64,000 bases of DNA from a virus, in the IMG/VR virus record IMGVR_UViG_3300020448_000002, positions 62,001-126,000 of that record. The stretch is one strand, 5' to 3'. Shown one piece after another: positions 1-64,000 of this stretch. Within the stretch, counting starts at the first letter, position 1; each line of letters opens with the position of its first letter. The position numbers and the translations under genes were made by a program. Below the pieces are notes generated by a model that worked only from the letters and a program-made list of their open reading frames with translations, did no database searches and was not told the origin of the DNA.

Positions 1-2
1 TC

Positions 3-3000
3 TTAGCAAAACTATCTGCTACTGGTGTAAAGGACTGGGAGAAGACACTTAAGAGTACTGATGGACAACAAGAAGTAGAATTTGAAAGAATATTGATTGA
101 TGGACAAGATATTTACGTTGCAGGTCACAATAAACCAAATGCAAGTATCTTAGAAGCATATAACCCTGATGTTATTCTTTGTAAGTATACACAGGCAGAA
201 AATGGATTAAGTGCTACTTTACAGTATCAGAAAGCATATGCAGGTATATCTGGTTCTACTCGTTCTGATAATATTAGTGCTATTGCAAAATACTCTGACA
301 CTAGATTTGTTTTAGGTGGTTTTACTAATACTAACTCTGGTAATCCATTTGATGCTTATATTGCTGTTGTAGACACACTTGGTAACTTTGCTGTTAAGAG
401 AAAGATTACTTCTGTAAATGTTTCTGAAAAAGTTACAGATTTACTTGTAAATGGAACTGACATATACTATACACTAGAAATTGCTACAAGTCCTAATGCA
501 ACAAGCGTTGACACAGGTATTGGTAAAGCAACTGTAGGTACTAGTGCAATTACTCTTGTTTGGACTAAGCAATTAACTAATACACTGTATTCATTCATGG
601 ATACAAGTCTTACTGTTGATGAGTTTAGTGAACTATACCTTACTGCTACAACAAGACTTAAAGCAGATAATACAACTAAAGATGGTTTCTGGATTGGTAA
701 ACTTAATACAGAAGGTGTATTCCTTTGGAATTATCGTTATGCAGTAACTGGTGGATACACTGTTAATGTTGCTAAGAGAACTCATATTGATATATTTGGC
801 GATCTTAACATTGCTCTTAACAAATATCAAAATACAGATGGTGAATTAACTGTTGATGTAATTAAAGTTGGTTATAACGGTATTATTAAATCACAGACAA
901 ATAATAAATTTAATCTTAATAATGTTGAAGGTGTAACTGCACATACTTTATTCCCTGATAGTTCTGGTGATGTTCATGTATATGGTCAGACTTCTTGGAA
1001 TAGAAATGAACTTCTAATACCATTTACAAGTGGTGCAACTACAGATGTTACAGGACACTATACAGCAACGTTTGTAGGAGATGGAAACTCACTTCAATAT
1101 GACACTTCTAATGGATATGCAAAATTACTAGGAAAAGACTCTACTACTCCTAGTACTTGGGTAAATTCAGTTATACAAGTTAATGGATCAGATTTAACAA
1201 CTAAAATGACTGGCGACTGGACTATTGAGTTCATGTTGTTTAAAGATGCTGCTAATAACAATAATACACACTCTCAAACACAACAAACCCTAATAGCAAT
1301 AGGTGATGCAACCTTATCTACTGGTGGTCTATGGTTGTATTATGATATTGCATCTGGAGAGATGCAGTTAGTTGTTACTGCAAATGGAACTGCACTTAAC
1401 TCTGCATCAGGTTCACTACAATCTACAGTTACAACAATGTTTGCCGATAATACTTGGCAATTTGTTGCACTTACTAAATCTGCAGGTCAATTTACAGCAT
1501 ATGTTAATGGTATACAAGTTCTTCAAGGAACTATTGATAATACTGCATTCCAGAATCAAAATCTATACATTGGTAATATTCCTGGTAAGAGTGGAACATT
1601 AAATCAATTCCGTTCTAATGAACAAGGTCAATATCATGTAGATAATCTTCGTGTTAGAAACAGAGCTGTTACTCCTACAGTTCCTAATGATGTTACTAAC
1701 TATCCTATTGCAGGTGAGTTTAGTGAAGGATTCACATGGACTGATACATCATGGTTCTCTACTTACACTAACAAATATGATTATATTGATTATGTTGGTT
1801 GGGGTTTAAAAGTTGATAAAAACTCTGATGCTGCAAGACTTGGAACTCAAACTGTTCAAACTAACACACAAGTTGGATTTGTTAGAACTGCTATTGCAAT
1901 ACAAACAGGTTCAGAATTAACTGTTAATAATACTGGATTTGGATTAGCAGAAGCAGGATTCCAAAACTTAGACTTTGATGATGCTGATACAACAATGACT
2001 CAAGATTCTGATTCATTAACTTATGTTCAAGATGTTTGGAGTTCTAGAACTGCTACTGTTCCTTCACCAGGTTCTCAAAAACTAAGAGTTACTGCAGTTG
2101 TTAAAGACAGATACTACTTTAAGGTTACACCTACAATCAAGATTGATAATATTCAAGAACTTACTCTAAATCAGCAGTTTAGATTTACTACAGGAACAAA
2201 ATTAGTATTAAGAAGTTCATCAGGATCATTCATTAATAGTGGATACATTATTAGACAAAATTCTGTAGGTAATAAAATATATCTTGCTGTTAATAATAAT
2301 GCTTGGTCAAATGATCTTAATACTGGTGAATTAAGTACAGAACAGTTTAATGAGCAAAGCACTTATGGAATTGTAGGTCCTATACCCGCAGATATTAATG
2401 AACTTATATTTACATTCCCATTATTAAACAATACTACACCTGGTACATTTGATATTGATTTAAACAATTTCAATCACCCAGAAGGAGGTTCAAATAATCT
2501 TGATGAATTAACTAACTTTAAACCTTATACTGATGATGATTACTCTATAAGAATTGATGAAGTATCTGGTGGTTCACCTTATATTGTTGGATCTGTTGTT
2601 AATATTAACTCTGGTGATATTAGTTTCAATGCTGCATATACAACTGCACAAATTATTAATTTAACTGGTGTTCTTAAGATTACTTTAGTAGCAACACTTA
2701 AGAAGATTATACAAGTAACTGGTGTTGCTAATAGTGATGAAGTTTATATTGTTACTGGAAATAGTCATTACCTTACTGAAGGTGAAATGGTTAATATTGA
2801 TGGTAACCCATCACAAACTGTTGATAGTGTAGTTTATGATGAATATGATGGTGCTTTCCCAGTTCATACTGTTGTAAGTCCTGTTGAATTTACATATAAG
2901 TTACCTTCTGCTGCAATAACTGCACCAGCTACAAGTTCTGGAAGTGTTAATATCTACGTTAAGTCACCTGTTCTTAAAATGTATTATGGACATCAATATC

Positions 3001-6000
3001 TCTTTGATGTTAGTCATTCTTCTATGGCAGGTGGTAACTTATCATTCTCTAAAGATAATCTCTACAAACTAGAATACTCATTTAACTCTATTGAAAGAGT
3101 AGGTACACCTGGTATTACTGGTCAAGGTGTTGCAAATCCTACTGTTAAATTAAAAGTTGATTCTGATATTGTTACTAATATTTCTTATTACTTTGACCCA
3201 TCTAGAACAGGTGATGATTCTCCTGTTATTAAAGCTAGTTACTTAGACGTTGTTAATTCACCTTACGTAGGTAATTTTACAATTAGTTCTACATCTGGTG
3301 CAACTATTACTCGTGGTGCAGATACATTCAAATTCCCACTTGCTAATGAACCAGAAGGTATTGCTGATGTTATTAATACATCTTACAGCACTAGTTCATT
3401 AAAAGCAGTTGGTTCTATAAGTGATATTCGTATTGTTAATGGAGGTGGTTTCTATACTAGACTGCCAGTTGTTACAACTATCCAGTCATCTAGACAAATC
3501 GAGAGAGTTCAAATTGATTCACCAGGTACTGAATATGCTGTAGGTGTTTATAATAGTGTTCCTATTGCAGGTGATGGAGAAGGTGGATTTGTTTCGATTA
3601 CTGTTGCTGATGGAACTGATGATGAAGGAGTAACTATTCCTGGTCAGATACAGTCTGTTGTTGTTACATCACCAGGTAAAGGATATACTACTGCAAGTAT
3701 AGATGTTGAATCAATATCAGGTATTCTTGGAGCAGGTTTAACAGGTTCTGGTGTTGATTTGAATGTTGTTATTCCTCCTGCAGGAACAGGTGCTTCTATC
3801 TTTACTAAAGGAACTAAAGTTGGTAAAATTAAGAAATTACAGAACAACAACTTTGGATATGATTATCCTCATGATTATACTTTACGTCCTGAGATTTCAT
3901 TCCCGATTAACGCACAGTTAACATCTACAAGTATTCTAGACAGTATTACAGTTACAGATCCAGGTTCTGGATATTCACAAGCACCAACCGTTGTTATTAC
4001 TGGTGGTGGTGGAGCAAATGCAACTGCTGAAGCATCAATTAAGAATGGTCGTTTAGATGATATTATTGTTAAAGATCCAGGCTCAGGTTACTCTTCTGCT
4101 CCTACTGTTGCATTAAGATCATCCTTTAACTATGTTGTTAACCTTGACTTAGGATTACTACAATTTGCTTTCCCACATGGTATTGTAAATGGTTCTGAGG
4201 TTACCTTAACAGTTACTGATACTGGTGATGGTGCTGAGTTCCCATTAGCAGCAGGTGCTATTGGTCGTTTGAACTCTACTAACACATATTATGCTATTGC
4301 AGGTACTGCTAATTCTCTAGAAGAAAACCAGTTAAAGATTGCTATTACTGCTGCTAACGCTGCATTAGGAGATTCAATATCATTTGTTAACGCAGGAACA
4401 GGTCGTCAAACAATATTAACTGAATCATTTGGTGGTGCTGCTACTGCAAACGTTATTACTTCTACATTCTTAGAAGGTGAACTTGTTTATCAAGGTGATA
4501 GTTTAGACGCTGCAACTGCTAGTGGATATGTTTCTACTAACCAAGGTTGGCAGGTAGGACCTAGAATTATTAAGATTGTTGATTACACTGGAAACTTTAA
4601 TGCTAACGAAAGAATAACAGGTGTTATTTCTAAATCTTCTGGTGTTATAAGTGATCTTAAGATTGCTCGTGGTGTTCTTGAAATTGGTTCTATTACTAAA
4701 ACAACTGGTCAATTTATTGATGACATCGGTAAACCATCTGAAATTATTCAGAAGATTCAAGATAGTTACTATTATCAAGATTTCTCATATGCTGTTAAGT
4801 CTGCTGTTTCTATTGGTGAATGGAAAGAGATATTACTTAAGAACGTTCACCCTGCATCATTTAAAGTATTTGGTGAATTAAATCTATCCGATTATGGTCA
4901 AATTCCTAATAAGGAAACTGATTTCCAGATAACAAAAGCTGTTGAATTAGCAAGAGAAGCAATTGTACCTAACATTCAGAGTTTCTCTCTAGTTGAACCA
5001 GTATATTCACAGTTTAATAACTCAGAAGTATTATTCAGACAGAAGAGATTAACATCTTCTGAGAACATTTTGACTTCTGTTGTTCAGCGTATTGATGATA
5101 TATCAAATGAATTTGATGGAGTTAAAACACAATTCCAATTAAAAGTTAATGGTGAGAACGTAGTTGCTAATGCTAACCAGTTAATGATCATCTTAAATGG
5201 TGTTGCTCAAACTCCTGAGACATCATTTAATATTCAAGGTGATTCTATTGTATTCAGTCAACCACCACAACCACCTGCAAGTATTAAGTATGTAAACGTT
5301 ACTATCGAACAGATTACTATATCCGTTCTTGAATTTACTAATATTAGTGGAATATTCCCAATCAAGGGAAATACAATGACTGGACAGACTTCTGGAACTA
5401 GATTTACTGTTACAACTGTTGTTGGTCAAACTGTTCAAGGATTCTTTGTAGAAGGAACTGCATTCCTTGCAGATGAATTAGTAAGTAATAGTGCTACTGG
5501 ATTTATTGCAAACTATGCATCAGTATCAACTCTTTCAAATCTTGGATTATTTGTATTTGGAGAGCAGGTTTCAAACCTTACTGGAGAGACTGCTAAAGTT
5601 GAAGCAATTAACTTAGCAGGTGGTTCTGAAGCTCCACTTGGTCAATTACGTTATGGTATAGGTCCTTCAACTGCATCAGTTGAAGTTGTAGCAGCAAAAA
5701 CAGTTTCTACTGATCCTGATACAGCTCCTGTTGCAGGAACATTTACTGTAAGTGGTAATTATCAGATTGGTTCTGAAATTGTAACTGTAACTAATATTAC
5801 TACTAACAATGACTCAGTTACATTAGAAATAACTAGAGGTCAATTAGGTACTACAGCAGCAACACAGGCAGAAGATGGTCCTGTATATGCAACCACAGTT
5901 CTTGTTAATGACAAATTAACTTTAAGTAAAACTACTGGAACATATCAGTCTACACCTGGTTTATTTGATCTTGCTCTTAATGATGTTATTATCGGTGCTC

Positions 6001-9000
6001 AGTCTGGTGTAGTTGCAAGATTGACTGCTACATCAACATATCAAGATCCTACAACTAATGAGTTTATTGGTCAGGTTAATATTTCAGAAGGATCTTCATT
6101 CTTTGGATTACTATTCAACAGAGTTACATCAATTACATATCCAAATATTGTTCTAGATGATATTTCATTATCAACAATTAGTGTTGTTGACTATACAGAC
6201 TACGTAACAGATATTGATTCTCAATTCCCTGCTAACGAATTTATAAGTCAAATTGTAATTCCTTACGATAATGCTTCTGGCAAGTTATCTGTAGGAGAGA
6301 AAATTAGAAATTATAAACTTGATTATGGTAATAATGTTGGAACATTTAATAGTGGTGAATCTGGTAAGTCTAGAAAACTATCATTTAAAGATAAGGTAGG
6401 AACTGGTCTATTTTCTACAGGTGATACAATAAGAACTAGAGATACTAAAGCAGAAGTAATTGGATTTAATTTCTCAGGTAATACAATATATCTTGGTAAG
6501 ATTGGTAGATCACTAAGAGGTGGTGCTGACTATCATCAATTTAACTTCTCTGGTAGTGCTCAATTAGATACTTCAATTAAGAAATTTGGAGATTCATCAT
6601 TACAACTTGATTTAGCAACAAGTGATTATATTCAAATTCCTGCATCATCTGAATTTACTCGTGGTACAGGTGATTATACTATTGAATTCTGGGTTCGTTT
6701 AGATGCAGTATCATTAGCAGATACTAAGACTCTACTTGATATGAGAACAAGTGCTACTGAAGTTGCACTTAGAATTTACTTACAAGCAGCACAAGTTCGT
6801 GTTAATGTTAATGGTTCAGATATAGCAACTTCTGGTGGAAATGCTCTAAACAATAATGTTTGGTATCATCTTGTAATTCAAAGAACTGGAACTACTCTTA
6901 AGATTATATCTAATGGAGTTGAGATTGGAACTGGAACAGATAGTAGTAACTATACATTGGATAGACCAATCAGAATAGGTGCAGATTTATCTGGTCTTAA
7001 TCCTATAACTGCTCATATTGATGAGTTTAGATATTCTACAGTTTCACGTTACGATACATTACCATTTACTTCTCCTAATGGTATTTTCCAAGGAGATACT
7101 GATACTAAAGTATTATGTCACTTTGATGGTGCTGATGGTGCAACTAAGACTGAAGATTGGTCTGGTGGTGAATCATTTACTAAGGGTGAATATGTTAATA
7201 ATGATTCTATATTAACAACATATAGTTCAAATCCAACTGCTGCTCCTGTAGGATTTAATACTAAGAGTCACAGATATATTAACGCTGCAGATTTATTGTT
7301 AATGAACAAGGAATACCTTGCTCAAGAAACAGTTTATATTATGAAAGAAGTATTCCCTGCACATAGTGTTAAGGGTAGTGAAGTTGATTGTGAAGATGAT
7401 GTAAGAGATGTTGTTGATGCTATTGTAGAAGATTTACGTAATGGTAGTAATCATCATATGTGGAAAGCAGCTTCATACTATGTTAATAGAGAAGTCAATC
7501 CAATTCAAATTGTAAACGTAGAAGATGATGTCTCTATGACAGTCTATGTTTATGAAATATTAGATAAACTTGCTAAGTATATTGTTAATAATGTTCCTTG
7601 GAGTACTCAAGGTGATCATGGTGTAACACAAAAATTTGACACTTCTATTACATTTGATGGTTATACAACTCAAACATTAACTAAGTTTACACCAACAGCA
7701 ATCGACTATCATCCATCAATGGGTGACATGGAAATAACAGCTGCAAGTCATGGACTCGCGGCCCCTAGAACTATAACAGCAACAGACTCAGGATACACTG
7801 CTACCACTGGTGTTTTGACGATTCAATCTGTTGGGCACAGTCTAGAAACTGGGGACAGAATTAAGTTTGAACCTAATTCTATTACCATGACTTGTACTTG
7901 TGATGGTAATACAGTATCACAGAGTTATCCTAGAGATGATGATCCTGCAAACCAAGGCTGGTTGGAGGTATCAAAGATTGATAATGACAACTTTAGTGTA
8001 AATGTTGGAACATCTCCAACAGTCAACTTTACTGCAACTGCAGCAGATTATGATAGTAATACTGGTTTCTTAACTATGGACATTGGTGACAATGACCTAA
8101 GACCAGGCAGTAAGTATACTGTTTCTAACGCTGCATATAATCCTACTAGTGGTGTAATGACAGTAAGTATTGGTAACGATCAATATAATGTTATTGATGC
8201 TGATTACAGTCCTCTAAGTGGAGATTTAGAAATCTTTGTTATGTCACATAATCTAAAAACAGGACAGAAAGTTAAGATTGCTAATGATGGTCTTACATTC
8301 AGATGTTCTCAAGATGATTATGCTACTGATCACCCATATCCAAGAGCAACTGACCCTGCACGTAATACAGCATTAGAAGTTATTCATGTAACTGATACAT
8401 CATTCACTGTAAACGTTGGTAAGTCTCCTATAGTTACTTACGATGTTTCTAATGCAACATTCAATCCTAATACAGGTGATATGGAGTTGACTATTGGAAA
8501 TCATAGTTTGGCTTCAGGTACTTCTATTAGAATAGCAACTCAAAGTATTGGATTTACATGCACATATGGTGCAGGTGTTCACTACTATCCAAGACCTCTA
8601 ATTGATGAGCACGTTCCAACTAATGTAGCATACAATCCAACAACAGGTGTAGTAACATTTACTGTTACTCAAGGACATGGAATTAAGAATGGTGATAAAG
8701 TTAAGATTCCTGATTATACACTTACATTCACATGTGACAAAGATAATAATGCAACTGAACACAGATATCCTAGACCTTATGATCCTATTAGTGATAAATG
8801 GATTCCAGTAAGTAATGTTCAAACAACATCATTCGATGTTCAAGTATTAGATAATGCTCCTTCAACAAATACATCTACTCATACCTTTGTAAGTTTTACA
8901 GGTGTAATTCAACAGAAACGTGATAAATCATTTGAACAATCTGTTGCAATTACTGGTACAACTGGAACAACTATTACTCTTAATGTTGGTATTTCAAGTA

Positions 9001-12000
9001 ATACAACAACTCATACATATTCAACTTCTAAAGCAGGTGCTGTAATTACTGGTGGTAATTATAAGCATAAGTTTAGATCTGCAGTTGATAATGCTATAAC
9101 AGTAGAGCATGGATTATATGTTGGTGATAGAGTCATGTTTGATAGAGACTCACTAACATTTACATGTCTTGAAGATAGTAATGCTACTGAGCACACATAT
9201 CCAAGAATTACAGATCCTTATTATAATAAGTGGTTACCTATTTCTAATGTAACTCATACAACATTCGATGTTCAAGTATTGAGTTCTACCCCTTCTACTA
9301 ACCAAACTGCTCATACATTTGTTCGTGCTAAAGTTAATGGTTTAACAAGATCTGGTGAAACACTAAAACTTGCTAAAGATGCATTATCATTTACATGCTC
9401 ACAAGATAATGATGCTACTGTTCATTCTTATCCTAGAGTTGATGATTCTGTTTATAATACTGCTATTCCAATTTGGAGTAATGGTAGCACTAAGATGACT
9501 GCTCAAAGTGCAACTTATAATACTGCAGAAGGATTATTAATTATTACTATACTGAATCATGGTTTAACAGTTGGAACTGAAATTAGATTAGAAAATAATT
9601 CTCTTGTCTTTACATGTGCTAAAGATGGCAATAAAACAGAGCATTCATATCCAAGACCTAAAGATCCATATGCTGCTAGATGGTTAAGAATTAAAGCGGT
9701 TACTGATCATACATTCACAGTGTTTATTGGTGAAGCAAGTTCTACAGGTCAATTTGCTCATACATTTGTAAGAGCAGTTAAAGATGGTATTATCAAACGT
9801 GATAACACTGTTACTGTTAACGTTGGTGCTACTCCAACTAAGGCGTATACTCCATCTGCTGCAACTTATAATGCTAGTACTGGTGCTTTAGAATTAAATA
9901 TTGGATCACATAGTTATCCTGCTCCAACACAACATACACCAACTGATGTTGCTTACAATCCTGTTAGTGGTGTAATGACTCTGACTATTGCAGGTCATAA
10001 CTTCTCTAATGGTGAAAAAATTAAGATTGCTGATAATGGTATTAAATTAAGTTGTCCTTATGGTGGTGCAACTGGAACTGCTGCACAGAAAGATTATCCA
10101 CGTTCTACTGACCCAGTTAGCAATAAATGGATTCCAATATTCAACGTAACTACAGATACTTTTGATGTTCAAGTTTTAGATTCAACTCCTTCAACTAACG
10201 TTGATACTCATACATTTGTAAGTGCAGTTACTAACTGTGTTAGCAAGGCAAATTACACTGTTAAACTTGCTCCTGATTCATTACTAATGACATGTGATAT
10301 GGATAGTGGTGCTACTAAACATGTATATCCAAGATCTAATGTTGCTACTCATACTCCATCTACAGGTACAAGTTACAACCCAGTAACAGGTGCTCTTACA
10401 GTTTCAATTCCTACTGAATCATTTACTGCTAGTGCTGCAAATTATAATGTTACAACAGGTGCTTGTGTATTAACAATATCTCAGAATGCAGGATCATATA
10501 ATGTTACTGGTGCAACTTATTCACCTTCTGTTGGAACTTTAGTTCTTACACTTGGATCACATAATTTAACAACTAATGACAGAATTAAAATTACTCCAGA
10601 ATCACTTAGATTTACTTGTGATTATAATAATGATAATAATACAACTGTTCATCCTTATCCTCGTGCTGCAGGTGCATACAACTCAACAAATTCAAAAGCA
10701 GATTACGCTTATGATACATGGTTAGACATTAGTGCAGTTACAGGAACAACAATTACTGTAAACGTTAACGGTGGTCAAGGTGCTATTACTGATATTAGTA
10801 ACCATACATTTGTTGGTGCACTTGATGGTGCAGTTCAAGTTGGTCATGGTATCGTACCTGGCAATAAGGTTAAACTTGCTCCTAACTCACTAACATTTAC
10901 TTGCACATTAGATGGTAACTCTGCACAGAAATCTTATCCTAGAGCAACAGGTGCTAATACAACAAGTGGTGCTGACTATGCTTATGATAAGTGGCTCAGA
11001 GTTATGGATGTTGGAGATAATACAATAACTGTTAACTTGAATGGTGGTCAAGGTGCCATCTCAGATACATCAGCACATACATTTGTTTCTGCTACTGCTA
11101 ATGGTATTACCCTTGGACACGGTATGGTTGCTGGTACACCTATTAAGATCAAAGATGGTGGCGTAATATTCAGATGTGCTCATGATAATAATGCTACTTT
11201 ACATCCTTATCCTAGATCAACTGACCCTGCAAGTGATAAGTGGTTGTTTATTAAGAATGTAAGTGATACTCAATTTGAAGTTGATATTTTACAAGGAACA
11301 ACTCCTACAAATACTACAACACATACCTATGCAGGTTCTATTGATAATTGTATTGTTCAAGGAGATCCACTTGTTGCTCAAGCAATTCCGATTGATGCAG
11401 TTACAGGTAATACTATTACTATCAATGCTTTAGATGGATATACACCTTCATTTACACCAAACCATACTTTAGATTCTGTAGCAACATCTCAGTTTACACC
11501 AACTAATGCAGTTTACAATGGAACTACAGGTCTAATGACCATAACAGTTCAAACTGCTAACTTCCAACCTTCTACTGTTGCTTATAATGCGATAACTGGT
11601 GAGATGCAAATGACTATTGGAACTCATAGTTTGGCAGTTGGAGAAGAAATATTAATTGCTCCTAATTCACTAACATTTACTTGTGATTTTAATGGAGATG
11701 GAAATACTACAAATAAAACATATCCTAGAGCAACAGGTGCTGCAACTCCTAGCGGTGCAGACTTTGCTTACAATAATCAATTAGTAATTACAGACACCAC
11801 AGCAACAACTATTACTGTAAACGTAAATGGTGGTGGAGGAGCAATTACTGATACAACCAACCATGTATTTGTATCGGCATTAGCAGATGCAGTCAGTGTT
11901 TCACATGGAATCAAGAACGGTGAAAAAATTAAGATTGCTGATAATGGTATTACATTTACTTGTACTCATGATAGTAATGCTACAAACCATCCATATCCAA

Positions 12001-15000
12001 GAGTAACTGATCCTGCTAGTGGTAGATGGTTAGATGTTCATAACGTCACTAATACTACTTTCGATGTTCAAGTATTAGATGAAATTCCTTCTACAAATAC
12101 TACAACTCATACATTTGTTTCTGCTACAACTAATGCGATTACAAGAGCAATAATTTCAACTGGTGGTAACTATAAGCATAAGTTTATATCTGGTCTTACA
12201 AACGGTGTTAGAACTGGTGGTGACTATACTCATACATTTGTTTCTGCTACTTCTAACGGTATACATGTTGCAGGTGATTCAGTTTACATTGATACTAATT
12301 CACTAAGATTTACTTGTTCTCAAGATGATCATTTAACACAACATGATTATCCACGTCCTACTGATCCTGCAGCTAAGCATGTAATGGAAGTTAAGGCTAA
12401 AGATGATAATAGATTTGTAATTAACGTTGGTAAATCTCCACAAGACAAACGTTATGATCACTTATTTGTTAGTGGCGATGCTAATTCTATCACTAAGTCT
12501 AAGTATGTAATTACAAATTGTTCTGACGTTTACACAACTACAAACAACTTAATTGATATTCTTAGAGATACAATAACTCAAGCTGCTTTACCATCTCCTG
12601 TAGATCATCTTGCAACTATTACTGATCTTCTTCCAGTAGATGAATTTGTTGGTGGAACAATTCATTCATATCTTGAAGTACCATTCAAAATTACATATGA
12701 AGATGATGCATCAGAAATGGTATACACAGATAGAATTGATGTATTCAGTCGTTACAGATTCCGTGATGCTGCTAATTTAATTCGTCAAAATACAGGTGCT
12801 ATTGTAGATAAAGCATCTTATGATATGTTAATTCGCTACCCTGCTCTTTATCAGGATATGCCTAGAAACCAAGGTGGTACATCTACAGATGGAATCGAGC
12901 GTTGTAAGACTGACCTTACACAGGTTTGTGGTGGAGTTGCTAATGATATAGAAAATGGTGGTAATAAGAATGTTGTTACTGCTGCAGGATTCTACCTTGG
13001 TCAAAATAATGAAATTCAACATATTAGATTACAGTTACCACAATCAATATATGTTCATAACCGTTTAGTATACTACTTAAAGCAAGCAATAGATGGAAGT
13101 TTAACAACTGATAATACAGAAAATCTTATTGTTGGAGATTGGGGTATTACAAATGATGATAGTGTAACAACTTATGATGTATATGATGCATCTTATGACG
13201 CAGCAAGTGGTGATTTAGTGATGACTCTTGCATCAAATACTGGAACATTTAGTGTTAGTGGTGCAGTCTATAATCCAACATCAGGTGATTTAGTTCTTAC
13301 AATCGGAACTCATACTTTAACAACTAATGATAAGGTTGGAATTGCTGAGGAATCATTAGTATTCACTTGTGATTACAATGGTAATGGTAATCAAACTCAG
13401 AAGAGATATCCTAGATCATTTGGTGCTGGTACAACAAATGGTGCTGATTATGCATACAATCAATTCCTTGATATTACAGCAGTAAATCAATCTGGTGGAA
13501 CAATCACTGTTAACGTTAATGGTGGTCAAGGTGCTATTACAGATACCACAACTCATAACTTTGTTGTTACTCCATCTGCTACAAATGCAGTTACTGTTGG
13601 ACACGGATTTACTGCAGGAGATAGTTTACAGATTGCTAATGAGGGATTAACATTTACATGTTCAATGGACGGTAATGTTGCTAATAAAACATATCCTCGT
13701 GCAACTGATCCTGCATATGGTAAGTCACTTACAATTACAAATGCTACTGCTACAACAGTAACTGTTAATGTAGGAGCTTCTCCAGAAGTTAAGTATACTC
13801 CAACATTCGCAACATATACTGCTACAACTGGTGTATTAGTTCTTACTATTAGTAACCATAATTTAGAAGTTGGTCAACCAATTAAGATTAATCAAGGTGC
13901 ATTGAAGTTTACTTGTGCAATGGATGGAAATGAATCTATCAAATCTTATCCAAGAACTAGTGATCCATTCTACAACCAACCTATTGATATTACTGCAACT
14001 ACAGCAGATACTATTCAGTTAAACGTTGGGCAGAGTCCATTAGTTTTACACAACGTTTCTAATGCTACTTACGATCCTACTACAGGTGTAATGGTATTGA
14101 CAATAGGAGCTCATACTTTGACTGCAGGTACTAGCATTAAACTTGCTACTGAATCATTAGTCTTTACTTGCACATTAGATGGTAATACAATTCAGAAATC
14201 ATATCCTCGTGCTACTACTGCTAATACAGGAAGTGGTGCTGATTATGCATACGATACTGCAATCAATATTGATTCTGCAGATACAGCAGCAGGAACTATT
14301 ACTATCAACGTAAATGGTGGACAAGGTGCTATATCTGATACATCAGCACATACATTTGTTTCTGCTAATGCAGGTGCTGTAAGATCAGGTGGTGATTATG
14401 TTCATACATTCCATTCTGCAGAGACTGAATGTGTAATCTCAGGTGGTGAATATACTCACGTATGGGCAGGTGGTACTGCTACCGATGTAGTTAGTGTTAT
14501 CGGTGATTGTGCAGATGTTAAGAGTAATATCGAATCATTAATTAATACAGTTAATGATATTATTGCACCTACAGGTCTAGATTATGATACTGCAGGTAAT
14601 AGACTTTACTTTAACAGAGAACTTATTGCTTCAGATGTAACTTCTAGAATGTTAACTGAGTTTACATATCAAGCAGGTCCTACAACATACTTTGCATTCC
14701 AATTTGGTGGAACTAATATAACAGCAGCAGAATTCCAAGCAGATGTTGAGGTAGTTATTCAGAATCTAATATCTGATTTACAGACTGGTGGTAATAATAG
14801 TTCTATCAGGGCACTTGAAGAAACATATCTCAATGCAGATGGAACACTTCATAGAATTGAAGATATGCTTTTACCAACCGTTTATGGTATGGAAGTTCTT
14901 AAGGAAGCAGGTAGAGAAGCAATTAGAAATAACATATACAATGCATCAGAAAATATTCCTTTCGGTGGATATGTAACAAACGCTGCTCAAACACCTTTCA

Positions 15001-18000
15001 GAGATGATTTAGAGACTGTAGATATTGATCAAGTAATTGGAGATTGGAATAATCTTCTTGATCATGTAATTGAATTCTTCTCACCTGGCAAAAAAGAGGC
15101 TAGGAATGGTATGAAGAATATTCTTTATAATGTAAACTATTATAAGAATGAATTAAACAACCTTGTTAATACTCAGTTTGGTAATGGTGCTTGGGTTTAT
15201 AATGATTTTGTTGATGAGTTAGTTGGAAATATAGTTCAAGACTCTGTTACAACTCCTATAGATCATAAGACTACAGCAAGAAGACTAACTCTTACAGGTG
15301 TAAGTGGAGAATTTATAGTTGATCAAGTTATAACTGCTAATGGTGGTGGATACGCTAAGATTCTTGAATGGGATAGTAAAGATAGACATTTATATATCGG
15401 ACCTTTCCTTAGCGGTACAATTTCTGCAGGTGAAACTATTACTGGTAGCACTGCAGGTGCTGCGACTATTGCAACTGGAGGAGTTGGTATTCCATTTGAT
15501 TGGTATACACGACCATCAAACGTTGAAATTCTTAGAAATGCAAGATTAATTAGTTCTACTGTTCAAGATCAATTAATAGGTCAAAACGTTGGTTACAATT
15601 ATCCAGAAGATTTATCTAGTGGTAATACACTTACTGAAGTAACTATATCTACTGATAGTGCTGTTGCACCTGATAACGCAGTTACTGCTGATAAGATTGT
15701 TGCTTCAACTACTGTTGGTGAACATTTGTTGTTCAGAAATTATAGTTTAAGTGCATTTGAAACATTTGACGGTGGCACAGTTAGATTTGACTCATCAACA
15801 GAAACATTTGATACTGGACAAATAGGAACTACTGAATCACAGCAATTTACTTACTCTGTATTCTTAAAAGCAGGTGAGTATAGTAAAGTTCGTTTCGAGA
15901 TGGCTCTTGATAGAGATACTACTCAAAGACAGCAATTATTCTATGATATTGATTTAACAAATGGAACTACAGGTAGTATCTTCCAACCTCAAGGTGGTCT
16001 TACAGTAGATGCAACTGGAGTGATTCCTTATGGTGGAGGATGGTATAGAGCATACGGAACAATTACATGTTCATTTGGTTTCTCTCAACTTCGTCAACAA
16101 ATTCAAATTAAGAATGCTACTGGTCAAACTAGTTTTGCAGGTAATGCATCTGATGGTGTCTTTGCATGGGGTCTAAAACTTACTAAAGGAACTATTGATC
16201 CTTATGCTGCTACAAGTGGAGATGTATTCTACGCTGATACTGAATACAATATTAAGACATATACAATCGATAGATTAGAAGAATGGATGTATGATGCATT
16301 GAAAGATCAACTTGTTAATCCTTCTCCTAGTGCAGCGTTTACACCTTTCTTCAGCGATAGTGCATCTACTTATTATCATCCAGATTCAATTCAAAGATTA
16401 GTAAGATATAGTTTAGAAATTGTTCGTAATCAATTATTAAATAGCACTTACTATACTGATATTATTGTTCAGAATGGAATAACTGTTCCAACTAAAGATT
16501 ATGGAACATTCGACCTTCCAGTTGCTCTTGCAGGTGGTCTTGATGGTGCTGATTACTTATATGGTTTAGAAAGTGGATCATATGCTGAATTAGAGAAAGT
16601 TACTATAAACGAAGGTGAAGTTGTTCAAGTATATCAAAGATTCCGTATTGATAGTAATATTGTTGATGGTCCTTACTTCATGAATGAAGTTGTTCAAAAA
16701 CAAGGAGACTCAACTGTTACAGGTGTTGTATATGGATTCTATGAAGATGATAACTTTAAGTATCTTGATGTTGCAGTTACTGGTGGAACATTCGCAGTAT
16801 TAGATTATGTTGTTGGTGCAACTAATACAACAACTGCACAAATTAATGCTATTGAAGATAGAATACAAATCACTGATCTTGAAGGAGAATTTACTGATAA
16901 CATTCCATTCAAGGGATATGATACAGGTGAAACTGCAATCCCAACTGGATTCTTAAAAGCACAAGCTGCTGTTACTGACAATAGTGGTGGTAAATTAACT
17001 GTTGATACTGAAACTCTAATAGGTACATTTGAAACATCTGCTGTAATATATCCTGAGCAATCAAAATTATTCTTAGATGTTTCTAGGTATGAAGGATTAG
17101 ATGTATTGATTGGTTATAGAATTTCTTCTGCAGGGCATACAAGAATTGGTATTACAATTCAAAATAACAAGAACGTATTTACAGTTGGTAATAAACTCAA
17201 TAAGATTACTAACGGTGTTATTGATCCTAATAACTATGGTTATATTACTGAAGTTGATATTGATAATAATATTATTTACTACATCTTAGCAGCAGGATCT
17301 ATTACTAATGGTGATCAAGTTGGTGACTTTGGACCTGCACCTGATCCACTCAATCCATTAGGACACGCAGTAATTAATACTAAGTTAGATGTTGCAGGAG
17401 CTGCTAGTGCAGTAATTCAAGACATCAAAGATGTTGGTGTTAACAAACGATTCTATCTAACAAATGTAACAGGAACATTCAGTGGTAGAGATGGAATCTT
17501 TGGTAAGGATAATTATAAAGCATCAGTTATAACTAAGACTGATCTTAGAGGACGTGTTGAACGTGCATTCAGAGGATTTGATGGAACACAAACTAACTTT
17601 AAGTTAACCATCTCAAACGGAACCAAGTACTTCCCAGATCCTGCAGGACATATGTTGATCTTCATCAATGGTGTTCTACAACCACCAGGTTCAGCAAATG
17701 CTTATACAGCATTCTCAGATAACATCCAGTTTACTGAAGCACCTGATCTTGGAGCATCATTCACAGGATTCTATGTTGGTAAACTAAGACAATTAGATGA
17801 TATATCATTTGAGTTTGATTCATTACGTCAGTCATTCAACTTGAAACGTGACGATGTGTTCTACTCATTGACGCTGACTGATGGTGTTCAATCTTCTACA
17901 ATCTTACCAGAAAATAATATTATTGTTTCACTGAATGGTGTTATACAGGAACCAGGCGTTGGTTTTGAACTAGTTGGTTCTAGAATAATCTTCTCTGAAA

Positions 18001-18485
18001 TTCCTCGTGTAGGATCAACATTCGTTGCATTCTCATACGTTGGTTCTGAAGCAGACGTTGATGCTGCAGAAGTTGTACCACCAATAGAAGTGGGTGACTT
18101 CATTGACATCCAAGGTGAGACCGAAGATAGACAGGTTGCTGTTATCGAATCTTCTAACTCCTTGATTACATTTGATTATCTTGGATCTGTATTTGGACAG
18201 AATGCTTCAGCATCTGCTACTCTCACATCTGGAACTATTGATAGAGTTCAAGTAACATCTGGTGGATCTGGTTATACAACTAGACCAAATGTAAGAGTTG
18301 ACTCCATATCTGGATTCGATGGAAACATTCGTGCACTAGTTGGTGTTGCAGGTGTTGAAATTAGTAATGTTGGTTCTGGATATCAAAATCCTATAATCAA
18401 TGTTGAGACTTCAGTCCCAGATGACTGGACTGCTCCAGACTTAAGTCTATACGGAGAAGAGGGAGTTGACCCCGAAACCCCATAA
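3..18485 (+). CDS. giant virion structural protein, 5' end outside window
   Basis: The reading frame is already open at position 3, so the visible 6,160 residues are a C-terminal fragment. Residues below are counted from position 3. Seen in order: beta-propeller-like strands with a G-x-F/W pattern (to about 340); a laminin-G/concanavalin-like domain (about 350-555); glycine-rich GSGY modules (about 1156-1373); an INGV-type module (about 1700-1775); a second LamG-like domain (about 2175-2393); a helical GGN module (about 2416-2540); 15 FTC...YPR repeats (2563-4173); a second helical module (4173-4380); four more repeats (4390-4833); a third helical module (4836-5020); a carbohydrate-binding-like jelly roll (about 5256-5405); two more INGV modules; and a final GSGY module. 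The position next to gp8 and the fibre genes suggests a tail or baseplate fibre. LamG and jelly-roll folds often bind glycans, so host-surface contact is inferred. No T4 counterpart is recognised. The stop TAA is followed by a late promoter motif. Confidence 0.85.
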   Translation, partial: LAKLSATGVKDWEKTLKSTDGQQEVEFERILIDGQDIYVAGHNKPNASILEAYNPDVILCKYTQAENGLSATLQYQKAYAGISGSTRSDNISAIAKYSDTRFVLGGFTNTNSGNPFDAYIAVVDTLGNFAVKRKITSVNVSEKVTDLLVNGTDIYYTLEIATSPNATSVDTGIGKATVGTSAITLVWTKQLTNTLYSFMDTSLTVDEFSELYLTATTRLKADNTTKDGFWIGKLNTEGVFLWNYRYAVTGGYTVNVAKRTHIDIFGDLNIALNKYQNTDGELTVDVIKVGYNGIIKSQTNNKFNLNNVEGVTAHTLFPDSSGDVHVYGQTSWNRNELLIPFTSGATTDVTGHYTATFVGDGNSLQYDTSNGYAKLLGKDSTTPSTWVNSVIQVNGSDLTTKMTGDWTIEFMLFKDAANNNNTHSQTQQTLIAIGDATLSTGGLWLYYDIASGEMQLVVTANGTALNSASGSLQSTVTTMFADNTWQFVALTKSAGQFTAYVNGIQVLQGTIDNTAFQNQNLYIGNIPGKSGTLNQFRSNEQGQYHVDNLRVRNRAVTPTVPNDVTNYPIAGEFSEGFTWTDTSWFSTYTNKYDYIDYVGWGLKVDKNSDAARLGTQTVQTNTQVGFVRTAIAIQTGSELTVNNTGFGLAEAGFQNLDFDDADTTMTQDSDSLTYVQDVWSSRTATVPSPGSQKLRVTAVVKDRYYFKVTPTIKIDNIQELTLNQQFRFTTGTKLVLRSSSGSFINSGYIIRQNSVGNKIYLAVNNNAWSNDLNTGELSTEQFNEQSTYGIVGPIPADINELIFTFPLLNNTTPGTFDIDLNNFNHPEGGSNNLDELTNFKPYTDDDYSIRIDEVSGGSPYIVGSVVNINSGDISFNAAYTTAQIINLTGVLKITLVATLKKIIQVTGVANSDEVYIVTGNSHYLTEGEMVNIDGNPSQTVDSVVYDEYDGAFPVHTVVSPVEFTYKLPSAAITAPATSSGSVNIYVKSPVLKMYYGHQYLFDVSHSSMAGGNLSFSKDNLYKLEYSFNSIERVGTPGITGQGVANPTVKLKVDSDIVTNISYYFDPSRTGDDSPVIKASYLDVVNSPYVGNFTISSTSGATITRGADTFKFPLANEPEGIADVINTSYSTSSLKAVGSISDIRIVNGGGFYTRLPVVTTIQSSRQIERVQIDSPGTEYAVGVYNSVPIAGDGEGGFVSITVADGTDDEGVTIPGQIQSVVVTSPGKGYTTASIDVESISGILGAGLTGSGVDLNVVIPPAGTGASIFTKGTKVGKIKKLQNNNFGYDYPHDYTLRPEISFPINAQLTSTSILDSITVTDPGSGYSQAPTVVITGGGGANATAEASIKNGRLDDIIVKDPGSGYSSAPTVALRSSFNYVVNLDLGLLQFAFPHGIVNGSEVTLTVTDTGDGAEFPLAAGAIGRLNSTNTYYAIAGTANSLEENQLKIAITAANAALGDSISFVNAGTGRQTILTESFGGAATANVITSTFLEGELVYQGDSLDAATASGYVSTNQGWQVGPRIIKIVDYTGNFNANERITGVISKSSGVISDLKIARGVLEIGSITKTTGQFIDDIGKPSEIIQKIQDSYYYQDFSYAVKSAVSIGEWKEILLKNVHPASFKVFGELNLSDYGQIPNKETDFQITKAVELAREAIVPNIQSFSLVEPVYSQFNNSEVLFRQKRLTSSENILTSVVQRIDDISNEFDGVKTQFQLKVNGENVVANANQLMIILNGVAQTPETSFNIQGDSIVFSQPPQPPASIKYVNVTIEQITISVLEFTNISGIFPIKGNTMTGQTSGTRFTVTTVVGQTVQGFFVEGTAFLADELVSNSATGFIANYASVSTLSNLGLFVFGEQVSNLTGETAKVEAINLAGGSEAPLGQLRYGIGPSTASVEVVAAKTVSTDPDTAPVAGTFTVSGNYQIGSEIVTVTNITTNNDSVTLEITRGQLGTTAATQAEDGPVYATTVLVNDKLTLSKTTGTYQSTPGLFDLALNDVIIGAQSGVVARLTATSTYQDPTTNEFIGQVNISEGSSFFGLLFNRVTSITYPNIVLDDISLSTISVVDYTDYVTDIDSQFPANEFISQIVIPYDNASGKLSVGEKIRNYKLDYGNNVGTFNSGESGKSRKLSFKDKVGTGLFSTGDTIRTRDTKAEVIGFNFSGNTIYLGKIGRSLRGGADYHQFNFSGSAQLDTSIKKFGDSSLQLDLATSDYIQIPASSEFTRGTGDYTIEFWVRLDAVSLADTKTLLDMRTSATEVALRIYLQAAQVRVNVNGSDIATSGGNALNNNVWYHLVIQRTGTTLKIISNGVEIGTGTDSSNYTLDRPIRIGADLSGLNPITAHIDEFRYSTVSRYDTLPFTSPNGIFQGDTDTKVLCHFDGADGATKTEDWSGGESFTKGEYVNNDSILTTYSSNPTAAPVGFNTKSHRYINAADLLLMNKEYLAQETVYIMKEVFPAHSVKGSEVDCEDDVRDVVDAIVEDLRNGSNHHMWKAASYYVNREVNPIQIVNVEDDVSMTVYVYEILDKLAKYIVNNVPWSTQGDHGVTQKFDTSITFDGYTTQTLTKFTPTAIDYHPSMGDMEITAASHGLAAPRTITATDSGYTATTGVLTIQSVGHSLETGDRIKFEPNSITMTCTCDGNTVSQSYPRDDDPANQGWLEVSKIDNDNFSVNVGTSPTVNFTATAADYDSNTGFLTMDIGDNDLRPGSKYTVSNAAYNPTSGVMTVSIGNDQYNVIDADYSPLSGDLEIFVMSHNLKTGQKVKIANDGLTFRCSQDDYATDHPYPRATDPARNTALEVIHVTDTSFTVNVGKSPIVTYDVSNATFNPNTGDMELTIGNHSLASGTSIRIATQSIGFTCTYGAGVHYYPRPLIDEHVPTNVAYNPTTGVVTFTVTQGHGIKNGDKVKIPDYTLTFTCDKDNNATEHRYPRPYDPISDKWIPVSNVQTTSFDVQVLDNAPSTNTSTHTFVSFTGVIQQKRDKSFEQSVAITGTTGTTITLNVGISSNTTTHTYSTSKAGAVITGGNYKHKFRSAVDNAITVEHGLYVGDRVMFDRDSLTFTCLEDSNATEHTYPRITDPYYNKWLPISNVTHTTFDVQVLSSTPSTNQTAHTFVRAKVNGLTRSGETLKLAKDALSFTCSQDNDATVHSYPRVDDSVYNTAIPIWSNGSTKMTAQSATYNTAEGLLIITILNHGLTVGTEIRLENNSLVFTCAKDGNKTEHSYPRPKDPYAARWLRIKAVTDHTFTVFIGEASSTGQFAHTFVRAVKDGIIKRDNTVTVNVGATPTKAYTPSAATYNASTGALELNIGSHSYPAPTQHTPTDVAYNPVSGVMTLTIAGHNFSNGEKIKIADNGIKLSCPYGGATGTAAQKDYPRSTDPVSNKWIPIFNVTTDTFDVQVLDSTPSTNVDTHTFVSAVTNCVSKANYTVKLAPDSLLMTCDMDSGATKHVYPRSNVATHTPSTGTSYNPVTGALTVSIPTESFTASAANYNVTTGACVLTISQNAGSYNVTGATYSPSVGTLVLTLGSHNLTTNDRIKITPESLRFTCDYNNDNNTTVHPYPRAAGAYNSTNSKADYAYDTWLDISAVTGTTITVNVNGGQGAITDISNHTFVGALDGAVQVGHGIVPGNKVKLAPNSLTFTCTLDGNSAQKSYPRATGANTTSGADYAYDKWLRVMDVGDNTITVNLNGGQGAISDTSAHTFVSATANGITLGHGMVAGTPIKIKDGGVIFRCAHDNNATLHPYPRSTDPASDKWLFIKNVSDTQFEVDILQGTTPTNTTTHTYAGSIDNCIVQGDPLVAQAIPIDAVTGNTITINALDGYTPSFTPNHTLDSVATSQFTPTNAVYNGTTGLMTITVQTANFQPSTVAYNAITGEMQMTIGTHSLAVGEEILIAPNSLTFTCDFNGDGNTTNKTYPRATGAATPSGADFAYNNQLVITDTTATTITVNVNGGGGAITDTTNHVFVSALADAVSVSHGIKNGEKIKIADNGITFTCTHDSNATNHPYPRVTDPASGRWLDVHNVTNTTFDVQVLDEIPSTNTTTHTFVSATTNAITRAIISTGGNYKHKFISGLTNGVRTGGDYTHTFVSATSNGIHVAGDSVYIDTNSLRFTCSQDDHLTQHDYPRPTDPAAKHVMEVKAKDDNRFVINVGKSPQDKRYDHLFVSGDANSITKSKYVITNCSDVYTTTNNLIDILRDTITQAALPSPVDHLATITDLLPVDEFVGGTIHSYLEVPFKITYEDDASEMVYTDRIDVFSRYRFRDAANLIRQNTGAIVDKASYDMLIRYPALYQDMPRNQGGTSTDGIERCKTDLTQVCGGVANDIENGGNKNVVTAAGFYLGQNNEIQHIRLQLPQSIYVHNRLVYYLKQAIDGSLTTDNTENLIVGDWGITNDDSVTTYDVYDASYDAASGDLVMTLASNTGTFSVSGAVYNPTSGDLVLTIGTHTLTTNDKVGIAEESLVFTCDYNGNGNQTQKRYPRSFGAGTTNGADYAYNQFLDITAVNQSGGTITVNVNGGQGAITDTTTHNFVVTPSATNAVTVGHGFTAGDSLQIANEGLTFTCSMDGNVANKTYPRATDPAYGKSLTITNATATTVTVNVGASPEVKYTPTFATYTATTGVLVLTISNHNLEVGQPIKINQGALKFTCAMDGNESIKSYPRTSDPFYNQPIDITATTADTIQLNVGQSPLVLHNVSNATYDPTTGVMVLTIGAHTLTAGTSIKLATESLVFTCTLDGNTIQKSYPRATTANTGSGADYAYDTAINIDSADTAAGTITINVNGGQGAISDTSAHTFVSANAGAVRSGGDYVHTFHSAETECVISGGEYTHVWAGGTATDVVSVIGDCADVKSNIESLINTVNDIIAPTGLDYDTAGNRLYFNRELIASDVTSRMLTEFTYQAGPTTYFAFQFGGTNITAAEFQADVEVVIQNLISDLQTGGNNSSIRALEETYLNADGTLHRIEDMLLPTVYGMEVLKEAGREAIRNNIYNASENIPFGGYVTNAAQTPFRDDLETVDIDQVIGDWNNLLDHVIEFFSPGKKEARNGMKNILYNVNYYKNELNNLVNTQFGNGAWVYNDFVDELVGNIVQDSVTTPIDHKTTARRLTLTGVSGEFIVDQVITANGGGYAKILEWDSKDRHLYIGPFLSGTISAGETITGSTAGAATIATGGVGIPFDWYTRPSNVEILRNARLISSTVQDQLIGQNVGYNYPEDLSSGNTLTEVTISTDSAVAPDNAVTADKIVASTTVGEHLLFRNYSLSAFETFDGGTVRFDSSTETFDTGQIGTTESQQFTYSVFLKAGEYSKVRFEMALDRDTTQRQQLFYDIDLTNGTTGSIFQPQGGLTVDATGVIPYGGGWYRAYGTITCSFGFSQLRQQIQIKNATGQTSFAGNASDGVFAWGLKLTKGTIDPYAATSGDVFYADTEYNIKTYTIDRLEEWMYDALKDQLVNPSPSAAFTPFFSDSASTYYHPDSIQRLVRYSLEIVRNQLLNSTYYTDIIVQNGITVPTKDYGTFDLPVALAGGLDGADYLYGLESGSYAELEKVTINEGEVVQVYQRFRIDSNIVDGPYFMNEVVQKQGDSTVTGVVYGFYEDDNFKYLDVAVTGGTFAVLDYVVGATNTTTAQINAIEDRIQITDLEGEFTDNIPFKGYDTGETAIPTGFLKAQAAVTDNSGGKLTVDTETLIGTFETSAVIYPEQSKLFLDVSRYEGLDVLIGYRISSAGHTRIGITIQNNKNVFTVGNKLNKITNGVIDPNNYGYITEVDIDNNIIYYILAAGSITNGDQVGDFGPAPDPLNPLGHAVINTKLDVAGAASAVIQDIKDVGVNKRFYLTNVTGTFSGRDGIFGKDNYKASVITKTDLRGRVERAFRGFDGTQTNFKLTISNGTKYFPDPAGHMLIFINGVLQPPGSANAYTAFSDNIQFTEAPDLGASFTGFYVGKLRQLDDISFEFDSLRQSFNLKRDDVFYSLTLTDGVQSSTILPENNIIVSLNGVIQEPGVGFELVGSRIIFSEIPRVGSTFVAFSYVGSEADVDAAEVVPPIEVGDFIDIQGETEDRQVAVIESSNSLITFDYLGSVFGQNASASATLTSGTIDRVQVTSGGSGYTTRPNVRVDSISGFDGNIRALVGVAGVEISNVGSGYQNPIINVETSVPDDWTAPDLSLYGEEGVDPETP
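7690..12520 (+). repeat. array A: 15 protein-coding FTC...YPR repeats
   Basis: Within the giant protein, a unit of roughly 90-110 residues recurs 15 times. Each unit has a Y/A-N-P-T-T-G-V-M strand, a G/S-H-S/G-L turn, a F-T-C strand, a D/N-rich loop, then Y-P-R followed by D-P or a G-A-D-Y-A-Y variant, and usually a final H-T-F-V strand. One cysteine is kept in nearly every copy. Copies differ enough in DNA that this looks like old duplication with continued divergence. Two nearly matching stretches, near 9049 and 12160 (both encoding GG-N-Y-K-H-K-F), suggest some recent exchange. Confidence 0.8.
13170..14490 (+). repeat. array B: four further FTC...YPR repeats
   Basis: Four more copies of the same unit as array A, separated from it by a helical module of about 200 residues. 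Two of the four carry the longer variant in which Y-P-R is followed by a small-residue linker and G-A-D-Y-A-Y. The array ends in H-T-F and G-G-E-Y-T-H-V strands before the third helical module. Confidence 0.8.
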
Positions 18486-18488
18486 ATA
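18482..18488 (+). promoter_or_regulatory. late promoter motif ATAAATA
   Basis: ATAAATA overlaps the stop codon of the giant gene, 22 nt before the ATG at 18511, with an AGAGAGGA ribosome site between. It matches the T4-type late promoter core read by gp55-directed polymerase. Confidence 0.55.
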
Positions 18489-18510
18489 ACTACACAGAAA
18501 ATAGAGAGGA

Positions 18511-19737
18511 ATGGCTAAACAAACGATAGGTCTTGGATCTGCTGCTAACGATAATACAGGTGACACTCTTCGAGCAGGTGGTGATAAGGTAAACGACAAT
18601 TTTAGTGAGATCTATACTGCTCTTGGAAACGGAAGTAACCTGACAGTAACTCTTGCAAACCCTGCTGTTAATCAGGTGTTGCGTTATAATGGTTCAACTT
18701 TTATTCCTTCTGACTATACACAGTTAACTTCTGCTCTTGACGTAAATAGTAATTCTATAATTTCTTCTTCAAACGGTAATATCTCTCTTGCTCCTAATGG
18801 AACTGGTAATGTAACTATATCTCACGGAAGTATTACTAATACATTTAATGGCACAGATGGAACTATAGATCTTCCAACAACAATAAAATATAAAAACGAA
18901 TATACTTCTCTTGGTGCATCTCCTTTACCTGCAACATATCCTGGTTATTTCTTTACTGTAGATGGTGATGATAATCCATATGTAAACATCAATATAACTG
19001 CAGGTGGTGTTGGTGATGCTAGAGCAAAAGTATTAACAGAGTATTCTTCTCTTGGTTTAGTTGGAGACGTAGATGTAGTATCAAGTGCTCCTACTAATGG
19101 ACAAGTATTAAAATGGAATACTTCAAGTAGTAAGTGGTTACCTGCTGATGATATAGCGGGTGCAGGATCACAAAACTTATGGGAATCTATTGTTGCTGAT
19201 ACAGGAACAACTACTGCTGATTCTGATACTGATTCTTTAACAATATCAGGTGGAACAGATATTGCAACTGCTATTACTGGTGATACAGTAACGATTAATT
19301 ATACTGGAACTCCTGTAACAACATTTGCTGCTTTAACTGATACTGACTTATCAGGAATAGTTAAAGGTGATTCAATTTATTGGAATAATACTGACTGGGT
19401 TGTATCTAGAAGTCCAGTTATTTGGTGGAACTTAAACTCTAGTGGTGCATCTGATTACACCTTCTCTGGTCCTGGTTTTACTGGTGCTGTAAATGACCCA
19501 ACTCTTTATGTTTATAGAGGGTTTACTTACATCTTTGATAACTCTGTTCAAGGTGGTGCTCACCCATTCAGAATTCAAAGTACACAGGGTTTAACTGGAA
19601 CTCCATATGTGGCAGGTCAGTCAGGTAGTGGATCTAATATTCTTTATTGGACAGTTCCGTTAGATGCTCCTGCAACTCTTTATTATCAATGTACACTTCA
19701 TTCTGCTATGAATGGAACAATCAACGTAGCGGTATAA
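18511..19737 (+). CDS. virion structural protein with C-terminal cupredoxin-like domain
   Basis: This 408-residue protein begins with a T4-like marine phage signature (residues 1-45, with G-L-G-S-A-A-N-D-N-T-G-D-T-L-R and D-N-F-S-E-I-Y), seen in many tail-associated proteins. The middle is low-complexity beta-rich sequence. Residues about 310-408 look like a cupredoxin sandwich: a hydrophobic strand pattern, His351 in an A-H-P-F context, and Cys394-x-x-His397-x-x-Met400 near the C-terminus. That is the ligand order of a type 1 copper site (His, Cys, His, Met). Copper binding is inference; the Cys-to-Met spacing is one or two residues shorter than in plastocyanin. It lies between the giant protein and another structural gene, so a tail or fibre accessory role is likely. 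The ATG follows GAGAGGA. Confidence 0.75.
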   Translation: MAKQTIGLGSAANDNTGDTLRAGGDKVNDNFSEIYTALGNGSNLTVTLANPAVNQVLRYNGSTFIPSDYTQLTSALDVNSNSIISSSNGNISLAPNGTGNVTISHGSITNTFNGTDGTIDLPTTIKYKNEYTSLGASPLPATYPGYFFTVDGDDNPYVNINITAGGVGDARAKVLTEYSSLGLVGDVDVVSSAPTNGQVLKWNTSSSKWLPADDIAGAGSQNLWESIVADTGTTTADSDTDSLTISGGTDIATAITGDTVTINYTGTPVTTFAALTDTDLSGIVKGDSIYWNNTDWVVSRSPVIWWNLNSSGASDYTFSGPGFTGAVNDPTLYVYRGFTYIFDNSVQGGAHPFRIQSTQGLTGTPYVAGQSGSGSNILYWTVPLDAPATLYYQCTLHSAMNGTINVAV

Positions 19738-19742
19738 TATAA

Positions 19743-22700
19743 ATGGCAAGAACGGTTCCTGGTTCTGGTGCTGTCATTGAACCAATTTTCGATGAGATTT
19801 TTGGTGTTCGTGCGGTAGAAGTCACAGATGGTGGAAGTGGATACTCTCAAGCAGATCCACCTCGTTTGACAATATCTGGTTGTGGAACCCCAGACGAAGA
19901 AGCGTTATTATATCCTATTATTGATTCTGACTCAGGAAAAATTATACACGTTAGAGTTCTGAGTAGAGGTAGAGGATATGATCCATTAAGATTACAGATC
20001 ATTCCAGAACAAGAAACTCCTAATGTTGTAACGTCATTTGATGTAAAAAGAATATTTCAATCACATCCTAATAGTCCTACTACAGCAACATTTACAGATG
20101 ATAGACTCAGAATAGTATCAGATAATCATCCTAAACCTTCTCAACATATTTTAGCAGAAAGAGAACCTGGTGGTTCTTCAGTAGTTGTAGATAGATCTTT
20201 TGATCAAACATTTATCTATAGAGGCGGTAAAGATGTACCTCATCCCGATGCTGCTAATAGACAATATCAAGGTGATAAAGCCATGGGTATCATGGCAAAT
20301 GGTGTTTTACTTCATACACCTGAGTGGGGACAAGATGGTAATCCACCACCAGGATTTGCTATTGATGCTGTAAAGTATCCTTATATTAAAAACAATAATG
20401 CATATGATGCAGTAATAGATAATCAGGTTTACTATTATCAAACAAATAAACTTAGAAACGAATGGAATTTAGATAACGGAGTATTTGATTGGGGTAGAAT
20501 AAGACAGTTTGTTTGGCAAGTTAAAACTGAGCATGATAATATTTTAATAGAATTAGGTAATTTAGATCAGACTATAGGTTCTGTTGAAGTAGGTAGAATT
20601 GTTGACTGTATTTCATCTACTGCAAAGGGTGAAGTAGCAAAAATTGTTAAAGATAATTTAGGTAATCCAACAAAAATATATTTAAGAACTCTTACTGGTG
20701 TTCCTTTCCAAGAGAATGATGTTTGTTTAGGTGCTAACGGATTTCAATTTAAAGTTCAAGGTATTCCAACAACATTCCCTAATGGTATATTCTATATTGA
20801 GTTTGGAGAAGAAGCACATGAGTTTGGTGCATTTACACCAGGTGTATTTTATTTTGCTCCAGAAGGAATTAAAGTTCAAAGAAATTATTTGATTATTTGG
20901 GATCAAAGTGATTCATCAAATAATACAGGTGGAATGCAACATCCAATGCAGTTTAGCACGACTGCTGATGGAACTTTGAATGGTGGAACTCTTTATTATA
21001 ATAGTACTGGTGTTACACAAGCACCTGCGGCTGATTATGAAAATGAATATCAAGCATTATTCTTAATGAATGCTGATGAAAATAGTAAAATTTATTATCA
21101 TTGTAAGTTCCATCGTTATATGTCTGGGTATCAGGGTGATGAAGGTTATATGGAACTTGCGTCAGATGTAGATCCTGACCCAATGGTCAATACATATTAT
21201 TTTAAAAATTATTATCAATCAGATGCTAATGATCCAAATACTATTGATTATAGTAGACATGTAGATGGTCATTCTAAAATTTTAGGTATGTCCTTTGATG
21301 GATATCCTATCTACGGTCCTTGGGGTTATAATTCTAGTGGTGCAGTTGCTAGAGAAGTATCAGGATATAGATTAAAAACTACTGCTGAGTTACCAGGTAA
21401 TCGTCCTCAAGTTAATACAGTTTCTAATGTAACATACACAGTAACTGTATCTAATAATTTATTTAATTTTGATGGTAGTAGACCTGCATTTTTAACATTA
21501 GAAAGAGGTAAGACATATATCTTTAATCAAGATGATGCTTCAAATGATAGTCTATTCTTATTTGTTGGAACATCTGAGGATGGATGGCATGTAGGTTCAC
21601 CTCCTGTTATTGGAGATACATCATATCTTCTAGCAGGTGATCATGTTAAGTATTATATTGATGGTGCTGAGACTACTTACAATACTTACATTTCTGCTTT
21701 CAATACAGCATCACAAAGAGAAGTTAGATTTCATGTTCCTGTAAATGCTCCTATAGCATTATACCTCTTTGCATATTCACAATCAGGTGTAGGAATAAGA
21801 TGTGTTGTTGAGGGATATGTACTTGGAGATTTGACTGATGATTATATTCATGATTCAACTGTTGGAAGTCTTGATGCTTATAATGGTAAGTTCGGTCCTA
21901 CTCCAGAGTATCCTAATGGAACTTATGCATATTATATGACTGAGGATAGTTCTTCAGTTCCCACTTATCCTTATGCTATAGGAGATGCATTCTATGGAAC
22001 TCCATTGTTTGAAGGTGATACAGTTCCTGCACAAGTAGAAATTTTCCCTGCAGGTGCTCAGGGTGATGTTGTTTTAAACGCTAGTGGTCAAATAGCATAT
22101 GTTAAAATGACCCAGTTTGGTGATAATTACTTTGGTCCTGCACAAGCAAAGATTTTAGGTGGTCAAGGAACAGGTGCGTTAGCAAGTCCAATTGTACAAA
22201 CAGTTACTGGTTTATCATTACTATCAACAGGTAGAGAGTATGCTACTCCTCCAACACTTATATTTGAAGGTGGAGGTGGTGGTGTAGGTGCTGAGGGTGC
22301 TGCTGAGATTGATACCTTTGGTAAAGTTACTGCAATTAATATTGTTGATGAAGGTGAATTCTATCAAGAACCTCCTTATATTTTAATTACAGGTGGTGGT
22401 GGAATTGGTGCTAAAGCAGTTGCTAGAATTGATCAAGGTGTCATAGTTGGTATTGATATTACAGATTCTGGTTCTGGTTATATTAATCCACCAAATATTG
22501 TATTTACTAAACTTGTTAACTTAAAACGTAAGACAAGAGCAAGACAGTCTTACAACTCTTCTGCAATTTATTTAACAGGTCTTGTAAAAGATTTAGCAGC
22601 ATCAGACACAGAAATATTCACTGACACAACTACAGGTTTTCCTGGTTCTGGATCTCTTATTGTTAATACTGAAACCATTACATACACTGGTAAATCAACT

Positions 22701-23912
22701 GGTAAGTTCTTCGGTCTAACAAGAGGTGTAAACTTTAACTATGACCAGAGAATTATATTAGATGCAACTCAGAATAATCAGCAAGACGTATCCACATATA
22801 ATTTTAATGTTGGTGATAGAGTAATTCGTAGAATAGATAATGCAAATAATAAAATTGCAAAGGTATATGACTGGAATCCAAATAGTAGAGAACTTCTAGT
22901 AACATTTGAAGTTGATGAATTAGCGTTCATCGATGGTGGTATTCCATCTACTTTAGATGCTATTGTGCAGTTTGATGGAGGTGTTGCTGCTAGTGCATCC
23001 AATGCTTTCAATCCTCATCAAATTACCTTTGAAGCAAACTCAACTATTATTACTTTGACTGATCCTATAGGATCAATCTTAGATACTAAGTTTGTTGATA
23101 CTGCAGAAAACGCAGGAGCTGGTGATGGAATTCCAGACTTGTTTAATACAGGTACTGATTATGAGAGTCAGATATCACTTGATGGTGGTATTTACAATTC
23201 ATTATATGGTATTGAAGAGACTCAAGGTGGAACTAACACAACTCTATTTGCAGTTGCCGATCAAATAAAAGATGGTTCTATTCCGTTCAAATATGCAACT
23301 GTAGAAGTTGCAGGAACATTGACTGATGGTGTAGATCACGTTGCAAAATTAAATGTATATGTAGATCTAAATCAAGGTAACGGTCAGAACTATGTTGTTA
23401 ATGATCTTGTTACAGGTGATATATCAGGTGTAAGAGGAACTGTTCTTGGATGGGATCCTAATACTGGATTACTAGAAGTTGGTAACGTAGTTCCTTATAA
23501 TACTGGTAATATCAATATAGGTATTGCAGGTTACTTCTATGAGTTCTCTGCTAGAGAAACAGTTATTGATTTCATTGTTCAGAATCCAGGTACTAACTAT
23601 ACTGCACCTCCTTCGGTAACAGTAGAGAACATTGGTGATATACAAGCAACAGCAAGTGTTAACATGACTGCTGCAGGTGACCAAGTTGCTTCACTAACAA
23701 TCACAAACGGTGGTTATGGTATAGCTCAGAACATTGATGAAAGTTTTGTAACACATCCGACAGTTACATTTACTAATAATGCTAGTGATAGCACAGGATC
23801 TGGTGCGGTTGTTCAAGCCGTTCTTGGTGGTGAACGTATTGCAGGTAACACTGGTGCGAGTTATAGGATCAAGAGAATTGAATATCAAGCACAACTTCAG
23901 TCTAAGGAGTAG
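19743..23912 (+). CDS. virion structural protein with cupredoxin-like, split YHYH and GSGY domains
   Basis: The protein has 1,389 residues and starts 5 nt after the preceding stop. Residues 20-90 hold a GSGY-type module. Residues about 350-475 resemble a cupredoxin, with His400 (Q-H-P-M) and Cys454-x-x-His457-x-x-Met460. Residues about 495-550 match the first half of a YHYH domain (H-S-K-I-L-G, D-G-Y-P-I-Y-G-P). A second beta-sandwich without copper ligands follows (about 560-690), and then the second half of YHYH (L-D-A-Y-N-G-K-F, T-Y-A-Y-Y-M-T, Y-P-Y-A-I-G). GSGY/GGGG modules fill about 770-930. A module ending in L-T-R-G lies near 945-1000, and a W-D-P-N-T-G-L-L module near 1215-1265. A tail or baseplate-associated role is inferred from the neighbours; no T4 equivalent is recognised. 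Confidence 0.75.
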   Translation: MARTVPGSGAVIEPIFDEIFGVRAVEVTDGGSGYSQADPPRLTISGCGTPDEEALLYPIIDSDSGKIIHVRVLSRGRGYDPLRLQIIPEQETPNVVTSFDVKRIFQSHPNSPTTATFTDDRLRIVSDNHPKPSQHILAEREPGGSSVVVDRSFDQTFIYRGGKDVPHPDAANRQYQGDKAMGIMANGVLLHTPEWGQDGNPPPGFAIDAVKYPYIKNNNAYDAVIDNQVYYYQTNKLRNEWNLDNGVFDWGRIRQFVWQVKTEHDNILIELGNLDQTIGSVEVGRIVDCISSTAKGEVAKIVKDNLGNPTKIYLRTLTGVPFQENDVCLGANGFQFKVQGIPTTFPNGIFYIEFGEEAHEFGAFTPGVFYFAPEGIKVQRNYLIIWDQSDSSNNTGGMQHPMQFSTTADGTLNGGTLYYNSTGVTQAPAADYENEYQALFLMNADENSKIYYHCKFHRYMSGYQGDEGYMELASDVDPDPMVNTYYFKNYYQSDANDPNTIDYSRHVDGHSKILGMSFDGYPIYGPWGYNSSGAVAREVSGYRLKTTAELPGNRPQVNTVSNVTYTVTVSNNLFNFDGSRPAFLTLERGKTYIFNQDDASNDSLFLFVGTSEDGWHVGSPPVIGDTSYLLAGDHVKYYIDGAETTYNTYISAFNTASQREVRFHVPVNAPIALYLFAYSQSGVGIRCVVEGYVLGDLTDDYIHDSTVGSLDAYNGKFGPTPEYPNGTYAYYMTEDSSSVPTYPYAIGDAFYGTPLFEGDTVPAQVEIFPAGAQGDVVLNASGQIAYVKMTQFGDNYFGPAQAKILGGQGTGALASPIVQTVTGLSLLSTGREYATPPTLIFEGGGGGVGAEGAAEIDTFGKVTAINIVDEGEFYQEPPYILITGGGGIGAKAVARIDQGVIVGIDITDSGSGYINPPNIVFTKLVNLKRKTRARQSYNSSAIYLTGLVKDLAASDTEIFTDTTTGFPGSGSLIVNTETITYTGKSTGKFFGLTRGVNFNYDQRIILDATQNNQQDVSTYNFNVGDRVIRRIDNANNKIAKVYDWNPNSRELLVTFEVDELAFIDGGIPSTLDAIVQFDGGVAASASNAFNPHQITFEANSTIITLTDPIGSILDTKFVDTAENAGAGDGIPDLFNTGTDYESQISLDGGIYNSLYGIEETQGGTNTTLFAVADQIKDGSIPFKYATVEVAGTLTDGVDHVAKLNVYVDLNQGNGQNYVVNDLVTGDISGVRGTVLGWDPNTGLLEVGNVVPYNTGNINIGIAGYFYEFSARETVIDFIVQNPGTNYTAPPSVTVENIGDIQATASVNMTAAGDQVASLTITNGGYGIAQNIDESFVTHPTVTFTNNASDSTGSGAVVQAVLGGERIAGNTGASYRIKRIEYQAQLQSKE

Positions 23913-23923
23913 TCGGAAAGCAC

Positions 23924-23930
23924 ATAAATA
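23924..23930 (+). promoter_or_regulatory. late promoter motif ATAAATA upstream of gp8
   Basis: ATAAATA lies 25 nt before the gp8 ATG, in the short gap after the 1,389-residue structural gene. An AGGAGGA stretch and a second TTAGGA follow it. It matches the T4-type late promoter core. Confidence 0.6.
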
Positions 23931-23955
23931 AACAGGAGGACACTAGTCTTAGGAA

Positions 23956-25488
23956 ATGGCAGCTCTATTAACGGATCAATTTAGAATTTTTTCAGCACAA
24001 AAATTTATTAAGGCTCTTGAAGGTCCCGTTGCGACTCAAAGTGATGATGCAGCAGGTGCTACAAGAGATAGGTTATATCTTTTCATAGGTAGACCACAAA
24101 GTTGGGATAATGAAAACTCACCCCCACAAGCGGTGGATTCATTTGCCGAATTTTCTGGTTCATATGATGATATGGTTTCAATGAAGCGTGTGCTGGCTTC
24201 TGATACTGTCCAAGTTGTGCGTAGAATTGACTGGGTTTCCCCAGAACAAACTACTGGTGGATTAGGTTTTACCTATGACATGTATCGTCACGACTATTCT
24301 CCAAGTAAAACTGCTGCTTCTGGTGCTACTAAACTATATGATTCTGATTTTTACGTTGTAAACTCGCAGTATCAAGTATATAAGTGCATCTATAATGGTA
24401 CATCTCCTTCAGACCCTAACGGAAAACCTTCGACTGTTGAACCGACTGGAACGTCTACTTCTATTATCACTACTGGTGATTCTTATCGTTGGAAGTATAT
24501 GTATACTATTCCAGTTGCGTCAGTGCTTAAGTTCTTCTCCAATGACTACATGCCTGTCTTTACCAACGACGCGGTAAAAACAAACGCTGTTGCAGGAGAG
24601 ATTGATACTGTTGTTATTAACGCAGCAGGATCAGGTTATAACAACGGAACCTATGACAACGTTGCTATTAATGGAGATGGAACTGGTGGTCGTGTTTCTA
24701 TTGTTGTAGATGGTGGTAAGATTATATCTGCTACTGTTACTTCTGGAGGAACAGGATATACCTTTGGTAAAATATCTGTTGATAACGTTACTGGTATTGG
24801 AACAGGTACTGGTGCACAAGTTGATGTTATCGTTCCACCACCAGGTGGTCACGGTGCTGACTCTGTTGTAGAACTTGGTGCTTTCAGAGTTATGATCAAC
24901 GCTAAACTCTCATATGATGAGGGTGCAGGTGACTTCCCAGTTGATAACGACTATCGTCGTATTGGTCTTATTACCAATCCTTTAAAATATGGAACTGAGG
25001 AATTAATTTCAGACTTGACTGTATCTGCTACTAAGGCAGTTATATTCTCACCTACATTCCAAGGTAACTACGTTCCTGATGAAATTATTACACAAACAAG
25101 AGTTGTTGGTGGAACCAACGTTACTGCTCGTGCTCGTGTTGTTTCTTGGAACCCAATAACAAAACTATTAAAGTACTATCAGAATGCTGTAGATGGTATC
25201 TTCCCAGAAGTTACAGGAACACAGAATGAATTTGATGGTTCAAACGTGATTAATGGTGCTACATCTGGTGCTGCAGGGCAACCCGATGTTAACTTCCCCG
25301 CCATACCAAACTCTTCTTCTAGAACAATCAACAATACTGAGTATGACTTAGGTATGAAGTTTAACAATGGTTATGCTAAACCCGAAGTTTCCTCAAGTAG
25401 CGGTGACGTAGTTTACATAGATAATAGAAGATCAATCAGTCGTGCTAACGACCAAGTAGAAGACATCAAAATCGTAATCGAGTTCTAA
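23956..25488 (+). CDS. gp8: baseplate wedge subunit gp8 with inserted beta modules
   Basis: gp8 is part of the baseplate wedge. Features shared with T4 gp8 are the N-terminal F-x-x-x-x-F-I-K-A-L region, F-I-G-R-P-Q-S-W, the R-R-I-D-W segment, a Y-x-C-I-Y strand, Y-R-W-K-Y-M-Y-T-I-P, the I-T-N-P-L segment near residue 345, and the C-terminal Y-I-D-N-R-R-S-I-S-R-A-N-D-Q-V-E-D. The protein has 510 residues against about 334 in T4. The extra length is mainly a GSGY module at about residues 215-300 and an A-R-V-V-S-W-N-P module at about 365-435. Both are found elsewhere in this window's structural proteins. The start ATG sits 5 nt after TTAGGA. The stop overlaps the start of the next gene (TAATG). 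Confidence 0.9.
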   Translation: MAALLTDQFRIFSAQKFIKALEGPVATQSDDAAGATRDRLYLFIGRPQSWDNENSPPQAVDSFAEFSGSYDDMVSMKRVLASDTVQVVRRIDWVSPEQTTGGLGFTYDMYRHDYSPSKTAASGATKLYDSDFYVVNSQYQVYKCIYNGTSPSDPNGKPSTVEPTGTSTSIITTGDSYRWKYMYTIPVASVLKFFSNDYMPVFTNDAVKTNAVAGEIDTVVINAAGSGYNNGTYDNVAINGDGTGGRVSIVVDGGKIISATVTSGGTGYTFGKISVDNVTGIGTGTGAQVDVIVPPPGGHGADSVVELGAFRVMINAKLSYDEGAGDFPVDNDYRRIGLITNPLKYGTEELISDLTVSATKAVIFSPTFQGNYVPDEIITQTRVVGGTNVTARARVVSWNPITKLLKYYQNAVDGIFPEVTGTQNEFDGSNVINGATSGAAGQPDVNFPAIPNSSSRTINNTEYDLGMKFNNGYAKPEVSSSSGDVVYIDNRRSISRANDQVEDIKIVIEF

Positions 25489-28400
25489 TGGCACAAAATA
25501 CTAATCTAAACGTAACACCGTATTACGACGACTTTGATAAAGCGAAGAACTTTTATCGAGTGCTGTTTAGACCTGGTTTTCCAATACAGGCAAGAGAATT
25601 AACACAGTCTCAATCAATTCTTCAAAATCAAATTGAGAATATGGGAACCCATCTATTCAAAGATGGTTCAATGGTTATACCTGGTCAAATAGGTTATGAT
25701 CTAAACGTTAATGCTATTATGATCCAAGAATCATTCTTGGGTGCAGATGTAGAAAGTTATAGAAGTCAGATTACAGGAAAGATAATTACAGGTTTAACAT
25801 CAGGTGTTAAAGCTAAAGTTCTTTATAGTATTTCATCAACTGAATCAGATAAAGGATATATTACACTTTATATTAAATACATTGAATCAGGTGGAGCAGA
25901 TAATAATCAAGATACATTTACTAATAATGAACAGTTAATAACTGATACTGAAATAACTTTTGGAACAACTCTTATTGAAGTTGGATCACCATTTGCACAG
26001 TTACTACCTACAGAAGCAACACAAGTTGGATCTGTAGCATATGTGCAGGAAGGTGTTTACTTTATTAGAGGTTTCTTTGTAGACGTTCCTTATCAATACA
26101 TTCTCCTTGATCAATATGGAAGCAACCCCAAATACAGGATCGGACTCGAAATTCTTGAATCGATCATTACCCCCGAAGATGACTTATCACTCAATGATAA
26201 CGCTGCAGGAACATCTAATTATGCTGCTCCTGGTTCTCACAGGTTCAGAATAACAACTAACCTTATTAAGAAATTACTTACAGACGAGGCAGATAAAGAC
26301 TTTATTGAATTATTACGTATCAATGGTAATAAGATTGAAAAACTAATTGATCGTAGTGCATATGATGAGTTAGAAAAAACAATGGCAACCAGAACTTATG
26401 AAGAGTCTGGTGACTATGTTGTTAGTGATTTCCAAATCACTATGAGAGATGGACTAAATGATGGATTTAATAATGGTGTTTATGAGGTAGGAGATACCAC
26501 TGCTCAAGGTAATAGTGCTGCAGAAAGCATGTATGCTGTTGAGTTTGGTCCTGGTACTGCATATGTTAGAGGTTATAGACTTAAAACATTATCTCCAACT
26601 TATGTTGATATCGCAAAACCAAGAGATACAGATGCTTCTCAAAACACAATTATACCTTTTACATTAGGAAACTATTCTAAAGTAAGTAATATAAACGGAT
26701 TTTTAAATACAGCTGGTTCTACTATTTCTCAAGCATATCAAACAGTAGAATTGCGTGATAGATTTACAGCAACACCAGGTGATGCTGTTGGTAATGTAAT
26801 TGGATATGCACGTGTAGCATCTCTTGAATTTTTACAAGATCCAGATAATAGTTTTGGAAATGCAGATGACAAGTATAATATGCATCTGTTTGATGTTCAA
26901 ATGTTTACAGTATTACATTTAGCATCTGCACAAACTATTAGTACTGGTGCTGCTGACCAAAGAGGATCTCTTGTTGTTGGAAACTCTTCTGGTGCAAGAG
27001 GTTATTTAATTGATAATGTTTCTGCTGCTACTCACTTAAGCATTTATCAAGTTGAAGGAACTTTCCAGAAAGGTGAGATGGTAACATTAGATGGTTTAAA
27101 TTTAGATACTATTACTAATGTTCATACTTACAAATATTCTGATAGTAGACAAGTCTGTGCTAAAGATGAAAATACATCAGCAGTAGAATTTACAGCAGAT
27201 ATTGTATTAGAAGATTTAAAATTTATTCAAGGTGCTACATTTACATATGATGCTACAGGTAGTGCAGAAAAAATTACTGGTTTAAATTCAAACTTTGCTG
27301 CTGACTTAAGACCTGGCGATAGAATATATTTCTCTGAAACAAAATATGTTGATGTAGATTTTGTTGATCCTACAAACTTAGCATCATCTAATAATTCAAC
27401 AATCTTTACTTACTCTACTCAAATAGTTAATGTAACACCTCCTGGTGGTTCTGCTTCTCCTACTGGAGGAACTTACAATACATTATTACGTTACAGAGCA
27501 AAACTTTGGGAAACAGAAAAGGCAACTCTTCTTAAAGCAATGCCTAAGACATATGTCAAGACTATTTCTGACGAGTCTATGGTTGTTAGAAGAACTTTTG
27601 ACGCTCAAACTGTTGCTGCAAACGCTATATCAATTACTCTTCCTGAGAACGAGCAGTTCCAAGCAATTACAAATACTGCATATTCATTTACTGTTATGGG
27701 TAGTACATCAGCTGCATATCCTGCAGGTGCACAGATACCCATCGATACTGTAAACACTGGTGCTATTGGTTATACAACATTTACATCTGCTGATAGAACT
27801 ACAATTCAGATAACAAACTTAGATGTAACAGGTGACTCAGGTGCAATTACATCTGTTAAAGTTACAGCATCTGTTTCTAAGAACGTTACAACTAAGAAGA
27901 CAAAATCACCTACTAACATGTTTGTGTTAAAGGTGAATCAAACAGTTCAGAATTTAGATAAACAAAACTATCAACTTACATATTCTGGTGTATATGGAAC
28001 TAGAATTGAAGACGTAGATTTATCATTAGGTATAACTGACGTATTTAATATACATGCTGTATATGAATCAATGGATGATGCTGATCCAGTAATACCTTCT
28101 ATAACTTTAGTTGAACCAACATTCTTTGAAACTAAGAGTATTGTTACAGGTAAAACATCTGGTGCAAGAGCAAGAGTTGTTGACTTTAACTCAAGTACTT
28201 TAAAACTGTCAATCGTTTATTTGAGTGGTAAATTTATATCAGGTGAAACAGTTGATGGATTTAATAGTAGTAATATTGCTATTCAAGGTATTATTAATGA
28301 CTCTGTAGGATCTATTGTTGAAGGATCTAAAGTTATTACAGATCGTTATGACTTAGAAACTGGTCAAACTGGATTTATATATGGTATATCAAAATTAGTA

Positions 28401-31400
28401 AGAAAGAAAGGTGTTGCTAGACCAATTAGAAAAGTAAAAATTGTTTTAGATTACTATTCTCATGCTGCTACTGGAGATTACTTTGCAGGTCAATCATATT
28501 TGGATACTGCATATGCTGATGTTCCTTATTATCAAGAGAAATTCTTACCTGATTTCTTAGACTTTAGACCAGGTGTTAGAAACTTATTTACAGGAACTGG
28601 ATCAGTTGCTTCTCCTGCATATGTAAATGCTGCTACATTAGACTTTAAACATAGAACATTCCCAACTGCAGGAAGTCCATCTGCAACTTTATTTGATATT
28701 CCTAAAGTTGCTAGTGACTTTAGATGTGATTTTGATTGGTATCTTCCTAGAGTTGATAAAGTATTCTTACTACCTACTGGAGAATTCCAAGTTGTTAAAG
28801 GTAAGTCAGAACAAAGACCTTCTCCCCCAGATGATCTACAAGATGGTATGCTACTAGCAACATTGCTACATGCACCATATGGTTTTGATCCTTCTAGTGA
28901 TGTCGTTATTCAGAAATCTGATAACAGACGTTATACTATGCGTGACATTGGTAAGTTAGAAAAACGTATTGACCAAGTTGAATATTATACATCACTTAAC
29001 ATGTTAGAAAGTGATACATTCAACGTTGAAATTACTGATGCATCTGGTAAGAGTCGTCTGAAGAATGGATTTATGGTTGATGATTTTACAGATCATTCTA
29101 AATCTAGTACAACAAATCCAGACTATGCTGCTGCATTAAGTTATTCTGATGGAACTTGTCAGTCTTCACACTATACTACTAATACATCATTATTAATTAA
29201 TGAATCACTGTCTACAAATTATCAAAAGACAGGTCCTTTAATTACACTACCATATGAAGAGATTGCATTAATTACACAGTCATATGCATCTCGTGTTGAG
29301 AACGTTAACCCATTCAACGTATTTGCTTACATTGGACGTATTGATCTTATACCTGCTTCAGATGACTGGGTAGATACTAATCGTCTTCCTGTCAACGTTA
29401 TTGATGTTGAGGGTGACTTTGAAGCAACTAGCAGATCTATGAATGTAGATCAATCTGGTTTTGCTCCTATCCAATGGGGTTCATGGAATACTACATGGTC
29501 TGGAGAATCTACTGGTGCATGGAGTAGATGGAAAGAACATACATTTGCTAACTTTGTTAGTGGTAGAGGTCGTCGTGTTATGGGATCAAGAACCATTACT
29601 TCTACAACTAATCAAACTAGAAGAGGTATTAGAAGTAGAGTAGTTCCCAGAATTGATCGTCAATCTATGGGTGATAGAACTGTATCTTCAACTTCTATTC
29701 CTTGGATACGTTCTAGAAATATTGACGTAACTGTTGCTAGAATGAAACCAAGAACAACTTTCTATTCATTCTTTGACGGAACTAAAGTTGGCGATTATAT
29801 GGTGCCAAAAGTTCTTGAAGTTATTAAAGATCCTTCTACAGATAGTAGAACTAACTCAACACCATTTGTTATTGGTGAAACAGTTAGAGGTCTAACAAGT
29901 GGTGCTAGATTTAGAGTTTCTGCTCCAAATAATTTCTTTACATGGAATCCATATGATGATACTGATATGCCTTCATCATATTCTTCAACTACTAACTTTA
30001 TCAACGTTGATACTGAATCACTTGCTGCTCAGGCAGTTGGACAATACTTCGGTAATATACAAGTAGGTGAAGTTTTGGTTGGTGATTCTGGTGCAAGAGC
30101 AGTTGTTCGTGATCGTAGATTAATGACTGATAGATTAGGACAGTGGAAAGGTTCATTCTTTATACCACCTCCTCAAGTCAATACAAATCCACGTTGGGCA
30201 ACTGGTAGTAGACTACTAAGATTAACAACTAATGCAGATGATTCCAGAACATTTGGAACAGTTGCATCTGCTGCACAAACAGAATATGCAGCAACAGGTA
30301 CATTGAATACTTTACAGGAAAACGTATTATCAATTAGAAATGCTGATATCGTTCAAGATACTGTAACTCAAGATAGAACTGTTCAAACAACTAGAACTGA
30401 AACACGTCAGGTTGGTTGGTGGGATCCACTTGCACAATCATTCTTGGTTGATGAAACTGGTGGTGTGTTTATTACTTCTGTTGATGTTTACTTCAATGCT
30501 AAAGATAGTAATATTCCGATCTCTATGCAGATCAGAACAATGTCAAATGGTTATCCAACAACAAGTATTCTTCCATTCTCTGATGTTACTGTAACTCCAG
30601 ATACTATTCAGACATCTGAAACTGGTGCTATTGCAACTAAGTTTACATTCCAAGCACCTGTTTATATTCCTCAGTCTATTGAACATTGTTTTGTTCTATT
30701 CTCAGACTCTAATGAATATCAGGTTTGGATCTCTAGAATGGGTGAGTTAGATATTACTGGAGACAGAACTATATCTGAACAACCATATGCAGGTGTTCTA
30801 TTCAAATCACAGAACGCTACTACATGGACTGCAGACCAGTACGAAGATCTTAAGTTCGTTGTTTATAAAGCGGTATTTGATACTAGTGTTGCTTCTCAAT
30901 TAACATTAAATAATGCTCCTTTAGACATAGGTAACGGTGGTAAGATTGTATTAAGAACTGATCCAGTTCAAACATACCAACCAGAGTTACAACTAGTGAT
31001 GAATGCAGTAAATTCTACTCTACCTTATACAGTTGGTGCTCGTGTTTATCAGAAGACGACTCTTGCTCAAGGAACAATTAAAACAATTACAGATAGTAAT
31101 GCAGGAGTTCTGTTAACTATTAATGACATATCAGGAACATGGCAGTCAGGTTCATCAACTGGTGGAACAATTATTAACAGATTAGTATCTTCTAAGACTC
31201 TTGCTACTATGGCAGTAACAAGTGCATCAGGTGACTTTACTGTTGGTGAAACAATAACTGGTAACAGTGCTTCTGCTCCAACTGCAGAGGTTGTAAGTTG
31301 GACAGATGGTGGCGGTGGTGCAGGAACATTAACACTTAAATATGTTTCAACAACATTTACAGCTTCTACTGAACAAATTACTGGTGGAACTTCTACTAAG

Positions 31401-32717
31401 ACTGCAACTGTTGGTTCTATAACTTACTCTGGAGATAACGTTTCATCTTCAACTGTTCAAGATGCATTCCCAAGTAGCACTCCAACTTATACTACTTCTC
31501 AAAGAAGAGTAACTATTCAACATTCACATCATGGTATGCATGATACAGATAATAATGTTGTTATTGAAGGTGTTACATCTGAAGTATCACCAACATACTT
31601 GACATCATCTATATCAGATTCTGATACAACCATACAGGTTAATGATGCAACAGCATTCCATACCATTATTAATGGTGCTAATGTTGGTACATTAAATCTT
31701 GGTTATATTAAGATAGAAGATGAGATTATGTCTTATACTGGAATTAGTGGAACTGGTAAAACCATTACTATTAATGAAAGAGGACTAGCTGGAACTTCAG
31801 CAGTAAGTCATGCTGATGAGACAAATGTAGAGTGTTACAACTTAGATGGTATTCCTCTAATTGAAATTAATAAGACTCATACTAATATACAGAGTCCTAC
31901 TTTAGACACTTATGATCTTGCTACTTCTTCTATTGCTAGACTAGGTATTAGATCTGGTGCTACAAATGTTATTGCATCTCAGAACATACAGTATGAGATT
32001 CTTTCACCACAAATCCAGAGAATGACTCTTCCTAAGACTTTAATCACAGCAAGAGTTAATACTATTACTGGAACATCAATCAATGATGGTCAGTCATTAC
32101 CACAAAACTCATTCAGTAATACTGGAGAGTTCTATGATGTAAACCTAGGAGAAGATAATTACTTTGTTTCTCCACAGTTAATATGCTCTGCTCAAAATGA
32201 GTCTGCAGAATTAAGTGGTGCTAAGTCATTTAGAATGGATCTAACATTATTCAGTGAAAATAATAATGTAACTCCTGTTGTTGATACTGACAGAATGTCT
32301 ATTACTACAATCAGTCATAGAATCAACTCTCCTTCAGATCCTAATACTGCTCTGTTACCAGTTGGTGACGGACATAACGGAGTTTATATTACTAAGGTTG
32401 CTGACTTAAGTAATCCATCATCTTCTATTAAATTAATGTTTGCGGGTTATCGCCCATCTAACACTGAAATTAAACCTCTATATAGAGTACTACCTTCGGG
32501 ATCTACTGATTCTATAGAGACTCTAGGATGGGAATTCTTCCCTACTAGTGATGCTAAGATTCCTCAAACTTCTGAAACGTTACAATACTACGATTATGAG
32601 TATGAGGTTACAGGTTTAGATTTCTCACAATATCAAGTTAAACTTGTGTTTGTATCTCCAAACCAAGCATACTCACCAATCGTTAAAGATCTACGAGCTA
32701 TCGCTCTTGCTGTATAA
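25488..32717 (+). CDS. DUF4815-type tail/baseplate protein, 2409 aa
   Basis: The N-terminus (Y-Y-D-D-F-D-K-A-K-N-F, V-L-F-R-P-G-F-P-I-Q-A-R-E-L-T-Q, Q-N-Q-I-E) is the hallmark of the DUF4815 proteins that follow gp8 in marine T4-like phages. Further conserved-looking segments are R-M-K-P-R-T near residue 1420 with a nearby F-F-D-G, and W-W-D-P-L-A-Q-S-F near 1643. The C-terminal third contains a W-T-D/L-x-L module near 1930 and an L-T-S-S-I-S-D-S-D module near 2040-2110 like that in gp15. The gene is translationally coupled to gp8 and to the small gene after it (overlapping TAATG at both ends). It probably takes the place of the T4 gp9-gp10 region linking baseplate and fibres. That role is inference from position. 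Confidence 0.75.
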   Translation: MAQNTNLNVTPYYDDFDKAKNFYRVLFRPGFPIQARELTQSQSILQNQIENMGTHLFKDGSMVIPGQIGYDLNVNAIMIQESFLGADVESYRSQITGKIITGLTSGVKAKVLYSISSTESDKGYITLYIKYIESGGADNNQDTFTNNEQLITDTEITFGTTLIEVGSPFAQLLPTEATQVGSVAYVQEGVYFIRGFFVDVPYQYILLDQYGSNPKYRIGLEILESIITPEDDLSLNDNAAGTSNYAAPGSHRFRITTNLIKKLLTDEADKDFIELLRINGNKIEKLIDRSAYDELEKTMATRTYEESGDYVVSDFQITMRDGLNDGFNNGVYEVGDTTAQGNSAAESMYAVEFGPGTAYVRGYRLKTLSPTYVDIAKPRDTDASQNTIIPFTLGNYSKVSNINGFLNTAGSTISQAYQTVELRDRFTATPGDAVGNVIGYARVASLEFLQDPDNSFGNADDKYNMHLFDVQMFTVLHLASAQTISTGAADQRGSLVVGNSSGARGYLIDNVSAATHLSIYQVEGTFQKGEMVTLDGLNLDTITNVHTYKYSDSRQVCAKDENTSAVEFTADIVLEDLKFIQGATFTYDATGSAEKITGLNSNFAADLRPGDRIYFSETKYVDVDFVDPTNLASSNNSTIFTYSTQIVNVTPPGGSASPTGGTYNTLLRYRAKLWETEKATLLKAMPKTYVKTISDESMVVRRTFDAQTVAANAISITLPENEQFQAITNTAYSFTVMGSTSAAYPAGAQIPIDTVNTGAIGYTTFTSADRTTIQITNLDVTGDSGAITSVKVTASVSKNVTTKKTKSPTNMFVLKVNQTVQNLDKQNYQLTYSGVYGTRIEDVDLSLGITDVFNIHAVYESMDDADPVIPSITLVEPTFFETKSIVTGKTSGARARVVDFNSSTLKLSIVYLSGKFISGETVDGFNSSNIAIQGIINDSVGSIVEGSKVITDRYDLETGQTGFIYGISKLVRKKGVARPIRKVKIVLDYYSHAATGDYFAGQSYLDTAYADVPYYQEKFLPDFLDFRPGVRNLFTGTGSVASPAYVNAATLDFKHRTFPTAGSPSATLFDIPKVASDFRCDFDWYLPRVDKVFLLPTGEFQVVKGKSEQRPSPPDDLQDGMLLATLLHAPYGFDPSSDVVIQKSDNRRYTMRDIGKLEKRIDQVEYYTSLNMLESDTFNVEITDASGKSRLKNGFMVDDFTDHSKSSTTNPDYAAALSYSDGTCQSSHYTTNTSLLINESLSTNYQKTGPLITLPYEEIALITQSYASRVENVNPFNVFAYIGRIDLIPASDDWVDTNRLPVNVIDVEGDFEATSRSMNVDQSGFAPIQWGSWNTTWSGESTGAWSRWKEHTFANFVSGRGRRVMGSRTITSTTNQTRRGIRSRVVPRIDRQSMGDRTVSSTSIPWIRSRNIDVTVARMKPRTTFYSFFDGTKVGDYMVPKVLEVIKDPSTDSRTNSTPFVIGETVRGLTSGARFRVSAPNNFFTWNPYDDTDMPSSYSSTTNFINVDTESLAAQAVGQYFGNIQVGEVLVGDSGARAVVRDRRLMTDRLGQWKGSFFIPPPQVNTNPRWATGSRLLRLTTNADDSRTFGTVASAAQTEYAATGTLNTLQENVLSIRNADIVQDTVTQDRTVQTTRTETRQVGWWDPLAQSFLVDETGGVFITSVDVYFNAKDSNIPISMQIRTMSNGYPTTSILPFSDVTVTPDTIQTSETGAIATKFTFQAPVYIPQSIEHCFVLFSDSNEYQVWISRMGELDITGDRTISEQPYAGVLFKSQNATTWTADQYEDLKFVVYKAVFDTSVASQLTLNNAPLDIGNGGKIVLRTDPVQTYQPELQLVMNAVNSTLPYTVGARVYQKTTLAQGTIKTITDSNAGVLLTINDISGTWQSGSSTGGTIINRLVSSKTLATMAVTSASGDFTVGETITGNSASAPTAEVVSWTDGGGGAGTLTLKYVSTTFTASTEQITGGTSTKTATVGSITYSGDNVSSSTVQDAFPSSTPTYTTSQRRVTIQHSHHGMHDTDNNVVIEGVTSEVSPTYLTSSISDSDTTIQVNDATAFHTIINGANVGTLNLGYIKIEDEIMSYTGISGTGKTITINERGLAGTSAVSHADETNVECYNLDGIPLIEINKTHTNIQSPTLDTYDLATSSIARLGIRSGATNVIASQNIQYEILSPQIQRMTLPKTLITARVNTITGTSINDGQSLPQNSFSNTGEFYDVNLGEDNYFVSPQLICSAQNESAELSGAKSFRMDLTLFSENNNVTPVVDTDRMSITTISHRINSPSDPNTALLPVGDGHNGVYITKVADLSNPSSSIKLMFAGYRPSNTEIKPLYRVLPSGSTDSIETLGWEFFPTSDAKIPQTSETLQYYDYEYEVTGLDFSQYQVKLVFVSPNQAYSPIVKDLRAIALAV

Positions 32718-32938
32718 TGAAAGTTCCAATTAAAGACATTGAAAATTGGTATAAAGATGATGTAACAGGAGCAGTCTCGTGTTCTGATCGTGCTAAGTAT
32801 GAACAATACATGGCTGCATATAGAGCAGATCTGAAGGAAAAAGAAGATTTTAAGGCTTTACAAAATGATGTTTATAGCCTAAAATCAGATATGAGTGAGA
32901 TAAAATCTCTCTTGTTAACGTTAGCAAAAAATTCATGA
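32717..32938 (+). CDS. small conserved-context protein, 73 aa
   Basis: A charged protein with a predicted helical C-terminal half (about residues 35-70, leucines and charged residues in heptad-like spacing). The start ATG overlaps the stop of the 2,409-residue gene (TAATGA), and its own stop overlaps the next start (ATGA), so the three are translationally coupled. No family was recognised. An accessory or assembly protein for the neighbouring tail protein is possible but only inferred. Confidence 0.65.
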   Translation: MKVPIKDIENWYKDDVTGAVSCSDRAKYEQYMAAYRADLKEKEDFKALQNDVYSLKSDMSEIKSLLLTLAKNS

Positions 32939-33177
32939 CAATGGAAAAGATCGGTCAAGATCAAATGCTCTCCCAATTTAAAGAGAGATATAGTGGGTTG
33001 ATCAAAGAAAACCAGGAATTAGCTGGTAAAATTAAACAAAATGAAGTTCAAGCATTGAAACTTCAAGGTGCTATAGAAGCATTGGAGTATTATTCTCCAC
33101 CAGGTGACGACGCAGAATCCCCTCCAGAAATTGCAGAGGATGATGTAACTTCCGAGTCTCCTGAGTTAACTGAATAA
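32935..33177 (+). CDS. small coiled-coil protein, 80 aa
   Basis: Residues about 8-48 form a likely coiled coil (charged, with regularly spaced leucine and isoleucine), followed by a Pro/Glu/Asp-rich acidic tail. The ATG at 32935 overlaps the previous stop; an in-frame ATG two codons later (32941) is an alternative start. A factor-independent terminator follows directly, so this is the last gene of the gp8 transcription unit. No family was recognised. Confidence 0.65.
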   Translation: MTMEKIGQDQMLSQFKERYSGLIKENQELAGKIKQNEVQALKLQGAIEALEYYSPPGDDAESPPEIAEDDVTSESPELTE

Positions 33178-33185
33178 ATCATTTT

Positions 33186-33212
33186 AAAGGGGGACAGGAG
33201 TTCCCCTTTTTT
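33186..33212 (+). terminator. factor-independent terminator after the gp8 unit
   Basis: Stem AAAGGGG / CCCCTTT (7 bp) around a 10-nt loop, followed by a run of T. It lies 9 nt after the 80-residue gene and 7 nt before a late promoter motif. Confidence 0.85.
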
Positions 33213-33218
33213 AGTGAC

Positions 33219-33225
33219 ATAAATA
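33219..33225 (+). promoter_or_regulatory. late promoter motif ATAAATA upstream of the long fibre gene
   Basis: ATAAATA sits directly after the terminator and 39 nt before the fibre ATG at 33265. A terminator followed by a promoter marks a clean transcription unit boundary. Confidence 0.65.
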
Positions 33226-33264
33226 ACTTGGAAGCATGTTCTCATAGAGTTGTCCTAAAATAAA

Positions 33265-36200
33265 ATGGCAAATAGATTACAATTAAGAAGGGGTGGTGCA
33301 CAGGAATGGGCAAACTCAAACCCTACTCTTGCTCAAGGTGAATTGGGTATTGAGTTAGATACTGGTCGATTTAAGATTGGTGATGGAGTATCAGCATGGA
33401 ATACTTTGCGATACGAAAGACCCGTTGAATCTATATCTAATACTGCAAACACTCTTGTACAAAGGGATGCCGACGGTAACTTTGCTGCAGGTGTTATAAC
33501 TGCAACTCTAATTGGTAACGCTTCTACTGCTGCTAGACTTTCTTCAACTCGACAAATAACTTTATCTGATGACCTGAGTGCCACAGGAACATTTGATGGA
33601 TCACAAAACTTAAACCTTGCTGCAGAACTTTCTTTAGTTGCAACTCTTCCACATTACGATGGAACAGCTTCTTCATCTGGAACTTATAACAAAGTAACTG
33701 TAGACGCAAAAGGTAGAATTACCGCAGCGATAGACTATACTACAAGTAATAATGGAACGCTTGCTGATTACGGTCTAGACGGGACTACAGAGGGTGCTTC
33801 TGCTCAACCTTATGATTTAGACCTAGTTGCTATTGCAGGTCTAACAACCACTGGTATGATCGCTAGAACTTCTGGTGGTGCTATGGCAACCAGAACGATT
33901 ACTGGTACTGCAGGAAAAATACAAATTAATAATGGTGCAGGTGTTAATGGTAATCCTACTATTAATCTTATAACAACTACTGTAACTCCAGGTGATTATA
34001 ATACAGAATCTTTAACATCTGTAAGTGCTGTAGGTAGTAATAGTGAACCATTTGGAACTGAAACTGTAAACGCAGTTAAGTTCTCTGTTAATGAAGATGG
34101 AAGAATAACATCATCTACTAATGTTCCTATTGCAACTGCTACTGAAGGTAGTAAGTATGGTGCATTCAATGGTGCTACTAATTATGTAAGAGATAATATA
34201 ATTGAAACAGGAAGTAAGGTATATCAAGCGATTCAAGATATTAGTTCTGGAGGAATTGCACCAACTCATACAGATACATCTGATACTAACGGTTGGAGAT
34301 ATCTTGCTGCAGCTGCAGTAGAACAAAAAGGATTAGCATCATTTGCTCAAGAAGATTTTGACGTAGATTCAAATGGTCACGTTACTATTGCTGCAGTAGG
34401 AGTTGATAATAGTCAACTACAGAATAATAGAATTGGATTTGCTGATGGTAATACATTAGAGAATTTTGAACTAGATCAAGAATTAACTGCAACAACTGGT
34501 TATAGAGGATTTAACTATCTTAATTATATTAAGGTAAACAATACTTCTGGTAGTTTATTATTTGGTGCAAATAATACAGGAGATAGTGGAAATGGTGAAG
34601 TTGATATTAATGTAAAAACTGTATTCAGTGATCCTGATTTTATACTTGATGGTGCAACTACACAACAGATTGATAAGACTGGAGATGGTGATTTCAACAT
34701 AGAACTCACACAAAACACTGCAGTAGATAGAAACCTAACTGTAGCTTCTACTAACGCAGGTTCTGGAACTAGCACATTAACATTATCTGCAGAAGATGTA
34801 GTAGATATTGATGCCACTGCTGCAACTGGAAAGGTACATATAGAAACTATGAGATTCCAAGCAGACCATATTGGTGCTGTAGGAAATATATTAATTGACC
34901 CTAACGATGATAGAGACGTTAGTGGTCTAGTAACTATTAGAGGAAACTTACAAGTAGATGGAACGACTACAACAGTTAATTCAACAGTCACAACGTTGGA
35001 TGATCCCATTATTACTCTTGGTGGCGATACTGCTCCAGCTAGTGACGACGGTAAAGATCGTGGAGTTGAGTTCAGATACTACGACACTCAAGCAAGAGTT
35101 GGATTCTTTGGTTACGATGATAGCTACACAGACCTTGGAGGACACAGTGGAGGATTCAGATTCCTCTACGATGCCACAAATACCTCGGAGGTATTCGCAG
35201 GAACAGATGCAGGGATTATATCGGGTAATCTTAAACTTACAACCAATACAAACTCAACATCTAACACAACTGGAGATCTGGTAGTTGCAGGTGGTGTAGG
35301 TATAGGACAAGATGTTAATATTGGTGGAACAGTTGATATTGATACTAACTTAAGAACTCGTGGAACTACTAGATTTGATGATGAGGTAGTTATTCAAGGT
35401 GCTTCTAAGGACTTCATAATGAAGAACGGAAGTGGAACTGCAAAAATTACTGCAGGATCTACAACTGGTAATATTACTATGGAAGGCATCCTTGCTGTTA
35501 CAGGCAATGTAGATGTAAACACTGACAAGTTTAATATAACAGCATCCTCTGGTAATACTGCTATTGCAGGTACTTTAGTAGTAAGTGATGCTACTACTAT
35601 AAAGGCAGATAATAAATTCTTTAAGATTCAAACTGCTGCGGCTGCAGATAAGTTTACAGTTGATACAGATAACGGTAACACAGTTATATCAGGTGAATTA
35701 AATGTAAACTCAGCTGTCGATCTTGATACAACATTAAACGTAGATGGTGGTGCTACATTCCAAGATAATGTAACACTTAACGCAGACAATAAGATGTTTA
35801 AGATCCAGACAAATGGATCTGTTGATAAGTTTACAGTAGATAGTGATAATGGTAATACAGTTATTGCAGGTCAACTAAATGTAAATTCAGCTGTTGATTT
35901 AGATAATACTTTAAATGTTGATAACGCTGCAACCTTCCAACATAATGTAACTATCAATGCTGATAATAAGATGTTCAAGATACAGAACAACTCAGCACAG
36001 GATAAGTTTACAGTTGATACAGATAATGGAAATACAATTATACAAGGAACAGTTGATATAGTCGGAGTTACAACTCTTACTGACAACTTTACAGTTAATG
36101 GATCTCAGACAACTATTGGTAATGCTAGTAGCGATGTTTTGACTGTTAATGCAGACGCAACATTTACAGATGATCTCACAGTAAATGCAACCGTTGACTT

Positions 36201-39200
36201 TGATTCAACTCTAAATGTTGATGGTCAAGCAACCTTCCAAGACAATATCATCTTGAACGCTGACAATAAGATGTTCAAGATACAGAATAATAGTTCTGTA
36301 GATAAATTTACAGTTGATTCTGATAATGGTAATACAGAAACACAAGGAACATTAACAGTACAAGGTCAAACTAATATTATTGATTCACTTGTAATCAATG
36401 CTTCTAATGAGAACTTCTTAATTCAGAATGGTTCTGGTGTTAATAAGTTTACAGTTGATACCGACAATGGTAATACTAATATTACTGGAACAATAACTGT
36501 TGGTAGCACATCACAAATTAATTCTACTCTTGGTGTTACTGGAATAACAAGTCTAACAAATGCTAGTGATCAAACTATTACTGGATCATTTGGTCTAGAT
36601 GGTGGTGTAAGAGTTACTGGTGGTGTTGGAATTACTAAGAGACTTGCTGTAGGATCTGATGCAAGAGTATATGGTAATACTACATTATCTGGAACTGTAG
36701 ATATTGATAACAATACTGATGTATCTGGTAAGTTTAATATTAGCAATACTCAGGATGCCACAAGTTTTGCAGATAATTCTGTAGCATTTACTAATGATGG
36801 TGGTGCAAGGATTACTAAAAATACTTACATTGGTGGTGATCTTGTTGTTTATGACAACACTAACACAAGAGCTGCATTTACTGTTACTAATTTAACAGGA
36901 GATGGCGAGTTCCACAATGATCTTACAGTTGGAGGTAACTTAATAGTCAATGGAGCAACAACTACTGTTAACAGCACGGTCACAACTCTCGATGACCCTG
37001 TTATTACTTTGGGTGGTGACACAGCACCAGTCTCTAACGATGCTAAGGATAGGGGTGTTGAATTCCGTTACTACGACGGCTCTGCTAAAGTTGGGTACTT
37101 CGGATTAGATAGATCATCTTTAGAATTTGCATTCTTAACAGACGCTACTAATAATTCAGAAATATTTACAGGAACTGACGGTGCATTAAGAGTTGGTTCT
37201 ATTCATGTTACAGGTGCAGGACAATCTGTTGACATTGATTCAAATGCAAACATAGATGGAACTTTAACTGTAGATGGTCAAATTACATCTCAGGTAACAT
37301 CAGGACCTGCTCTTGTTATTCCAACAACTGATAAGATTAATAATCTAAACGCAGACTTACTAGATGGTATGACAACTGCGACTGCTGCAACAGCATCTAC
37401 AGTTGTTAATCGTGACTCATCTGGAGACTTTGCTGCTAATATTATTACTGTCGCAGCTGGAACTGGAGCTGGTGCAGGTATTCAAGGTAACGCACTTACT
37501 GCTGACGAATGGAAGACTGCTAGAACATTAACTGTTGACGGTGTTGTAAATGGAACTATAAGCATTAATGGTGGTTCAGATATTACACTTACAACAACAT
37601 TTGATGATCCTGATATAACTGGATTATCAGGAATGACTGGCACAGGTTATGTTGTAAGAACTGCTGCTAATACTTTCGCACAAAGAACTTTACTAGTTAC
37701 AGGAAACTCAGGTATAACACTTACCAACGCTGATGGTGTCTCAGGTGACACAACTATTAACGTTGCTTCTACACCTAACAATGCATCTGACAACTTAGTT
37801 TTACGTGATGGTAACGGTGACTTTGCTGCAGGAACTATAACTGCAAATCTAGGTGGTAACTTAACTAACACAAACAGTACTGCAAAGAATTTAACTCCTG
37901 CTGCTGATAGCACATACAATTTAGGATCAAATGCAGTTAGATGGGCTTATACCTATTCGGATAACTTTACTGGTGATTCAGCAACTATTACTCAAGTAAC
38001 TGGTGATCTTGGTGGTAATTTAACTAATACAACTAGCACCGCAAAGAATTTTGTTCCTGCTGCTGATTCTACTTGGAACTTAGGATCAAATACTGTCAGA
38101 TGGGCTTATACTTATTCAGATGCCTTCGTTGGTGATTCAGCAACTATTACTCAAGTAACTGGTAATCTAGGTGGTAACTTAACTAACTCAACCAGTACAG
38201 CGAAGAACTTAACTCCTGCTGCAGATTCTACTTGGAATTTAGGATCTAATACTGTCAGATGGGCTTACACATATTCTGACAATTTCACTGGTGACTCAGC
38301 AACTATTACTCAGATAACTGGTAACCTTGGTGGTAACTTAACTAATAACAACTCAACAACAAAAAATGTATTACCTTCTGCTGATTCCACTTGGAACTTA
38401 GGATCAAATACACAGAGATATGCATACACATACTCAGATAACTTTACTGGTGACTCAGCAACTATTACTCAAGTAACTGGTGATCTTGGTGGTAACTTAA
38501 CTAATAACAATACCTTTGCAAGAACAATTCTTCCTGCTGCTAGTTCTACTTGGAATTTAGGATCTAGTACAGCTAAGTGGGCATATGTATATGTCGATAC
38601 TATTAATGTTACCAACTCTATTACTGCTAATGTAACAGGTGCTCTTACAGGTAACGCTGATACTGCAACTGCCTTAGAGACTGCAAGAACTATCGGTGGC
38701 ACAACCTTTGACGGAACTGTTGATATTGTTCCTGCTACTGCAACACAGGCAACAAACCTTAACAACCATGATACTGATAATCTATCAGAAGGAACATCTA
38801 ATCAATACTATACAGAAGCAAGAGTTCAAGCAAAACTTGACAATGCTTATGATCAACTAAAAGCAATGTTATCTAATCTTGCTACTACAACAACATTAAA
38901 ATTAAATCTATCTGGAGATCCTACACCTGGTGCTGTTGTATCACTTGGATCTATTACAGCAAGTGGTCTAGGAGGATTCACAGGAGCAACAGGAGTTGCA
39001 ACTAATGGTGGAACTGGAGTTGGATTAACAGTTGATACGACTGTAACAAATGGTGCTATAACTGGAATCACATTAAATGCTGCAGGTACTGGATACTTAA
39101 TAAGCGATACTTTAACACTCACAAATGCTAATGCAGGTGGTGTTGCTACATTGAACCTTGGATCATTAGTAACTGGAACTGGTGGATTCAGTAATGCAAC

Positions 39201-40302
39201 AGCTGTTGCAACAACTGGTGGATCAGGAACAGGATTAACTCTTGATACTACAGTAGATGCATCTGGAGCAATTACAAACCTTGTAGTTAATGCTGCAGGA
39301 ACTGGTTATGCAAATGGTGAAACAATTACACTTACAAATCCTAATGCAGGTGGAGTAGCTACAACAGATACTCTTGTTGTTGGAACTGGTTACATTGATG
39401 GAACTGCAGTTGCAACAACTGGTGGTGGGGGAAGCGGTTTAACAGTAGATGTTACTACATCAGGTGGTCAAGTAACTGGGGTTGCAGTAAATGCTGCAGG
39501 ATCAGGATATGCTGTTGATGACACTATTACTATTACTAACCCTAACGGTGGTGGAGTACAAACACTAGGAACTATTGCTACTGGAGGAACAGGATATTCT
39601 AACGCAACTGCGGTTGCAGTAACAGGTGGTGGAGGATCTGGATTGACAGTTGACATCACTACATCAGCAGGAGTAGTAACTGGGGTTACAATCAATAATG
39701 ATGGAGTTGGTTATGCTGCATCTGATGTTGTTACTATTGCAAATGCTAATGGAACAGGTGCTAAGACTCTTGGTTCTATTACAACTGCAGGAACTGGATA
39801 TTCATCTGGAACTGGAGTTGCAACAACTTCATCTGGATCAGGAACTGGATTGACAGTTGATACTACAGTTGATGGAGATGGAGCGATAACTGCTGTTACA
39901 ATAAACAATGATGGATCTGGTTATGCAGCATCTGAAGTTATAACTATTGCAGGAGGTAGTGGAACTGCTCAATTTACTGTGTCAGCAATACATGGTAATG
40001 GAGCAACAATTCCTATATCTGCAGTGTTCAGTAACAACGCAACGTTTGATGTTGCAAGCATATTTGTTGATGCAACAATTAACCTTGCTACTGTATTCAC
40101 AGATGCAACCTTCTCACTAAGTGACATTACTGCAATGGAAATCGGTGGAACTGTAATAGGAGCAACTTCTGGAACTACTGGAACTATCACTGCTATGGAT
40201 AGCAGTTCTGTTACTGTTGATAATGTAGACGGATTCTTCAAATCTGGAGAAACTGTTGGTGCTAATGATGTTACTAACTTGACTATAAGTTCATTCGGAT
40301 AA
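33265..40302 (+). CDS. long repetitive tail fibre protein, 2345 aa
   Basis: Residues 1-50 (L-Q-L-R-R-G-G-A-Q-E-W, L-A-Q-G-E-L-G-I-E, D-T-G-R-F-K-I-G-D-G) match the N-terminal domain of major tropism determinant and related fibre proteins, which attach the fibre to the baseplate. Next are two copies of a module with T-L-D-D-P and D-R-G-V-E-F-R-Y-Y-D (nt 34970-35170 and 36960-37130). Between them lie five N-A-D-N-K-M-F-K-I-Q repeats (nt 35600-36460). Five 53-residue tandem repeats follow (nt 37849-38640), and five repeats of about 68 residues rich in G-S-G-L and G-x-G-Y form nt 38947-39990. The last 110 residues are unique. The modular, repeat-built body is typical of a host-recognition fibre; the receptor cannot be inferred. 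Confidence 0.8.
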   Translation: MANRLQLRRGGAQEWANSNPTLAQGELGIELDTGRFKIGDGVSAWNTLRYERPVESISNTANTLVQRDADGNFAAGVITATLIGNASTAARLSSTRQITLSDDLSATGTFDGSQNLNLAAELSLVATLPHYDGTASSSGTYNKVTVDAKGRITAAIDYTTSNNGTLADYGLDGTTEGASAQPYDLDLVAIAGLTTTGMIARTSGGAMATRTITGTAGKIQINNGAGVNGNPTINLITTTVTPGDYNTESLTSVSAVGSNSEPFGTETVNAVKFSVNEDGRITSSTNVPIATATEGSKYGAFNGATNYVRDNIIETGSKVYQAIQDISSGGIAPTHTDTSDTNGWRYLAAAAVEQKGLASFAQEDFDVDSNGHVTIAAVGVDNSQLQNNRIGFADGNTLENFELDQELTATTGYRGFNYLNYIKVNNTSGSLLFGANNTGDSGNGEVDINVKTVFSDPDFILDGATTQQIDKTGDGDFNIELTQNTAVDRNLTVASTNAGSGTSTLTLSAEDVVDIDATAATGKVHIETMRFQADHIGAVGNILIDPNDDRDVSGLVTIRGNLQVDGTTTTVNSTVTTLDDPIITLGGDTAPASDDGKDRGVEFRYYDTQARVGFFGYDDSYTDLGGHSGGFRFLYDATNTSEVFAGTDAGIISGNLKLTTNTNSTSNTTGDLVVAGGVGIGQDVNIGGTVDIDTNLRTRGTTRFDDEVVIQGASKDFIMKNGSGTAKITAGSTTGNITMEGILAVTGNVDVNTDKFNITASSGNTAIAGTLVVSDATTIKADNKFFKIQTAAAADKFTVDTDNGNTVISGELNVNSAVDLDTTLNVDGGATFQDNVTLNADNKMFKIQTNGSVDKFTVDSDNGNTVIAGQLNVNSAVDLDNTLNVDNAATFQHNVTINADNKMFKIQNNSAQDKFTVDTDNGNTIIQGTVDIVGVTTLTDNFTVNGSQTTIGNASSDVLTVNADATFTDDLTVNATVDFDSTLNVDGQATFQDNIILNADNKMFKIQNNSSVDKFTVDSDNGNTETQGTLTVQGQTNIIDSLVINASNENFLIQNGSGVNKFTVDTDNGNTNITGTITVGSTSQINSTLGVTGITSLTNASDQTITGSFGLDGGVRVTGGVGITKRLAVGSDARVYGNTTLSGTVDIDNNTDVSGKFNISNTQDATSFADNSVAFTNDGGARITKNTYIGGDLVVYDNTNTRAAFTVTNLTGDGEFHNDLTVGGNLIVNGATTTVNSTVTTLDDPVITLGGDTAPVSNDAKDRGVEFRYYDGSAKVGYFGLDRSSLEFAFLTDATNNSEIFTGTDGALRVGSIHVTGAGQSVDIDSNANIDGTLTVDGQITSQVTSGPALVIPTTDKINNLNADLLDGMTTATAATASTVVNRDSSGDFAANIITVAAGTGAGAGIQGNALTADEWKTARTLTVDGVVNGTISINGGSDITLTTTFDDPDITGLSGMTGTGYVVRTAANTFAQRTLLVTGNSGITLTNADGVSGDTTINVASTPNNASDNLVLRDGNGDFAAGTITANLGGNLTNTNSTAKNLTPAADSTYNLGSNAVRWAYTYSDNFTGDSATITQVTGDLGGNLTNTTSTAKNFVPAADSTWNLGSNTVRWAYTYSDAFVGDSATITQVTGNLGGNLTNSTSTAKNLTPAADSTWNLGSNTVRWAYTYSDNFTGDSATITQITGNLGGNLTNNNSTTKNVLPSADSTWNLGSNTQRYAYTYSDNFTGDSATITQVTGDLGGNLTNNNTFARTILPAASSTWNLGSSTAKWAYVYVDTINVTNSITANVTGALTGNADTATALETARTIGGTTFDGTVDIVPATATQATNLNNHDTDNLSEGTSNQYYTEARVQAKLDNAYDQLKAMLSNLATTTTLKLNLSGDPTPGAVVSLGSITASGLGGFTGATGVATNGGTGVGLTVDTTVTNGAITGITLNAAGTGYLISDTLTLTNANAGGVATLNLGSLVTGTGGFSNATAVATTGGSGTGLTLDTTVDASGAITNLVVNAAGTGYANGETITLTNPNAGGVATTDTLVVGTGYIDGTAVATTGGGGSGLTVDVTTSGGQVTGVAVNAAGSGYAVDDTITITNPNGGGVQTLGTIATGGTGYSNATAVAVTGGGGSGLTVDITTSAGVVTGVTINNDGVGYAASDVVTIANANGTGAKTLGSITTAGTGYSSGTGVATTSSGSGTGLTVDTTVDGDGAITAVTINNDGSGYAASEVITIAGGSGTAQFTVSAIHGNGATIPISAVFSNNATFDVASIFVDATINLATVFTDATFSLSDITAMEIGGTVIGATSGTTGTITAMDSSSVTVDNVDGFFKSGETVGANDVTNLTISSFG
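35600..36460 (+). repeat. five fibre repeats of the NADNKMFKIQ type
   Basis: Near 35610, 35779, 35954, 36258 and 36398 the fibre gene repeats a block of N/K-A-D-N-K-x-F-K-I-Q, a variable linker, D-K-F-T-V-D-x-D-N-G-N-T and a strand of the L-N-V-D-x-x-A-T-F type. The central copies remain very similar as DNA. Confidence 0.75.
37849..38640 (+). repeat. five tandem 159-bp repeats in the tail fibre
   Basis: Copies begin at 37849, 38008, 38167, 38326 and 38485, exactly 159 bp (53 codons) apart. Each encodes L-G-G-N-L-T-N, a variable Asn/Ser/Thr stretch, A-D-S-T-W-N-L-G-S-N-T, then W-A-Y-T-Y-S-D, G-D-S-A-T-I-T-Q. Copies 1-4 are nearly alike and copy 5 diverges after its first third. Confidence 0.9.
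38947..39990 (+). repeat. five GSGL/GxGY repeats at the fibre C-terminal region
   Basis: Five units of about 65-70 codons, each with A-V-A-T-x-G-G-x-G-S-G-L-T-V/L-D, a turn, V/I-N-x-A/D-G-x-G-Y, and a T-I-T-x-x-N-x-N/G-G strand. They are the same general GSGY module that appears in gp8 and the giant protein. Confidence 0.75.
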
Positions 40303-40308
40303 TAACAA

Positions 40309-41115
40309 ATGTCGGCAACTCAACCTGCAAGTAAAACTGAATTAAAAGACTATGCTCTTCGTAGATTAGGATATCCTACGATAGACATTAACGTTGCTAC
40401 TGAGCAATTAGATGATCTAATAGAAGAGGCAATAGATTACTATCAAGAATATCATTATAACGGAAGTTATAAGTCATTCATGAGAATAGAAGTTACTGAT
40501 GCTATAAAAACTGCTGCACAAACTTACGATCAACAAGGTTCTACTGCGTGGTATGAAGCAAAAAATTATGTTGATTCACCACCTGGCATGCTAGGAATAA
40601 ATCATGTATATACAATGATTGGTGCATCAAGTATAGTACCTGGTAATATTTTTAATATTAAATATCAAATATTTTTAAATGATATCTATGCAATGACGCA
40701 TGGACATATATTACATTACTTCTTAACTTCACAGTATCTTGAAACTCTTGATTGGGTAACTAATTCTCAACAGAATCGTAGAGTTAAATGGAATGAGCAT
40801 CAAGGAAAAATTTATATGGATATGGATTGGAATGACTTTACTGCAGGAGACTACATACTAGTAGACTGCACTATGAGACAAGATCCAGATACATATACAG
40901 CAATGTATAATGACAACTGGTTAAAGGATTATGTAGAAGCATTATTCCAACAACAGTGGGGTAGAAACTTGAGTAAGTATGATGGCATTCAGATGCTAGG
41001 TGGTGTCACTTTAAACGGTAGACAGATCTTAGAAGATGGATCAACCTTTAAGAAAGATCTTGAAGAAGAACTTCGTAATCGTTATGAACTTCCACCTTTA
41101 GATTTGGTAGGTTAA
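40309..41115 (+). CDS. gp13: neck protein gp13
   Basis: A 268-residue protein whose N-terminus (L-K-D-Y-A-L-R-R-L-G-Y-P, I-N-V, Q-L-D-D-L-I-E-E-A-I-D-Y-Y-Q-E-Y-H-Y) is that of the marine T4-like gp13 neck protein, which joins the filled head to the tail. It is followed directly by gp14 and gp15 as in T4. It starts 6 nt after the fibre gene, so it is probably co-transcribed with it. Length is a little shorter than T4 gp13 (309). Confidence 0.85.
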   Translation: MSATQPASKTELKDYALRRLGYPTIDINVATEQLDDLIEEAIDYYQEYHYNGSYKSFMRIEVTDAIKTAAQTYDQQGSTAWYEAKNYVDSPPGMLGINHVYTMIGASSIVPGNIFNIKYQIFLNDIYAMTHGHILHYFLTSQYLETLDWVTNSQQNRRVKWNEHQGKIYMDMDWNDFTAGDYILVDCTMRQDPDTYTAMYNDNWLKDYVEALFQQQWGRNLSKYDGIQMLGGVTLNGRQILEDGSTFKKDLEEELRNRYELPPLDLVG

Positions 41116-41116
41116 A

Positions 41117-42043
41117 ATGGCAATTTCTAATACTCCTGCTCAAGATTACGTTCAATCAGACTACAGTAATAGTGGTCGTTTGAGAGCGAATGGTTCTGAA
41201 CAAGAACAAAAATTTATTGAAAACTTAGTAGTAGAGAGTATTGAAATTTATGGACAAGACATCTATTATGTTCCAAGGACTATCGTCAATCGTGACACGG
41301 TTTTCGGAGAAGATTCAGATGGTAAGTTCGAGTCTGCAAAACCAATCAGAGCATATATCAATAATGTCGAAGGATGGGAAGGACAAGGTGAGTTACTTAC
41401 AAAATTTGGAATACGTATCGAAGATAAAACAACGTTTATATTCTCCCGTGAAAAGTTTAAAGAAAAAATTGACGACTCTACAGTCCTTAATGTCGAAGGA
41501 AGACCTAACGAAGGGGATCTAATATGGTTTCCAATAACAAAACATTTATTTGAAATACAATTTGTAGAAGTAGAAAGACCTTTCTATCAGTTAGGTAGAA
41601 ATTTTGTATGGGAATGTCAGTGTGAACTCTTCGAGTACAGTGACGAATCAATCGATACTGGTCTTGCAGAACTAGATGCTATCGAGACTGCATTTGCAAA
41701 TGCTATTACAGTTGGTCTTGCTACTGGTGGTAGTGGTGACTTTACTGTAGGTGAGACTGTAACAGGTGGTTCTTCTAATGTTACTGCTGAAGTTAAGTCT
41801 TGGGATTCTGCTACTAGAACTCTTATTGTTATAAATCGTTCTGGAACATTCACAGTTCCCGAAACACTTACAGGAGGCACATCTAGTGCATCTTGGACAA
41901 CCGCATCTTATAACACCATAGATAATAAAAACATCGAGTACGATCAAAACAATGAGTTTGAAACTGCTGATGATGATATTATTGACTTCTCCGAAACTAA
42001 TCCATTTGGATCAGTCGGATCCACTAATGACTTGACAATCTAA
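41117..42043 (+). CDS. gp14: neck protein gp14 with inserted beta module
   Basis: gp14 partners gp13 in the neck. The conserved core is seen at residues 30-180 (E-Q-K-F-I-E-N-L-V-V-E-S-I-E-I-Y, Y-Y-V-P-R-T-I-V-N, K-F-G-I-R-I-E-D, G-D-L-I-W-F-P). The protein has 308 residues, against about 256 in T4. The extra part is a module at about residues 201-260 with G-D-F-T-V-G-E-T-V-T-G-G, A-E-V-K-S-W-D and G-T-F-T-V-P-E-T-L-T-G-G, shared with gp8, gp18 and the giant proteins. It starts 1 nt after gp13, and its stop overlaps the gp15 start (TAATG). Confidence 0.85.
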   Translation: MAISNTPAQDYVQSDYSNSGRLRANGSEQEQKFIENLVVESIEIYGQDIYYVPRTIVNRDTVFGEDSDGKFESAKPIRAYINNVEGWEGQGELLTKFGIRIEDKTTFIFSREKFKEKIDDSTVLNVEGRPNEGDLIWFPITKHLFEIQFVEVERPFYQLGRNFVWECQCELFEYSDESIDTGLAELDAIETAFANAITVGLATGGSGDFTVGETVTGGSSNVTAEVKSWDSATRTLIVINRSGTFTVPETLTGGTSSASWTTASYNTIDNKNIEYDQNNEFETADDDIIDFSETNPFGSVGSTNDLTI

Positions 42044-43074
42044 TGCTAGGCACTTATTCGTATCACGAAATATTCAGAAAGACCATCGTTGGTTTTGGAA
42101 CTCTATTCAACAATATTGAATTGAGAAGAAACACTGAGGTCATGAAAGTTCCTCTTGCTTATGGTCCTAAGCAAAAATTCTTAGCACGTTTAGATCAGAA
42201 CCCTGATCCTACAAATAAAAGAGTTCAGATTACTTTACCTAGAATTTCTTTTGAGATTGCAGGTGTTATGTATGATCCTGGTAGAAAAGTTTCTCCTACT
42301 CAGAAGATAAAAATTACAAAAGACGTAGATAAAAATTATAATACTTACATGCCAGTTCCATACAATTTAGATTTTGAACTAGCAATTATTTCTAAGAACC
42401 AAGATGATGGTCTACAAATTTTAGAACAGATATTACCTATATTTCAACCTCATTATAATTTACCTGTGAAGTTAATAACTCAAATGAAAGAGATAAAAGA
42501 TGTGCCTGTAGTTCTACAATCTATAGACTATGAAGATGATTATGAAGCAGATTTTTCTACTCGTAGAGCAATCATTTATACTCTAAGATTCACTGCAAAG
42601 ACATACCTATACGGTCCTGTTGTAGAGCAGAAAGTTATCAAGAAGACACAGGTCGATTACTATTCATCTACAAATACAAGTGTCGCACCAAGACAAGTTC
42701 GTTACACTGCTACACCAGAAGCATGGTCAGATAAGGATGGAGTTGTAGTTACTACGCTATCAGGTAACATTACAGCATCAACTACTAACATCCCTGTTGT
42801 AGACGCATCTACTCTTGCTAAATGGGACGATCTTTATATTGGTAGTGAAGTTATGAAAGTTACTAATATAACAGGTAACACAGTTCATGTACAAAGAGGT
42901 CGAAATGGAACTGTAGCAGCAACTGCAGTGGGTGGTGCACAAGTATTCAAACTTGATGCTGCTGATGATGTATTGGTCGATTCAGATGATGATTTTGGAT
43001 TTAATGAAACTACTTCATTCTTCCAAGATCAGAAGAAGTATAACCCTGTGAGTGGTGCCGATGAATCCATTTGA
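42043..43074 (+). CDS. gp15: tail sheath stabiliser / terminator gp15
   Basis: gp15 caps the tail tube and sheath at the neck. Matching features are the N-terminal Y-S-Y-H-E-I-F-R-K-T, F-x-x-L-F-N-N-I-E-L-R-R, V-P-L-A-Y-G-P-K-Q-K-F and L-P-R-I-S-F-E-I. The 343-residue length exceeds T4 gp15 (272). The extension at about residues 234-305 is a module (L-S-G-N-I-T-A-S-T-T-N-I-P-V, I-G-S-E-V-M-K-V-T, V-Q-R-G-R-N-G-T) also seen in the 1,389- and 2,409-residue proteins. The start overlaps the gp14 stop, and the end overlaps gp16 by 14 nt. Confidence 0.88.
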   Translation: MLGTYSYHEIFRKTIVGFGTLFNNIELRRNTEVMKVPLAYGPKQKFLARLDQNPDPTNKRVQITLPRISFEIAGVMYDPGRKVSPTQKIKITKDVDKNYNTYMPVPYNLDFELAIISKNQDDGLQILEQILPIFQPHYNLPVKLITQMKEIKDVPVVLQSIDYEDDYEADFSTRRAIIYTLRFTAKTYLYGPVVEQKVIKKTQVDYYSSTNTSVAPRQVRYTATPEAWSDKDGVVVTTLSGNITASTTNIPVVDASTLAKWDDLYIGSEVMKVTNITGNTVHVQRGRNGTVAATAVGGAQVFKLDAADDVLVDSDDDFGFNETTSFFQDQKKYNPVSGADESI

Positions 43075-43489
43075 CGGACTAGATAAAACTTTCGGAACTG
43101 AACCATCAGAACTGAAAAAACATGTAGAGAAAGTTAAACCTTCTCTTAAGAAGAGTGAAACACCTGATGTACAACAGGATTACGAGATATCTCGTGCTCA
43201 ACTACATAACTTAGTAATGAAAGGACAGGAGGCAGTAGATGGCATACTTGATGTGGCACGAGCGTCAGATCATCCTCGTGCTTATGAGGTGGCTGGGCAA
43301 CTCATCAAATCTGTGGGAGATGTAGCAGATAAGTTAATTGACTTACAAGGTAAGATGAAAGACCTTGATAAAGAAGAGAAAAAAGGTCCTACAAATGTAA
43401 CTAATGCTATGTTTGTAGGGAGCACATCTGATCTACAGAAGATGTTGAAGCAACAAAAACAGATAAATAAAGATACAGAAACAACATAG
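43061..43489 (+). CDS. gp16: terminase small subunit gp16
   Basis: 142 residues from the ATG at 43061. GTG codons 6-9 nt upstream would add only three residues, and ATG-N-P-F-D-G-L is preferred. The sequence is helical with a central R-A-Q-L-H-N-L-V-M-K-G-Q-E-A-V-D-G-I region and A-Y-E-V-A-G-Q-L-I-K, as in marine gp16 proteins. It follows gp15 as in T4. gp16 binds the concatemer and regulates the gp17 motor. Unlike T4, where gp17 follows directly, about 2.5 kb of small genes separates it from gp17. Confidence 0.82.
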   Translation: MNPFDGLDKTFGTEPSELKKHVEKVKPSLKKSETPDVQQDYEISRAQLHNLVMKGQEAVDGILDVARASDHPRAYEVAGQLIKSVGDVADKLIDLQGKMKDLDKEEKKGPTNVTNAMFVGSTSDLQKMLKQQKQINKDTETT

Positions 43490-43498
43490 ACAAAGACA

Positions 43499-44035
43499 AT
43501 GACAGTCCTTAATGTATTAAGCACCAACACTATTTCAGCAGGTGCAACCGAATATCAGGTTGTAAAAACTGGGTTTTATAGAGTTGGATCTACTGCAGGT
43601 GCAGCAACTGTAACCTTCGGTAGTGGTCCTGCAATCACACTTGTTCAGAATGAATTCATTCTTGTTAAAGGTGGTAAGCCAGGTCAAGCACAGATTATAA
43701 AAGCAGTAGACGATTCTACCGCAGATTACTTTGTTGGACAACATCTACAAGATAGTTCTGCCAACCATCCGTTTTCTGTAGGAGATTTCATTGCTGTTGT
43801 AGATAACAGTACAAGTCCTACCATAGACAGTAACTTTTTATCTGCAGGAACAGCAGGAAAGAAAATAACTGCAGCTAACAATGTTAATATGTTAAGTACA
43901 GATATAGATTCATCTAGTGCATCTGCTGATTACACACATTCATCAGGTCCTAAAGCACTAGTTCAACGCTGTGTAAAAATTGCTGCAGCAACAAGTGCAG
44001 TAATAGTAGAAGAAGTGCAAGTTGTCGGAGGCTAG
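43499..44035 (+). CDS. probable virion protein, 178 aa
   Basis: A beta-rich, Ser/Thr/Ala/Gly-rich protein with no charged helical stretches, resembling small marine phage virion proteins. It has a possible N-terminal sandwich (residues 1-60, V-T-F-G-S-G-P-A-I-T-L) and a conserved-looking K-A-L-V-Q-R-C-V-K-I near the C-terminus. It lies 9 nt after gp16 and ends 1 nt before the next start. No family was recognised with certainty; the virion role is inferred from composition and position. Confidence 0.6.
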   Translation: MTVLNVLSTNTISAGATEYQVVKTGFYRVGSTAGAATVTFGSGPAITLVQNEFILVKGGKPGQAQIIKAVDDSTADYFVGQHLQDSSANHPFSVGDFIAVVDNSTSPTIDSNFLSAGTAGKKITAANNVNMLSTDIDSSSASADYTHSSGPKALVQRCVKIAAATSAVIVEEVQVVGG

Positions 44036-44036
44036 C

Positions 44037-44708
44037 ATGCCAACGGTTAATCAAGAAGCAGAACGCATCGTTCGTGGAATGAAGAAGAACCAACACAGGT
44101 TCAAAAAACTTTATGGAAAACGTGACAAAGAAGTGATGTATGCCACTGCAAATAAACTAGCACAAAAGGAACAACTTAAAGTTATGTACTATTCAGACTT
44201 TATCCAATTAGTCGAAGGCAATCCTACAACAAGGATGCTTACAAAATCCAAGAAAAATGTAACTGGAAACATTTCGGCTGACAGAGGTGGAGATGAGAAA
44301 AAGAATAGAGAAAAGCGGAAAGGTCTTGAAAAAGATTTAAAGAAAAAAGGTATCGGATATAAAAAAGGTGTAGGTGAGTACAAGTACAAATCAGATGATG
44401 GAAAGGAAGGGACTGGAAAGGAAGTTTCTTACCAAACATCTAAACCAAATAAAATGAGCAAACGTCGTTTTGGAAAAGTAATGCGTCGTTTAGGTCGTAA
44501 ACATGGACAAGAATCCGTAATCACCAAAGACAAAGACAAACCCGCAAAGTTACATGACACCCAATCTAAAAAACCTAAAAAGTCAATCAGCCTAGGAAAA
44601 TCAAAATCAGGGAAGAATCCCAGTGGTGCAGGAGAGACTACAGGAACTAAAGTAAGAGGGGGTAAGATGCCTAAGAAAACTACTAAGCCAGCGTATCATT
44701 ACAATTAG
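44037..44708 (+). CDS. very basic protein of unknown function, 223 aa
   Basis: The start is placed at the ATG at 44037 because GGAGG lies 5-6 nt upstream; a TTG start 15 nt earlier is less likely. Residues 1-62 are helical (E-A-E-R-I-V-R-G-M-K-K-N-Q, F-I-Q-L-V-E-G). The remaining part is Lys/Gly/Ser-rich and probably disordered, with many K-K-x and K-S-G-K clusters and a short M-S-K-R-R-F-G-K-V-M-R-R-L-G-R segment. Strong positive charge would suit DNA or RNA contact, or internal virion packaging. That is inference only. Confidence 0.6.
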   Translation: MPTVNQEAERIVRGMKKNQHRFKKLYGKRDKEVMYATANKLAQKEQLKVMYYSDFIQLVEGNPTTRMLTKSKKNVTGNISADRGGDEKKNREKRKGLEKDLKKKGIGYKKGVGEYKYKSDDGKEGTGKEVSYQTSKPNKMSKRRFGKVMRRLGRKHGQESVITKDKDKPAKLHDTQSKKPKKSISLGKSKSGKNPSGAGETTGTKVRGGKMPKKTTKPAYHYN

Positions 44709-44721
44709 TAAGATACCCACT

Positions 44722-44859
44722 ATGGATAGAAAAAAAGAACTTAAAGAGGTAGAAAAGGAACTTGCCTCTATAAAAAAATTATTGAACCTTCAAAGAGATC
44801 ATGATATGAAGTCAGTAAAAATACCGTCTTCAAACCCTGATGAAATTTCAAAGAAATAA
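44722..44859 (+). CDS. small charged helical protein, 45 aa
   Basis: ATG at 44722, 13 nt after the basic protein's stop. Residues 1-25 are charged with leucines and isoleucines at heptad-like spacing, suggesting a short coiled coil. No clear ribosome site was seen. No family was recognised; the call rests on an open frame in a compact gene string and a late promoter following it. Confidence 0.4.
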   Translation: MDRKKELKEVEKELASIKKLLNLQRDHDMKSVKIPSSNPDEISKK

Positions 44860-44868
44860 ACTGTATCA

Positions 44869-44875
44869 ATAAATA
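44869..44875 (+). promoter_or_regulatory. late promoter motif ATAAATA within the small-gene cluster
   Basis: ATAAATA lies in the 38-nt gap before the ATG at 44898. A TAGGAATGGAG stretch between motif and start could serve as the ribosome site. Confidence 0.55.
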
Positions 44876-44897
44876 CTAGGAATGGAGTTGAAAGATC

Positions 44898-45059
44898 ATG
44901 TCCCATTATACGGTTGGTTATCACGATAACCAGAATCATCATTATGAAATTTGTGAGTATGCAGAAGATGCATATAATGCTATTAAGCAAGCAAGGGAAG
45001 ACCTTAATGGTTTTAATAACCCAAATGCTGCAGAGTATTGTATCAAGGAGGATGAATGA
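44898..45059 (+). CDS. small protein, 53 aa (MSHYTVGY-type)
   Basis: ATG at 44898 preceded by GGAG 12 nt upstream, and ending in ATGA overlap with the next gene. The sequence (H-Y-T-V-G-Y-H-D, H-Y-E-I-C-E-Y-A-E-D-A, A-I-K-Q-A-R-E-D-L) looks like a compact folded alpha/beta protein. It resembles small proteins I associate with the same locus in marine T4-like phages. Function unknown. Confidence 0.6.
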   Translation: MSHYTVGYHDNQNHHYEICEYAEDAYNAIKQAREDLNGFNNPNAAEYCIKEDE

Positions 45060-45220
45060 ACGGAAGACTAGACAAGGTTGCTATGACCAATAGGTTAATG
45101 CAATTAAAGAGAGAGTTACATTATAAGTGTGAGATAGGAGAAAAGGGTAAGTGGGAATGTATAGGTGCAAACGAATATTTAAACAAGACATTTGATGTAT
45201 TGGACGAATACTGGCAATAA
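45056..45220 (+). CDS. small protein, 54 aa
   Basis: ATG at 45056 overlaps the previous stop (ATGA), with an AAGGAGG site about 7 nt upstream of the start. It is a charged protein with a helical N-terminal part (M-T-N-R-L-M-Q-L-K-R-E-L), then two Cys (C-E-I-G-E-K-G-K-W-E-C) and a C-terminal V-L-D-E-Y-W-Q. Its stop overlaps the next ATG (TAATG). Coupling at both ends supports expression. Function unknown. Confidence 0.6.
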   Translation: MNGRLDKVAMTNRLMQLKRELHYKCEIGEKGKWECIGANEYLNKTFDVLDEYWQ

Positions 45221-45396
45221 TGGTCACAGTAGTCTGGTCAATAAATATAATGTGTGCTATACTGTTAATTGCAGTTGGCATTGTAATTTACTGGATCTTC
45301 AAGTACGATGAATGGTATCCGAATCCTATCACTACTACCACTACTAATGAGTCTGACCATGTGCGGGACAGCTCCAGTAACAGCGAATCTCATTGA
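45220..45396 (+). CDS. small single-pass membrane protein, 58 aa
   Basis: ATG at 45220 overlaps the previous stop. Residues about 3-27 form one strongly hydrophobic segment (I-M-C-A-I-L-L-I-A-V-G-I-V-I-Y-W-I-F), and the remainder is a polar Thr/Asn/Ser tail. The last 89 nt overlap the next gene in another frame. The polar tail would be short and exposed on one side of the membrane. Function unknown; small membrane proteins of this kind in T4-like phages can act in lysis or superinfection exclusion, but nothing here decides it. Confidence 0.55.
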   Translation: MVTVVWSINIMCAILLIAVGIVIYWIFKYDEWYPNPITTTTTNESDHVRDSSSNSESH

Positions 45397-45616
45397 TGAT
45401 AGAGATCAATTTTATGATGACTTATATGAAGCACTAGAAGATGCAAGACAATATCAAATACAACAGAATCAACCCAATCCTGCAGATACTATAAATAGTG
45501 CACTAGCAGAATTCTTGGAGAATGATTATGGGAGCAATGGTGCCACCGAGCAGGAAGAGTTGTTACAACTTCCGAGTAGTGTCGATAGACCGAGTAGTGG
45601 ATGGAGATACGATTGA
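45308..45616 (+). CDS. small secreted protein with signal peptide, 102 aa
   Basis: Residues 1-26 look like a Sec signal peptide: Arg5, a hydrophobic core I-L-S-L-L-P-L-L-M-S-L-T-M, then A-P-V-T-A before Asn27 as a likely signal peptidase I site. Cys19 is not in a good lipobox. The mature part is acidic and helical (D-D-R-D-Q-F-Y-D-D-L-Y-E-A-L-E-D-A) with a disordered C-terminus. It overlaps the membrane protein gene by 89 nt and the thermonuclease gene by 89 nt, in different frames. A periplasmic role is inferred from the signal peptide. Confidence 0.6.
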   Translation: MNGIRILSLLPLLMSLTMCGTAPVTANLIDDRDQFYDDLYEALEDARQYQIQQNQPNPADTINSALAEFLENDYGSNGATEQEELLQLPSSVDRPSSGWRYD

Positions 45617-45992
45617 TGTATCCATTGACTTAGGTTTTGATCTTATAAAAAAAGAAAGAGTTCGTATAGCAGGAGTCGATACTCCTGAGAAGAGAACAAG
45701 AGATCTAGAAGAAAAAGCATTAGGTATAGATGCTACAAACTGGATGAAAAAAAATTTAGAGGATACTATTGCAGGAGACGACGAACTCACTATTAGAACA
45801 GAACTTGTTGGTGGTATGGGTAAGTACGGTAGGCTTCTTGGTTGGTTATATGTTGGCGATGACGATGTATCACTCAACGAAAAAATGATCACCGAAGGTT
45901 ATGCATGGGAATATGACGGAGGCACGAAGAAGAAAGACTTTGAAGAGTTGAGAGAAATACGTAGATCACTTGGAACTTTACAGGCAGGTTAA
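45528..45992 (+). CDS. thermonuclease (staphylococcal nuclease-like)
   Basis: A Ca-dependent nuclease fold of the SNase family. Motifs seen are V-V-D-G-D-T-I-D, R-V-R-I-A-G-V-D-T-P-E (metal-binding Asp, catalytic Arg and Glu equivalents) and G-K-Y-G-R-L-L-G-W-L (second catalytic Arg equivalent), so the active site looks intact. The start is set at ATG 45528 because GGAG lies 7 nt upstream; ATGs at 45522 and 45537 are alternatives. It has no signal peptide, so a cytoplasmic role such as host DNA breakdown is inferred. Its stop overlaps the gp17 start (TTAATGG). Such nucleases are common next to the terminase in cyanophages. Confidence 0.85.
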   Translation: MGAMVPPSRKSCYNFRVVSIDRVVDGDTIDVSIDLGFDLIKKERVRIAGVDTPEKRTRDLEEKALGIDATNWMKKNLEDTIAGDDELTIRTELVGGMGKYGRLLGWLYVGDDDVSLNEKMITEGYAWEYDGGTKKKDFEELREIRRSLGTLQAG

Positions 45993-47641
45993 TGGCAGAA
46001 CAAGGTGTATACCTAGGTAATCCGAATCTTAAGAAAGCAAATGTTCCTCAGAACTTTACTAAGAAACAAGTTGCTGAGTATTTAAAATGTGCTGAAGATC
46101 CGATTTACTTTATAAGAAAATATATTAAGATTGTTTCTCTTGATGAAGGTGTAGTGCCATTTGACCTATATGACTTTCAAGAGGACATGGTTCAAAAGTT
46201 CCATGACAACAGATTTAATATAGCAAAGTTACCACGACAGTCTGGTAAGTCAACAGTCGTTACAGCATATCTATTATGGTTTGTTCTTTTTAATCCTAAT
46301 GTAAATGTCGCAATCCTCGCAAACAAAGCACCAACTGCAAGAGAAATGTTGGGACGTTTACAGTTATCTTACGAGAATCTTCCTAAATGGATGCAACAAG
46401 GTATACTGGGGTGGAACAAGGGATCCTTGGAGTTGGAGAACGGGAGTAAGATTCTGGCTTCAAGTACTAGTGCTTCTGCTGTTCGCGGTATGTCCTTTAA
46501 CATTATATTTTTGGACGAATTCGCGTTCGTTCCGAATCATATTGCTGAACAGTTTTTTGCTAGTGTGTATCCTACAATTTCATCTGGTAAGTCAACTAAA
46601 GTTATTATTATCTCCACTCCTCACGGGATGAATCTTTACTATAAGATTTGGCATGATGCACAAAGAGGAGTAAATAATTATATAACTACTGAGGTGCACT
46701 GGTCTCAAGTACCTGGCAGAGATGCCAAGTGGAAACAACAGACTATAGAAAATACTTCTGAAGCACAGTTCAGAGTTGAATTTGATTGTGAATTTTTAGG
46801 TTCAGTTGATACTCTTATATCTCCTAGTAAGTTAGGAGTAATGCCATATTCAGATCCAATAACACAGAATAGGGGGTTAGCAGTCTATGAAGATCGCAAG
46901 GAAGGAAATAATTATATACTTACTGTTGATGTCTCTCGTGGTATCGGAGGAGACTATTCAGCATTTTGCGTGATGGATACAACAACCGTTCCGTATAAAA
47001 TGGTTGCAAGGTATAAGAACAATGAAATTAAACCTATTATCTTTCCAGATATAATTGTCAATGTGGCAAAGAATTATAACAATGCATATATTTTATGTGA
47101 AGTAAATGACATAGGTGGACAAGTAGCAGACATCATTCAATATGATTTGGAATATGAAAATCTATTAATGGCTGCTATGCGTGGTAGAGCAGGTCAACAA
47201 CTAGGACAAGGTTTCTCTGGTAAGAAAACACAACTAGGTGTAAAGATGAGTACTGCAGTTAAACAAGTTGGTTGCTCTAATCTTAAAGCATTAATAGAAG
47301 ATGATAAATTATTAATTCCAGATTATGATACTATTTCAGAACTAACTACGTTTATTCAAAAAGGTAATTCATTTCAAGCGGAAGATGGATGTCATGATGA
47401 CCTTGCCATGTGTCTTGTTATTTTTGCATGGATGGCAATGCAAGATTACTTTAAGGAAATGAATGATAACGATGTGAGGGCAAGAATATATGCGGATCAA
47501 AGAGAATCAATAGAACAAGATATGGCACCATTTGGGTTTGTATCTGATGGTTTAGAAGATGATGTTATTGTGGATGCTCAAGGAGAAAGATGGGAACTCG
47601 CGGAATATGGCGACGTTCAGCACATGCTTGACTTTAGGTGA
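45992..47641 (+). CDS. gp17: terminase large subunit gp17
   Basis: The DNA packaging motor, with ATPase and headful nuclease domains. Residues 81-88 are the Walker A-like P-R-Q-S-G-K-S-T. Asp175-Glu176 lie in the Walker B I-I-F-L-D-E-F-A-F. I-I-S-T-P-H-G near 206-212 is the coupling motif. The nuclease acidic triad fits Asp313 (L-T-V-D-V-S-R-G), Glu370 (L-C-E-V-N-D) and Asp469/470 (C-H-D-D-L-A). At 549 residues it is shorter than T4 gp17 (610), mainly at the N-terminus, as usual in marine relatives. All key residues are present. Confidence 0.96.
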   Translation: MAEQGVYLGNPNLKKANVPQNFTKKQVAEYLKCAEDPIYFIRKYIKIVSLDEGVVPFDLYDFQEDMVQKFHDNRFNIAKLPRQSGKSTVVTAYLLWFVLFNPNVNVAILANKAPTAREMLGRLQLSYENLPKWMQQGILGWNKGSLELENGSKILASSTSASAVRGMSFNIIFLDEFAFVPNHIAEQFFASVYPTISSGKSTKVIIISTPHGMNLYYKIWHDAQRGVNNYITTEVHWSQVPGRDAKWKQQTIENTSEAQFRVEFDCEFLGSVDTLISPSKLGVMPYSDPITQNRGLAVYEDRKEGNNYILTVDVSRGIGGDYSAFCVMDTTTVPYKMVARYKNNEIKPIIFPDIIVNVAKNYNNAYILCEVNDIGGQVADIIQYDLEYENLLMAAMRGRAGQQLGQGFSGKKTQLGVKMSTAVKQVGCSNLKALIEDDKLLIPDYDTISELTTFIQKGNSFQAEDGCHDDLAMCLVIFAWMAMQDYFKEMNDNDVRARIYADQRESIEQDMAPFGFVSDGLEDDVIVDAQGERWELAEYGDVQHMLDFR

Positions 47642-47653
47642 CGTTTCAAAAAT

Positions 47654-47660
47654 ATAAATA
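47654..47660 (+). promoter_or_regulatory. late promoter motif ATAAATA upstream of gp18
   Basis: ATAAATA 40 nt before the sheath ATG, in the 59-nt gp17-gp18 gap. A TAGGAG ribosome site precedes the start. Confidence 0.65.
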
Positions 47661-47700
47661 ATCTTAGACAACCGCTAAGGCATTCTAGGAGTATATAAAC

Positions 47701-49953
47701 ATGGCAGCGAATCAATCATCGCCAGGTGTAGTAGTACAAGAGAGAGATCTGACAACTGTCTCTACAGTATCAACTGCGAATATTGGTGTAATGGCAGCCC
47801 CCTTTGAGTTGGGACCTGTAGAAGAAATCATCGAGGTCTCAGGTGAGAGACAACTTGCAGAAGTGTTTGGTGAACCAAATGATAACAACTATGAGTATTG
47901 GTTTACAGCAGCACAGTATCTTGCATATGGTGGAACATTAAAAACAATCCGCGTATCATCTGCATCATTGAAAAATGCTGTTGATACAGGAACTGCTCCA
48001 TTAATTAAGAATTTACAATCGTACGAAACATCTTACGAAGAAGCAAATAACAACTGGACTTGGGCAGCTAGAACTGCAGGTTCTAAAGGTAACTCAATCG
48101 GTATATTTGTAACTGACTCAGGTGCTGATCAAATCGCTGTTATACCTGCTCCTGGTTCTGGTAACGATCCTGAGTTTGTCGCTGATGCTGCTGTAACTGC
48201 ATCTTCTGGTGCTGCAGGTAAAGTATTCAAATACTCTATTGTCTTAACAGTAACAAGCGTTGTCGGAGATTTTACACCTGGTACAACAACTACTATTAGT
48301 ATTTCTGGTTCTAACGAAACAGTTAATGTATTAGCATGGGATCCAACAAATCTTAAATTAGAGATTGGATTACCTGGTGGTGGAGTTACTGGTATCATCG
48401 CTGATGGTCAAACAATAACTCAAGGATCAAATACTTGCGATATCGCTACAGGTGGTATTGAAAGAAAATTATATATCGCATCTGACAAAGGCACTGTTGC
48501 TTTTGCAGCTGCTGATAGCATCCAAGATACAAACTCTACAGCATTCTCTATTACTTCTGTAAGAAATGAGTATGCAGAGCGTGAGTATCTACCTGGTGTA
48601 AAGTGGATTAACGTGGCTCCACGTCCTGAGACTTCACAGTTTGCAGTTGCAAATGGTGGATTCAGAGATGAACTACACGTTCTTGTCATTGATATAGACG
48701 GTAAAATCACAGGTACTGTTGGTGCATTACTTGAAAGATTTGTCGGTTTATCAAAGGCATCAGATGCTAAGACTTCCGTTGGAGAAACTAACTACTATCC
48801 AGAAGTTCTTAAGCAAAAGTCTCAATATGTTTATTGGGGTGAGCACGAGGATACAACATTCTCTGCTACTGGAACTCCTTCTGATGGTGTATTTGGTGGA
48901 AGTGCTCAGAACAAACAGTTTAACTTACTACGTTCTGCAGCTGGTTCAACAGATTATCCTGATGGAAGAACAACAATAGGTTCTAAGAACAACTCAACAT
49001 ATTACTACAGACTTGCCAGTGGTGCAGATTATGCAACATCTGGTGGTAACTATACAGTTTCAAATACTGATATCGCTACTGCATATCAATTAGTAGAAGA
49101 TCCTGAGTCACAGACAATCGACTTTATTCTCGCTGGTCCTTCTGGTGCTGATGACGCAAGTGCAATCGCTAAGATTACTTCACTAACAAATATCGTAGAA
49201 GAGCGTAGAGACTGTATGTTATTCGTATCACCTAGACGTGCAAACGTTGTTGGTGTAAGTAGTGGAACAACTGTTACTTCAAATATAATTGACTTCTTCA
49301 AGCAATTACCAAGTTCTTCTTACATGGTATTTGATTCTGGATACAAATATATCTACGATAAGTATAATGATGTTTATAGATACATTCCTTGTAACGGTGA
49401 CGTAGCAGGTCTATGTTTACAAGCAACAGAAACTGCTGAAGCATGGTTCTCACCTGCAGGTTTCCAACGTGGTGTTCTAAGAAATGCTATTAAACTAGCA
49501 TATACACCAACTAAAACTCAGCGTGATAACTTATACGCAAACAGAGTTAACCCAATCGTATCCTTCCCTGGTCAGGGTGTGGTACTATTCGGTGATAAGA
49601 CTGCTCTTGGATTTGCAAGTGCATTTGATAGAATTAACATTCGTCGCTTGTTCTTGGTTGTTGAGAGAGTTATCTCTGGTGCTGCTAAAGCACAACTCTT
49701 TGAACAGAACGATGAGTCACAAAGATCACTCTTTGTTAATATCATCGAACCTTATCTAAGGGATGTTCAAGGACGTAGAGGTGTTACAGACTTTATTGTT
49801 AAGTGTGATTCTTCTAACAATACTCCAGAGGCAGTTGACCGTGGAGAATTTTATGCGGAAGTATACTTGAAGCCAACACGCACAATTAACTACATTACAC
49901 TAACATTCGTTGCAACACGGACAGGTGTAAGTTTCGGTGAGGTAGCAAGCTAG
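47701..49953 (+). CDS. gp18: tail sheath protein gp18
   Basis: The contractile sheath subunit. Residues 1-90 (S-P-G-V-V-V-Q-E-R-D-L, N-I-G-V-M-A-A-P-F-E-L-G-P-V, Y-E-Y-W-F-T-A-A-Q-Y-L-A-Y-G-G) and the C-terminal domain (W-F-S-P-A-G-F-Q-R-G, F-G-D-K-T-A-L, I-N-I-R-R-L-F-L, F-I-V-K-C-D) are characteristic. It has 750 residues against 659 in T4. About residues 160-260 are an added beta module (G-D-F-T-P-G-T, V-L-A-W-D-P-T-N-L-K-L-E-I, G-Q-T-I-T-Q-G) shared with other structural proteins here. It has its own late promoter upstream and terminator downstream, fitting high-level expression. Confidence 0.95.
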   Translation: MAANQSSPGVVVQERDLTTVSTVSTANIGVMAAPFELGPVEEIIEVSGERQLAEVFGEPNDNNYEYWFTAAQYLAYGGTLKTIRVSSASLKNAVDTGTAPLIKNLQSYETSYEEANNNWTWAARTAGSKGNSIGIFVTDSGADQIAVIPAPGSGNDPEFVADAAVTASSGAAGKVFKYSIVLTVTSVVGDFTPGTTTTISISGSNETVNVLAWDPTNLKLEIGLPGGGVTGIIADGQTITQGSNTCDIATGGIERKLYIASDKGTVAFAAADSIQDTNSTAFSITSVRNEYAEREYLPGVKWINVAPRPETSQFAVANGGFRDELHVLVIDIDGKITGTVGALLERFVGLSKASDAKTSVGETNYYPEVLKQKSQYVYWGEHEDTTFSATGTPSDGVFGGSAQNKQFNLLRSAAGSTDYPDGRTTIGSKNNSTYYYRLASGADYATSGGNYTVSNTDIATAYQLVEDPESQTIDFILAGPSGADDASAIAKITSLTNIVEERRDCMLFVSPRRANVVGVSSGTTVTSNIIDFFKQLPSSSYMVFDSGYKYIYDKYNDVYRYIPCNGDVAGLCLQATETAEAWFSPAGFQRGVLRNAIKLAYTPTKTQRDNLYANRVNPIVSFPGQGVVLFGDKTALGFASAFDRINIRRLFLVVERVISGAAKAQLFEQNDESQRSLFVNIIEPYLRDVQGRRGVTDFIVKCDSSNNTPEAVDRGEFYAEVYLKPTRTINYITLTFVATRTGVSFGEVAS

Positions 49954-49969
49954 CACTGGAATATTGAAG

Positions 49970-49995
49970 AAAGACTCCTTCGGGGGTCTTTTTTT
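49970..49995 (+). terminator. factor-independent terminator after gp18
   Basis: Stem AAAGACTCC / GGGGTCTTT (9 bp, one G-T wobble) with a TTCG tetraloop and a T run, 17 nt after the gp18 stop. Confidence 0.95.
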
Positions 49996-50017
49996 ATGCT
50001 TAAAAATTTTATTTTGT

Positions 50018-50024
50018 CTAAATA
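50018..50024 (+). promoter_or_regulatory. late promoter motif CTAAATA upstream of gp19
   Basis: CTAAATA lies between the gp18 terminator and the gp19 ATG (34 nt downstream). Confidence 0.6.
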
Positions 50025-50058
50025 CTACTGACGGAAATTTTTTTATATAAAGGAACCA

Positions 50059-50640
50059 ATGGCAGAAAGAGGAACTATTGATGATTTTAAAGCGAAAGTC
50101 ACCTCCGACTTCGCACGTCCTAATCTATTCCAAGTCGATCTTGCATTCCCTACTGATATACTTCAAGGAGCAGACCTTATTGATTTAGGGAAGTTTACTG
50201 TGAGAGCAGCTAATCTACCTTCATCTCAGGTTGGTGTTATTGAAGTTCCTTTCAGAGGAAGAGTATTAAAGATTGCGGGAGACAGGACATTTGAACCTTG
50301 GACAATTACTGTTATGAATGACAGTGGGTTCAAAGTCAGAACCGCATTTGAATTGTGGGCATCAAGTATTCAAGCATATAATGAGAACTTTACATCAGCT
50401 GCAGGTCTTGGTGACAAGTCTGATAGTACTGGTTACTTCGCGGATATGAAAGTTCATCAGTTGGCAAGAGATCTTAAAGCGGGTGAGCAACCTAAGATTC
50501 TTAAATCTTATAAGTTCTATAACGTATTCCCAAGTAATATCGCTGCAATCGATCTTGATTTCGGTAATAATGACGCAGTTGAAGAGTTCACAGTGGAGTT
50601 ACAAGTCCAATACTGGATGCCAGAATTGACTTCTCAGTAA
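50059..50640 (+). CDS. gp19: tail tube protein gp19
   Basis: 193 residues, close to T4 gp19 (163). It forms the inner tail tube. Recognisable segments are I-D-D-F-K-A-K, R-P-N-L-F-Q-V-D-L, V-R-A-A-N-L-P-S-S, G-D-R-T-F-E-P-W-T-I-T-V-M-N-D and the C-terminal F-T-V-E-L-Q-V-Q-Y-W. It stands between sheath and portal as in T4, with its own late promoter. No insertions were seen, unlike the sheath. Confidence 0.93.
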   Translation: MAERGTIDDFKAKVTSDFARPNLFQVDLAFPTDILQGADLIDLGKFTVRAANLPSSQVGVIEVPFRGRVLKIAGDRTFEPWTITVMNDSGFKVRTAFELWASSIQAYNENFTSAAGLGDKSDSTGYFADMKVHQLARDLKAGEQPKILKSYKFYNVFPSNIAAIDLDFGNNDAVEEFTVELQVQYWMPELTSQ

Positions 50641-50644
50641 CCTC

Positions 50645-50651
50645 CTAAATA
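50645..50651 (+). promoter_or_regulatory. late promoter motif CTAAATA upstream of gp20
   Basis: CTAAATA starts 4 nt after the gp19 stop, 25 nt before the portal ATG. Confidence 0.55.
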
Positions 50652-50676
50652 TAGTAGGAACAATCATTAAAATATA

Positions 50677-52293
50677 ATGGCACAGCAGCTCTTCGGTTTT
50701 TCACTGCAGAGAGCAAAGAAGGTTCCCAAGGGACCTTCTTTTGTTCAAAAAGATAGCTTAGACGGATCACAACCCGTAGTTGGTGGTGGTTACTATGGCT
50801 ACTCTGTTGACTTTGATGGACAAATTAGAAATGAGTATGAACTAATCACTCGTTATAGAGAGATGGTTCTACAACCAGAATGTGATAGTGCGGTTGACGA
50901 TGTAGTTAACGAAACTATCTGTGGTAACTTTGATGACGTACCTGTAGAGTTAGAACTATCTAACCTCAAGGTATCTGAAAAAATTAAAAAATTAATGAGA
51001 GAAGAGTTTGATGAGATTCTTCGCTTATTAGATTTTGATAATAGATCTTATGAGATCTTCCGTAGATGGTATGTTGACGGTAGATTATTTTATCATAAAG
51101 TTATAGATCCGAAGAAACCACGTAACGGTTTGGTAGAATTACGCTATATTGATCCTCGTAAGATCCGTAAGGTTACAGAGTATGAACAGAAGAAACCTGG
51201 CGAGTTAAGGAATCAAGATCTGAATACTCAGTTGACTCAGAAGAGTGCTGAGTATTTCTTGTATAATCCTAAAGGTCTTAGAAATTCTACTAATCAAGGA
51301 TTAAAAATTGCACCTGATTCAATTACATATTGTCATTCTGGTATACAGGATCTCAATAAGAACATGGTGTTATCACACTTACACAAAGCAATTAAGGCAG
51401 TCAATCAGTTAAGAATGATTGAAGATAGTTTAGTTATATACAGACTATCAAGAGCACCAGAAAGAAGAATATTTTATATCGATGTTGGTAACTTACCTAA
51501 GAACAAAGCGGAGCAATATCTTCGTGAAGTTATGGGTCGTTACAGAAACAAACTTGTATATGATGCAAACACAGGAGAGATTAAAGATGACAAAAAATTC
51601 ATGTCAATGCTCGAAGACTTCTGGTTACCCAGACGAGAAGGAGGACGAGGTACTGAAATCACTACGTTGCCAGGTGGACAAAATCTTGGAGAACTTGAGG
51701 ATGTCAAATACTTCCAAAAGAAATTATACAAATCACTCAACGTTCCGAACTCAAGGTTAGAAACAGAAACTACATTTAACATTGGACGTGCTGCAGAAAT
51801 CACACGTGATGAAGTTAAATTCCAAAAGTTTGTTGCACGTTTGCGTAAACGTTTCGGAGAATTGTTTATAGATCTCCTCAAGACTCAATTAATTCTAAAA
51901 GGAATTATATCTATTGAAGATTGGGAAGAGTATAAAGAACATATTCAGTTTGATTATATCGCTGATAACTACTTTACTGAACTCAAAGAGATTGAAATCC
52001 GTAATGAAAGGATGAATGAAGTTAATCAGATGGATCCTTATGTCGGTAAATACTTCTCTATCGAACACATACGTCGTCAGATTCTTAAACAGACTGATAT
52101 GGAAATTAAAGAAATAGATAAACAGATAGAGGCAGAAACGGAGGCAGGATTAATTATGTCTCCAGAAGATCAGATGGCTGCAGAAATGGGAGTAATGCCA
52201 GGTGAAGAGGGTGGAGTTCCACCCGATGAAGGAGTACCCCAAGACCCAAAGTCCGCGATTGACCCTGCTGATTTAAAGCGAGGGGAATTCTAA
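50677..52293 (+). CDS. gp20: portal vertex protein gp20
   Basis: The 538-residue portal forms the DNA gate at one capsid vertex and nucleates head assembly. Conserved segments are R-Y-R-E-M (about 65), C-D-S-A-V-D-D-V-V-N-E, W-Y-V-D-G-R-L-F-Y-H-K, E-L-R-Y-I-D-P-R-K-I-R, the L-P-x-x-x-A-E-Q-Y-L region near 270-285 and P-N-S-R-L-E-T-E-T-T-F-N-I-G-R near 357. The C-terminus is acidic and proline-rich, possibly the part exposed in the prohead. Length is close to T4 gp20 (524). Confidence 0.96.
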   Translation: MAQQLFGFSLQRAKKVPKGPSFVQKDSLDGSQPVVGGGYYGYSVDFDGQIRNEYELITRYREMVLQPECDSAVDDVVNETICGNFDDVPVELELSNLKVSEKIKKLMREEFDEILRLLDFDNRSYEIFRRWYVDGRLFYHKVIDPKKPRNGLVELRYIDPRKIRKVTEYEQKKPGELRNQDLNTQLTQKSAEYFLYNPKGLRNSTNQGLKIAPDSITYCHSGIQDLNKNMVLSHLHKAIKAVNQLRMIEDSLVIYRLSRAPERRIFYIDVGNLPKNKAEQYLREVMGRYRNKLVYDANTGEIKDDKKFMSMLEDFWLPRREGGRGTEITTLPGGQNLGELEDVKYFQKKLYKSLNVPNSRLETETTFNIGRAAEITRDEVKFQKFVARLRKRFGELFIDLLKTQLILKGIISIEDWEEYKEHIQFDYIADNYFTELKEIEIRNERMNEVNQMDPYVGKYFSIEHIRRQILKQTDMEIKEIDKQIEAETEAGLIMSPEDQMAAEMGVMPGEEGGVPPDEGVPQDPKSAIDPADLKRGEF

Positions 52294-52296
52294 TTA

Positions 52297-52303
52297 CTAA
52301 ATA
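52297..52303 (+). promoter_or_regulatory. late promoter motif CTAAATA after gp20
   Basis: CTAAATA lies 21 nt before the ATG at 52325 in the gap after the portal gene. Confidence 0.55.
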
Positions 52304-52324
52304 GATAATGAAGGTAACTAATTT

Positions 52325-52663
52325 ATGGCAAGCGAAATAGCAAACACTATCATCGACCACATCTTTGGTGATGAAAAAGCAAAAGCAGTTGATGCAATGA
52401 ATGATGCATTAAGTGCTACAGCTTATGATGCAATACAAGCTCAGAAAGCCGAATTTGCAAAAACAATGGGGTTTAATATGGATCAAACTGCACAAGCAGT
52501 TGCGGATGATCTAGAAGATAAACTCGTTGATGATGGATCTGGTGAAACAAAGGTAGAACCTGTAACAGGTAGAATGCCTCATGAACCACCAGAAGGTGAG
52601 GTTCAAACAGAACCACCTGCCGAAGAACCCGTAGAGGAACCCAACAATGAGACTAATAGCTGA
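52325..52663 (+). CDS. probable prohead core protein (gp67/gp68 position)
   Basis: A 112-residue protein with a helical N-terminal half (I-I-D-H-I-F-G-D-E-K-A-K-A-V-D-A-M-N, A-Y-D-A-I-Q-A-Q-K) and an acidic Pro/Glu-rich C-terminal tail. It lies between portal and protease, where T4 has the small prohead core proteins gp67 and gp68, and the acidic composition fits a scaffold core component that is degraded during maturation. Sequence similarity to gp67/68 is not evident, so the call rests on position and composition. It overlaps gp21 by 17 nt. Confidence 0.65.
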   Translation: MASEIANTIIDHIFGDEKAKAVDAMNDALSATAYDAIQAQKAEFAKTMGFNMDQTAQAVADDLEDKLVDDGSGETKVEPVTGRMPHEPPEGEVQTEPPAEEPVEEPNNETNS

Positions 52664-53291
52664 AGAAATCGAAGCAGTAGAATTTATTACTGAAGAAAAG
52701 GGTGGTAAAAAATCACACTTTATAGAAGGTATATTTCTACAATCTGAGATAACAAATAAAAATGGAAGGATGTATCCTTTCAAAACACTTCAGAGAGAAG
52801 TTGCTAAGTACGAAGAGTCACAGATCAGAAAAGGTCGTGCACTTGGAGAACTTGGACATCCAGACGGTCCTTCAATTAACCTAGATAGAGTATCACATAA
52901 GATCGAATCTTTGAAAGAAGACGGAAATAATTTCGTTGGAAGAGCAAAGATACTTGATACACCTATGGGTAACATTGCATCATCACTACTAAGTGAAGGT
53001 GTAAGACTAGGAGTTTCTTCAAGAGGAATGGGTTCTCTGAAGAAAGAATCTGATTGCAACATAGTCCAAGATGACTTTATGCTTGCAACTGCTGCTGATA
53101 TAGTAGCAGACCCTTCTGCTCCAGACGCTTTTGTGGATGGAATCATGGAAGGAAAAGAGTGGGTTTGGGATAATGGCATCTTAAAAGAAGCAGCTATTGC
53201 GGAAATTAAGGATGAAATTGACCATGCAACTCTCATAAACTTACAGGAAAAGAAGCTTTCCGCATTTGAAAAGTTTCTTAAGAGTCTGTAG
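52647..53291 (+). CDS. gp21: prohead core protease gp21
   Basis: A serine-type prohead protease that digests the scaffold and trims capsid proteins. 214 residues, near T4 gp21 (212). His71 in G-E-L-G-H-P-D-G and Ser124/Ser125 in L-G-V-S-S-R-G-M-G are the expected catalytic His and Ser regions of this herpesvirus-assemblin-like family. N-G-R-M-Y-P near 39-44 is also typical. The gene overlaps the preceding core gene and is followed by gp22 and gp23 in T4 order. Confidence 0.93.
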   Translation: MRLIAEEIEAVEFITEEKGGKKSHFIEGIFLQSEITNKNGRMYPFKTLQREVAKYEESQIRKGRALGELGHPDGPSINLDRVSHKIESLKEDGNNFVGRAKILDTPMGNIASSLLSEGVRLGVSSRGMGSLKKESDCNIVQDDFMLATAADIVADPSAPDAFVDGIMEGKEWVWDNGILKEAAIAEIKDEIDHATLINLQEKKLSAFEKFLKSL

Positions 53292-53294
53292 TTT

Positions 53295-53301
53295 ATAAAT
53301 A
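53295..53301 (+). promoter_or_regulatory. late promoter motif ATAAATA upstream of gp22
   Basis: ATAAATA 36 nt before the gp22 ATG, in the gap after gp21. A TCGGAG ribosome site follows. Confidence 0.65.
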
Positions 53302-53337
53302 AAACTGTATATAACGCTAAGAAATCGGAGTTAAACA

Positions 53338-54423
53338 ATGTCTGAGACCTCTACTAAAGAGTTAGATAACATGGAAACAGTGAAAGAAGACGCAGCAACT
53401 GGAACAGCAGCTATAACAAAAGGTGCAACGTCTGGAGAAAAGATTGATACTTCCCAAGGTAAGTACACTGATATCGGTGGATCCGATAGTAAGGGTAAAC
53501 CAGAAGGAACAGAAAATCTAGGAGCTAAAGCTGCATCACCTGTAGGTGCTACTAAGGATTCCTCATTAAAGACGAAACCTAGCAACGCATCGAGTTCCAT
53601 GCCTGGTGCACTGTCAAGTAAAATCTTCGATGACGTGGAGAAGAAAGATGGCGAAACAATCCAAGAAGAGCCAGAGTCTGAAGAAACCAAGTACGACTTT
53701 ACTCAAGATGTTGACGCTCTTGTCTCTGGTGAAGAACTCACAGAAGAGTTCAGAGTAAAAGCTGCAACAATCTTTGAAGCTGCAGTTACTTCACGTGTTA
53801 ATGAGGAAACTAAAGCGTTAACCGAAGCATTTGAATCTACTCTGACTGAAGAAGTCGAGAAGATCAAAACAGAATTGGCTGAAAAAGTTGATGACTATCT
53901 ATCTTATGCTGCTGAACAGTGGATCAAAGAGAATTCACTCGCTGTTGAGCACGGTATAAAGACTGAGATGGCAGAGTCATTCTTTAACGGTCTAAAAGGT
54001 CTCTTCGTAGAACATAATTTTGATGTTCCCGAAGACAAATATAACCTGCTTGATGGTATGGCAGGGGAATTAGATGATATGGAAAAGAAACTCAATGAGC
54101 AAATCGACTCTAATGTATCTTTGAACAAGAGGATTGGAGAGTTTGTTAAAATGGAAATCGTGAACGAATGTGCTGCAGGTCTCGCAGAGACTCAAAAAGA
54201 GAAGCTTGCTTCTTTAGCAGAGGGTGTTGAGTTTGAAAATGAAGAAGACTTTAAATCAAAAGTCGAGACAATTAAGGAATCATATTTCACTAGGAAGGCT
54301 GAAGTCGCTGCAGAAGCTGCAAAGACAGAACCCACCGAGGAAAGTTCAGAACCCTTAGTTGAAAGTACAGCAAGCGGTACCATGGGTAAATACGTGGATG
54401 CAATCGCTCGTTGGTCCAAATAA
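53338..54423 (+). CDS. gp22: prohead scaffold protein gp22
   Basis: 361 residues, with a disordered Ser/Thr/Gly/Lys-rich N-terminal third and a long helical, acidic part from about residue 120 onward (V-D-A-L-V-S-G-E-E-L-T-E-E-F-R, A-A-x-I-F-E-A-A-V, coiled-coil-like stretch near 230-265). This is the layout of marine T4-like gp22, the major scaffold core digested by gp21. T4 gp22 is shorter (269); the N-terminal extension is common in cyanophages. It sits between protease and major capsid. Start ATG follows a GGAG site. Confidence 0.9.
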   Translation: MSETSTKELDNMETVKEDAATGTAAITKGATSGEKIDTSQGKYTDIGGSDSKGKPEGTENLGAKAASPVGATKDSSLKTKPSNASSSMPGALSSKIFDDVEKKDGETIQEEPESEETKYDFTQDVDALVSGEELTEEFRVKAATIFEAAVTSRVNEETKALTEAFESTLTEEVEKIKTELAEKVDDYLSYAAEQWIKENSLAVEHGIKTEMAESFFNGLKGLFVEHNFDVPEDKYNLLDGMAGELDDMEKKLNEQIDSNVSLNKRIGEFVKMEIVNECAAGLAETQKEKLASLAEGVEFENEEDFKSKVETIKESYFTRKAEVAAEAAKTEPTEESSEPLVESTASGTMGKYVDAIARWSK

Positions 54424-54447
54424 TAAACTACTAACTTAGGAGACATA

Positions 54448-55845
54448 ATGTCACTACAATCACTCCAAGAAAAGTGGGCACCCGTTCTAAACCACGAAGC
54501 TCTTCCAGGCATCGAGGACACATATAAGAAAGGCGTAGTCGCACAACTTCTTGAGAACCAAGAAATAGCATTAAGAGAAGAAGGGAATGCTTTAAACGAA
54601 ACTCTTCAAACAGTTGGAACAGGTGGATTCGGTGGCGGTGCAACCGCAACAGGTCCAGTCGCAGGTTTCGACCCAGTTCTAATTTCATTGATCAGAAGAT
54701 CAATGCCAATGTTGATCGCTTACGATATCGCAGGTGTTCAACCAATGACAGGTCCTACAGGACTTATCTTTGCAATGAGAACAGCTTATGGTAGCGAAAG
54801 AAGCCCTGCTTCTAGCGACTTCCGTGAAGCAATGTTCAACGAGCCTAACGCAGGTTTCTCTGGTGGTGCAGGTACAGGTTTATCAAACTATGACCCAACA
54901 GCATCAAGTTCTGCAGTTAACGACGCTGAAGGTGCAAACCCAGGTGTTCTTAACGACTCATCACCAGGAACTTACGAGTTAACAGGTGACGGAGCAGGTA
55001 TGGCTACAACCACTGCTGAAGGTTTAGATGACTCTAGTGCATCTACAGCATTCAGAGAGATGGGTTTCTCAATCGAGAAAGTAACCGTTACAGCGAAATC
55101 CAGAGCACTAAAGGCTGAGTATTCAATCGAACTTGCTCAAGACTTGAAAGCAATTCATGGTCTTGATGCCGAGCAAGAATTGTCTAATATTCTTTCAACA
55201 GAAATACTTGCTGAAATAAACAGAGAAGTTGTTCGTACTATCTACGTTAACGCAGTAGAAGGTGCACAGAATAACGTTGCTGATGCAGGTATCTTTGACC
55301 TTGACGTTGACTCAAATGGTAGATGGTCAGTTGAGAAGTTCAAAGGACTTCTATTCCAGATCGAAAGAGATTCCAACGCTATCGGGCAACAGACTCGTCG
55401 CGGGAAGGGCAACATATTAATCTGCTCTGCAGACGTTGCATCTGCTCTTGGAATGGCTGGAGTTCTTGATTACGCTCCTGCTCTTAATGGTAACAACGCT
55501 TTGACAGGTGTAGACGATACATCTTCAACTCTTGTTGGAACATTAAACGGAAGAATCAAGGTTTACGTTGATCCATATTCAGCAAACGTAGCAGACAAGC
55601 ACTTCTATGTTGCAGGATACAAAGGTACTTCACCTTATGACGCAGGATTATTCTACTGTCCTTACGTTCCATTACAGCAAGTTAGAGCAATCAACCCTAA
55701 CACCTTCCAACCAAAAATTGGTTTCAAGACTCGTTACGGTATGGTTTCTAACCCATTCTCACAGGGACTTACACAAGGATCTGGAGCACTTACAGCTAAC
55801 AGCAATAAGTACTACAGAAGAGTTCAAGTTGCGAACATCATGTAA
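54448..55845 (+). CDS. gp23: major capsid protein gp23
   Basis: 465 residues of HK97-fold capsid protein. Recognisable marine gp23 segments are L-Q-E-K-W-A-P-V-L-N-H near the N-terminus, F-D-P-V-L-I-S-L-I-R-R-S-M-P, G-V-Q-P-M-T-G-P-T-G-L-I-F-A-M-R, M-G-F-S-I-E-K, A-K-S-R-A-L-K-A-E-Y-S, and the C-terminal F-Q-P-K-I-G-F-K-T-R-Y-G. The first about 60 residues probably are removed by gp21 during maturation, as in T4. Codon use is more C-rich at third positions than in the fibre genes, as expected for a highly expressed gene. No gp24 vertex gene follows. A strong AGGAG site precedes the ATG and a terminator follows. Confidence 0.97.
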   Translation: MSLQSLQEKWAPVLNHEALPGIEDTYKKGVVAQLLENQEIALREEGNALNETLQTVGTGGFGGGATATGPVAGFDPVLISLIRRSMPMLIAYDIAGVQPMTGPTGLIFAMRTAYGSERSPASSDFREAMFNEPNAGFSGGAGTGLSNYDPTASSSAVNDAEGANPGVLNDSSPGTYELTGDGAGMATTTAEGLDDSSASTAFREMGFSIEKVTVTAKSRALKAEYSIELAQDLKAIHGLDAEQELSNILSTEILAEINREVVRTIYVNAVEGAQNNVADAGIFDLDVDSNGRWSVEKFKGLLFQIERDSNAIGQQTRRGKGNILICSADVASALGMAGVLDYAPALNGNNALTGVDDTSSTLVGTLNGRIKVYVDPYSANVADKHFYVAGYKGTSPYDAGLFYCPYVPLQQVRAINPNTFQPKIGFKTRYGMVSNPFSQGLTQGSGALTANSNKYYRRVQVANIM

Positions 55846-55867
55846 TTCGGATATTACATATATCACT

Positions 55868-55892
55868 AAGAGACCTTCGGGTCTCTTTTTTT
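55868..55892 (+). terminator. factor-independent terminator after gp23
   Basis: Perfect 8-bp stem AAGAGACC / GGTCTCTT with a TTCG tetraloop and T tract, 23 nt after the gp23 stop. Confidence 0.95.
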
Positions 55893-55900
55893 ATGCTATC

Positions 55901-55907
55901 ATAAATA
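55901..55907 (+). promoter_or_regulatory. late promoter motif ATAAATA just before def
   Basis: ATAAATA between the gp23 terminator and the peptide deformylase ATG, only 4 nt before that start. T4 late transcripts begin a few nucleotides after the element, so the mRNA would be leaderless or nearly so. Confidence 0.55.
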
Positions 55908-55911
55908 CAAC

Positions 55912-56355
55912 ATGTTAAAAACTTTAATCCCACCAGAAGATTCTTTACTACATCGCAAGATCAAAGGATGTAGTTATAATTTAGATCGTTCTAAATTATC
56001 ATATACTCTAACTGAGAATATGTTTCATTATTGTGGTGTAGGACTTTCTGCTAATCAAATAGGAATAGAGGAAAGAGCATTTGTAATGATTTCTAATATG
56101 GAAACTCAAGATACTATCACATGCTTTAATCCTAGAATAATAAAAGAATCGAAGGAAGAAGTAGTAATGGAAGAAGGATGTTTATCTTATCCAGAATTGT
56201 TTATAGAAATATCAAGACCCAGTAGTATCATAGTTAAGTATGAGGATGAAGGAAAAGAACTTCATAAGGTTAAATTAACAGGATTTATAGCAAGAATCTT
56301 TCAGCATGAGTATGATCATATGGAAGGTATTGATTTTACACAAAAGACTAAATAG
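55912..56355 (+). CDS. def: peptide deformylase
   Basis: Removes the formyl group from N-terminal methionine of new proteins; a metal enzyme. All three motifs are present: G-V-G-L-S-A-N-Q-I-G at 42-51, E-G-C-L-S at 88-92 (Cys90 metal ligand) and H-E-Y-D-H at 132-136 (His132, His136 ligands, Glu133 catalytic). At 147 residues it lacks the C-terminal helical tail of many bacterial enzymes, as phage forms usually do. Host-derived metabolic gene common in cyanophages, where support of photosystem protein turnover has been proposed. No Shine-Dalgarno sequence is visible. Confidence 0.93.
   Translation: MLKTLIPPEDSLLHRKIKGCSYNLDRSKLSYTLTENMFHYCGVGLSANQIGIEERAFVMISNMETQDTITCFNPRIIKESKEEVVMEEGCLSYPELFIEISRPSSIIVKYEDEGKELHKVKLTGFIARIFQHEYDHMEGIDFTQKTK
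56348..56354 (+). promoter_or_regulatory. late promoter motif CTAAATA at the end of def
   Basis: CTAAATA overlaps the def stop codon, 13 nt before the ATG at 56368. No ribosome site lies between, so translation would start close to the mRNA 5' end. Confidence 0.45.
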
Positions 56356-56367
56356 TTAAAAAGTTTA

Positions 56368-56925
56368 ATGGCTAATTGGTATAAAGACCAACTTACAAAC
56401 AAGAACTTCTTATCACCGATAGGATTTGTTTTTCTGATAGAAAAGGCAAGGAAGACTGCGTTTCTATGTCAGAAAGCAACCGTTCCTACAATGGTGTTGG
56501 GTGATATTGATATACCTACACGTGGTTTTGCTCCTATTCCTATAGAAGGAAACATGAGATATCAAGATTTAACTATCGAGTTTATAGTTGATGAAGATTT
56601 AAGAAACTATATGGAACTCCATAACTGGATGAGAGCATTAGGAACACCTCAAGATCAGCAAGAAAGAAATGATTGGCAAGAACAGTGGAATGAATCGAGG
56701 GTGCCAGTAGAAAGAGATACTAGATTTTCAGATGCTACTCTACAAGTACTGAATAATAATAACTTGGCTAATTTTGATATTGTATTTAAAGAATGTTTCC
56801 CAGTAGAATTGAGTGCTTTACCATTCGATGTCACATCTGGTGACAATAACTACCTAACAGCTACCGCTACGTTCAGATATATACTATATGAAATAAGAAA
56901 TGTGAACTCTACCATCAAACGGTAA
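56368..56925 (+). CDS. tail-tube-superfamily protein (gp3/gp54-like tail completion)
   Basis: A 185-residue protein with N-W-Y-K-D-Q-L-T-N-K-N-F-L-S-P-I-G-F, the A-F-L-C-Q-K-A-T-V-P region, G-N-M-R-Y-Q-D-L-T-I-E-F-I-V-D-E-D and N-Y-M-E-L-H-N-W-M. The strand-loop-strand pattern with a Y-x-D-L-x-I-x-F strand and C-F-P-V-E-L-S-A-L near the end resembles T4 gp54 and gp19, the tail tube fold. In marine T4-like phages the gene after gp23 is usually called gp3 (tail completion). Family fold is fairly sure; whether it caps or initiates the tube is not decided. It starts 12 nt after def. Confidence 0.65.
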   Translation: MANWYKDQLTNKNFLSPIGFVFLIEKARKTAFLCQKATVPTMVLGDIDIPTRGFAPIPIEGNMRYQDLTIEFIVDEDLRNYMELHNWMRALGTPQDQQERNDWQEQWNESRVPVERDTRFSDATLQVLNNNNLANFDIVFKECFPVELSALPFDVTSGDNNYLTATATFRYILYEIRNVNSTIKR

Positions 56926-57332
56926 TGCCAAAAATAAAGTTTGAGAAGACACTACTAATCGGATCAGGCAAAATTACTTGGTATATGAAGGCAGAAAGGT
57001 GGGTAAAACGAAAGTTTAAGAACCCCTTTACGCAACATCTTTTATTAGGTATGATCGAATACTTGAAAAAAGAGTGGATACGTGTTAAGATAAGTAATGT
57101 CATGTTGGATGTAGATTCACAATCACAGCAACTACTCGAAAAATGGGAGCAAGATGACAGAGAACACCGAACCAAAAGAATGGTTAAGCGGGTGGAGAAA
57201 GGAACTTTTGGAGAACCCGATTGGTCTATCGAAATTTCAAATCCAGTTGTTGAAAGAAGGACCGAAGAGTCTGAGTTCGGCATGGATGTTGGGAGCACTT
57301 CATCAGAAGTGGAAGGACAGCAAGGGGATTAA
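56925..57332 (+). CDS. unknown protein, 135 aa, overlapping the next gene
   Basis: The ATG overlaps the previous stop (TAATG). Residues 1-75 are basic with a possible amphipathic helix (K-I-T-W-Y-M-K-A-E-R-W-V-K-R-K-F-K) and a T-Q-H-L-L-L-G-M-I-E-Y-L-K-K-E-W helix. The last about 59 residues are polar and coincide with the start of the 87-residue gene in another frame. The N-terminal half is the likelier ancestral part; the tail may be an overprinted extension. Function unknown. Confidence 0.6.
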   Translation: MPKIKFEKTLLIGSGKITWYMKAERWVKRKFKNPFTQHLLLGMIEYLKKEWIRVKISNVMLDVDSQSQQLLEKWEQDDREHRTKRMVKRVEKGTFGEPDWSIEISNPVVERRTEESEFGMDVGSTSSEVEGQQGD

Positions 57333-57417
57333 GGAAGATCATCCATCTGAAAACAAAGGGCAAATGCAATCCTCAATGAAGGAGTTTCTTCAAAGTCAAA
57401 AAGATCAAGGCATTTAA
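57154..57417 (+). CDS. unknown protein, 87 aa
   Basis: ATG at 57154 with GGGAG 4 nt upstream, in a frame different from the gene it overlaps by 179 nt. The sequence (W-L-S-G-W-R-K-E-L-L, L-S-K-F-Q-I-Q-L-L-K-E-G-P, S-A-W-M-L-G-A-L-H-Q-K-W) has well-spaced tryptophans and leucines of a folded helical protein and resembles small cyanophage proteins at this locus. Third-position GC is higher than in neighbours over the overlapped part. Function unknown. Confidence 0.65.
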   Translation: MTENTEPKEWLSGWRKELLENPIGLSKFQIQLLKEGPKSLSSAWMLGALHQKWKDSKGIKEDHPSENKGQMQSSMKEFLQSQKDQGI

Positions 57418-57419
57418 TT

Positions 57420-57848
57420 ATGAATCTAGAGGCATTACAGGAACAGTGGAGAACTGATTCTGTTATTGATCCTGATAAGTATGGTGAGGAGTCTACAAGA
57501 ATTCCTCAACTACACTTGAGGTACATGGAAATATATAACACGTATGCCTTGATGAAGAAGGAGAGAAAATCAGAATTTATAAAACTTGTAAGACAAAAAT
57601 GGATATACTATAAGGGCAAAGCAACTGCTGCAGTATATAAGGAACTACCATTTGATTTTAAATTAACAACTAAAGAAGAAATTAATATGTTCATCGAGTC
57701 AGATGATGACATACAAAAACTTCAGTTGAAGATTGACTATATAGATCAAGTCCTCTTCTTTTTAGATGGAGTCTTGAAGCAAATTGGAAGTAGAAACTTT
57801 CAAATCAAAAATGCTATCGAGTGGGAGAGGTTTCAAAGTGGTATGTAA
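57420..57848 (+). CDS. uvsY: recombination mediator UvsY
   Basis: UvsY loads the UvsX recombinase onto gp32-covered single-stranded DNA. 142 residues (T4: 137). Shared with T4 are the N-terminal L-E-A-L-Q-E-Q-W...D-S-V-I-D-P-D-K, the central K-W-I-Y-Y-K-G-K and the C-terminal I-G-S-R-N-F-Q-I-K-N...E-R-F-Q-S-G. It starts 2 nt after the preceding stop and is followed after 3 nt by uvsW, as in T4-like genomes. Confidence 0.9.
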   Translation: MNLEALQEQWRTDSVIDPDKYGEESTRIPQLHLRYMEIYNTYALMKKERKSEFIKLVRQKWIYYKGKATAAVYKELPFDFKLTTKEEINMFIESDDDIQKLQLKIDYIDQVLFFLDGVLKQIGSRNFQIKNAIEWERFQSGM

Positions 57849-57851
57849 TTC

Positions 57852-59312
57852 ATGGATCTTACGATCAAAAAGAAGAATGAAGTATATTTAAAAGTTGACG
57901 CAGAACCATCCACCCATCAAGAACTAGCAGACTTTTTTACTTTCGATGTCGATAATGCAAAGTATATGCAGAAAAATCGAAGGTATAAAGGATGGGATGG
58001 AAAAGTAAGATTATATTCTCCTGCTACTGGAGAGATTTATTGTGGTTTATATTCTTATTTAATTGACTGGGCAAAGAAGAAGGGTTATACATACGAAATT
58101 CAGAAGCACGATCACTTTGGTCTTCCACTTGAGGAGAACGATCTAATAACTCCTGAGGCTGTGACAGGGTTTGTGAAGGCACTTTCTCTTCCTGTAAAAG
58201 TACGCGATTACCAACTGAAAGCAATATACGAATGCCTGAGATACAACAGACGAGTCCTATTGTCGCCAACTGCCAGTGGGAAATCCTTAATGATCTATTC
58301 ATTGGTTAGGTTTCATGTAAATGTTAATAGACAGGTTCTAATTGTAGTTCCTACGACTTCTCTTGTAGAACAAATGTATAAAGACTTTGAAGAGTATGGA
58401 TGGAAAGCATCTGCATACTGTCATAAGATATACGGTGGAGAAGAAAAATATACAGAACACCCAGTAACTATTACTACTTGGCAATCCATATACAAAGAAC
58501 CACGTAAATGGTTTGAACGCTATGATGTTATTATAGGCGATGAAGCACATTTATTCAAGGCTAAATCACTAACAAGATTGATGTCTAAGTTACATGACTG
58601 TAAGTATAGGTATGGATTTACTGGAACACTGGATGGAACTAATGTAAATCAACTAGTATTAGAAGGTGTATTTGGTAGATGTTCTAAGGTAACTAAGACA
58701 GAAAGTCTAATGCAGAAAGGACATCTTGCTAAATTAAAGATCAATATTATATTATTAAAGCATAAAGAAAAAATATTTGAAGGGTATCAGGAAGAAATAG
58801 AGTACCTGACCGAACATGAAAACCGTAATAAATTTATCCGAAACTTAGCATCAGACCTAAAAGGTAATACTTTAGTGCTGTTTAATTACGTAGAAAAACA
58901 TGGTGTCCCTCTATACGAGATGATAAATACTTATACAGATAAGTCTGTATATTTGGTTCATGGTGGAGTTGAGACAGAAGATAGGGAAGACATTCGTTTC
59001 CTTGTTGAGAGATCTGTTGATGGAGGATGTATTATAGTAGCATCTCTAGGAACGTTCTCTACAGGTATCAACATTAAAAATCTACATAATGTTATTTTTG
59101 CATCGCCCTCCAAATCAAGAATACGCAACCTACAATCTATAGGACGTGTATTAAGGAAAGGAGAAAACAAGTCCAAAGCTACTTTATATGATATAGCTGA
59201 CGATATATCTACAGATACAGGAAAGAATTATACTCTCCGACATTTGTATGAAAGGATAAAAATTTATAAAGAAGAAAATTTTAAGTATGAAATTGTAGAA
59301 GTAACCCTCTAA
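57852..59312 (+). CDS. uvsW: UvsW RNA-DNA and DNA helicase
   Basis: UvsW unwinds R-loops and branched DNA and shifts replication from origin to recombination-dependent mode. 486 residues, near T4 (503). The N-terminal domain has H-Q-E-L-A-D-F-F-T-F and Y-K-G-W-D-G-K-V-R-L. The superfamily 2 helicase core follows: P-T-A-S-G-K-S near 140, D-E-A-H near 230, F-T-G-T-L near 255, F-S-T-G-I-N-I-K-N-L near 400 and Q-S-I-G-R-V-L-R-K-G near 425. All motifs are intact. Confidence 0.96.
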   Translation: MDLTIKKKNEVYLKVDAEPSTHQELADFFTFDVDNAKYMQKNRRYKGWDGKVRLYSPATGEIYCGLYSYLIDWAKKKGYTYEIQKHDHFGLPLEENDLITPEAVTGFVKALSLPVKVRDYQLKAIYECLRYNRRVLLSPTASGKSLMIYSLVRFHVNVNRQVLIVVPTTSLVEQMYKDFEEYGWKASAYCHKIYGGEEKYTEHPVTITTWQSIYKEPRKWFERYDVIIGDEAHLFKAKSLTRLMSKLHDCKYRYGFTGTLDGTNVNQLVLEGVFGRCSKVTKTESLMQKGHLAKLKINIILLKHKEKIFEGYQEEIEYLTEHENRNKFIRNLASDLKGNTLVLFNYVEKHGVPLYEMINTYTDKSVYLVHGGVETEDREDIRFLVERSVDGGCIIVASLGTFSTGINIKNLHNVIFASPSKSRIRNLQSIGRVLRKGENKSKATLYDIADDISTDTGKNYTLRHLYERIKIYKEENFKYEIVEVTL

Positions 59313-59316
59313 TCTA

Positions 59317-59784
59317 ATGGCAATTAACTACGCTAAACATGAAGAAGAATTCTATGGAGTTTTCAAACTCATAAGTGGAGAAGAGGTGCTTGGTCGATCA
59401 GTGATAACAGAAGATCAAGGTGAGTCATTAGTTTTTATTCAAGATCCAGTTGTAGTTCAACTTATTGATAAACCAGTTGGAGATCAGAAAGTATCTGCAA
59501 CAGGAGAGTACAAAGTAGCACGTGCAATAGGGTTTACCAAATGGCAACAACTATCAGATGAAGATTTTTATATTATAAGAGAGAAAGATATAGTTACTGT
59601 TTCTTCTATGAACAAAGAAGTTATATTCATGTATGAGGCATTCGTCCACGGTGCCGACGGGTTGGGTGAAAAGAAATTTAGAATGAAAACTCCCCTCAAC
59701 AAAACAAAAGGTTTTGTAGGGAAGATAGATGAAGCAAGAAAAAGGTTTGAAAAACTATTTAAAGAAGATCCAAAATCCCCTTGA
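59317..59784 (+). CDS. unknown protein with Sm/SH3-like N-terminal barrel, 155 aa
   Basis: Residues about 10-45 read Y-G-V-F-K-L-I-S-G-E-E-V-L-G-R-S, a strand-turn-strand pattern typical of small Sm- or SH3-like barrels, followed by Q-D-P-V-V-V-Q-L and W-Q-Q-L-S-D-E-D strands. The C-terminal 50 residues are basic and helical. It starts 4 nt after uvsW and is the last gene before the gp55 promoter. The barrel call is pattern-based; RNA or protein binding is a guess from the fold. Confidence 0.6.
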   Translation: MAINYAKHEEEFYGVFKLISGEEVLGRSVITEDQGESLVFIQDPVVVQLIDKPVGDQKVSATGEYKVARAIGFTKWQQLSDEDFYIIREKDIVTVSSMNKEVIFMYEAFVHGADGLGEKKFRMKTPLNKTKGFVGKIDEARKRFEKLFKEDPKSP

Positions 59785-59811
59785 ACCCTTACATGGTTAT
59801 TGTAGTGGCAT

Positions 59812-59840
59812 TTGACACCTTTGTCAAGCCCTGCTATAAT
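59812..59840 (+). promoter_or_regulatory. consensus sigma-70 promoter for gp55 with inverted repeat over -35
   Basis: TTGACA at 59812-59817, 17-nt spacer, TATAAT at 59835-59840: a perfect match to the bacterial housekeeping promoter. TTGACA CCTT TGTCAA (59812-59827) is a perfect 6-bp inverted repeat covering the -35 box and could be an operator. A GTCGGAGGAC ribosome site precedes the gp55 ATG. Confidence 0.85.
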
Positions 59841-59863
59841 AAAACTATTGTCGGAGGACAAAT

Positions 59864-60337
59864 ATGAGGAAGGCGAACTCGAAAAAGAAGCCGCACTACG
59901 TTGATAATGCCGAATTTTTAAACCACATTATCAAATATAAAAGAAAAGTCAAGGAAGCGGAGGAATCTGGCAAAGCCAAACCCCGCGTGAACAATTATAT
60001 AGGGAGTTGCTTTCTTAAAATCGCCACTCACCTGTCATACAGACCAAATTTTATCAACTACATGTATAAAGATGACATGGTATGTGATGGAATAGAGAAC
60101 TGTATTCAATACATTGATAACTTTGACCCAGAGAAGTCAAGAAATCCTTTTGCGTACTTCACTCAAATAGTATACTACGCTTTCCTTAGAAGAATTGCAA
60201 AAGAGAAACGTCAAATGGATATCAAAGATAAAATTTTAGAAAAATCAGGCTACGATCATGTATTTTCAGTTGACGGAGAAGTAAATCCCGACTATAATCA
60301 GATCAAAAGCCGTGTTGAGATGAACACTAAACGATGA
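59864..60337 (+). CDS. gp55: late-transcription sigma factor gp55
   Basis: gp55 binds host RNA polymerase core and directs it to late promoters of the ATAAATA type. 157 residues (T4: 185). Conserved parts are K-K-P-H-Y-V-D-N, I-G-x-C-F-L-K-I-A-T-H-L-S, the sigma region 2-like Y-I-D-N-F-D-P-E-K-S-R-N-P-F-A-Y-F-T-Q-I-V and A-F-L-R-R-I-A-K-E-K. It is the first gene after a host-type promoter, fitting early or middle expression, and would act on the late promoter motifs mapped throughout this window. It overlaps gp47 by 4 nt (ATGA). Confidence 0.94.
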   Translation: MRKANSKKKPHYVDNAEFLNHIIKYKRKVKEAEESGKAKPRVNNYIGSCFLKIATHLSYRPNFINYMYKDDMVCDGIENCIQYIDNFDPEKSRNPFAYFTQIVYYAFLRRIAKEKRQMDIKDKILEKSGYDHVFSVDGEVNPDYNQIKSRVEMNTKR

Positions 60338-61368
60338 AGATTCTCTTAATAACCGATCAGCATTTTGGTGTTCGTAATGATAACGTGTACTTTATAGAAC
60401 ATTATAAAAAGTTCTATGGAAATGTTGTCATACCTTTTATAGAAAAGTTAGACATCAAAGAAATTATTAATTTAGGTGATACGTTTGATAAACGTAGATC
60501 AATAAATTATATGTCTCTTGATGAATCAAAGTCAATGTGGTTTGATCCTATTACAGAACTAGGATGTCATATGACTAGTCTAATAGGTAACCATGACATA
60601 TATTATAAGAATACACTTAGAATAAATGCTCCAACAGAACTACTAGGAGAGTATAAAAACTTTGATATAGTAGATAAACCAACTACTCTTAACTATGATG
60701 GGTTAGATATTCTTATGCTACCTTGGATATGTGAAGAGAATTATGATAAAACTCTTAGAGTAATTACTGAGAGTGAAGCACCTGTGTGTATGGGTCACTT
60801 AGAACTCAATGGTTTTGAAGCACATCCTGGTCATGTAATGCAGACTGGAACTGACATGTATGTCTTCCAGAAGTTCAAGAAAGTATTTTCTGGACACTAT
60901 CATACCAAGTCTAATATGGATAACTGCTATTATCTTGGTAACCCTTATCAATTATACTGGAGTGATTATGGAGCAAGAAGAGGATTCCATGTCTTCGACA
61001 CAGAGACTTTACGAACTACTTTTTACAGAAATCCCTATAACACTTTTCATAAGCTTTATTATAATAATAAACTTGTGGCACCGAGTGAGGAAGAACTGGA
61101 AGGAACATTCGTAAAATTAATTGTAGAAGATAAAGGTGACTATGCTAAATTTGATTACAACGTTAGAAAACTACAAGACATAGGTCTTGCAGATCTCAAA
61201 ATTGTTGAAGACCTTAGTGTTAATCTTGAAGAGGGTGAAACTACGGTAGAGACAGAAGACACTTTAACTTTATTAGACAACTACATAGATGAGATTGAAG
61301 TGAAAGTAAATAAAGATAATGTTAAATCAGTTATGAGATCACTTTATATGGAGGCATCAGAGTTATAA
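60334..61368 (+). CDS. gp47: recombination nuclease subunit gp47 (SbcD/Mre11-like)
   Basis: The nuclease of the gp46-gp47 complex that resects DNA ends for recombination and degrades host DNA. 344 residues (T4: 339). The calcineurin-like phosphoesterase motifs are intact: D8-Q-H10 (D-Q-H-F-G), G48-D49 (N-L-G-D-T-F-D-K-R), G85-N-H-D88, and G-H-Y-H near 188. It overlaps gp55 at its start, and its stop overlaps the next gene (TAATG). Confidence 0.95.
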   Translation: MKILLITDQHFGVRNDNVYFIEHYKKFYGNVVIPFIEKLDIKEIINLGDTFDKRRSINYMSLDESKSMWFDPITELGCHMTSLIGNHDIYYKNTLRINAPTELLGEYKNFDIVDKPTTLNYDGLDILMLPWICEENYDKTLRVITESEAPVCMGHLELNGFEAHPGHVMQTGTDMYVFQKFKKVFSGHYHTKSNMDNCYYLGNPYQLYWSDYGARRGFHVFDTETLRTTFYRNPYNTFHKLYYNNKLVAPSEEELEGTFVKLIVEDKGDYAKFDYNVRKLQDIGLADLKIVEDLSVNLEEGETTVETEDTLTLLDNYIDEIEVKVNKDNVKSVMRSLYMEASEL

Positions 61369-61625
61369 TGTTTATTTTAACTACCTCAAAAACTGGCGGT
61401 GTTTATCATGTTATGAATGATAATAAGAAAAAGACTGTACAATGTTTTGAAGAAAGAGATGATGCTGTTAGATATCTTACATTGCTTCAAGCTGAACCTG
61501 ATTTCCAAGTAGGTTTAGATGTTGTAGAAGTAGACCCAGATGTTGTTGCTCTTAATTGTAGTAACTACGGATATAATTATACCGTCGTAACACCTGACGA
61601 TTTTGTGATTCCCCCTACTAAATGA
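61368..61625 (+). CDS. DUF3110-like small protein between gp47 and gp46
   Basis: 85 residues: F-I-L-T-T-S, then C-F-E-E-R-D-D-A-V-R-Y-L-T-L-L-Q, V-E-V-D-P-D-V-V, C-S-N-Y-G-Y-N-Y and a C-terminal V-I-P-P. This order matches the cyanobacterial DUF3110 family (F-E-x-E-D-D-A-x-R-Y-x-x-x-L-E-A, V-E-x-I-D, V-I-P-P). The function of DUF3110 is unknown. Its start overlaps the gp47 stop and its stop overlaps the gp46 start (ATGA-type), so it is made together with both nuclease subunits. It is the best pointer to a cyanobacterial host. Confidence 0.75.
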   Translation: MFILTTSKTGGVYHVMNDNKKKTVQCFEERDDAVRYLTLLQAEPDFQVGLDVVEVDPDVVALNCSNYGYNYTVVTPDDFVIPPTK

Positions 61626-63343
61626 TTACTTTTGAAACTTTAAAGTGGAAAAATTTTCTTTCCACTGGTGACCAATGGATTGAAATAAATCTAAATACCA
61701 CTACATCAACTTTGATAGTTGGTGCAAATGGAGCAGGTAAATCCACTATGTTGGATGCACTTACCTTTGCTTTATTCAATAAACCTTTTCGTAAAATAAG
61801 TAAAGGTCAACTAGTTAATAGTATTAATGAAAAAGGAACTAAAGTCGAACTGACATTTATTATAGGGAGGGATGAGTATCGTGTATTCAGAGGGATTAAA
61901 CCAACTACGTTCGAGGTTTATAGGAACAATAAGCCACTTGATCAGGATGCTGCAACCAAAGACATGCAGAAATATCTCGAACAATCAATTCTCAAACTCA
62001 ACTATAAGTCATTTACACAAGTCGTCATCTTGGGTTCATCCACATTTGTCCCCTTCATGCAACTCAAAGCTCCTCACAGGAGAGAAGTTATCGAAGATTT
62101 ATTGGACATCAATATCTTCTCACAAATGAATCAACTGCTGAAAGACAGAGTTCGATCAGCATCACAGAAAGATAAAGACTGCACTCACCTAGTCACACTA
62201 GCAGAAGAGAAAGTATCATCACAAGAAAAATTAATCGATTCTCTTAAAGAAGTAAATTCAGAATTAAAAGAAGAACAATTAAAAAAATTAAATAAAAAGC
62301 AAATACAGATATTAGATTTATGTAAAGATAAAGAAGCAGATGAACAAGAATTATCTCATTCTGAAAAACAGTTAAAAGGATTTGATGCTCATAAAAAATC
62401 ATTACAAGAATTAAGATCTACAGAGTCTGATCTTAAATCAGAACTAAGAAGAGTTACTAAAGAAACAAAGTTTTTTAAGAACAATGATTCATGTCCTACA
62501 TGTACACAAGTTATAAATCCAAACTTTAAAAAGGATAAGATAGATGTCTTAACAAGGGATGGTGTATCTCTAACAAAGAAAACTAATGAATTTAAAGAAG
62601 AGATTACTACTCTTGTAAAAACTATTGAAGAACTTGAATCTATATCTGAAGAGGTATATCAACTTCGTAGTAGAATCTCATCATACGATAGAGATATAAT
62701 TCGTCTGGAAAAAGATACACTGACTATTGAAAAAGAATTAGATAAGCTAGGACGTGATACTCCTAATATTGATAAAGAGAATCATATTCTAAATGCTCTA
62801 ACAATGGATCTAGAAAATACTAGAGACAAGTGTGGTAAGGTGTCTGCTGAACTAGATGAATACAAAGTTGTAGCTAATTTATTAAGAGACTCAGGAATCA
62901 AAGCAAAAATTATTAAAAAATATATTCCTGTTTTTAATACATTGATCAATAAATATCTTCATAACATGGACACCTTCTTTAACTTTACTCTTGATGAAGA
63001 ATTTAATGAAGTTATTAAGAGTAGATTTAGAGATGAGTTTACTTATTCATCCTTCTCTGAAGGAGAGAAACAGAAGATTGATTTAGCACTTCTCTTTACA
63101 TGGAGAGAGATTGCTCGTATGAAAAATTCAGCAGCGACTAATCTTCTTATACTTGATGAAGTATTTGATAGTTCTCTTGATGCATCTGCTGTGAATGATT
63201 TGATTAGTATACTTTTAAAGTTAGGTCAAGATACTAATCTATTTGTCATATCACACAAAGGTGAAATCCTCATAGATAAATTTAAGAGGACACTAGAGTT
63301 TGAAAAAGTAAACGATTTCTCAAAGATGTCTGAAGATACCTAA
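61622..63343 (+). CDS. gp46: recombination ATPase subunit gp46 (SbcC/Rad50-like)
   Basis: 573 residues (T4: 560). G34-A-N-G-A-G-K-S-T42 is the Walker A motif. Long coiled-coil arms flank the zinc hook Cys291-P-T-Cys294. F-S-E-G-E-K-Q-K near 478 is the ABC signature, and L-L-I-L-D-E-V-F-D near 508-516 is Walker B. It partners gp47 in end resection. All ATPase and hook residues are present. The start overlaps the preceding small gene and the stop lies 6 nt before the gcvP ATG. Confidence 0.96.
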   Translation: MITFETLKWKNFLSTGDQWIEINLNTTTSTLIVGANGAGKSTMLDALTFALFNKPFRKISKGQLVNSINEKGTKVELTFIIGRDEYRVFRGIKPTTFEVYRNNKPLDQDAATKDMQKYLEQSILKLNYKSFTQVVILGSSTFVPFMQLKAPHRREVIEDLLDINIFSQMNQLLKDRVRSASQKDKDCTHLVTLAEEKVSSQEKLIDSLKEVNSELKEEQLKKLNKKQIQILDLCKDKEADEQELSHSEKQLKGFDAHKKSLQELRSTESDLKSELRRVTKETKFFKNNDSCPTCTQVINPNFKKDKIDVLTRDGVSLTKKTNEFKEEITTLVKTIEELESISEEVYQLRSRISSYDRDIIRLEKDTLTIEKELDKLGRDTPNIDKENHILNALTMDLENTRDKCGKVSAELDEYKVVANLLRDSGIKAKIIKKYIPVFNTLINKYLHNMDTFFNFTLDEEFNEVIKSRFRDEFTYSSFSEGEKQKIDLALLFTWREIARMKNSAATNLLILDEVFDSSLDASAVNDLISILLKLGQDTNLFVISHKGEILIDKFKRTLEFEKVNDFSKMSEDT

Positions 63344-63349
63344 AAAAAT

Positions 63350-64000
63350 ATGAGTGAATTTGTCACAAGACATATAGGTCCTTCTAAGGATCAACAGACC
63401 CAGATGCTACAGGATTTGGGTCTTTCTAGTTTAGACGAACTTGTTAGAGAAATAGTTCCTGACTCTATTTTACTTCGTGGTGATTATAAATTACCAAAAG
63501 GTTGTAGTGAGTATGAGGCATTAGGAGAACTAAAAGAAATAGTTAAAAAGAATCAAGTTAAAAGAAGCTTGATAGGTCAAGGATATTACGGTACAATTAC
63601 ACCACCAGTAATACAAAGAAATGTATTAGAGAATCCTGCATGGTATACATCTTATACACCTTATCAGGCAGAGATATCACAAGGTAGATTAGAAGCATTA
63701 TTTAATTTTCAGACATTAGTAACAGAACTTACTGGATTACCAGTAGCAAATGCATCTCTATTAGATGAAGGAACTGCAGCTGCAGAAGCTATGACACTTG
63801 CATATAATGCAACATCTAATAAAAATGTTTTTCTAGTTGATAATAAAATATTTCCACAGACATTAAGTATTTTAAGAACAAGAGCAAAACCTTTAGGTAT
63901 TAAAGTTCTTCCAATAGAGTTAAGTAATTTTGAACTAGAAGATTTTACTAATGCATTTGGTATTGTAGTTCAGTTACCAAATAATCATGGTGGGATAAAA
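63350..64000 (+). CDS. gcvP: glycine dehydrogenase (decarboxylating), P-protein of glycine cleavage, 3' truncated by window
   Basis: The first 217 codons of an open frame reaching the window edge. They match the N-terminus of bacterial GcvP closely: F-V-T-R-H-I-G-P, S-L-D-E-L, I-V-P, G-Q-G-Y-Y-G-T-I-T-P-P-V-I-Q-R-N, E-N-P-A-W-Y-T-S-Y-T-P-Y-Q, S-Q-G-R-L-E-A-L-F-N-F-Q, L-T-G-L, A-S-L-L-D-E-G-T-A-A-A-E-A-M, and P-Q-T-L. GcvP is the PLP enzyme that decarboxylates glycine and passes the aminomethyl group to the H-protein lipoyl arm. The PLP lysine lies in the unseen part, and a single-chain or split (GcvPA) form cannot be told apart. The ATG is 6 nt after gp46, no Shine-Dalgarno is visible, and base use is as AT-rich as the neighbours. 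Confidence 0.95.
   Translation, partial: MSEFVTRHIGPSKDQQTQMLQDLGLSSLDELVREIVPDSILLRGDYKLPKGCSEYEALGELKEIVKKNQVKRSLIGQGYYGTITPPVIQRNVLENPAWYTSYTPYQAEISQGRLEALFNFQTLVTELTGLPVANASLLDEGTAAAEAMTLAYNATSNKNVFLVDNKIFPQTLSILRTRAKPLGIKVLPIELSNFELEDFTNAFGIVVQLPNNHGGIK

Follow-up and report, generated by a model that had tools for sequence, protein, structure and literature searches.

Two adjacent baseplate proteins of a marine T4-like cyanophage carry cupredoxin domains with a probable type 1 copper ligand set

The window analysed here is a stretch of 64,000 nucleotides that takes up positions 62001-126000 in a virus record 126,269 bases long. It encodes a gp9-like connector, a gp8-like wedge protein, neck proteins, the terminase, the sheath and the portal, and the nearest relatives of its proteins are found in the T4-like phages of Synechococcus and Prochlorococcus, mostly at 60-80% protein identity. 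Based on this gene content and these relatives, the source is a marine T4-like cyanophage. Two adjacent genes are of concern here, that of a 408-aa gp9-like baseplate wedge or tail-fibre connector (18511..19737) and that of a 1,389-aa baseplate wedge protein in which cupredoxin domains and a YHYH domain occur (19743..23912), both on the plus strand, as are all their features described below. In phage S-SM1 the counterpart of the wedge protein is T4-GC 399 and that of the adjoining gp9 is T4-GC 398. It is noted that upstream of the gp9 gene (window 93-18485) a giant protein of 6,130 aa is encoded, in which at least 17 spaced copies of a Cys motif, roughly L-x-F-T-C-x-x-D-x-N-x-T-x-x-x-Y-P-R, occur at aa about 2628-4737, with the open frame holding about 32 Cys and 100 His in all. 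The repeat is possibly a Cys/His or crosslinking repeat, and the S-SM1 gene standing in the place of this protein, T4-GC 969, has been detected in virions (PMC3037559).

PHROG_677 ('baseplate wedge tail fiber protein connector') covers the length of the 408-aa protein with an E-value of 5e-191, the Pfam family T4_gp9_10_N matches its aa 3-137 with E 5e-10, and phmmer gives matches to the N-termini of T4 gp9 and gp10. The T4_gp9_10_N region and the PHROG_677 match place it among the T4 gp9-like connectors. Its C-terminal part, aa about 303-408 (19417..19734), is a cupredoxin domain, as seen by AlphaFold2, by Foldseek and by profile matches. The AlphaFold2 model of aa 301-408, calculated with 65 aligned relatives, is a compact beta-sandwich of nine strands with pLDDT 96.6 and pTM 0.88, and both the model and the Foldseek matches agree with the Greek-key beta-sandwich of cupredoxins. 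In the Foldseek search against the PDB each of the first 13 matches is a rusticyanin, a copper nitrite reductase or a pseudoazurin, the leading ones being rusticyanin, the three-domain copper nitrite reductase (2dv6), pseudoazurin and amicyanin, and the first 50 are nearly all copper proteins or multicopper oxidases; chains of factor V/VIII, which have cupredoxin-like A domains, are also among the matches. The Foldseek probability is 1.00 for rusticyanin, pseudoazurin and amicyanin, while the TM-scores to single-domain solved cupredoxins are moderate, about 0.45-0.56, which means that the fold class is clear but a close structural twin is absent.

Within this domain a His from an earlier strand and a Cys-x2-His-x2-Met loop near the C-terminus are found, as in the cupredoxins. 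The predicted N-terminal copper ligand is His351 (19561..19563), followed by Cys394 (19690..19692), His397 (19699..19701) and the predicted axial ligand Met400 (19708..19710). The protein contains three His, two Met and, in Cys394, a single Cys; among 54 distinct near-full-length relatives of the protein 50 have one Cys and four have two. The sequence-only reading had named these four residues and, in the wedge protein, His400, Cys454, His457 and Met460, and all eight stand exactly where it put them.

The relation to the blue copper proteins can also be detected in sequence. Two profiles of the phage domain, A1 with 13 members and A2 with 65 members, were run against the PDB. The matches of profile A1 include plastocyanin (2plt, E 4e-6), amicyanin (7e-5), rusticyanin, pseudoazurin and copper nitrite reductase; the top match of profile A2 is the copper nitrite reductase 9cck (E 1.4e-5), the C-terminal segment of which, YICTLHPWMKG, has the C-x2-H-x2-M spacing of the phage domains. 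By hhalign the phage family aligns to rusticyanin with E 4e-7, and the N-terminal ligand His stands in HPFRI preceded by G or A, which is comparable to GHSFDI of rusticyanin. Some members of the family reach Pfam Copper-bind with E up to 1.4e-4, and the two window proteins themselves match neither Copper-bind (PF00127) nor Cupredoxin_1 (PF13473) at the curated cut-off. The PDB searches with full-length podoviral carriers and with the wedge-protein profile gave nothing useful. Taken together, the sequence and fold relatedness of the first domain to the blue copper proteins is clear.

For the 1,389-aa protein the profile PHROG_708 ('baseplate wedge subunit') gives 2,317 bits over aa 1-1387, that is, over the full length, and Pfam YHYH gives E 4e-13. 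Its first cupredoxin domain, aa about 372-475 (20856..21167), carries the predicted ligands His400 (20940..20942) and the loop Cys454-x2-His457-x2-Met460 (21102..21122); in alignment A3 the His and Cys ligands are invariant and the Met is kept in at least 90%. Aligned by hhalign to the gp9-domain family alignment A2, this domain gives a probability of 96.9% and E 1.6e-10 with the H, C, H and M columns superposed, which assigns it to one family with the gp9 domain, the ligand columns being shared. It is directly adjoined by the YHYH core motif DGHSKILGMSFDGYPIY (aa 508-524, 21264..21314). A second cupredoxin-like domain, aa about 560-690 (21420..21812), found by an HMM match, is the third such domain of the locus and was absent from the sequence-only reading; it has no His/Cys/His set and in the domain tree clusters with sisters that are predicted to bear metal. 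The model of the wedge region is weak overall, with a mean pLDDT of 67.9 and pTM of 0.44; local pLDDT is about 70-85 in domain 1 and mostly >90 in domain 2, and the fold matches, which are those of the whole region and not of domain 1 by itself, are multi-cupredoxin proteins. It had been claimed that both ligand sets lie in cupredoxin-like strand patterns. This holds for the first protein, with its nine confidently modelled strands and its fold matches mostly to type 1 copper proteins, and is supported less directly for the second, through the superposed ligand columns and the lower local pLDDT.

It is noted that related domains show further variation. A domain of an ACG-2014d protein (L099:7300-7698) is a relative of wedge domain 2 in which the copper ligands are still there. 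In a relative of the wedge protein (L071:4551-4872) the loop reads C-x2-H-x2-Q, so that Gln stands at the axial position in place of Met, as it does in cupredoxins of the stellacyanin type. L244:2082-2459 and L263:4204-4581 represent a third type of cupredoxin that bears the ligands; in L244 it is an extra cupredoxin copy inserted in the wedge protein, which implies that the number of modules in this protein varies among phages.

In all six-frame fragments of at least 80 aa in the window, C-x2-H-x(2-5)-M is present only at the two ligand loops named above, and a search of the whole virus record gives three copies of the cupredoxin domain only. On shuffling, the full His...C-x2-H-x2-M pattern arises in 2 of 100,000 trials with the 408-aa protein and in 3 of 30,000 with the 1,389-aa protein. 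A recent duplication of the domain between the two neighbours was considered and is not supported, because on a quick tree of 88 columns, with many forks unresolved, wedge domain 1 groups by itself (13 rows, 99) at the end of a long branch and does not join the gp9 relatives.

In the first protein conservation of the four residues among homologues is complete, all of them being invariant in 82 of 82 aligned close relatives, and in the second it is nearly so (His/Cys/His in 67 of 67, Met in 64 of 65). The ligand His and Cys codons vary synonymously (CAT/CAC, TGT/TGC) with the residue fixed, and the residues between the ligands are variable. For a wider view, 404 distinct domain sequences were collected from marine phages, and in 324 of them all four columns can be read. 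In this collection, which is skewed to close relatives, the His/Cys/His set is wholly present in 286 sequences, wholly absent in 38, which include poorly aligned copies of wedge domain 2, and mixed in none; five more copies of wedge domain 2, outside the 324 and with a gap at the Met column, have the His without the Cys/His. After clustering at 50% identity, HCHM is found in 16 of 21 clusters. The axial position changes once from Met to Gln and once from Met to Ser, with no other changes. The first of these occurs naturally in phytocyanins such as stellacyanin.

On the domain tree, from which the ligand columns were left out, the ligand states need three changes: in the S-B05-type tail fibres, in wedge domain 2, and in one match with the ligand region unaligned. 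Both real losses have sisters with the full set (L315 for the former; L099 and L263 for the latter). In the S-B05-type clade (L271-L317 and L092) H has become F, C has become A and H has become V or T together, while the relative L315 keeps the full set. These replacements, apolar or small, are as expected if a buried, clustered metal site had been filled by packing. The S-B05-type cupredoxins can be regarded as a natural metal-free control. The fold persists without the site in two clades, so that the presence of the site in the others speaks for selection for the metal; by the same token, the metal is not indispensable to the fold. Chance occurrence of the motif is ruled out by the six-frame scan, the shuffling and the coupling of the ligands across the 324 sequences.

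The module is not confined to these two proteins. It occurs in cyanomyoviruses, cyanopodoviruses and pelagiphages, where besides the gp9 C-terminus and the wedge protein it is found in tail fibres and other virion proteins: in two copies in the tail spike of P-SSM2, in structural-region proteins of P-HM2, S-SCSM1, S-H34, P-TIM68 and ACG-2014j, in the T7-like cyanophages P-SCSP2 and P-GSP1, and in tail fibres of the Pelagibacter phages HTVC028P and EXVC032P. One podoviral query alone gives at least 599 matching stretches in IMG/VR, and the structure matches in BFVD are mostly cyanophage tail and virion proteins. A cellular origin was also considered and rejected on one scan of genome contigs. 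Rusticyanin-like and other cellular cupredoxins came up in it, and its sole match of the phage-like form with C-x2-H-x2-M, L319, is part of what resembles a structural protein of a phage. Note also that L319:3938-4261, a phage-type cupredoxin ending this structural-looking protein, is filed as a Euryarchaeota MAG; L319 is probably a phage contig in the bin.

We consider it fairly likely, judging from fold, homology, ligand conservation and the joint loss of the ligands, that in each of the two proteins a cupredoxin domain has the complete ligands of a type 1 (blue) copper site and that the metal is most likely copper. The earlier proposal of metal binding rather than chance is supported by the blue-copper kinship of the first domain, by the conservation in homologues and by the ligand set being present or absent together. 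Based on homology and co-loss, we infer that the four ligand side chains converge. In the site so formed, two His and one Cys would make the equatorial plane and Met would be the axial ligand, with a short loop of the amicyanin type, and each domain in the virion would hold one metal ion, most likely copper. In T4 there are 18 gp9 per virion; if this stoichiometry holds, the gp9-like protein would provide about 18 sites per particle, in addition to those of the wedge protein. The ion would tie the His-bearing strand to the ligand loop and may thereby rigidify a surface module at the baseplate/fibre junction during extracellular life and the first host contact. Homology, conservation and position make such a structural, bracing role the most likely one. 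The host cytosol, where the virion is assembled, has little free copper, which makes the occupancy of the site uncertain; metal loading would probably take place outside the host cytosol. The domains are probably structural or host-contact elements, and the tails of marine phages probably bear copper or a metal like it.

The foremost alternative is that a genuine site is occupied in vivo by a different ion, either zinc or a purely structural Cu(I), rather than being a redox-active blue copper. Copper is scarce and zinc available in the bacterial cytosol, and in vitro both Zn and Cu(I) can occupy type 1 sites, which favours this reading. So does the fact that the known tail metals are structural, such as the iron in the HxH sites of T4 gp37 (as cited in PMC11705849). 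Metal ions in tails are known for iron, which is taken as structural or, in the published 'Ferrojan horse' hypothesis on marine phage tails, as bait for host receptors (PMC11705849). By contrast, the Cys/His/His/Met set with its axial Met is the signature of the cupredoxins, and copper proteins make up nearly all of the closest solved relatives, so that we regard another ion as unlikely, though to be taken seriously.

It can also be supposed that the domain is a metal-free scaffold, a cupredoxin-derived Ig-like module for structure or adhesion, in which the four residues remain through shared descent or packing. Ig-like beta-sandwich repeats are plentiful in phage virions, and the S-B05-type tail fibres and wedge domain 2 retain the fold with the ligands gone, both of which would fit. 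If this were true, it would be expected that drift had left intermediates, but no sequence with one or two of H/C/H is found where all four columns align, and, with loss evidently tolerated, the full set still stands down to 24-40% identity. A scaffold of this kind is therefore quite unlikely.

Slightly more doubtful still is a working redox centre, exchanging electrons with components of the host surface or periplasm, or with the adjacent YHYH domain, and acting for instance as a contact trigger or sensor. The nearest relatives of the domain are electron carriers, and the wedge site stands directly before the YHYH domain, a predicted metal-dependent hydrolase (PMC7824862), so that a functional link between the two is conceivable. 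Against one dedicated redox partner stand the many unrelated carrier proteins and positions, including those in pelagiphages of non-photosynthetic hosts, and the variability of the residues between the ligands. A photosynthesis-linked role, as for phage petE, is likewise disfavoured by the pelagiphages. It is on the whole unlikely, though worth keeping in mind, that redox-active blue copper centres on the baseplates and fibres of marine tailed phages in general take part in infection, whether by contact sensing, by electron exchange with the host envelope or the YHYH domain, or by copper-dependent adsorption. Finally, by analogy with the iron hypothesis mentioned above, tail-bound copper might be recognised by host uptake receptors as bait, which the frequency of the module in tail fibres would suit, but this is very improbable because the ligands of cupredoxins largely shield the metal and a receptor candidate is absent.

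In the open-access literature searched, which takes in few of the subscription journals, no description turned up of a virion with a cupredoxin or type 1 copper site. Cupredoxins are well known and so is tail metal in the case of iron; what appears to be new is the placement of cupredoxins on phage baseplates and tails. If the preferred reading, with copper in the conserved sites, is true, cyanophages and pelagiphages, which are very common in the sea, would act as colloidal carriers of copper, and tail stability or infection could depend on the copper supply.

The phage domains have the fold, the four-ligand set, the ligand order and the C-terminal ligand loop in common with amicyanin, plastocyanin and rusticyanin, and the short C-x2-H-x2-M spacing of the loop is that of amicyanin, whereas the N-terminal ligand of the phage domain stands in GHPF rather than in PHN. 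Unlike the mononuclear cupredoxins, the phage version is built as one domain into structural proteins of the virion, has no known redox partner, and its copper is predicted. In the copper nitrite reductases (9cck, with CTLHPWM, and the three-domain 2dv6) the cupredoxin domain is fused to other domains as in the phage proteins, but those are enzymes with a type 2 copper site, of which the phage proteins show no sign. With T4 gp9 the 408-aa protein has the N-terminal region (Pfam T4_gp9_10_N) in common; T4 and its relatives, coliphage gp9/gp10 included, align to it only there (aa about 1-44 or 80), and the C-terminal cupredoxin is not seen in them at the sequence level. The YHYH domain (PF14240) of phage baseplate and tail proteins, predicted as a metal-dependent hydrolase with a Zn site in an analysis of jumbo phages (PMC7824862), is present in the wedge protein as a separate domain with its own motif, and the cupredoxin site lies outside it. 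T4 gp37 resembles what is proposed here in that a tail protein holds metal, with the difference that, as cited in PMC11705849, its iron is bound octahedrally by His only within a trimeric fibre, while the site predicted here is composed of Cys, His, His and Met inside one domain.

Follow-up and report, generated by a model that had tools for sequence, protein, structure and literature searches.

What purpose could a perfect inverted repeat serve when it lies across the -35 box of the promoter ahead of gp55, the gene encoding the late sigma factor? The question arises in a 64-kb stretch of DNA (64,000 nucleotides, here called the window) of a virus that infects marine cyanobacteria, from an IMG/VR record 126,269 bases long. 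The genes stand in the cyanomyovirus order also seen in annotated relatives: uvsW-like helicase, Sm-like gene, gp55, gp47, gp46. The original prediction took the repeat to be of a shape suited to a repressor or activator dimer, which would make the promoter a plausible switch for the timing of late genes. The comparisons below point elsewhere: the perfect promoter is real but half of a larger element, a divergent pair of promoters whose leftward arm is likely matched to the phage primase.

The promoter had been singled out as the only perfect TTGACA-17-TATAAT in the window, and a scan of both strands bears this out (59812-59840). With the spacer free to vary from 15 to 19 nucleotides, there is still one exact match on both strands of the 64 kb, where 0.17 would be expected. 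At least one such match was held by 14 of 100 shuffled controls, so the forward promoter, taken alone, is not beyond chance. The inverted repeat is also as described: TTGACACCTTTGTCAA, at 59812-59827, with six bases in each half. It is the only TTGACA-N4-TGTCAA without mismatch in the window and in the entire record, and palindromes of this form with up to three mismatches are not enriched in the window (49 vs 61.6 expected). The exact 16-mer occurs in 79 IMG/VR stretches, most of them probably matches by chance, since only 12 of the 79 also contain GAACCCTTACA.

The second half of the palindrome, read leftward, is the -35 box of TTGACA-17-TACAAT (59827 to 59799). On its two strands together the window has just two copies of TTGACA-17-TAnnnT, one at 59812(+) and one at 59827(-), and these are the two halves of the palindrome. 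Both promoters sit in the 79 bases that separate the Sm-like gene from gp55 (Table 1). Transcription would be expected to start near 59847 from the forward promoter and near 59792 from the leftward one.

Table 1. Genes and predicted control elements around gp55 (positions in the window)
Feature	Position	Strand	Details
uvsW-like helicase	57852..59312	+	phrog_16, UvsW_N PF21241
Sm-like gene	59317..59784	+	PF16243 E 7.2e-39; phrog_471; 'methylamine utilization' in relatives' annotation
Easily melted stretch, candidate unwinding element	59722..59782	-	70% A+T; 3' of leftward start, within the 3' end of the upstream gene
Block AACCATGTAAGGGTTC	59783..59798	-	immediately after leftward -10, about -6 to +10; candidate site of the primase zinc-binding domain
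Leftward promoter	59799..59827	-	-35 TTGACA 59827-59822, 17-nt spacer, -10 TACAAT 59804-59799
Palindrome TTGACA-CCTT-TGTCAA, where the -35 boxes of the divergent promoters overlap	59812..59827	.	exact in 48/76 relatives
Forward gp55 promoter	59812..59840	+	-35 TTGACA 59812-59817, 17-nt spacer, -10 TATAAT 59835-59840
Likely gp55 ribosome binding site	59853..59857	+	GGAGG
gp55, late sigma factor	59864..60337	+	phrog_234, E 2.4e-71

Loci of gp55 were gathered from IMG/VR (80) and from named phages (26). Together with the window's own, this gave 107 loci with enough upstream sequence, representing 76 distinct gp55 upstream regions. The leftward promoter is found as an exact TTGACA-17-TAnnnT in 75 of the 76, the sole exception being ACG-2014f (TTGCCA-17-TATAAT). 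The forward promoter, with no more than one mismatch in each box, is found in 68. Both arms have -35 and -10 boxes 16 to 18 nucleotides apart that are kept in relatives, as is characteristic of sigma70-type promoters, and the presence of a divergent sigma70 promoter pair at gp55 is, on these alignments, close to certain. The palindrome itself is exact in 48 regions. In the remaining 28 the leftward promoter stays, and examples of loci that have lost the first half of the palindrome and kept the second are S-PM2, S-RIM44, ACG-2014d, P-SSM2, L096, L102, and L136. For the four named phages, and for a number of environmental loci, the forward promoter sits farther downstream or uses other boxes.

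The second half persists without the first because it is the -35 box of the leftward promoter, and since the palindrome is lost in relatives while the leftward promoter stays, the palindrome is the overlap of two promoters. It is not kept beyond what the promoters need. A palindrome-bearing promoter had been predicted ahead of gp55: the sigma70 promoter stands, but the operator does not. A dimer operator timing gp55 would have in its favor a perfect 6+6 inverted repeat on the -35 box that many relatives retain, but each half is a -35 box in its own right, and the loss of the palindrome from 28 of 76 regions with retention of its second half removes the operator as the main reading and makes it extremely improbable. 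Judged by its conservation, the palindrome is a pair of overlapping -35 boxes, not an operator. If there is a timing switch here, it is possible that it works through two promoters on one -35 region, together with the primase-linked block described below, rather than through a dimer operator.

The leftward arm carries more than its two boxes. Directly abutting its -10 at gp55 is a block, AACCATGTAAGGGTTC. A search for CTTGACA-N17-TANNATAACNNTGTNNNGGTT, with up to three mismatches allowed, found block promoters in 17 of 19 records and in 10 of 10 further phages (27/29 in all), one to four in each genome; the control, the same pattern read backwards, gave a single match in all. The pattern is absent from P-SSM4 and P-HM2 (2/29), which nevertheless have TTGACA-17-TACACT at gp55. 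The most constant copy is that at gp55. A genome may have as many as three more, which stand ahead of a phrog_718 gene, CP12/CpeT genes, a DUF7294 gene, phrog_507, or a helicase. At gp55 there is no conserved gene behind the leftward promoter, whose predicted RNA would run antisense to the Sm-like gene, and a search of Rfam gave no match.

The surroundings of individual sites deserve mention. In S-CAM8 (L161 5365-6047) and in the S-H25 record (48637-49568), a block promoter is followed by phrog_718 and phrog_707 genes, and in S-H25 and its relatives a 57-aa MazE/AbrB-like DNA-binding protein (phrog_661; PF04014, E 4.1e-6) is encoded behind the phrog_718 block promoter. Elsewhere in S-H25 (L224, about 13.4-14.1 kb) and in S-CAM8 (L211), a block promoter stands ahead of a CP12-domain gene (PF02672, shown on the S-H25 protein) and then a CpeT-like gene, a host-metabolism module with the same type of promoter as the leftward arm at gp55. 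S-SKS1 (L226, about 169.8 kb) has a second block promoter ahead of a helicase-like ORF of 397 aa. In P-SSM7 (L242 1019-1117), a 99-base 'hypothetical protein' has been annotated over the divergent promoter region; it is probably not a gene.

The letters of the block agree more within a genome than between genomes: 0.852 vs 0.734 for the block as a whole (p=5e-5; 21 genomes with at least two sites) and 0.798 vs 0.304 for letters 4-5. The spacers of the same sites show no within-genome agreement (0.342 vs 0.346, p=0.59, over the same 21 genomes). The 21 come from 29 records, of which P-SSM4 and P-HM2 have no site and the window's record, G001, G002, P-SSM7, P-RSM4, and P-SSM2 have a single one. 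The gp55 site of ACG-2014f was entered by hand from the upstream comparison and is not a match to the pattern. Two phages listed under Tefnutvirus, S-H25 (AACAC at three sites) and S-IOM18 (AACC at three sites), differ at every site; P-RSM1 is exceptional in that its two sites differ from one another (AACAC and AACTC). Class does not go with overall similarity: the closest genome to S-H25 (CAC) is S-RIM50 (CCW), and the closest to ACG-2014b (CAC) is ACG-2014g (CCW). Such letters would point to a reader acting in trans.

What might the reader be? The ORFs of 18 genomes (taken in stretches) were compared, and 111 protein families were scored in a two-class test on 14 genomes, split 6/8 between the classes CAC and CCW; the four omitted were S-PM2, S-RIM44, and DSL-LC02 (all three AACTC) and ACG-2014d (AACAA). 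Ranked by identity, the DNA primase comes first (AUC 0.842; next 0.685, median 0.527), with the caution that some unrelated family reaches 0.842 in 22 of 1000 random splits. The protein is gp61-like (phrog_47, E 2.9e-104; T4 primase chain in the PDB, E 8.3e-54). Among families of up to 2500 residues, the primase separates the classes perfectly at 10 columns and near-perfectly at 12; no other family has more than five perfect columns (in a long variable protein) or more than two near-perfect ones, with the caution that 23 of 300 random splits give some family 12 such columns.

All 12 of these columns fall within residues 1-112, the zinc-binding domain, and none within 113-328. That domain alone, in a test that came after the family test and was not chosen blind, gives an AUC of 0.998, and the true split outranks every other among the 3003 possible 6/8 splits, the runner-up reaching 0.781. 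The value is 1.0 for 13 genomes when S-IOM18 is dropped, whose primase, kept elsewhere in the analysis, is a fragment owing to a 20-kb stretch that ends inside the gene. The RNA-polymerase domain of the primase gives 0.61 in the 14 genomes; over all 35 primases compared here, it too tracks class (AUC 0.768 vs 0.819). Class changes 6 times on a core-gene tree (35 families, core families over 1500 residues left out) and 6 times on the tree of the RNA-polymerase domain vs 3 times, the minimum, on the tree of the zinc-binding domain. The two domains appear to have different histories, as if the zinc-binding domain had been exchanged between cyanophages. One type of this domain is matched in 379 cyanophage records.

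Block class and domain type agree in 8 of 9 records outside the discovery set, which are not all independent of it (S-RIM8 shares a genus with S-RIM50, and S-P4 with Syn30). A CAC-type domain goes with AACAC in P-RSM4, the S-TIM4 record, and metaG-MbCM1, and a CCW-type domain goes with AACC in S-RIM8, P-SSM7, P-SSM4, S-P4, and G013. P-RSM4 and S-TIM4 are presumably of the same genus, judging from the genus name. The window's own record has no primase gene, so its own pair of block and primase lies outside the test. Records with AACTC carry further types of domain, one like that of S-PM2 in G023 and another in G022, G025, and G026. In S-BM3 (L527 / W29 92228-92271), the block reads AACCTTG and the primase zinc-binding domain belongs to neither main type. 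S-BM3, with no gp55 block by the search pattern, is the one clear exception to the match. In metaG-MbCM1 (L526 1001-1987), the annotation divides the primase into two separate coding pieces, leaving a gap.

Other candidates for the reader fared less well. The AbrB/MazE-like protein of phrog_661 does not discriminate among its 12 members, as ACG-2014b (CAC) and S-RIM2 (CCW) have the same N-terminal stretch. The CpeT family ranked first in a scan of residual similarity, but it lies directly behind a block promoter and is linked to it. S-H25 and S-IOM18, compared as a pair, are too divergent to single out one gene. The letters of the block follow the zinc-binding domain, as they would in a primase recognition site, and it is likely that the block is matched to the phage primase. 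According to this comparison, the block would be a candidate cognate site of the zinc-binding domain, with which it may be in physical contact.

How might a primase read such a site? The zinc-ribbon domain of T4 gp61 is reported to read 5'-GTT or 5'-GCT in the template, giving pentamers such as ACAUC (PMC10359460). On the strand of the block used as template for transcription the sequence is 5'-..NNGTT-3', on which a primer of the T4 kind would consist of AC and then the letters of the class. The T7 primase is also described as a reader of a pentanucleotide, 5'-(G/T)2GTC-3' with an A/T-rich 3' flank, possibly through the same domain, and in T7 the GGGTC within the A/T cluster is reported to go unused for priming (PMC12839067). 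At the block, it is the promoter's own -10 box that supplies GTT with an A/T-rich 3' flank. Because GTT by itself is much too frequent to signal an origin, one must assume that adjacent letters are read as well. Usage of NNGTT 5-mers in the 18 genomes does not differ by block class. The class-splitting columns adjoin, but do not coincide with, the T4 residues reported to touch DNA, and they extend into the region of helicase contact. With the columns beside the contact residues, direct contact by the primase is something we infer.

A promoter followed by an easily melted stretch is the pattern of promoter-dependent phage origins such as the T7 primary origin or T4 oriE, and it is found here. 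With masked bases skipped in the computation of DNA stability, the 60 bases after the leftward start have a mean percentile of melting ease of 86.2 at 17 gp55 sites, as compared to 80.1 at 19 other block sites and 52.0 at 2465 ORF ends. The gp55 mean is reached by none of 20000 random samples, a figure not corrected for relatedness. The stretch in the window (59722..59782) lies at the 76th percentile of instability within the window. Cumulative GC skew in 18 genomes has no extremum at the gp55 site but has extrema elsewhere; a switch in strand composition is not required of phages with multiple origins. Origin function is the best present explanation of the site, with no support from GC skew. 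The leftward arm may be regarded as a host-sigma70 promoter fused to a primase cognate site, and we lean, by a small step beyond an even chance, toward its being a transcription-activated replication origin.

According to the model, two host-sigma70 promoters diverge and overlap at their -35 boxes, and the rightward promoter would transcribe gp55. Host RNA polymerase at the leftward promoter would open the DNA, the RNA-DNA hybrid would persist with the help of the easily melted stretch immediately beyond, and the primosome (gp41/gp61) would be engaged at the block. The two promoters would presumably compete for polymerase. A bolder version, doubtful but worth stating, is that at one 16-base palindrome the polymerase chooses between a leftward fork start and the rightward late sigma factor, the two being mutually exclusive, and that primase domain and block are exchanged together as lock and key.

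Parts of this arrangement are familiar. Bacteria have overlapping divergent promoters, back-to-back sigma70 pairs with one -35 region in which polymerase holds one promoter at a time; here, however, one arm drives no conserved gene and carries the primase-linked block. The primary origin of T7 includes promoters, and, as at gp55, a strong promoter, an easily melted stretch, and a primase sequence lie close together. It differs in that the promoter is that of the phage polymerase rather than of host sigma70 and in that the primase site lies downstream, whereas the block lies on the start point. The plasmid-encoded primase of IncQ plasmids reads its own dedicated initiation sites, ssiA and ssiB. 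These resemble the block in being dedicated to a primase, but they are single-strand sites in hairpins, without a promoter, and the primase is unrelated. In T4, oriF (uvsY), oriG, and oriE share with the site a promoter, a downstream unwinding element, and the uvsY-uvsW surroundings. As described in the parts of PMC3016281 drawn on here, oriF and oriG are each made up of a promoter and an unwinding element that lies downstream of it, oriE needs an early promoter, UvsW unwinds and removes origin R-loops, and no primase-matched block is mentioned. The promoters of oriF and oriG differ from those at gp55 in being MotA-dependent middle promoters; in the portion of PMC2984593 consulted, cyanomyoviruses are said to lack motA and asiA, and for Syn9 a single theta origin is predicted and early transcription proceeds from host-like promoters.

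If not an origin, what else could the leftward arm be? Perhaps the block is an operator at which the zinc-binding domain of the primase, or the product of a neighboring gene, shuts off early promoters (those of CP12/CpeT, the phrog_718 gene, and phrog_507) along with the leftward promoter at gp55, until relief of the latter frees the gp55 promoter. The position of the block would suit a repressor, several copies precede genes, the letters agree within genomes, and the cognate factor would again be the primase region. But the universal copy at gp55 controls no gene of its own, families other than the primase do not track class (the next AUC being the 0.685 given above), and to our knowledge primases are familiar only as readers of single strands, not as repressors. 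An operator of this kind seems unlikely.

The direction of the leftward promoter suggests another role, in which it would produce an antisense RNA over the Sm-like gene and uvsW, either regulatory or protective of mRNA, with the block as its 5' leader. Antisense transcription is reported in Kyanoviridae (PMC10976474), and CfrI in S-PM2 (PMC2984593). This would leave out of account that the block is common to mRNA promoters elsewhere in the genome, that it follows the primase allele, and that Rfam offers no match, and we consider it distinctly unlikely. One might also dismiss the association of block and primase as accidental, a product of common ancestry or of choosing the top scorer among many families: the two-class test had only 14 genomes and random splits do at times reach the AUC of the whole protein. 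Against this, the split by zinc-binding domain is the unique best of 3003, the changes of class are halved on the tree of that domain, and records outside the discovery set agree, several of them sharing a genus with a discovery genome; accident is very unlikely. The origin remains the favored reading.

No earlier description of a promoter pair with a primase-matched arm was found in the literature searched, which consisted mostly of papers outside subscription. If the reading is correct, T4-like cyanophages would have a sequence-defined candidate for an origin of replication, the zinc-binding domain of the primase would travel from phage to phage in company with its sites, and replication and the late sigma factor would be controlled from the same few dozen bases.
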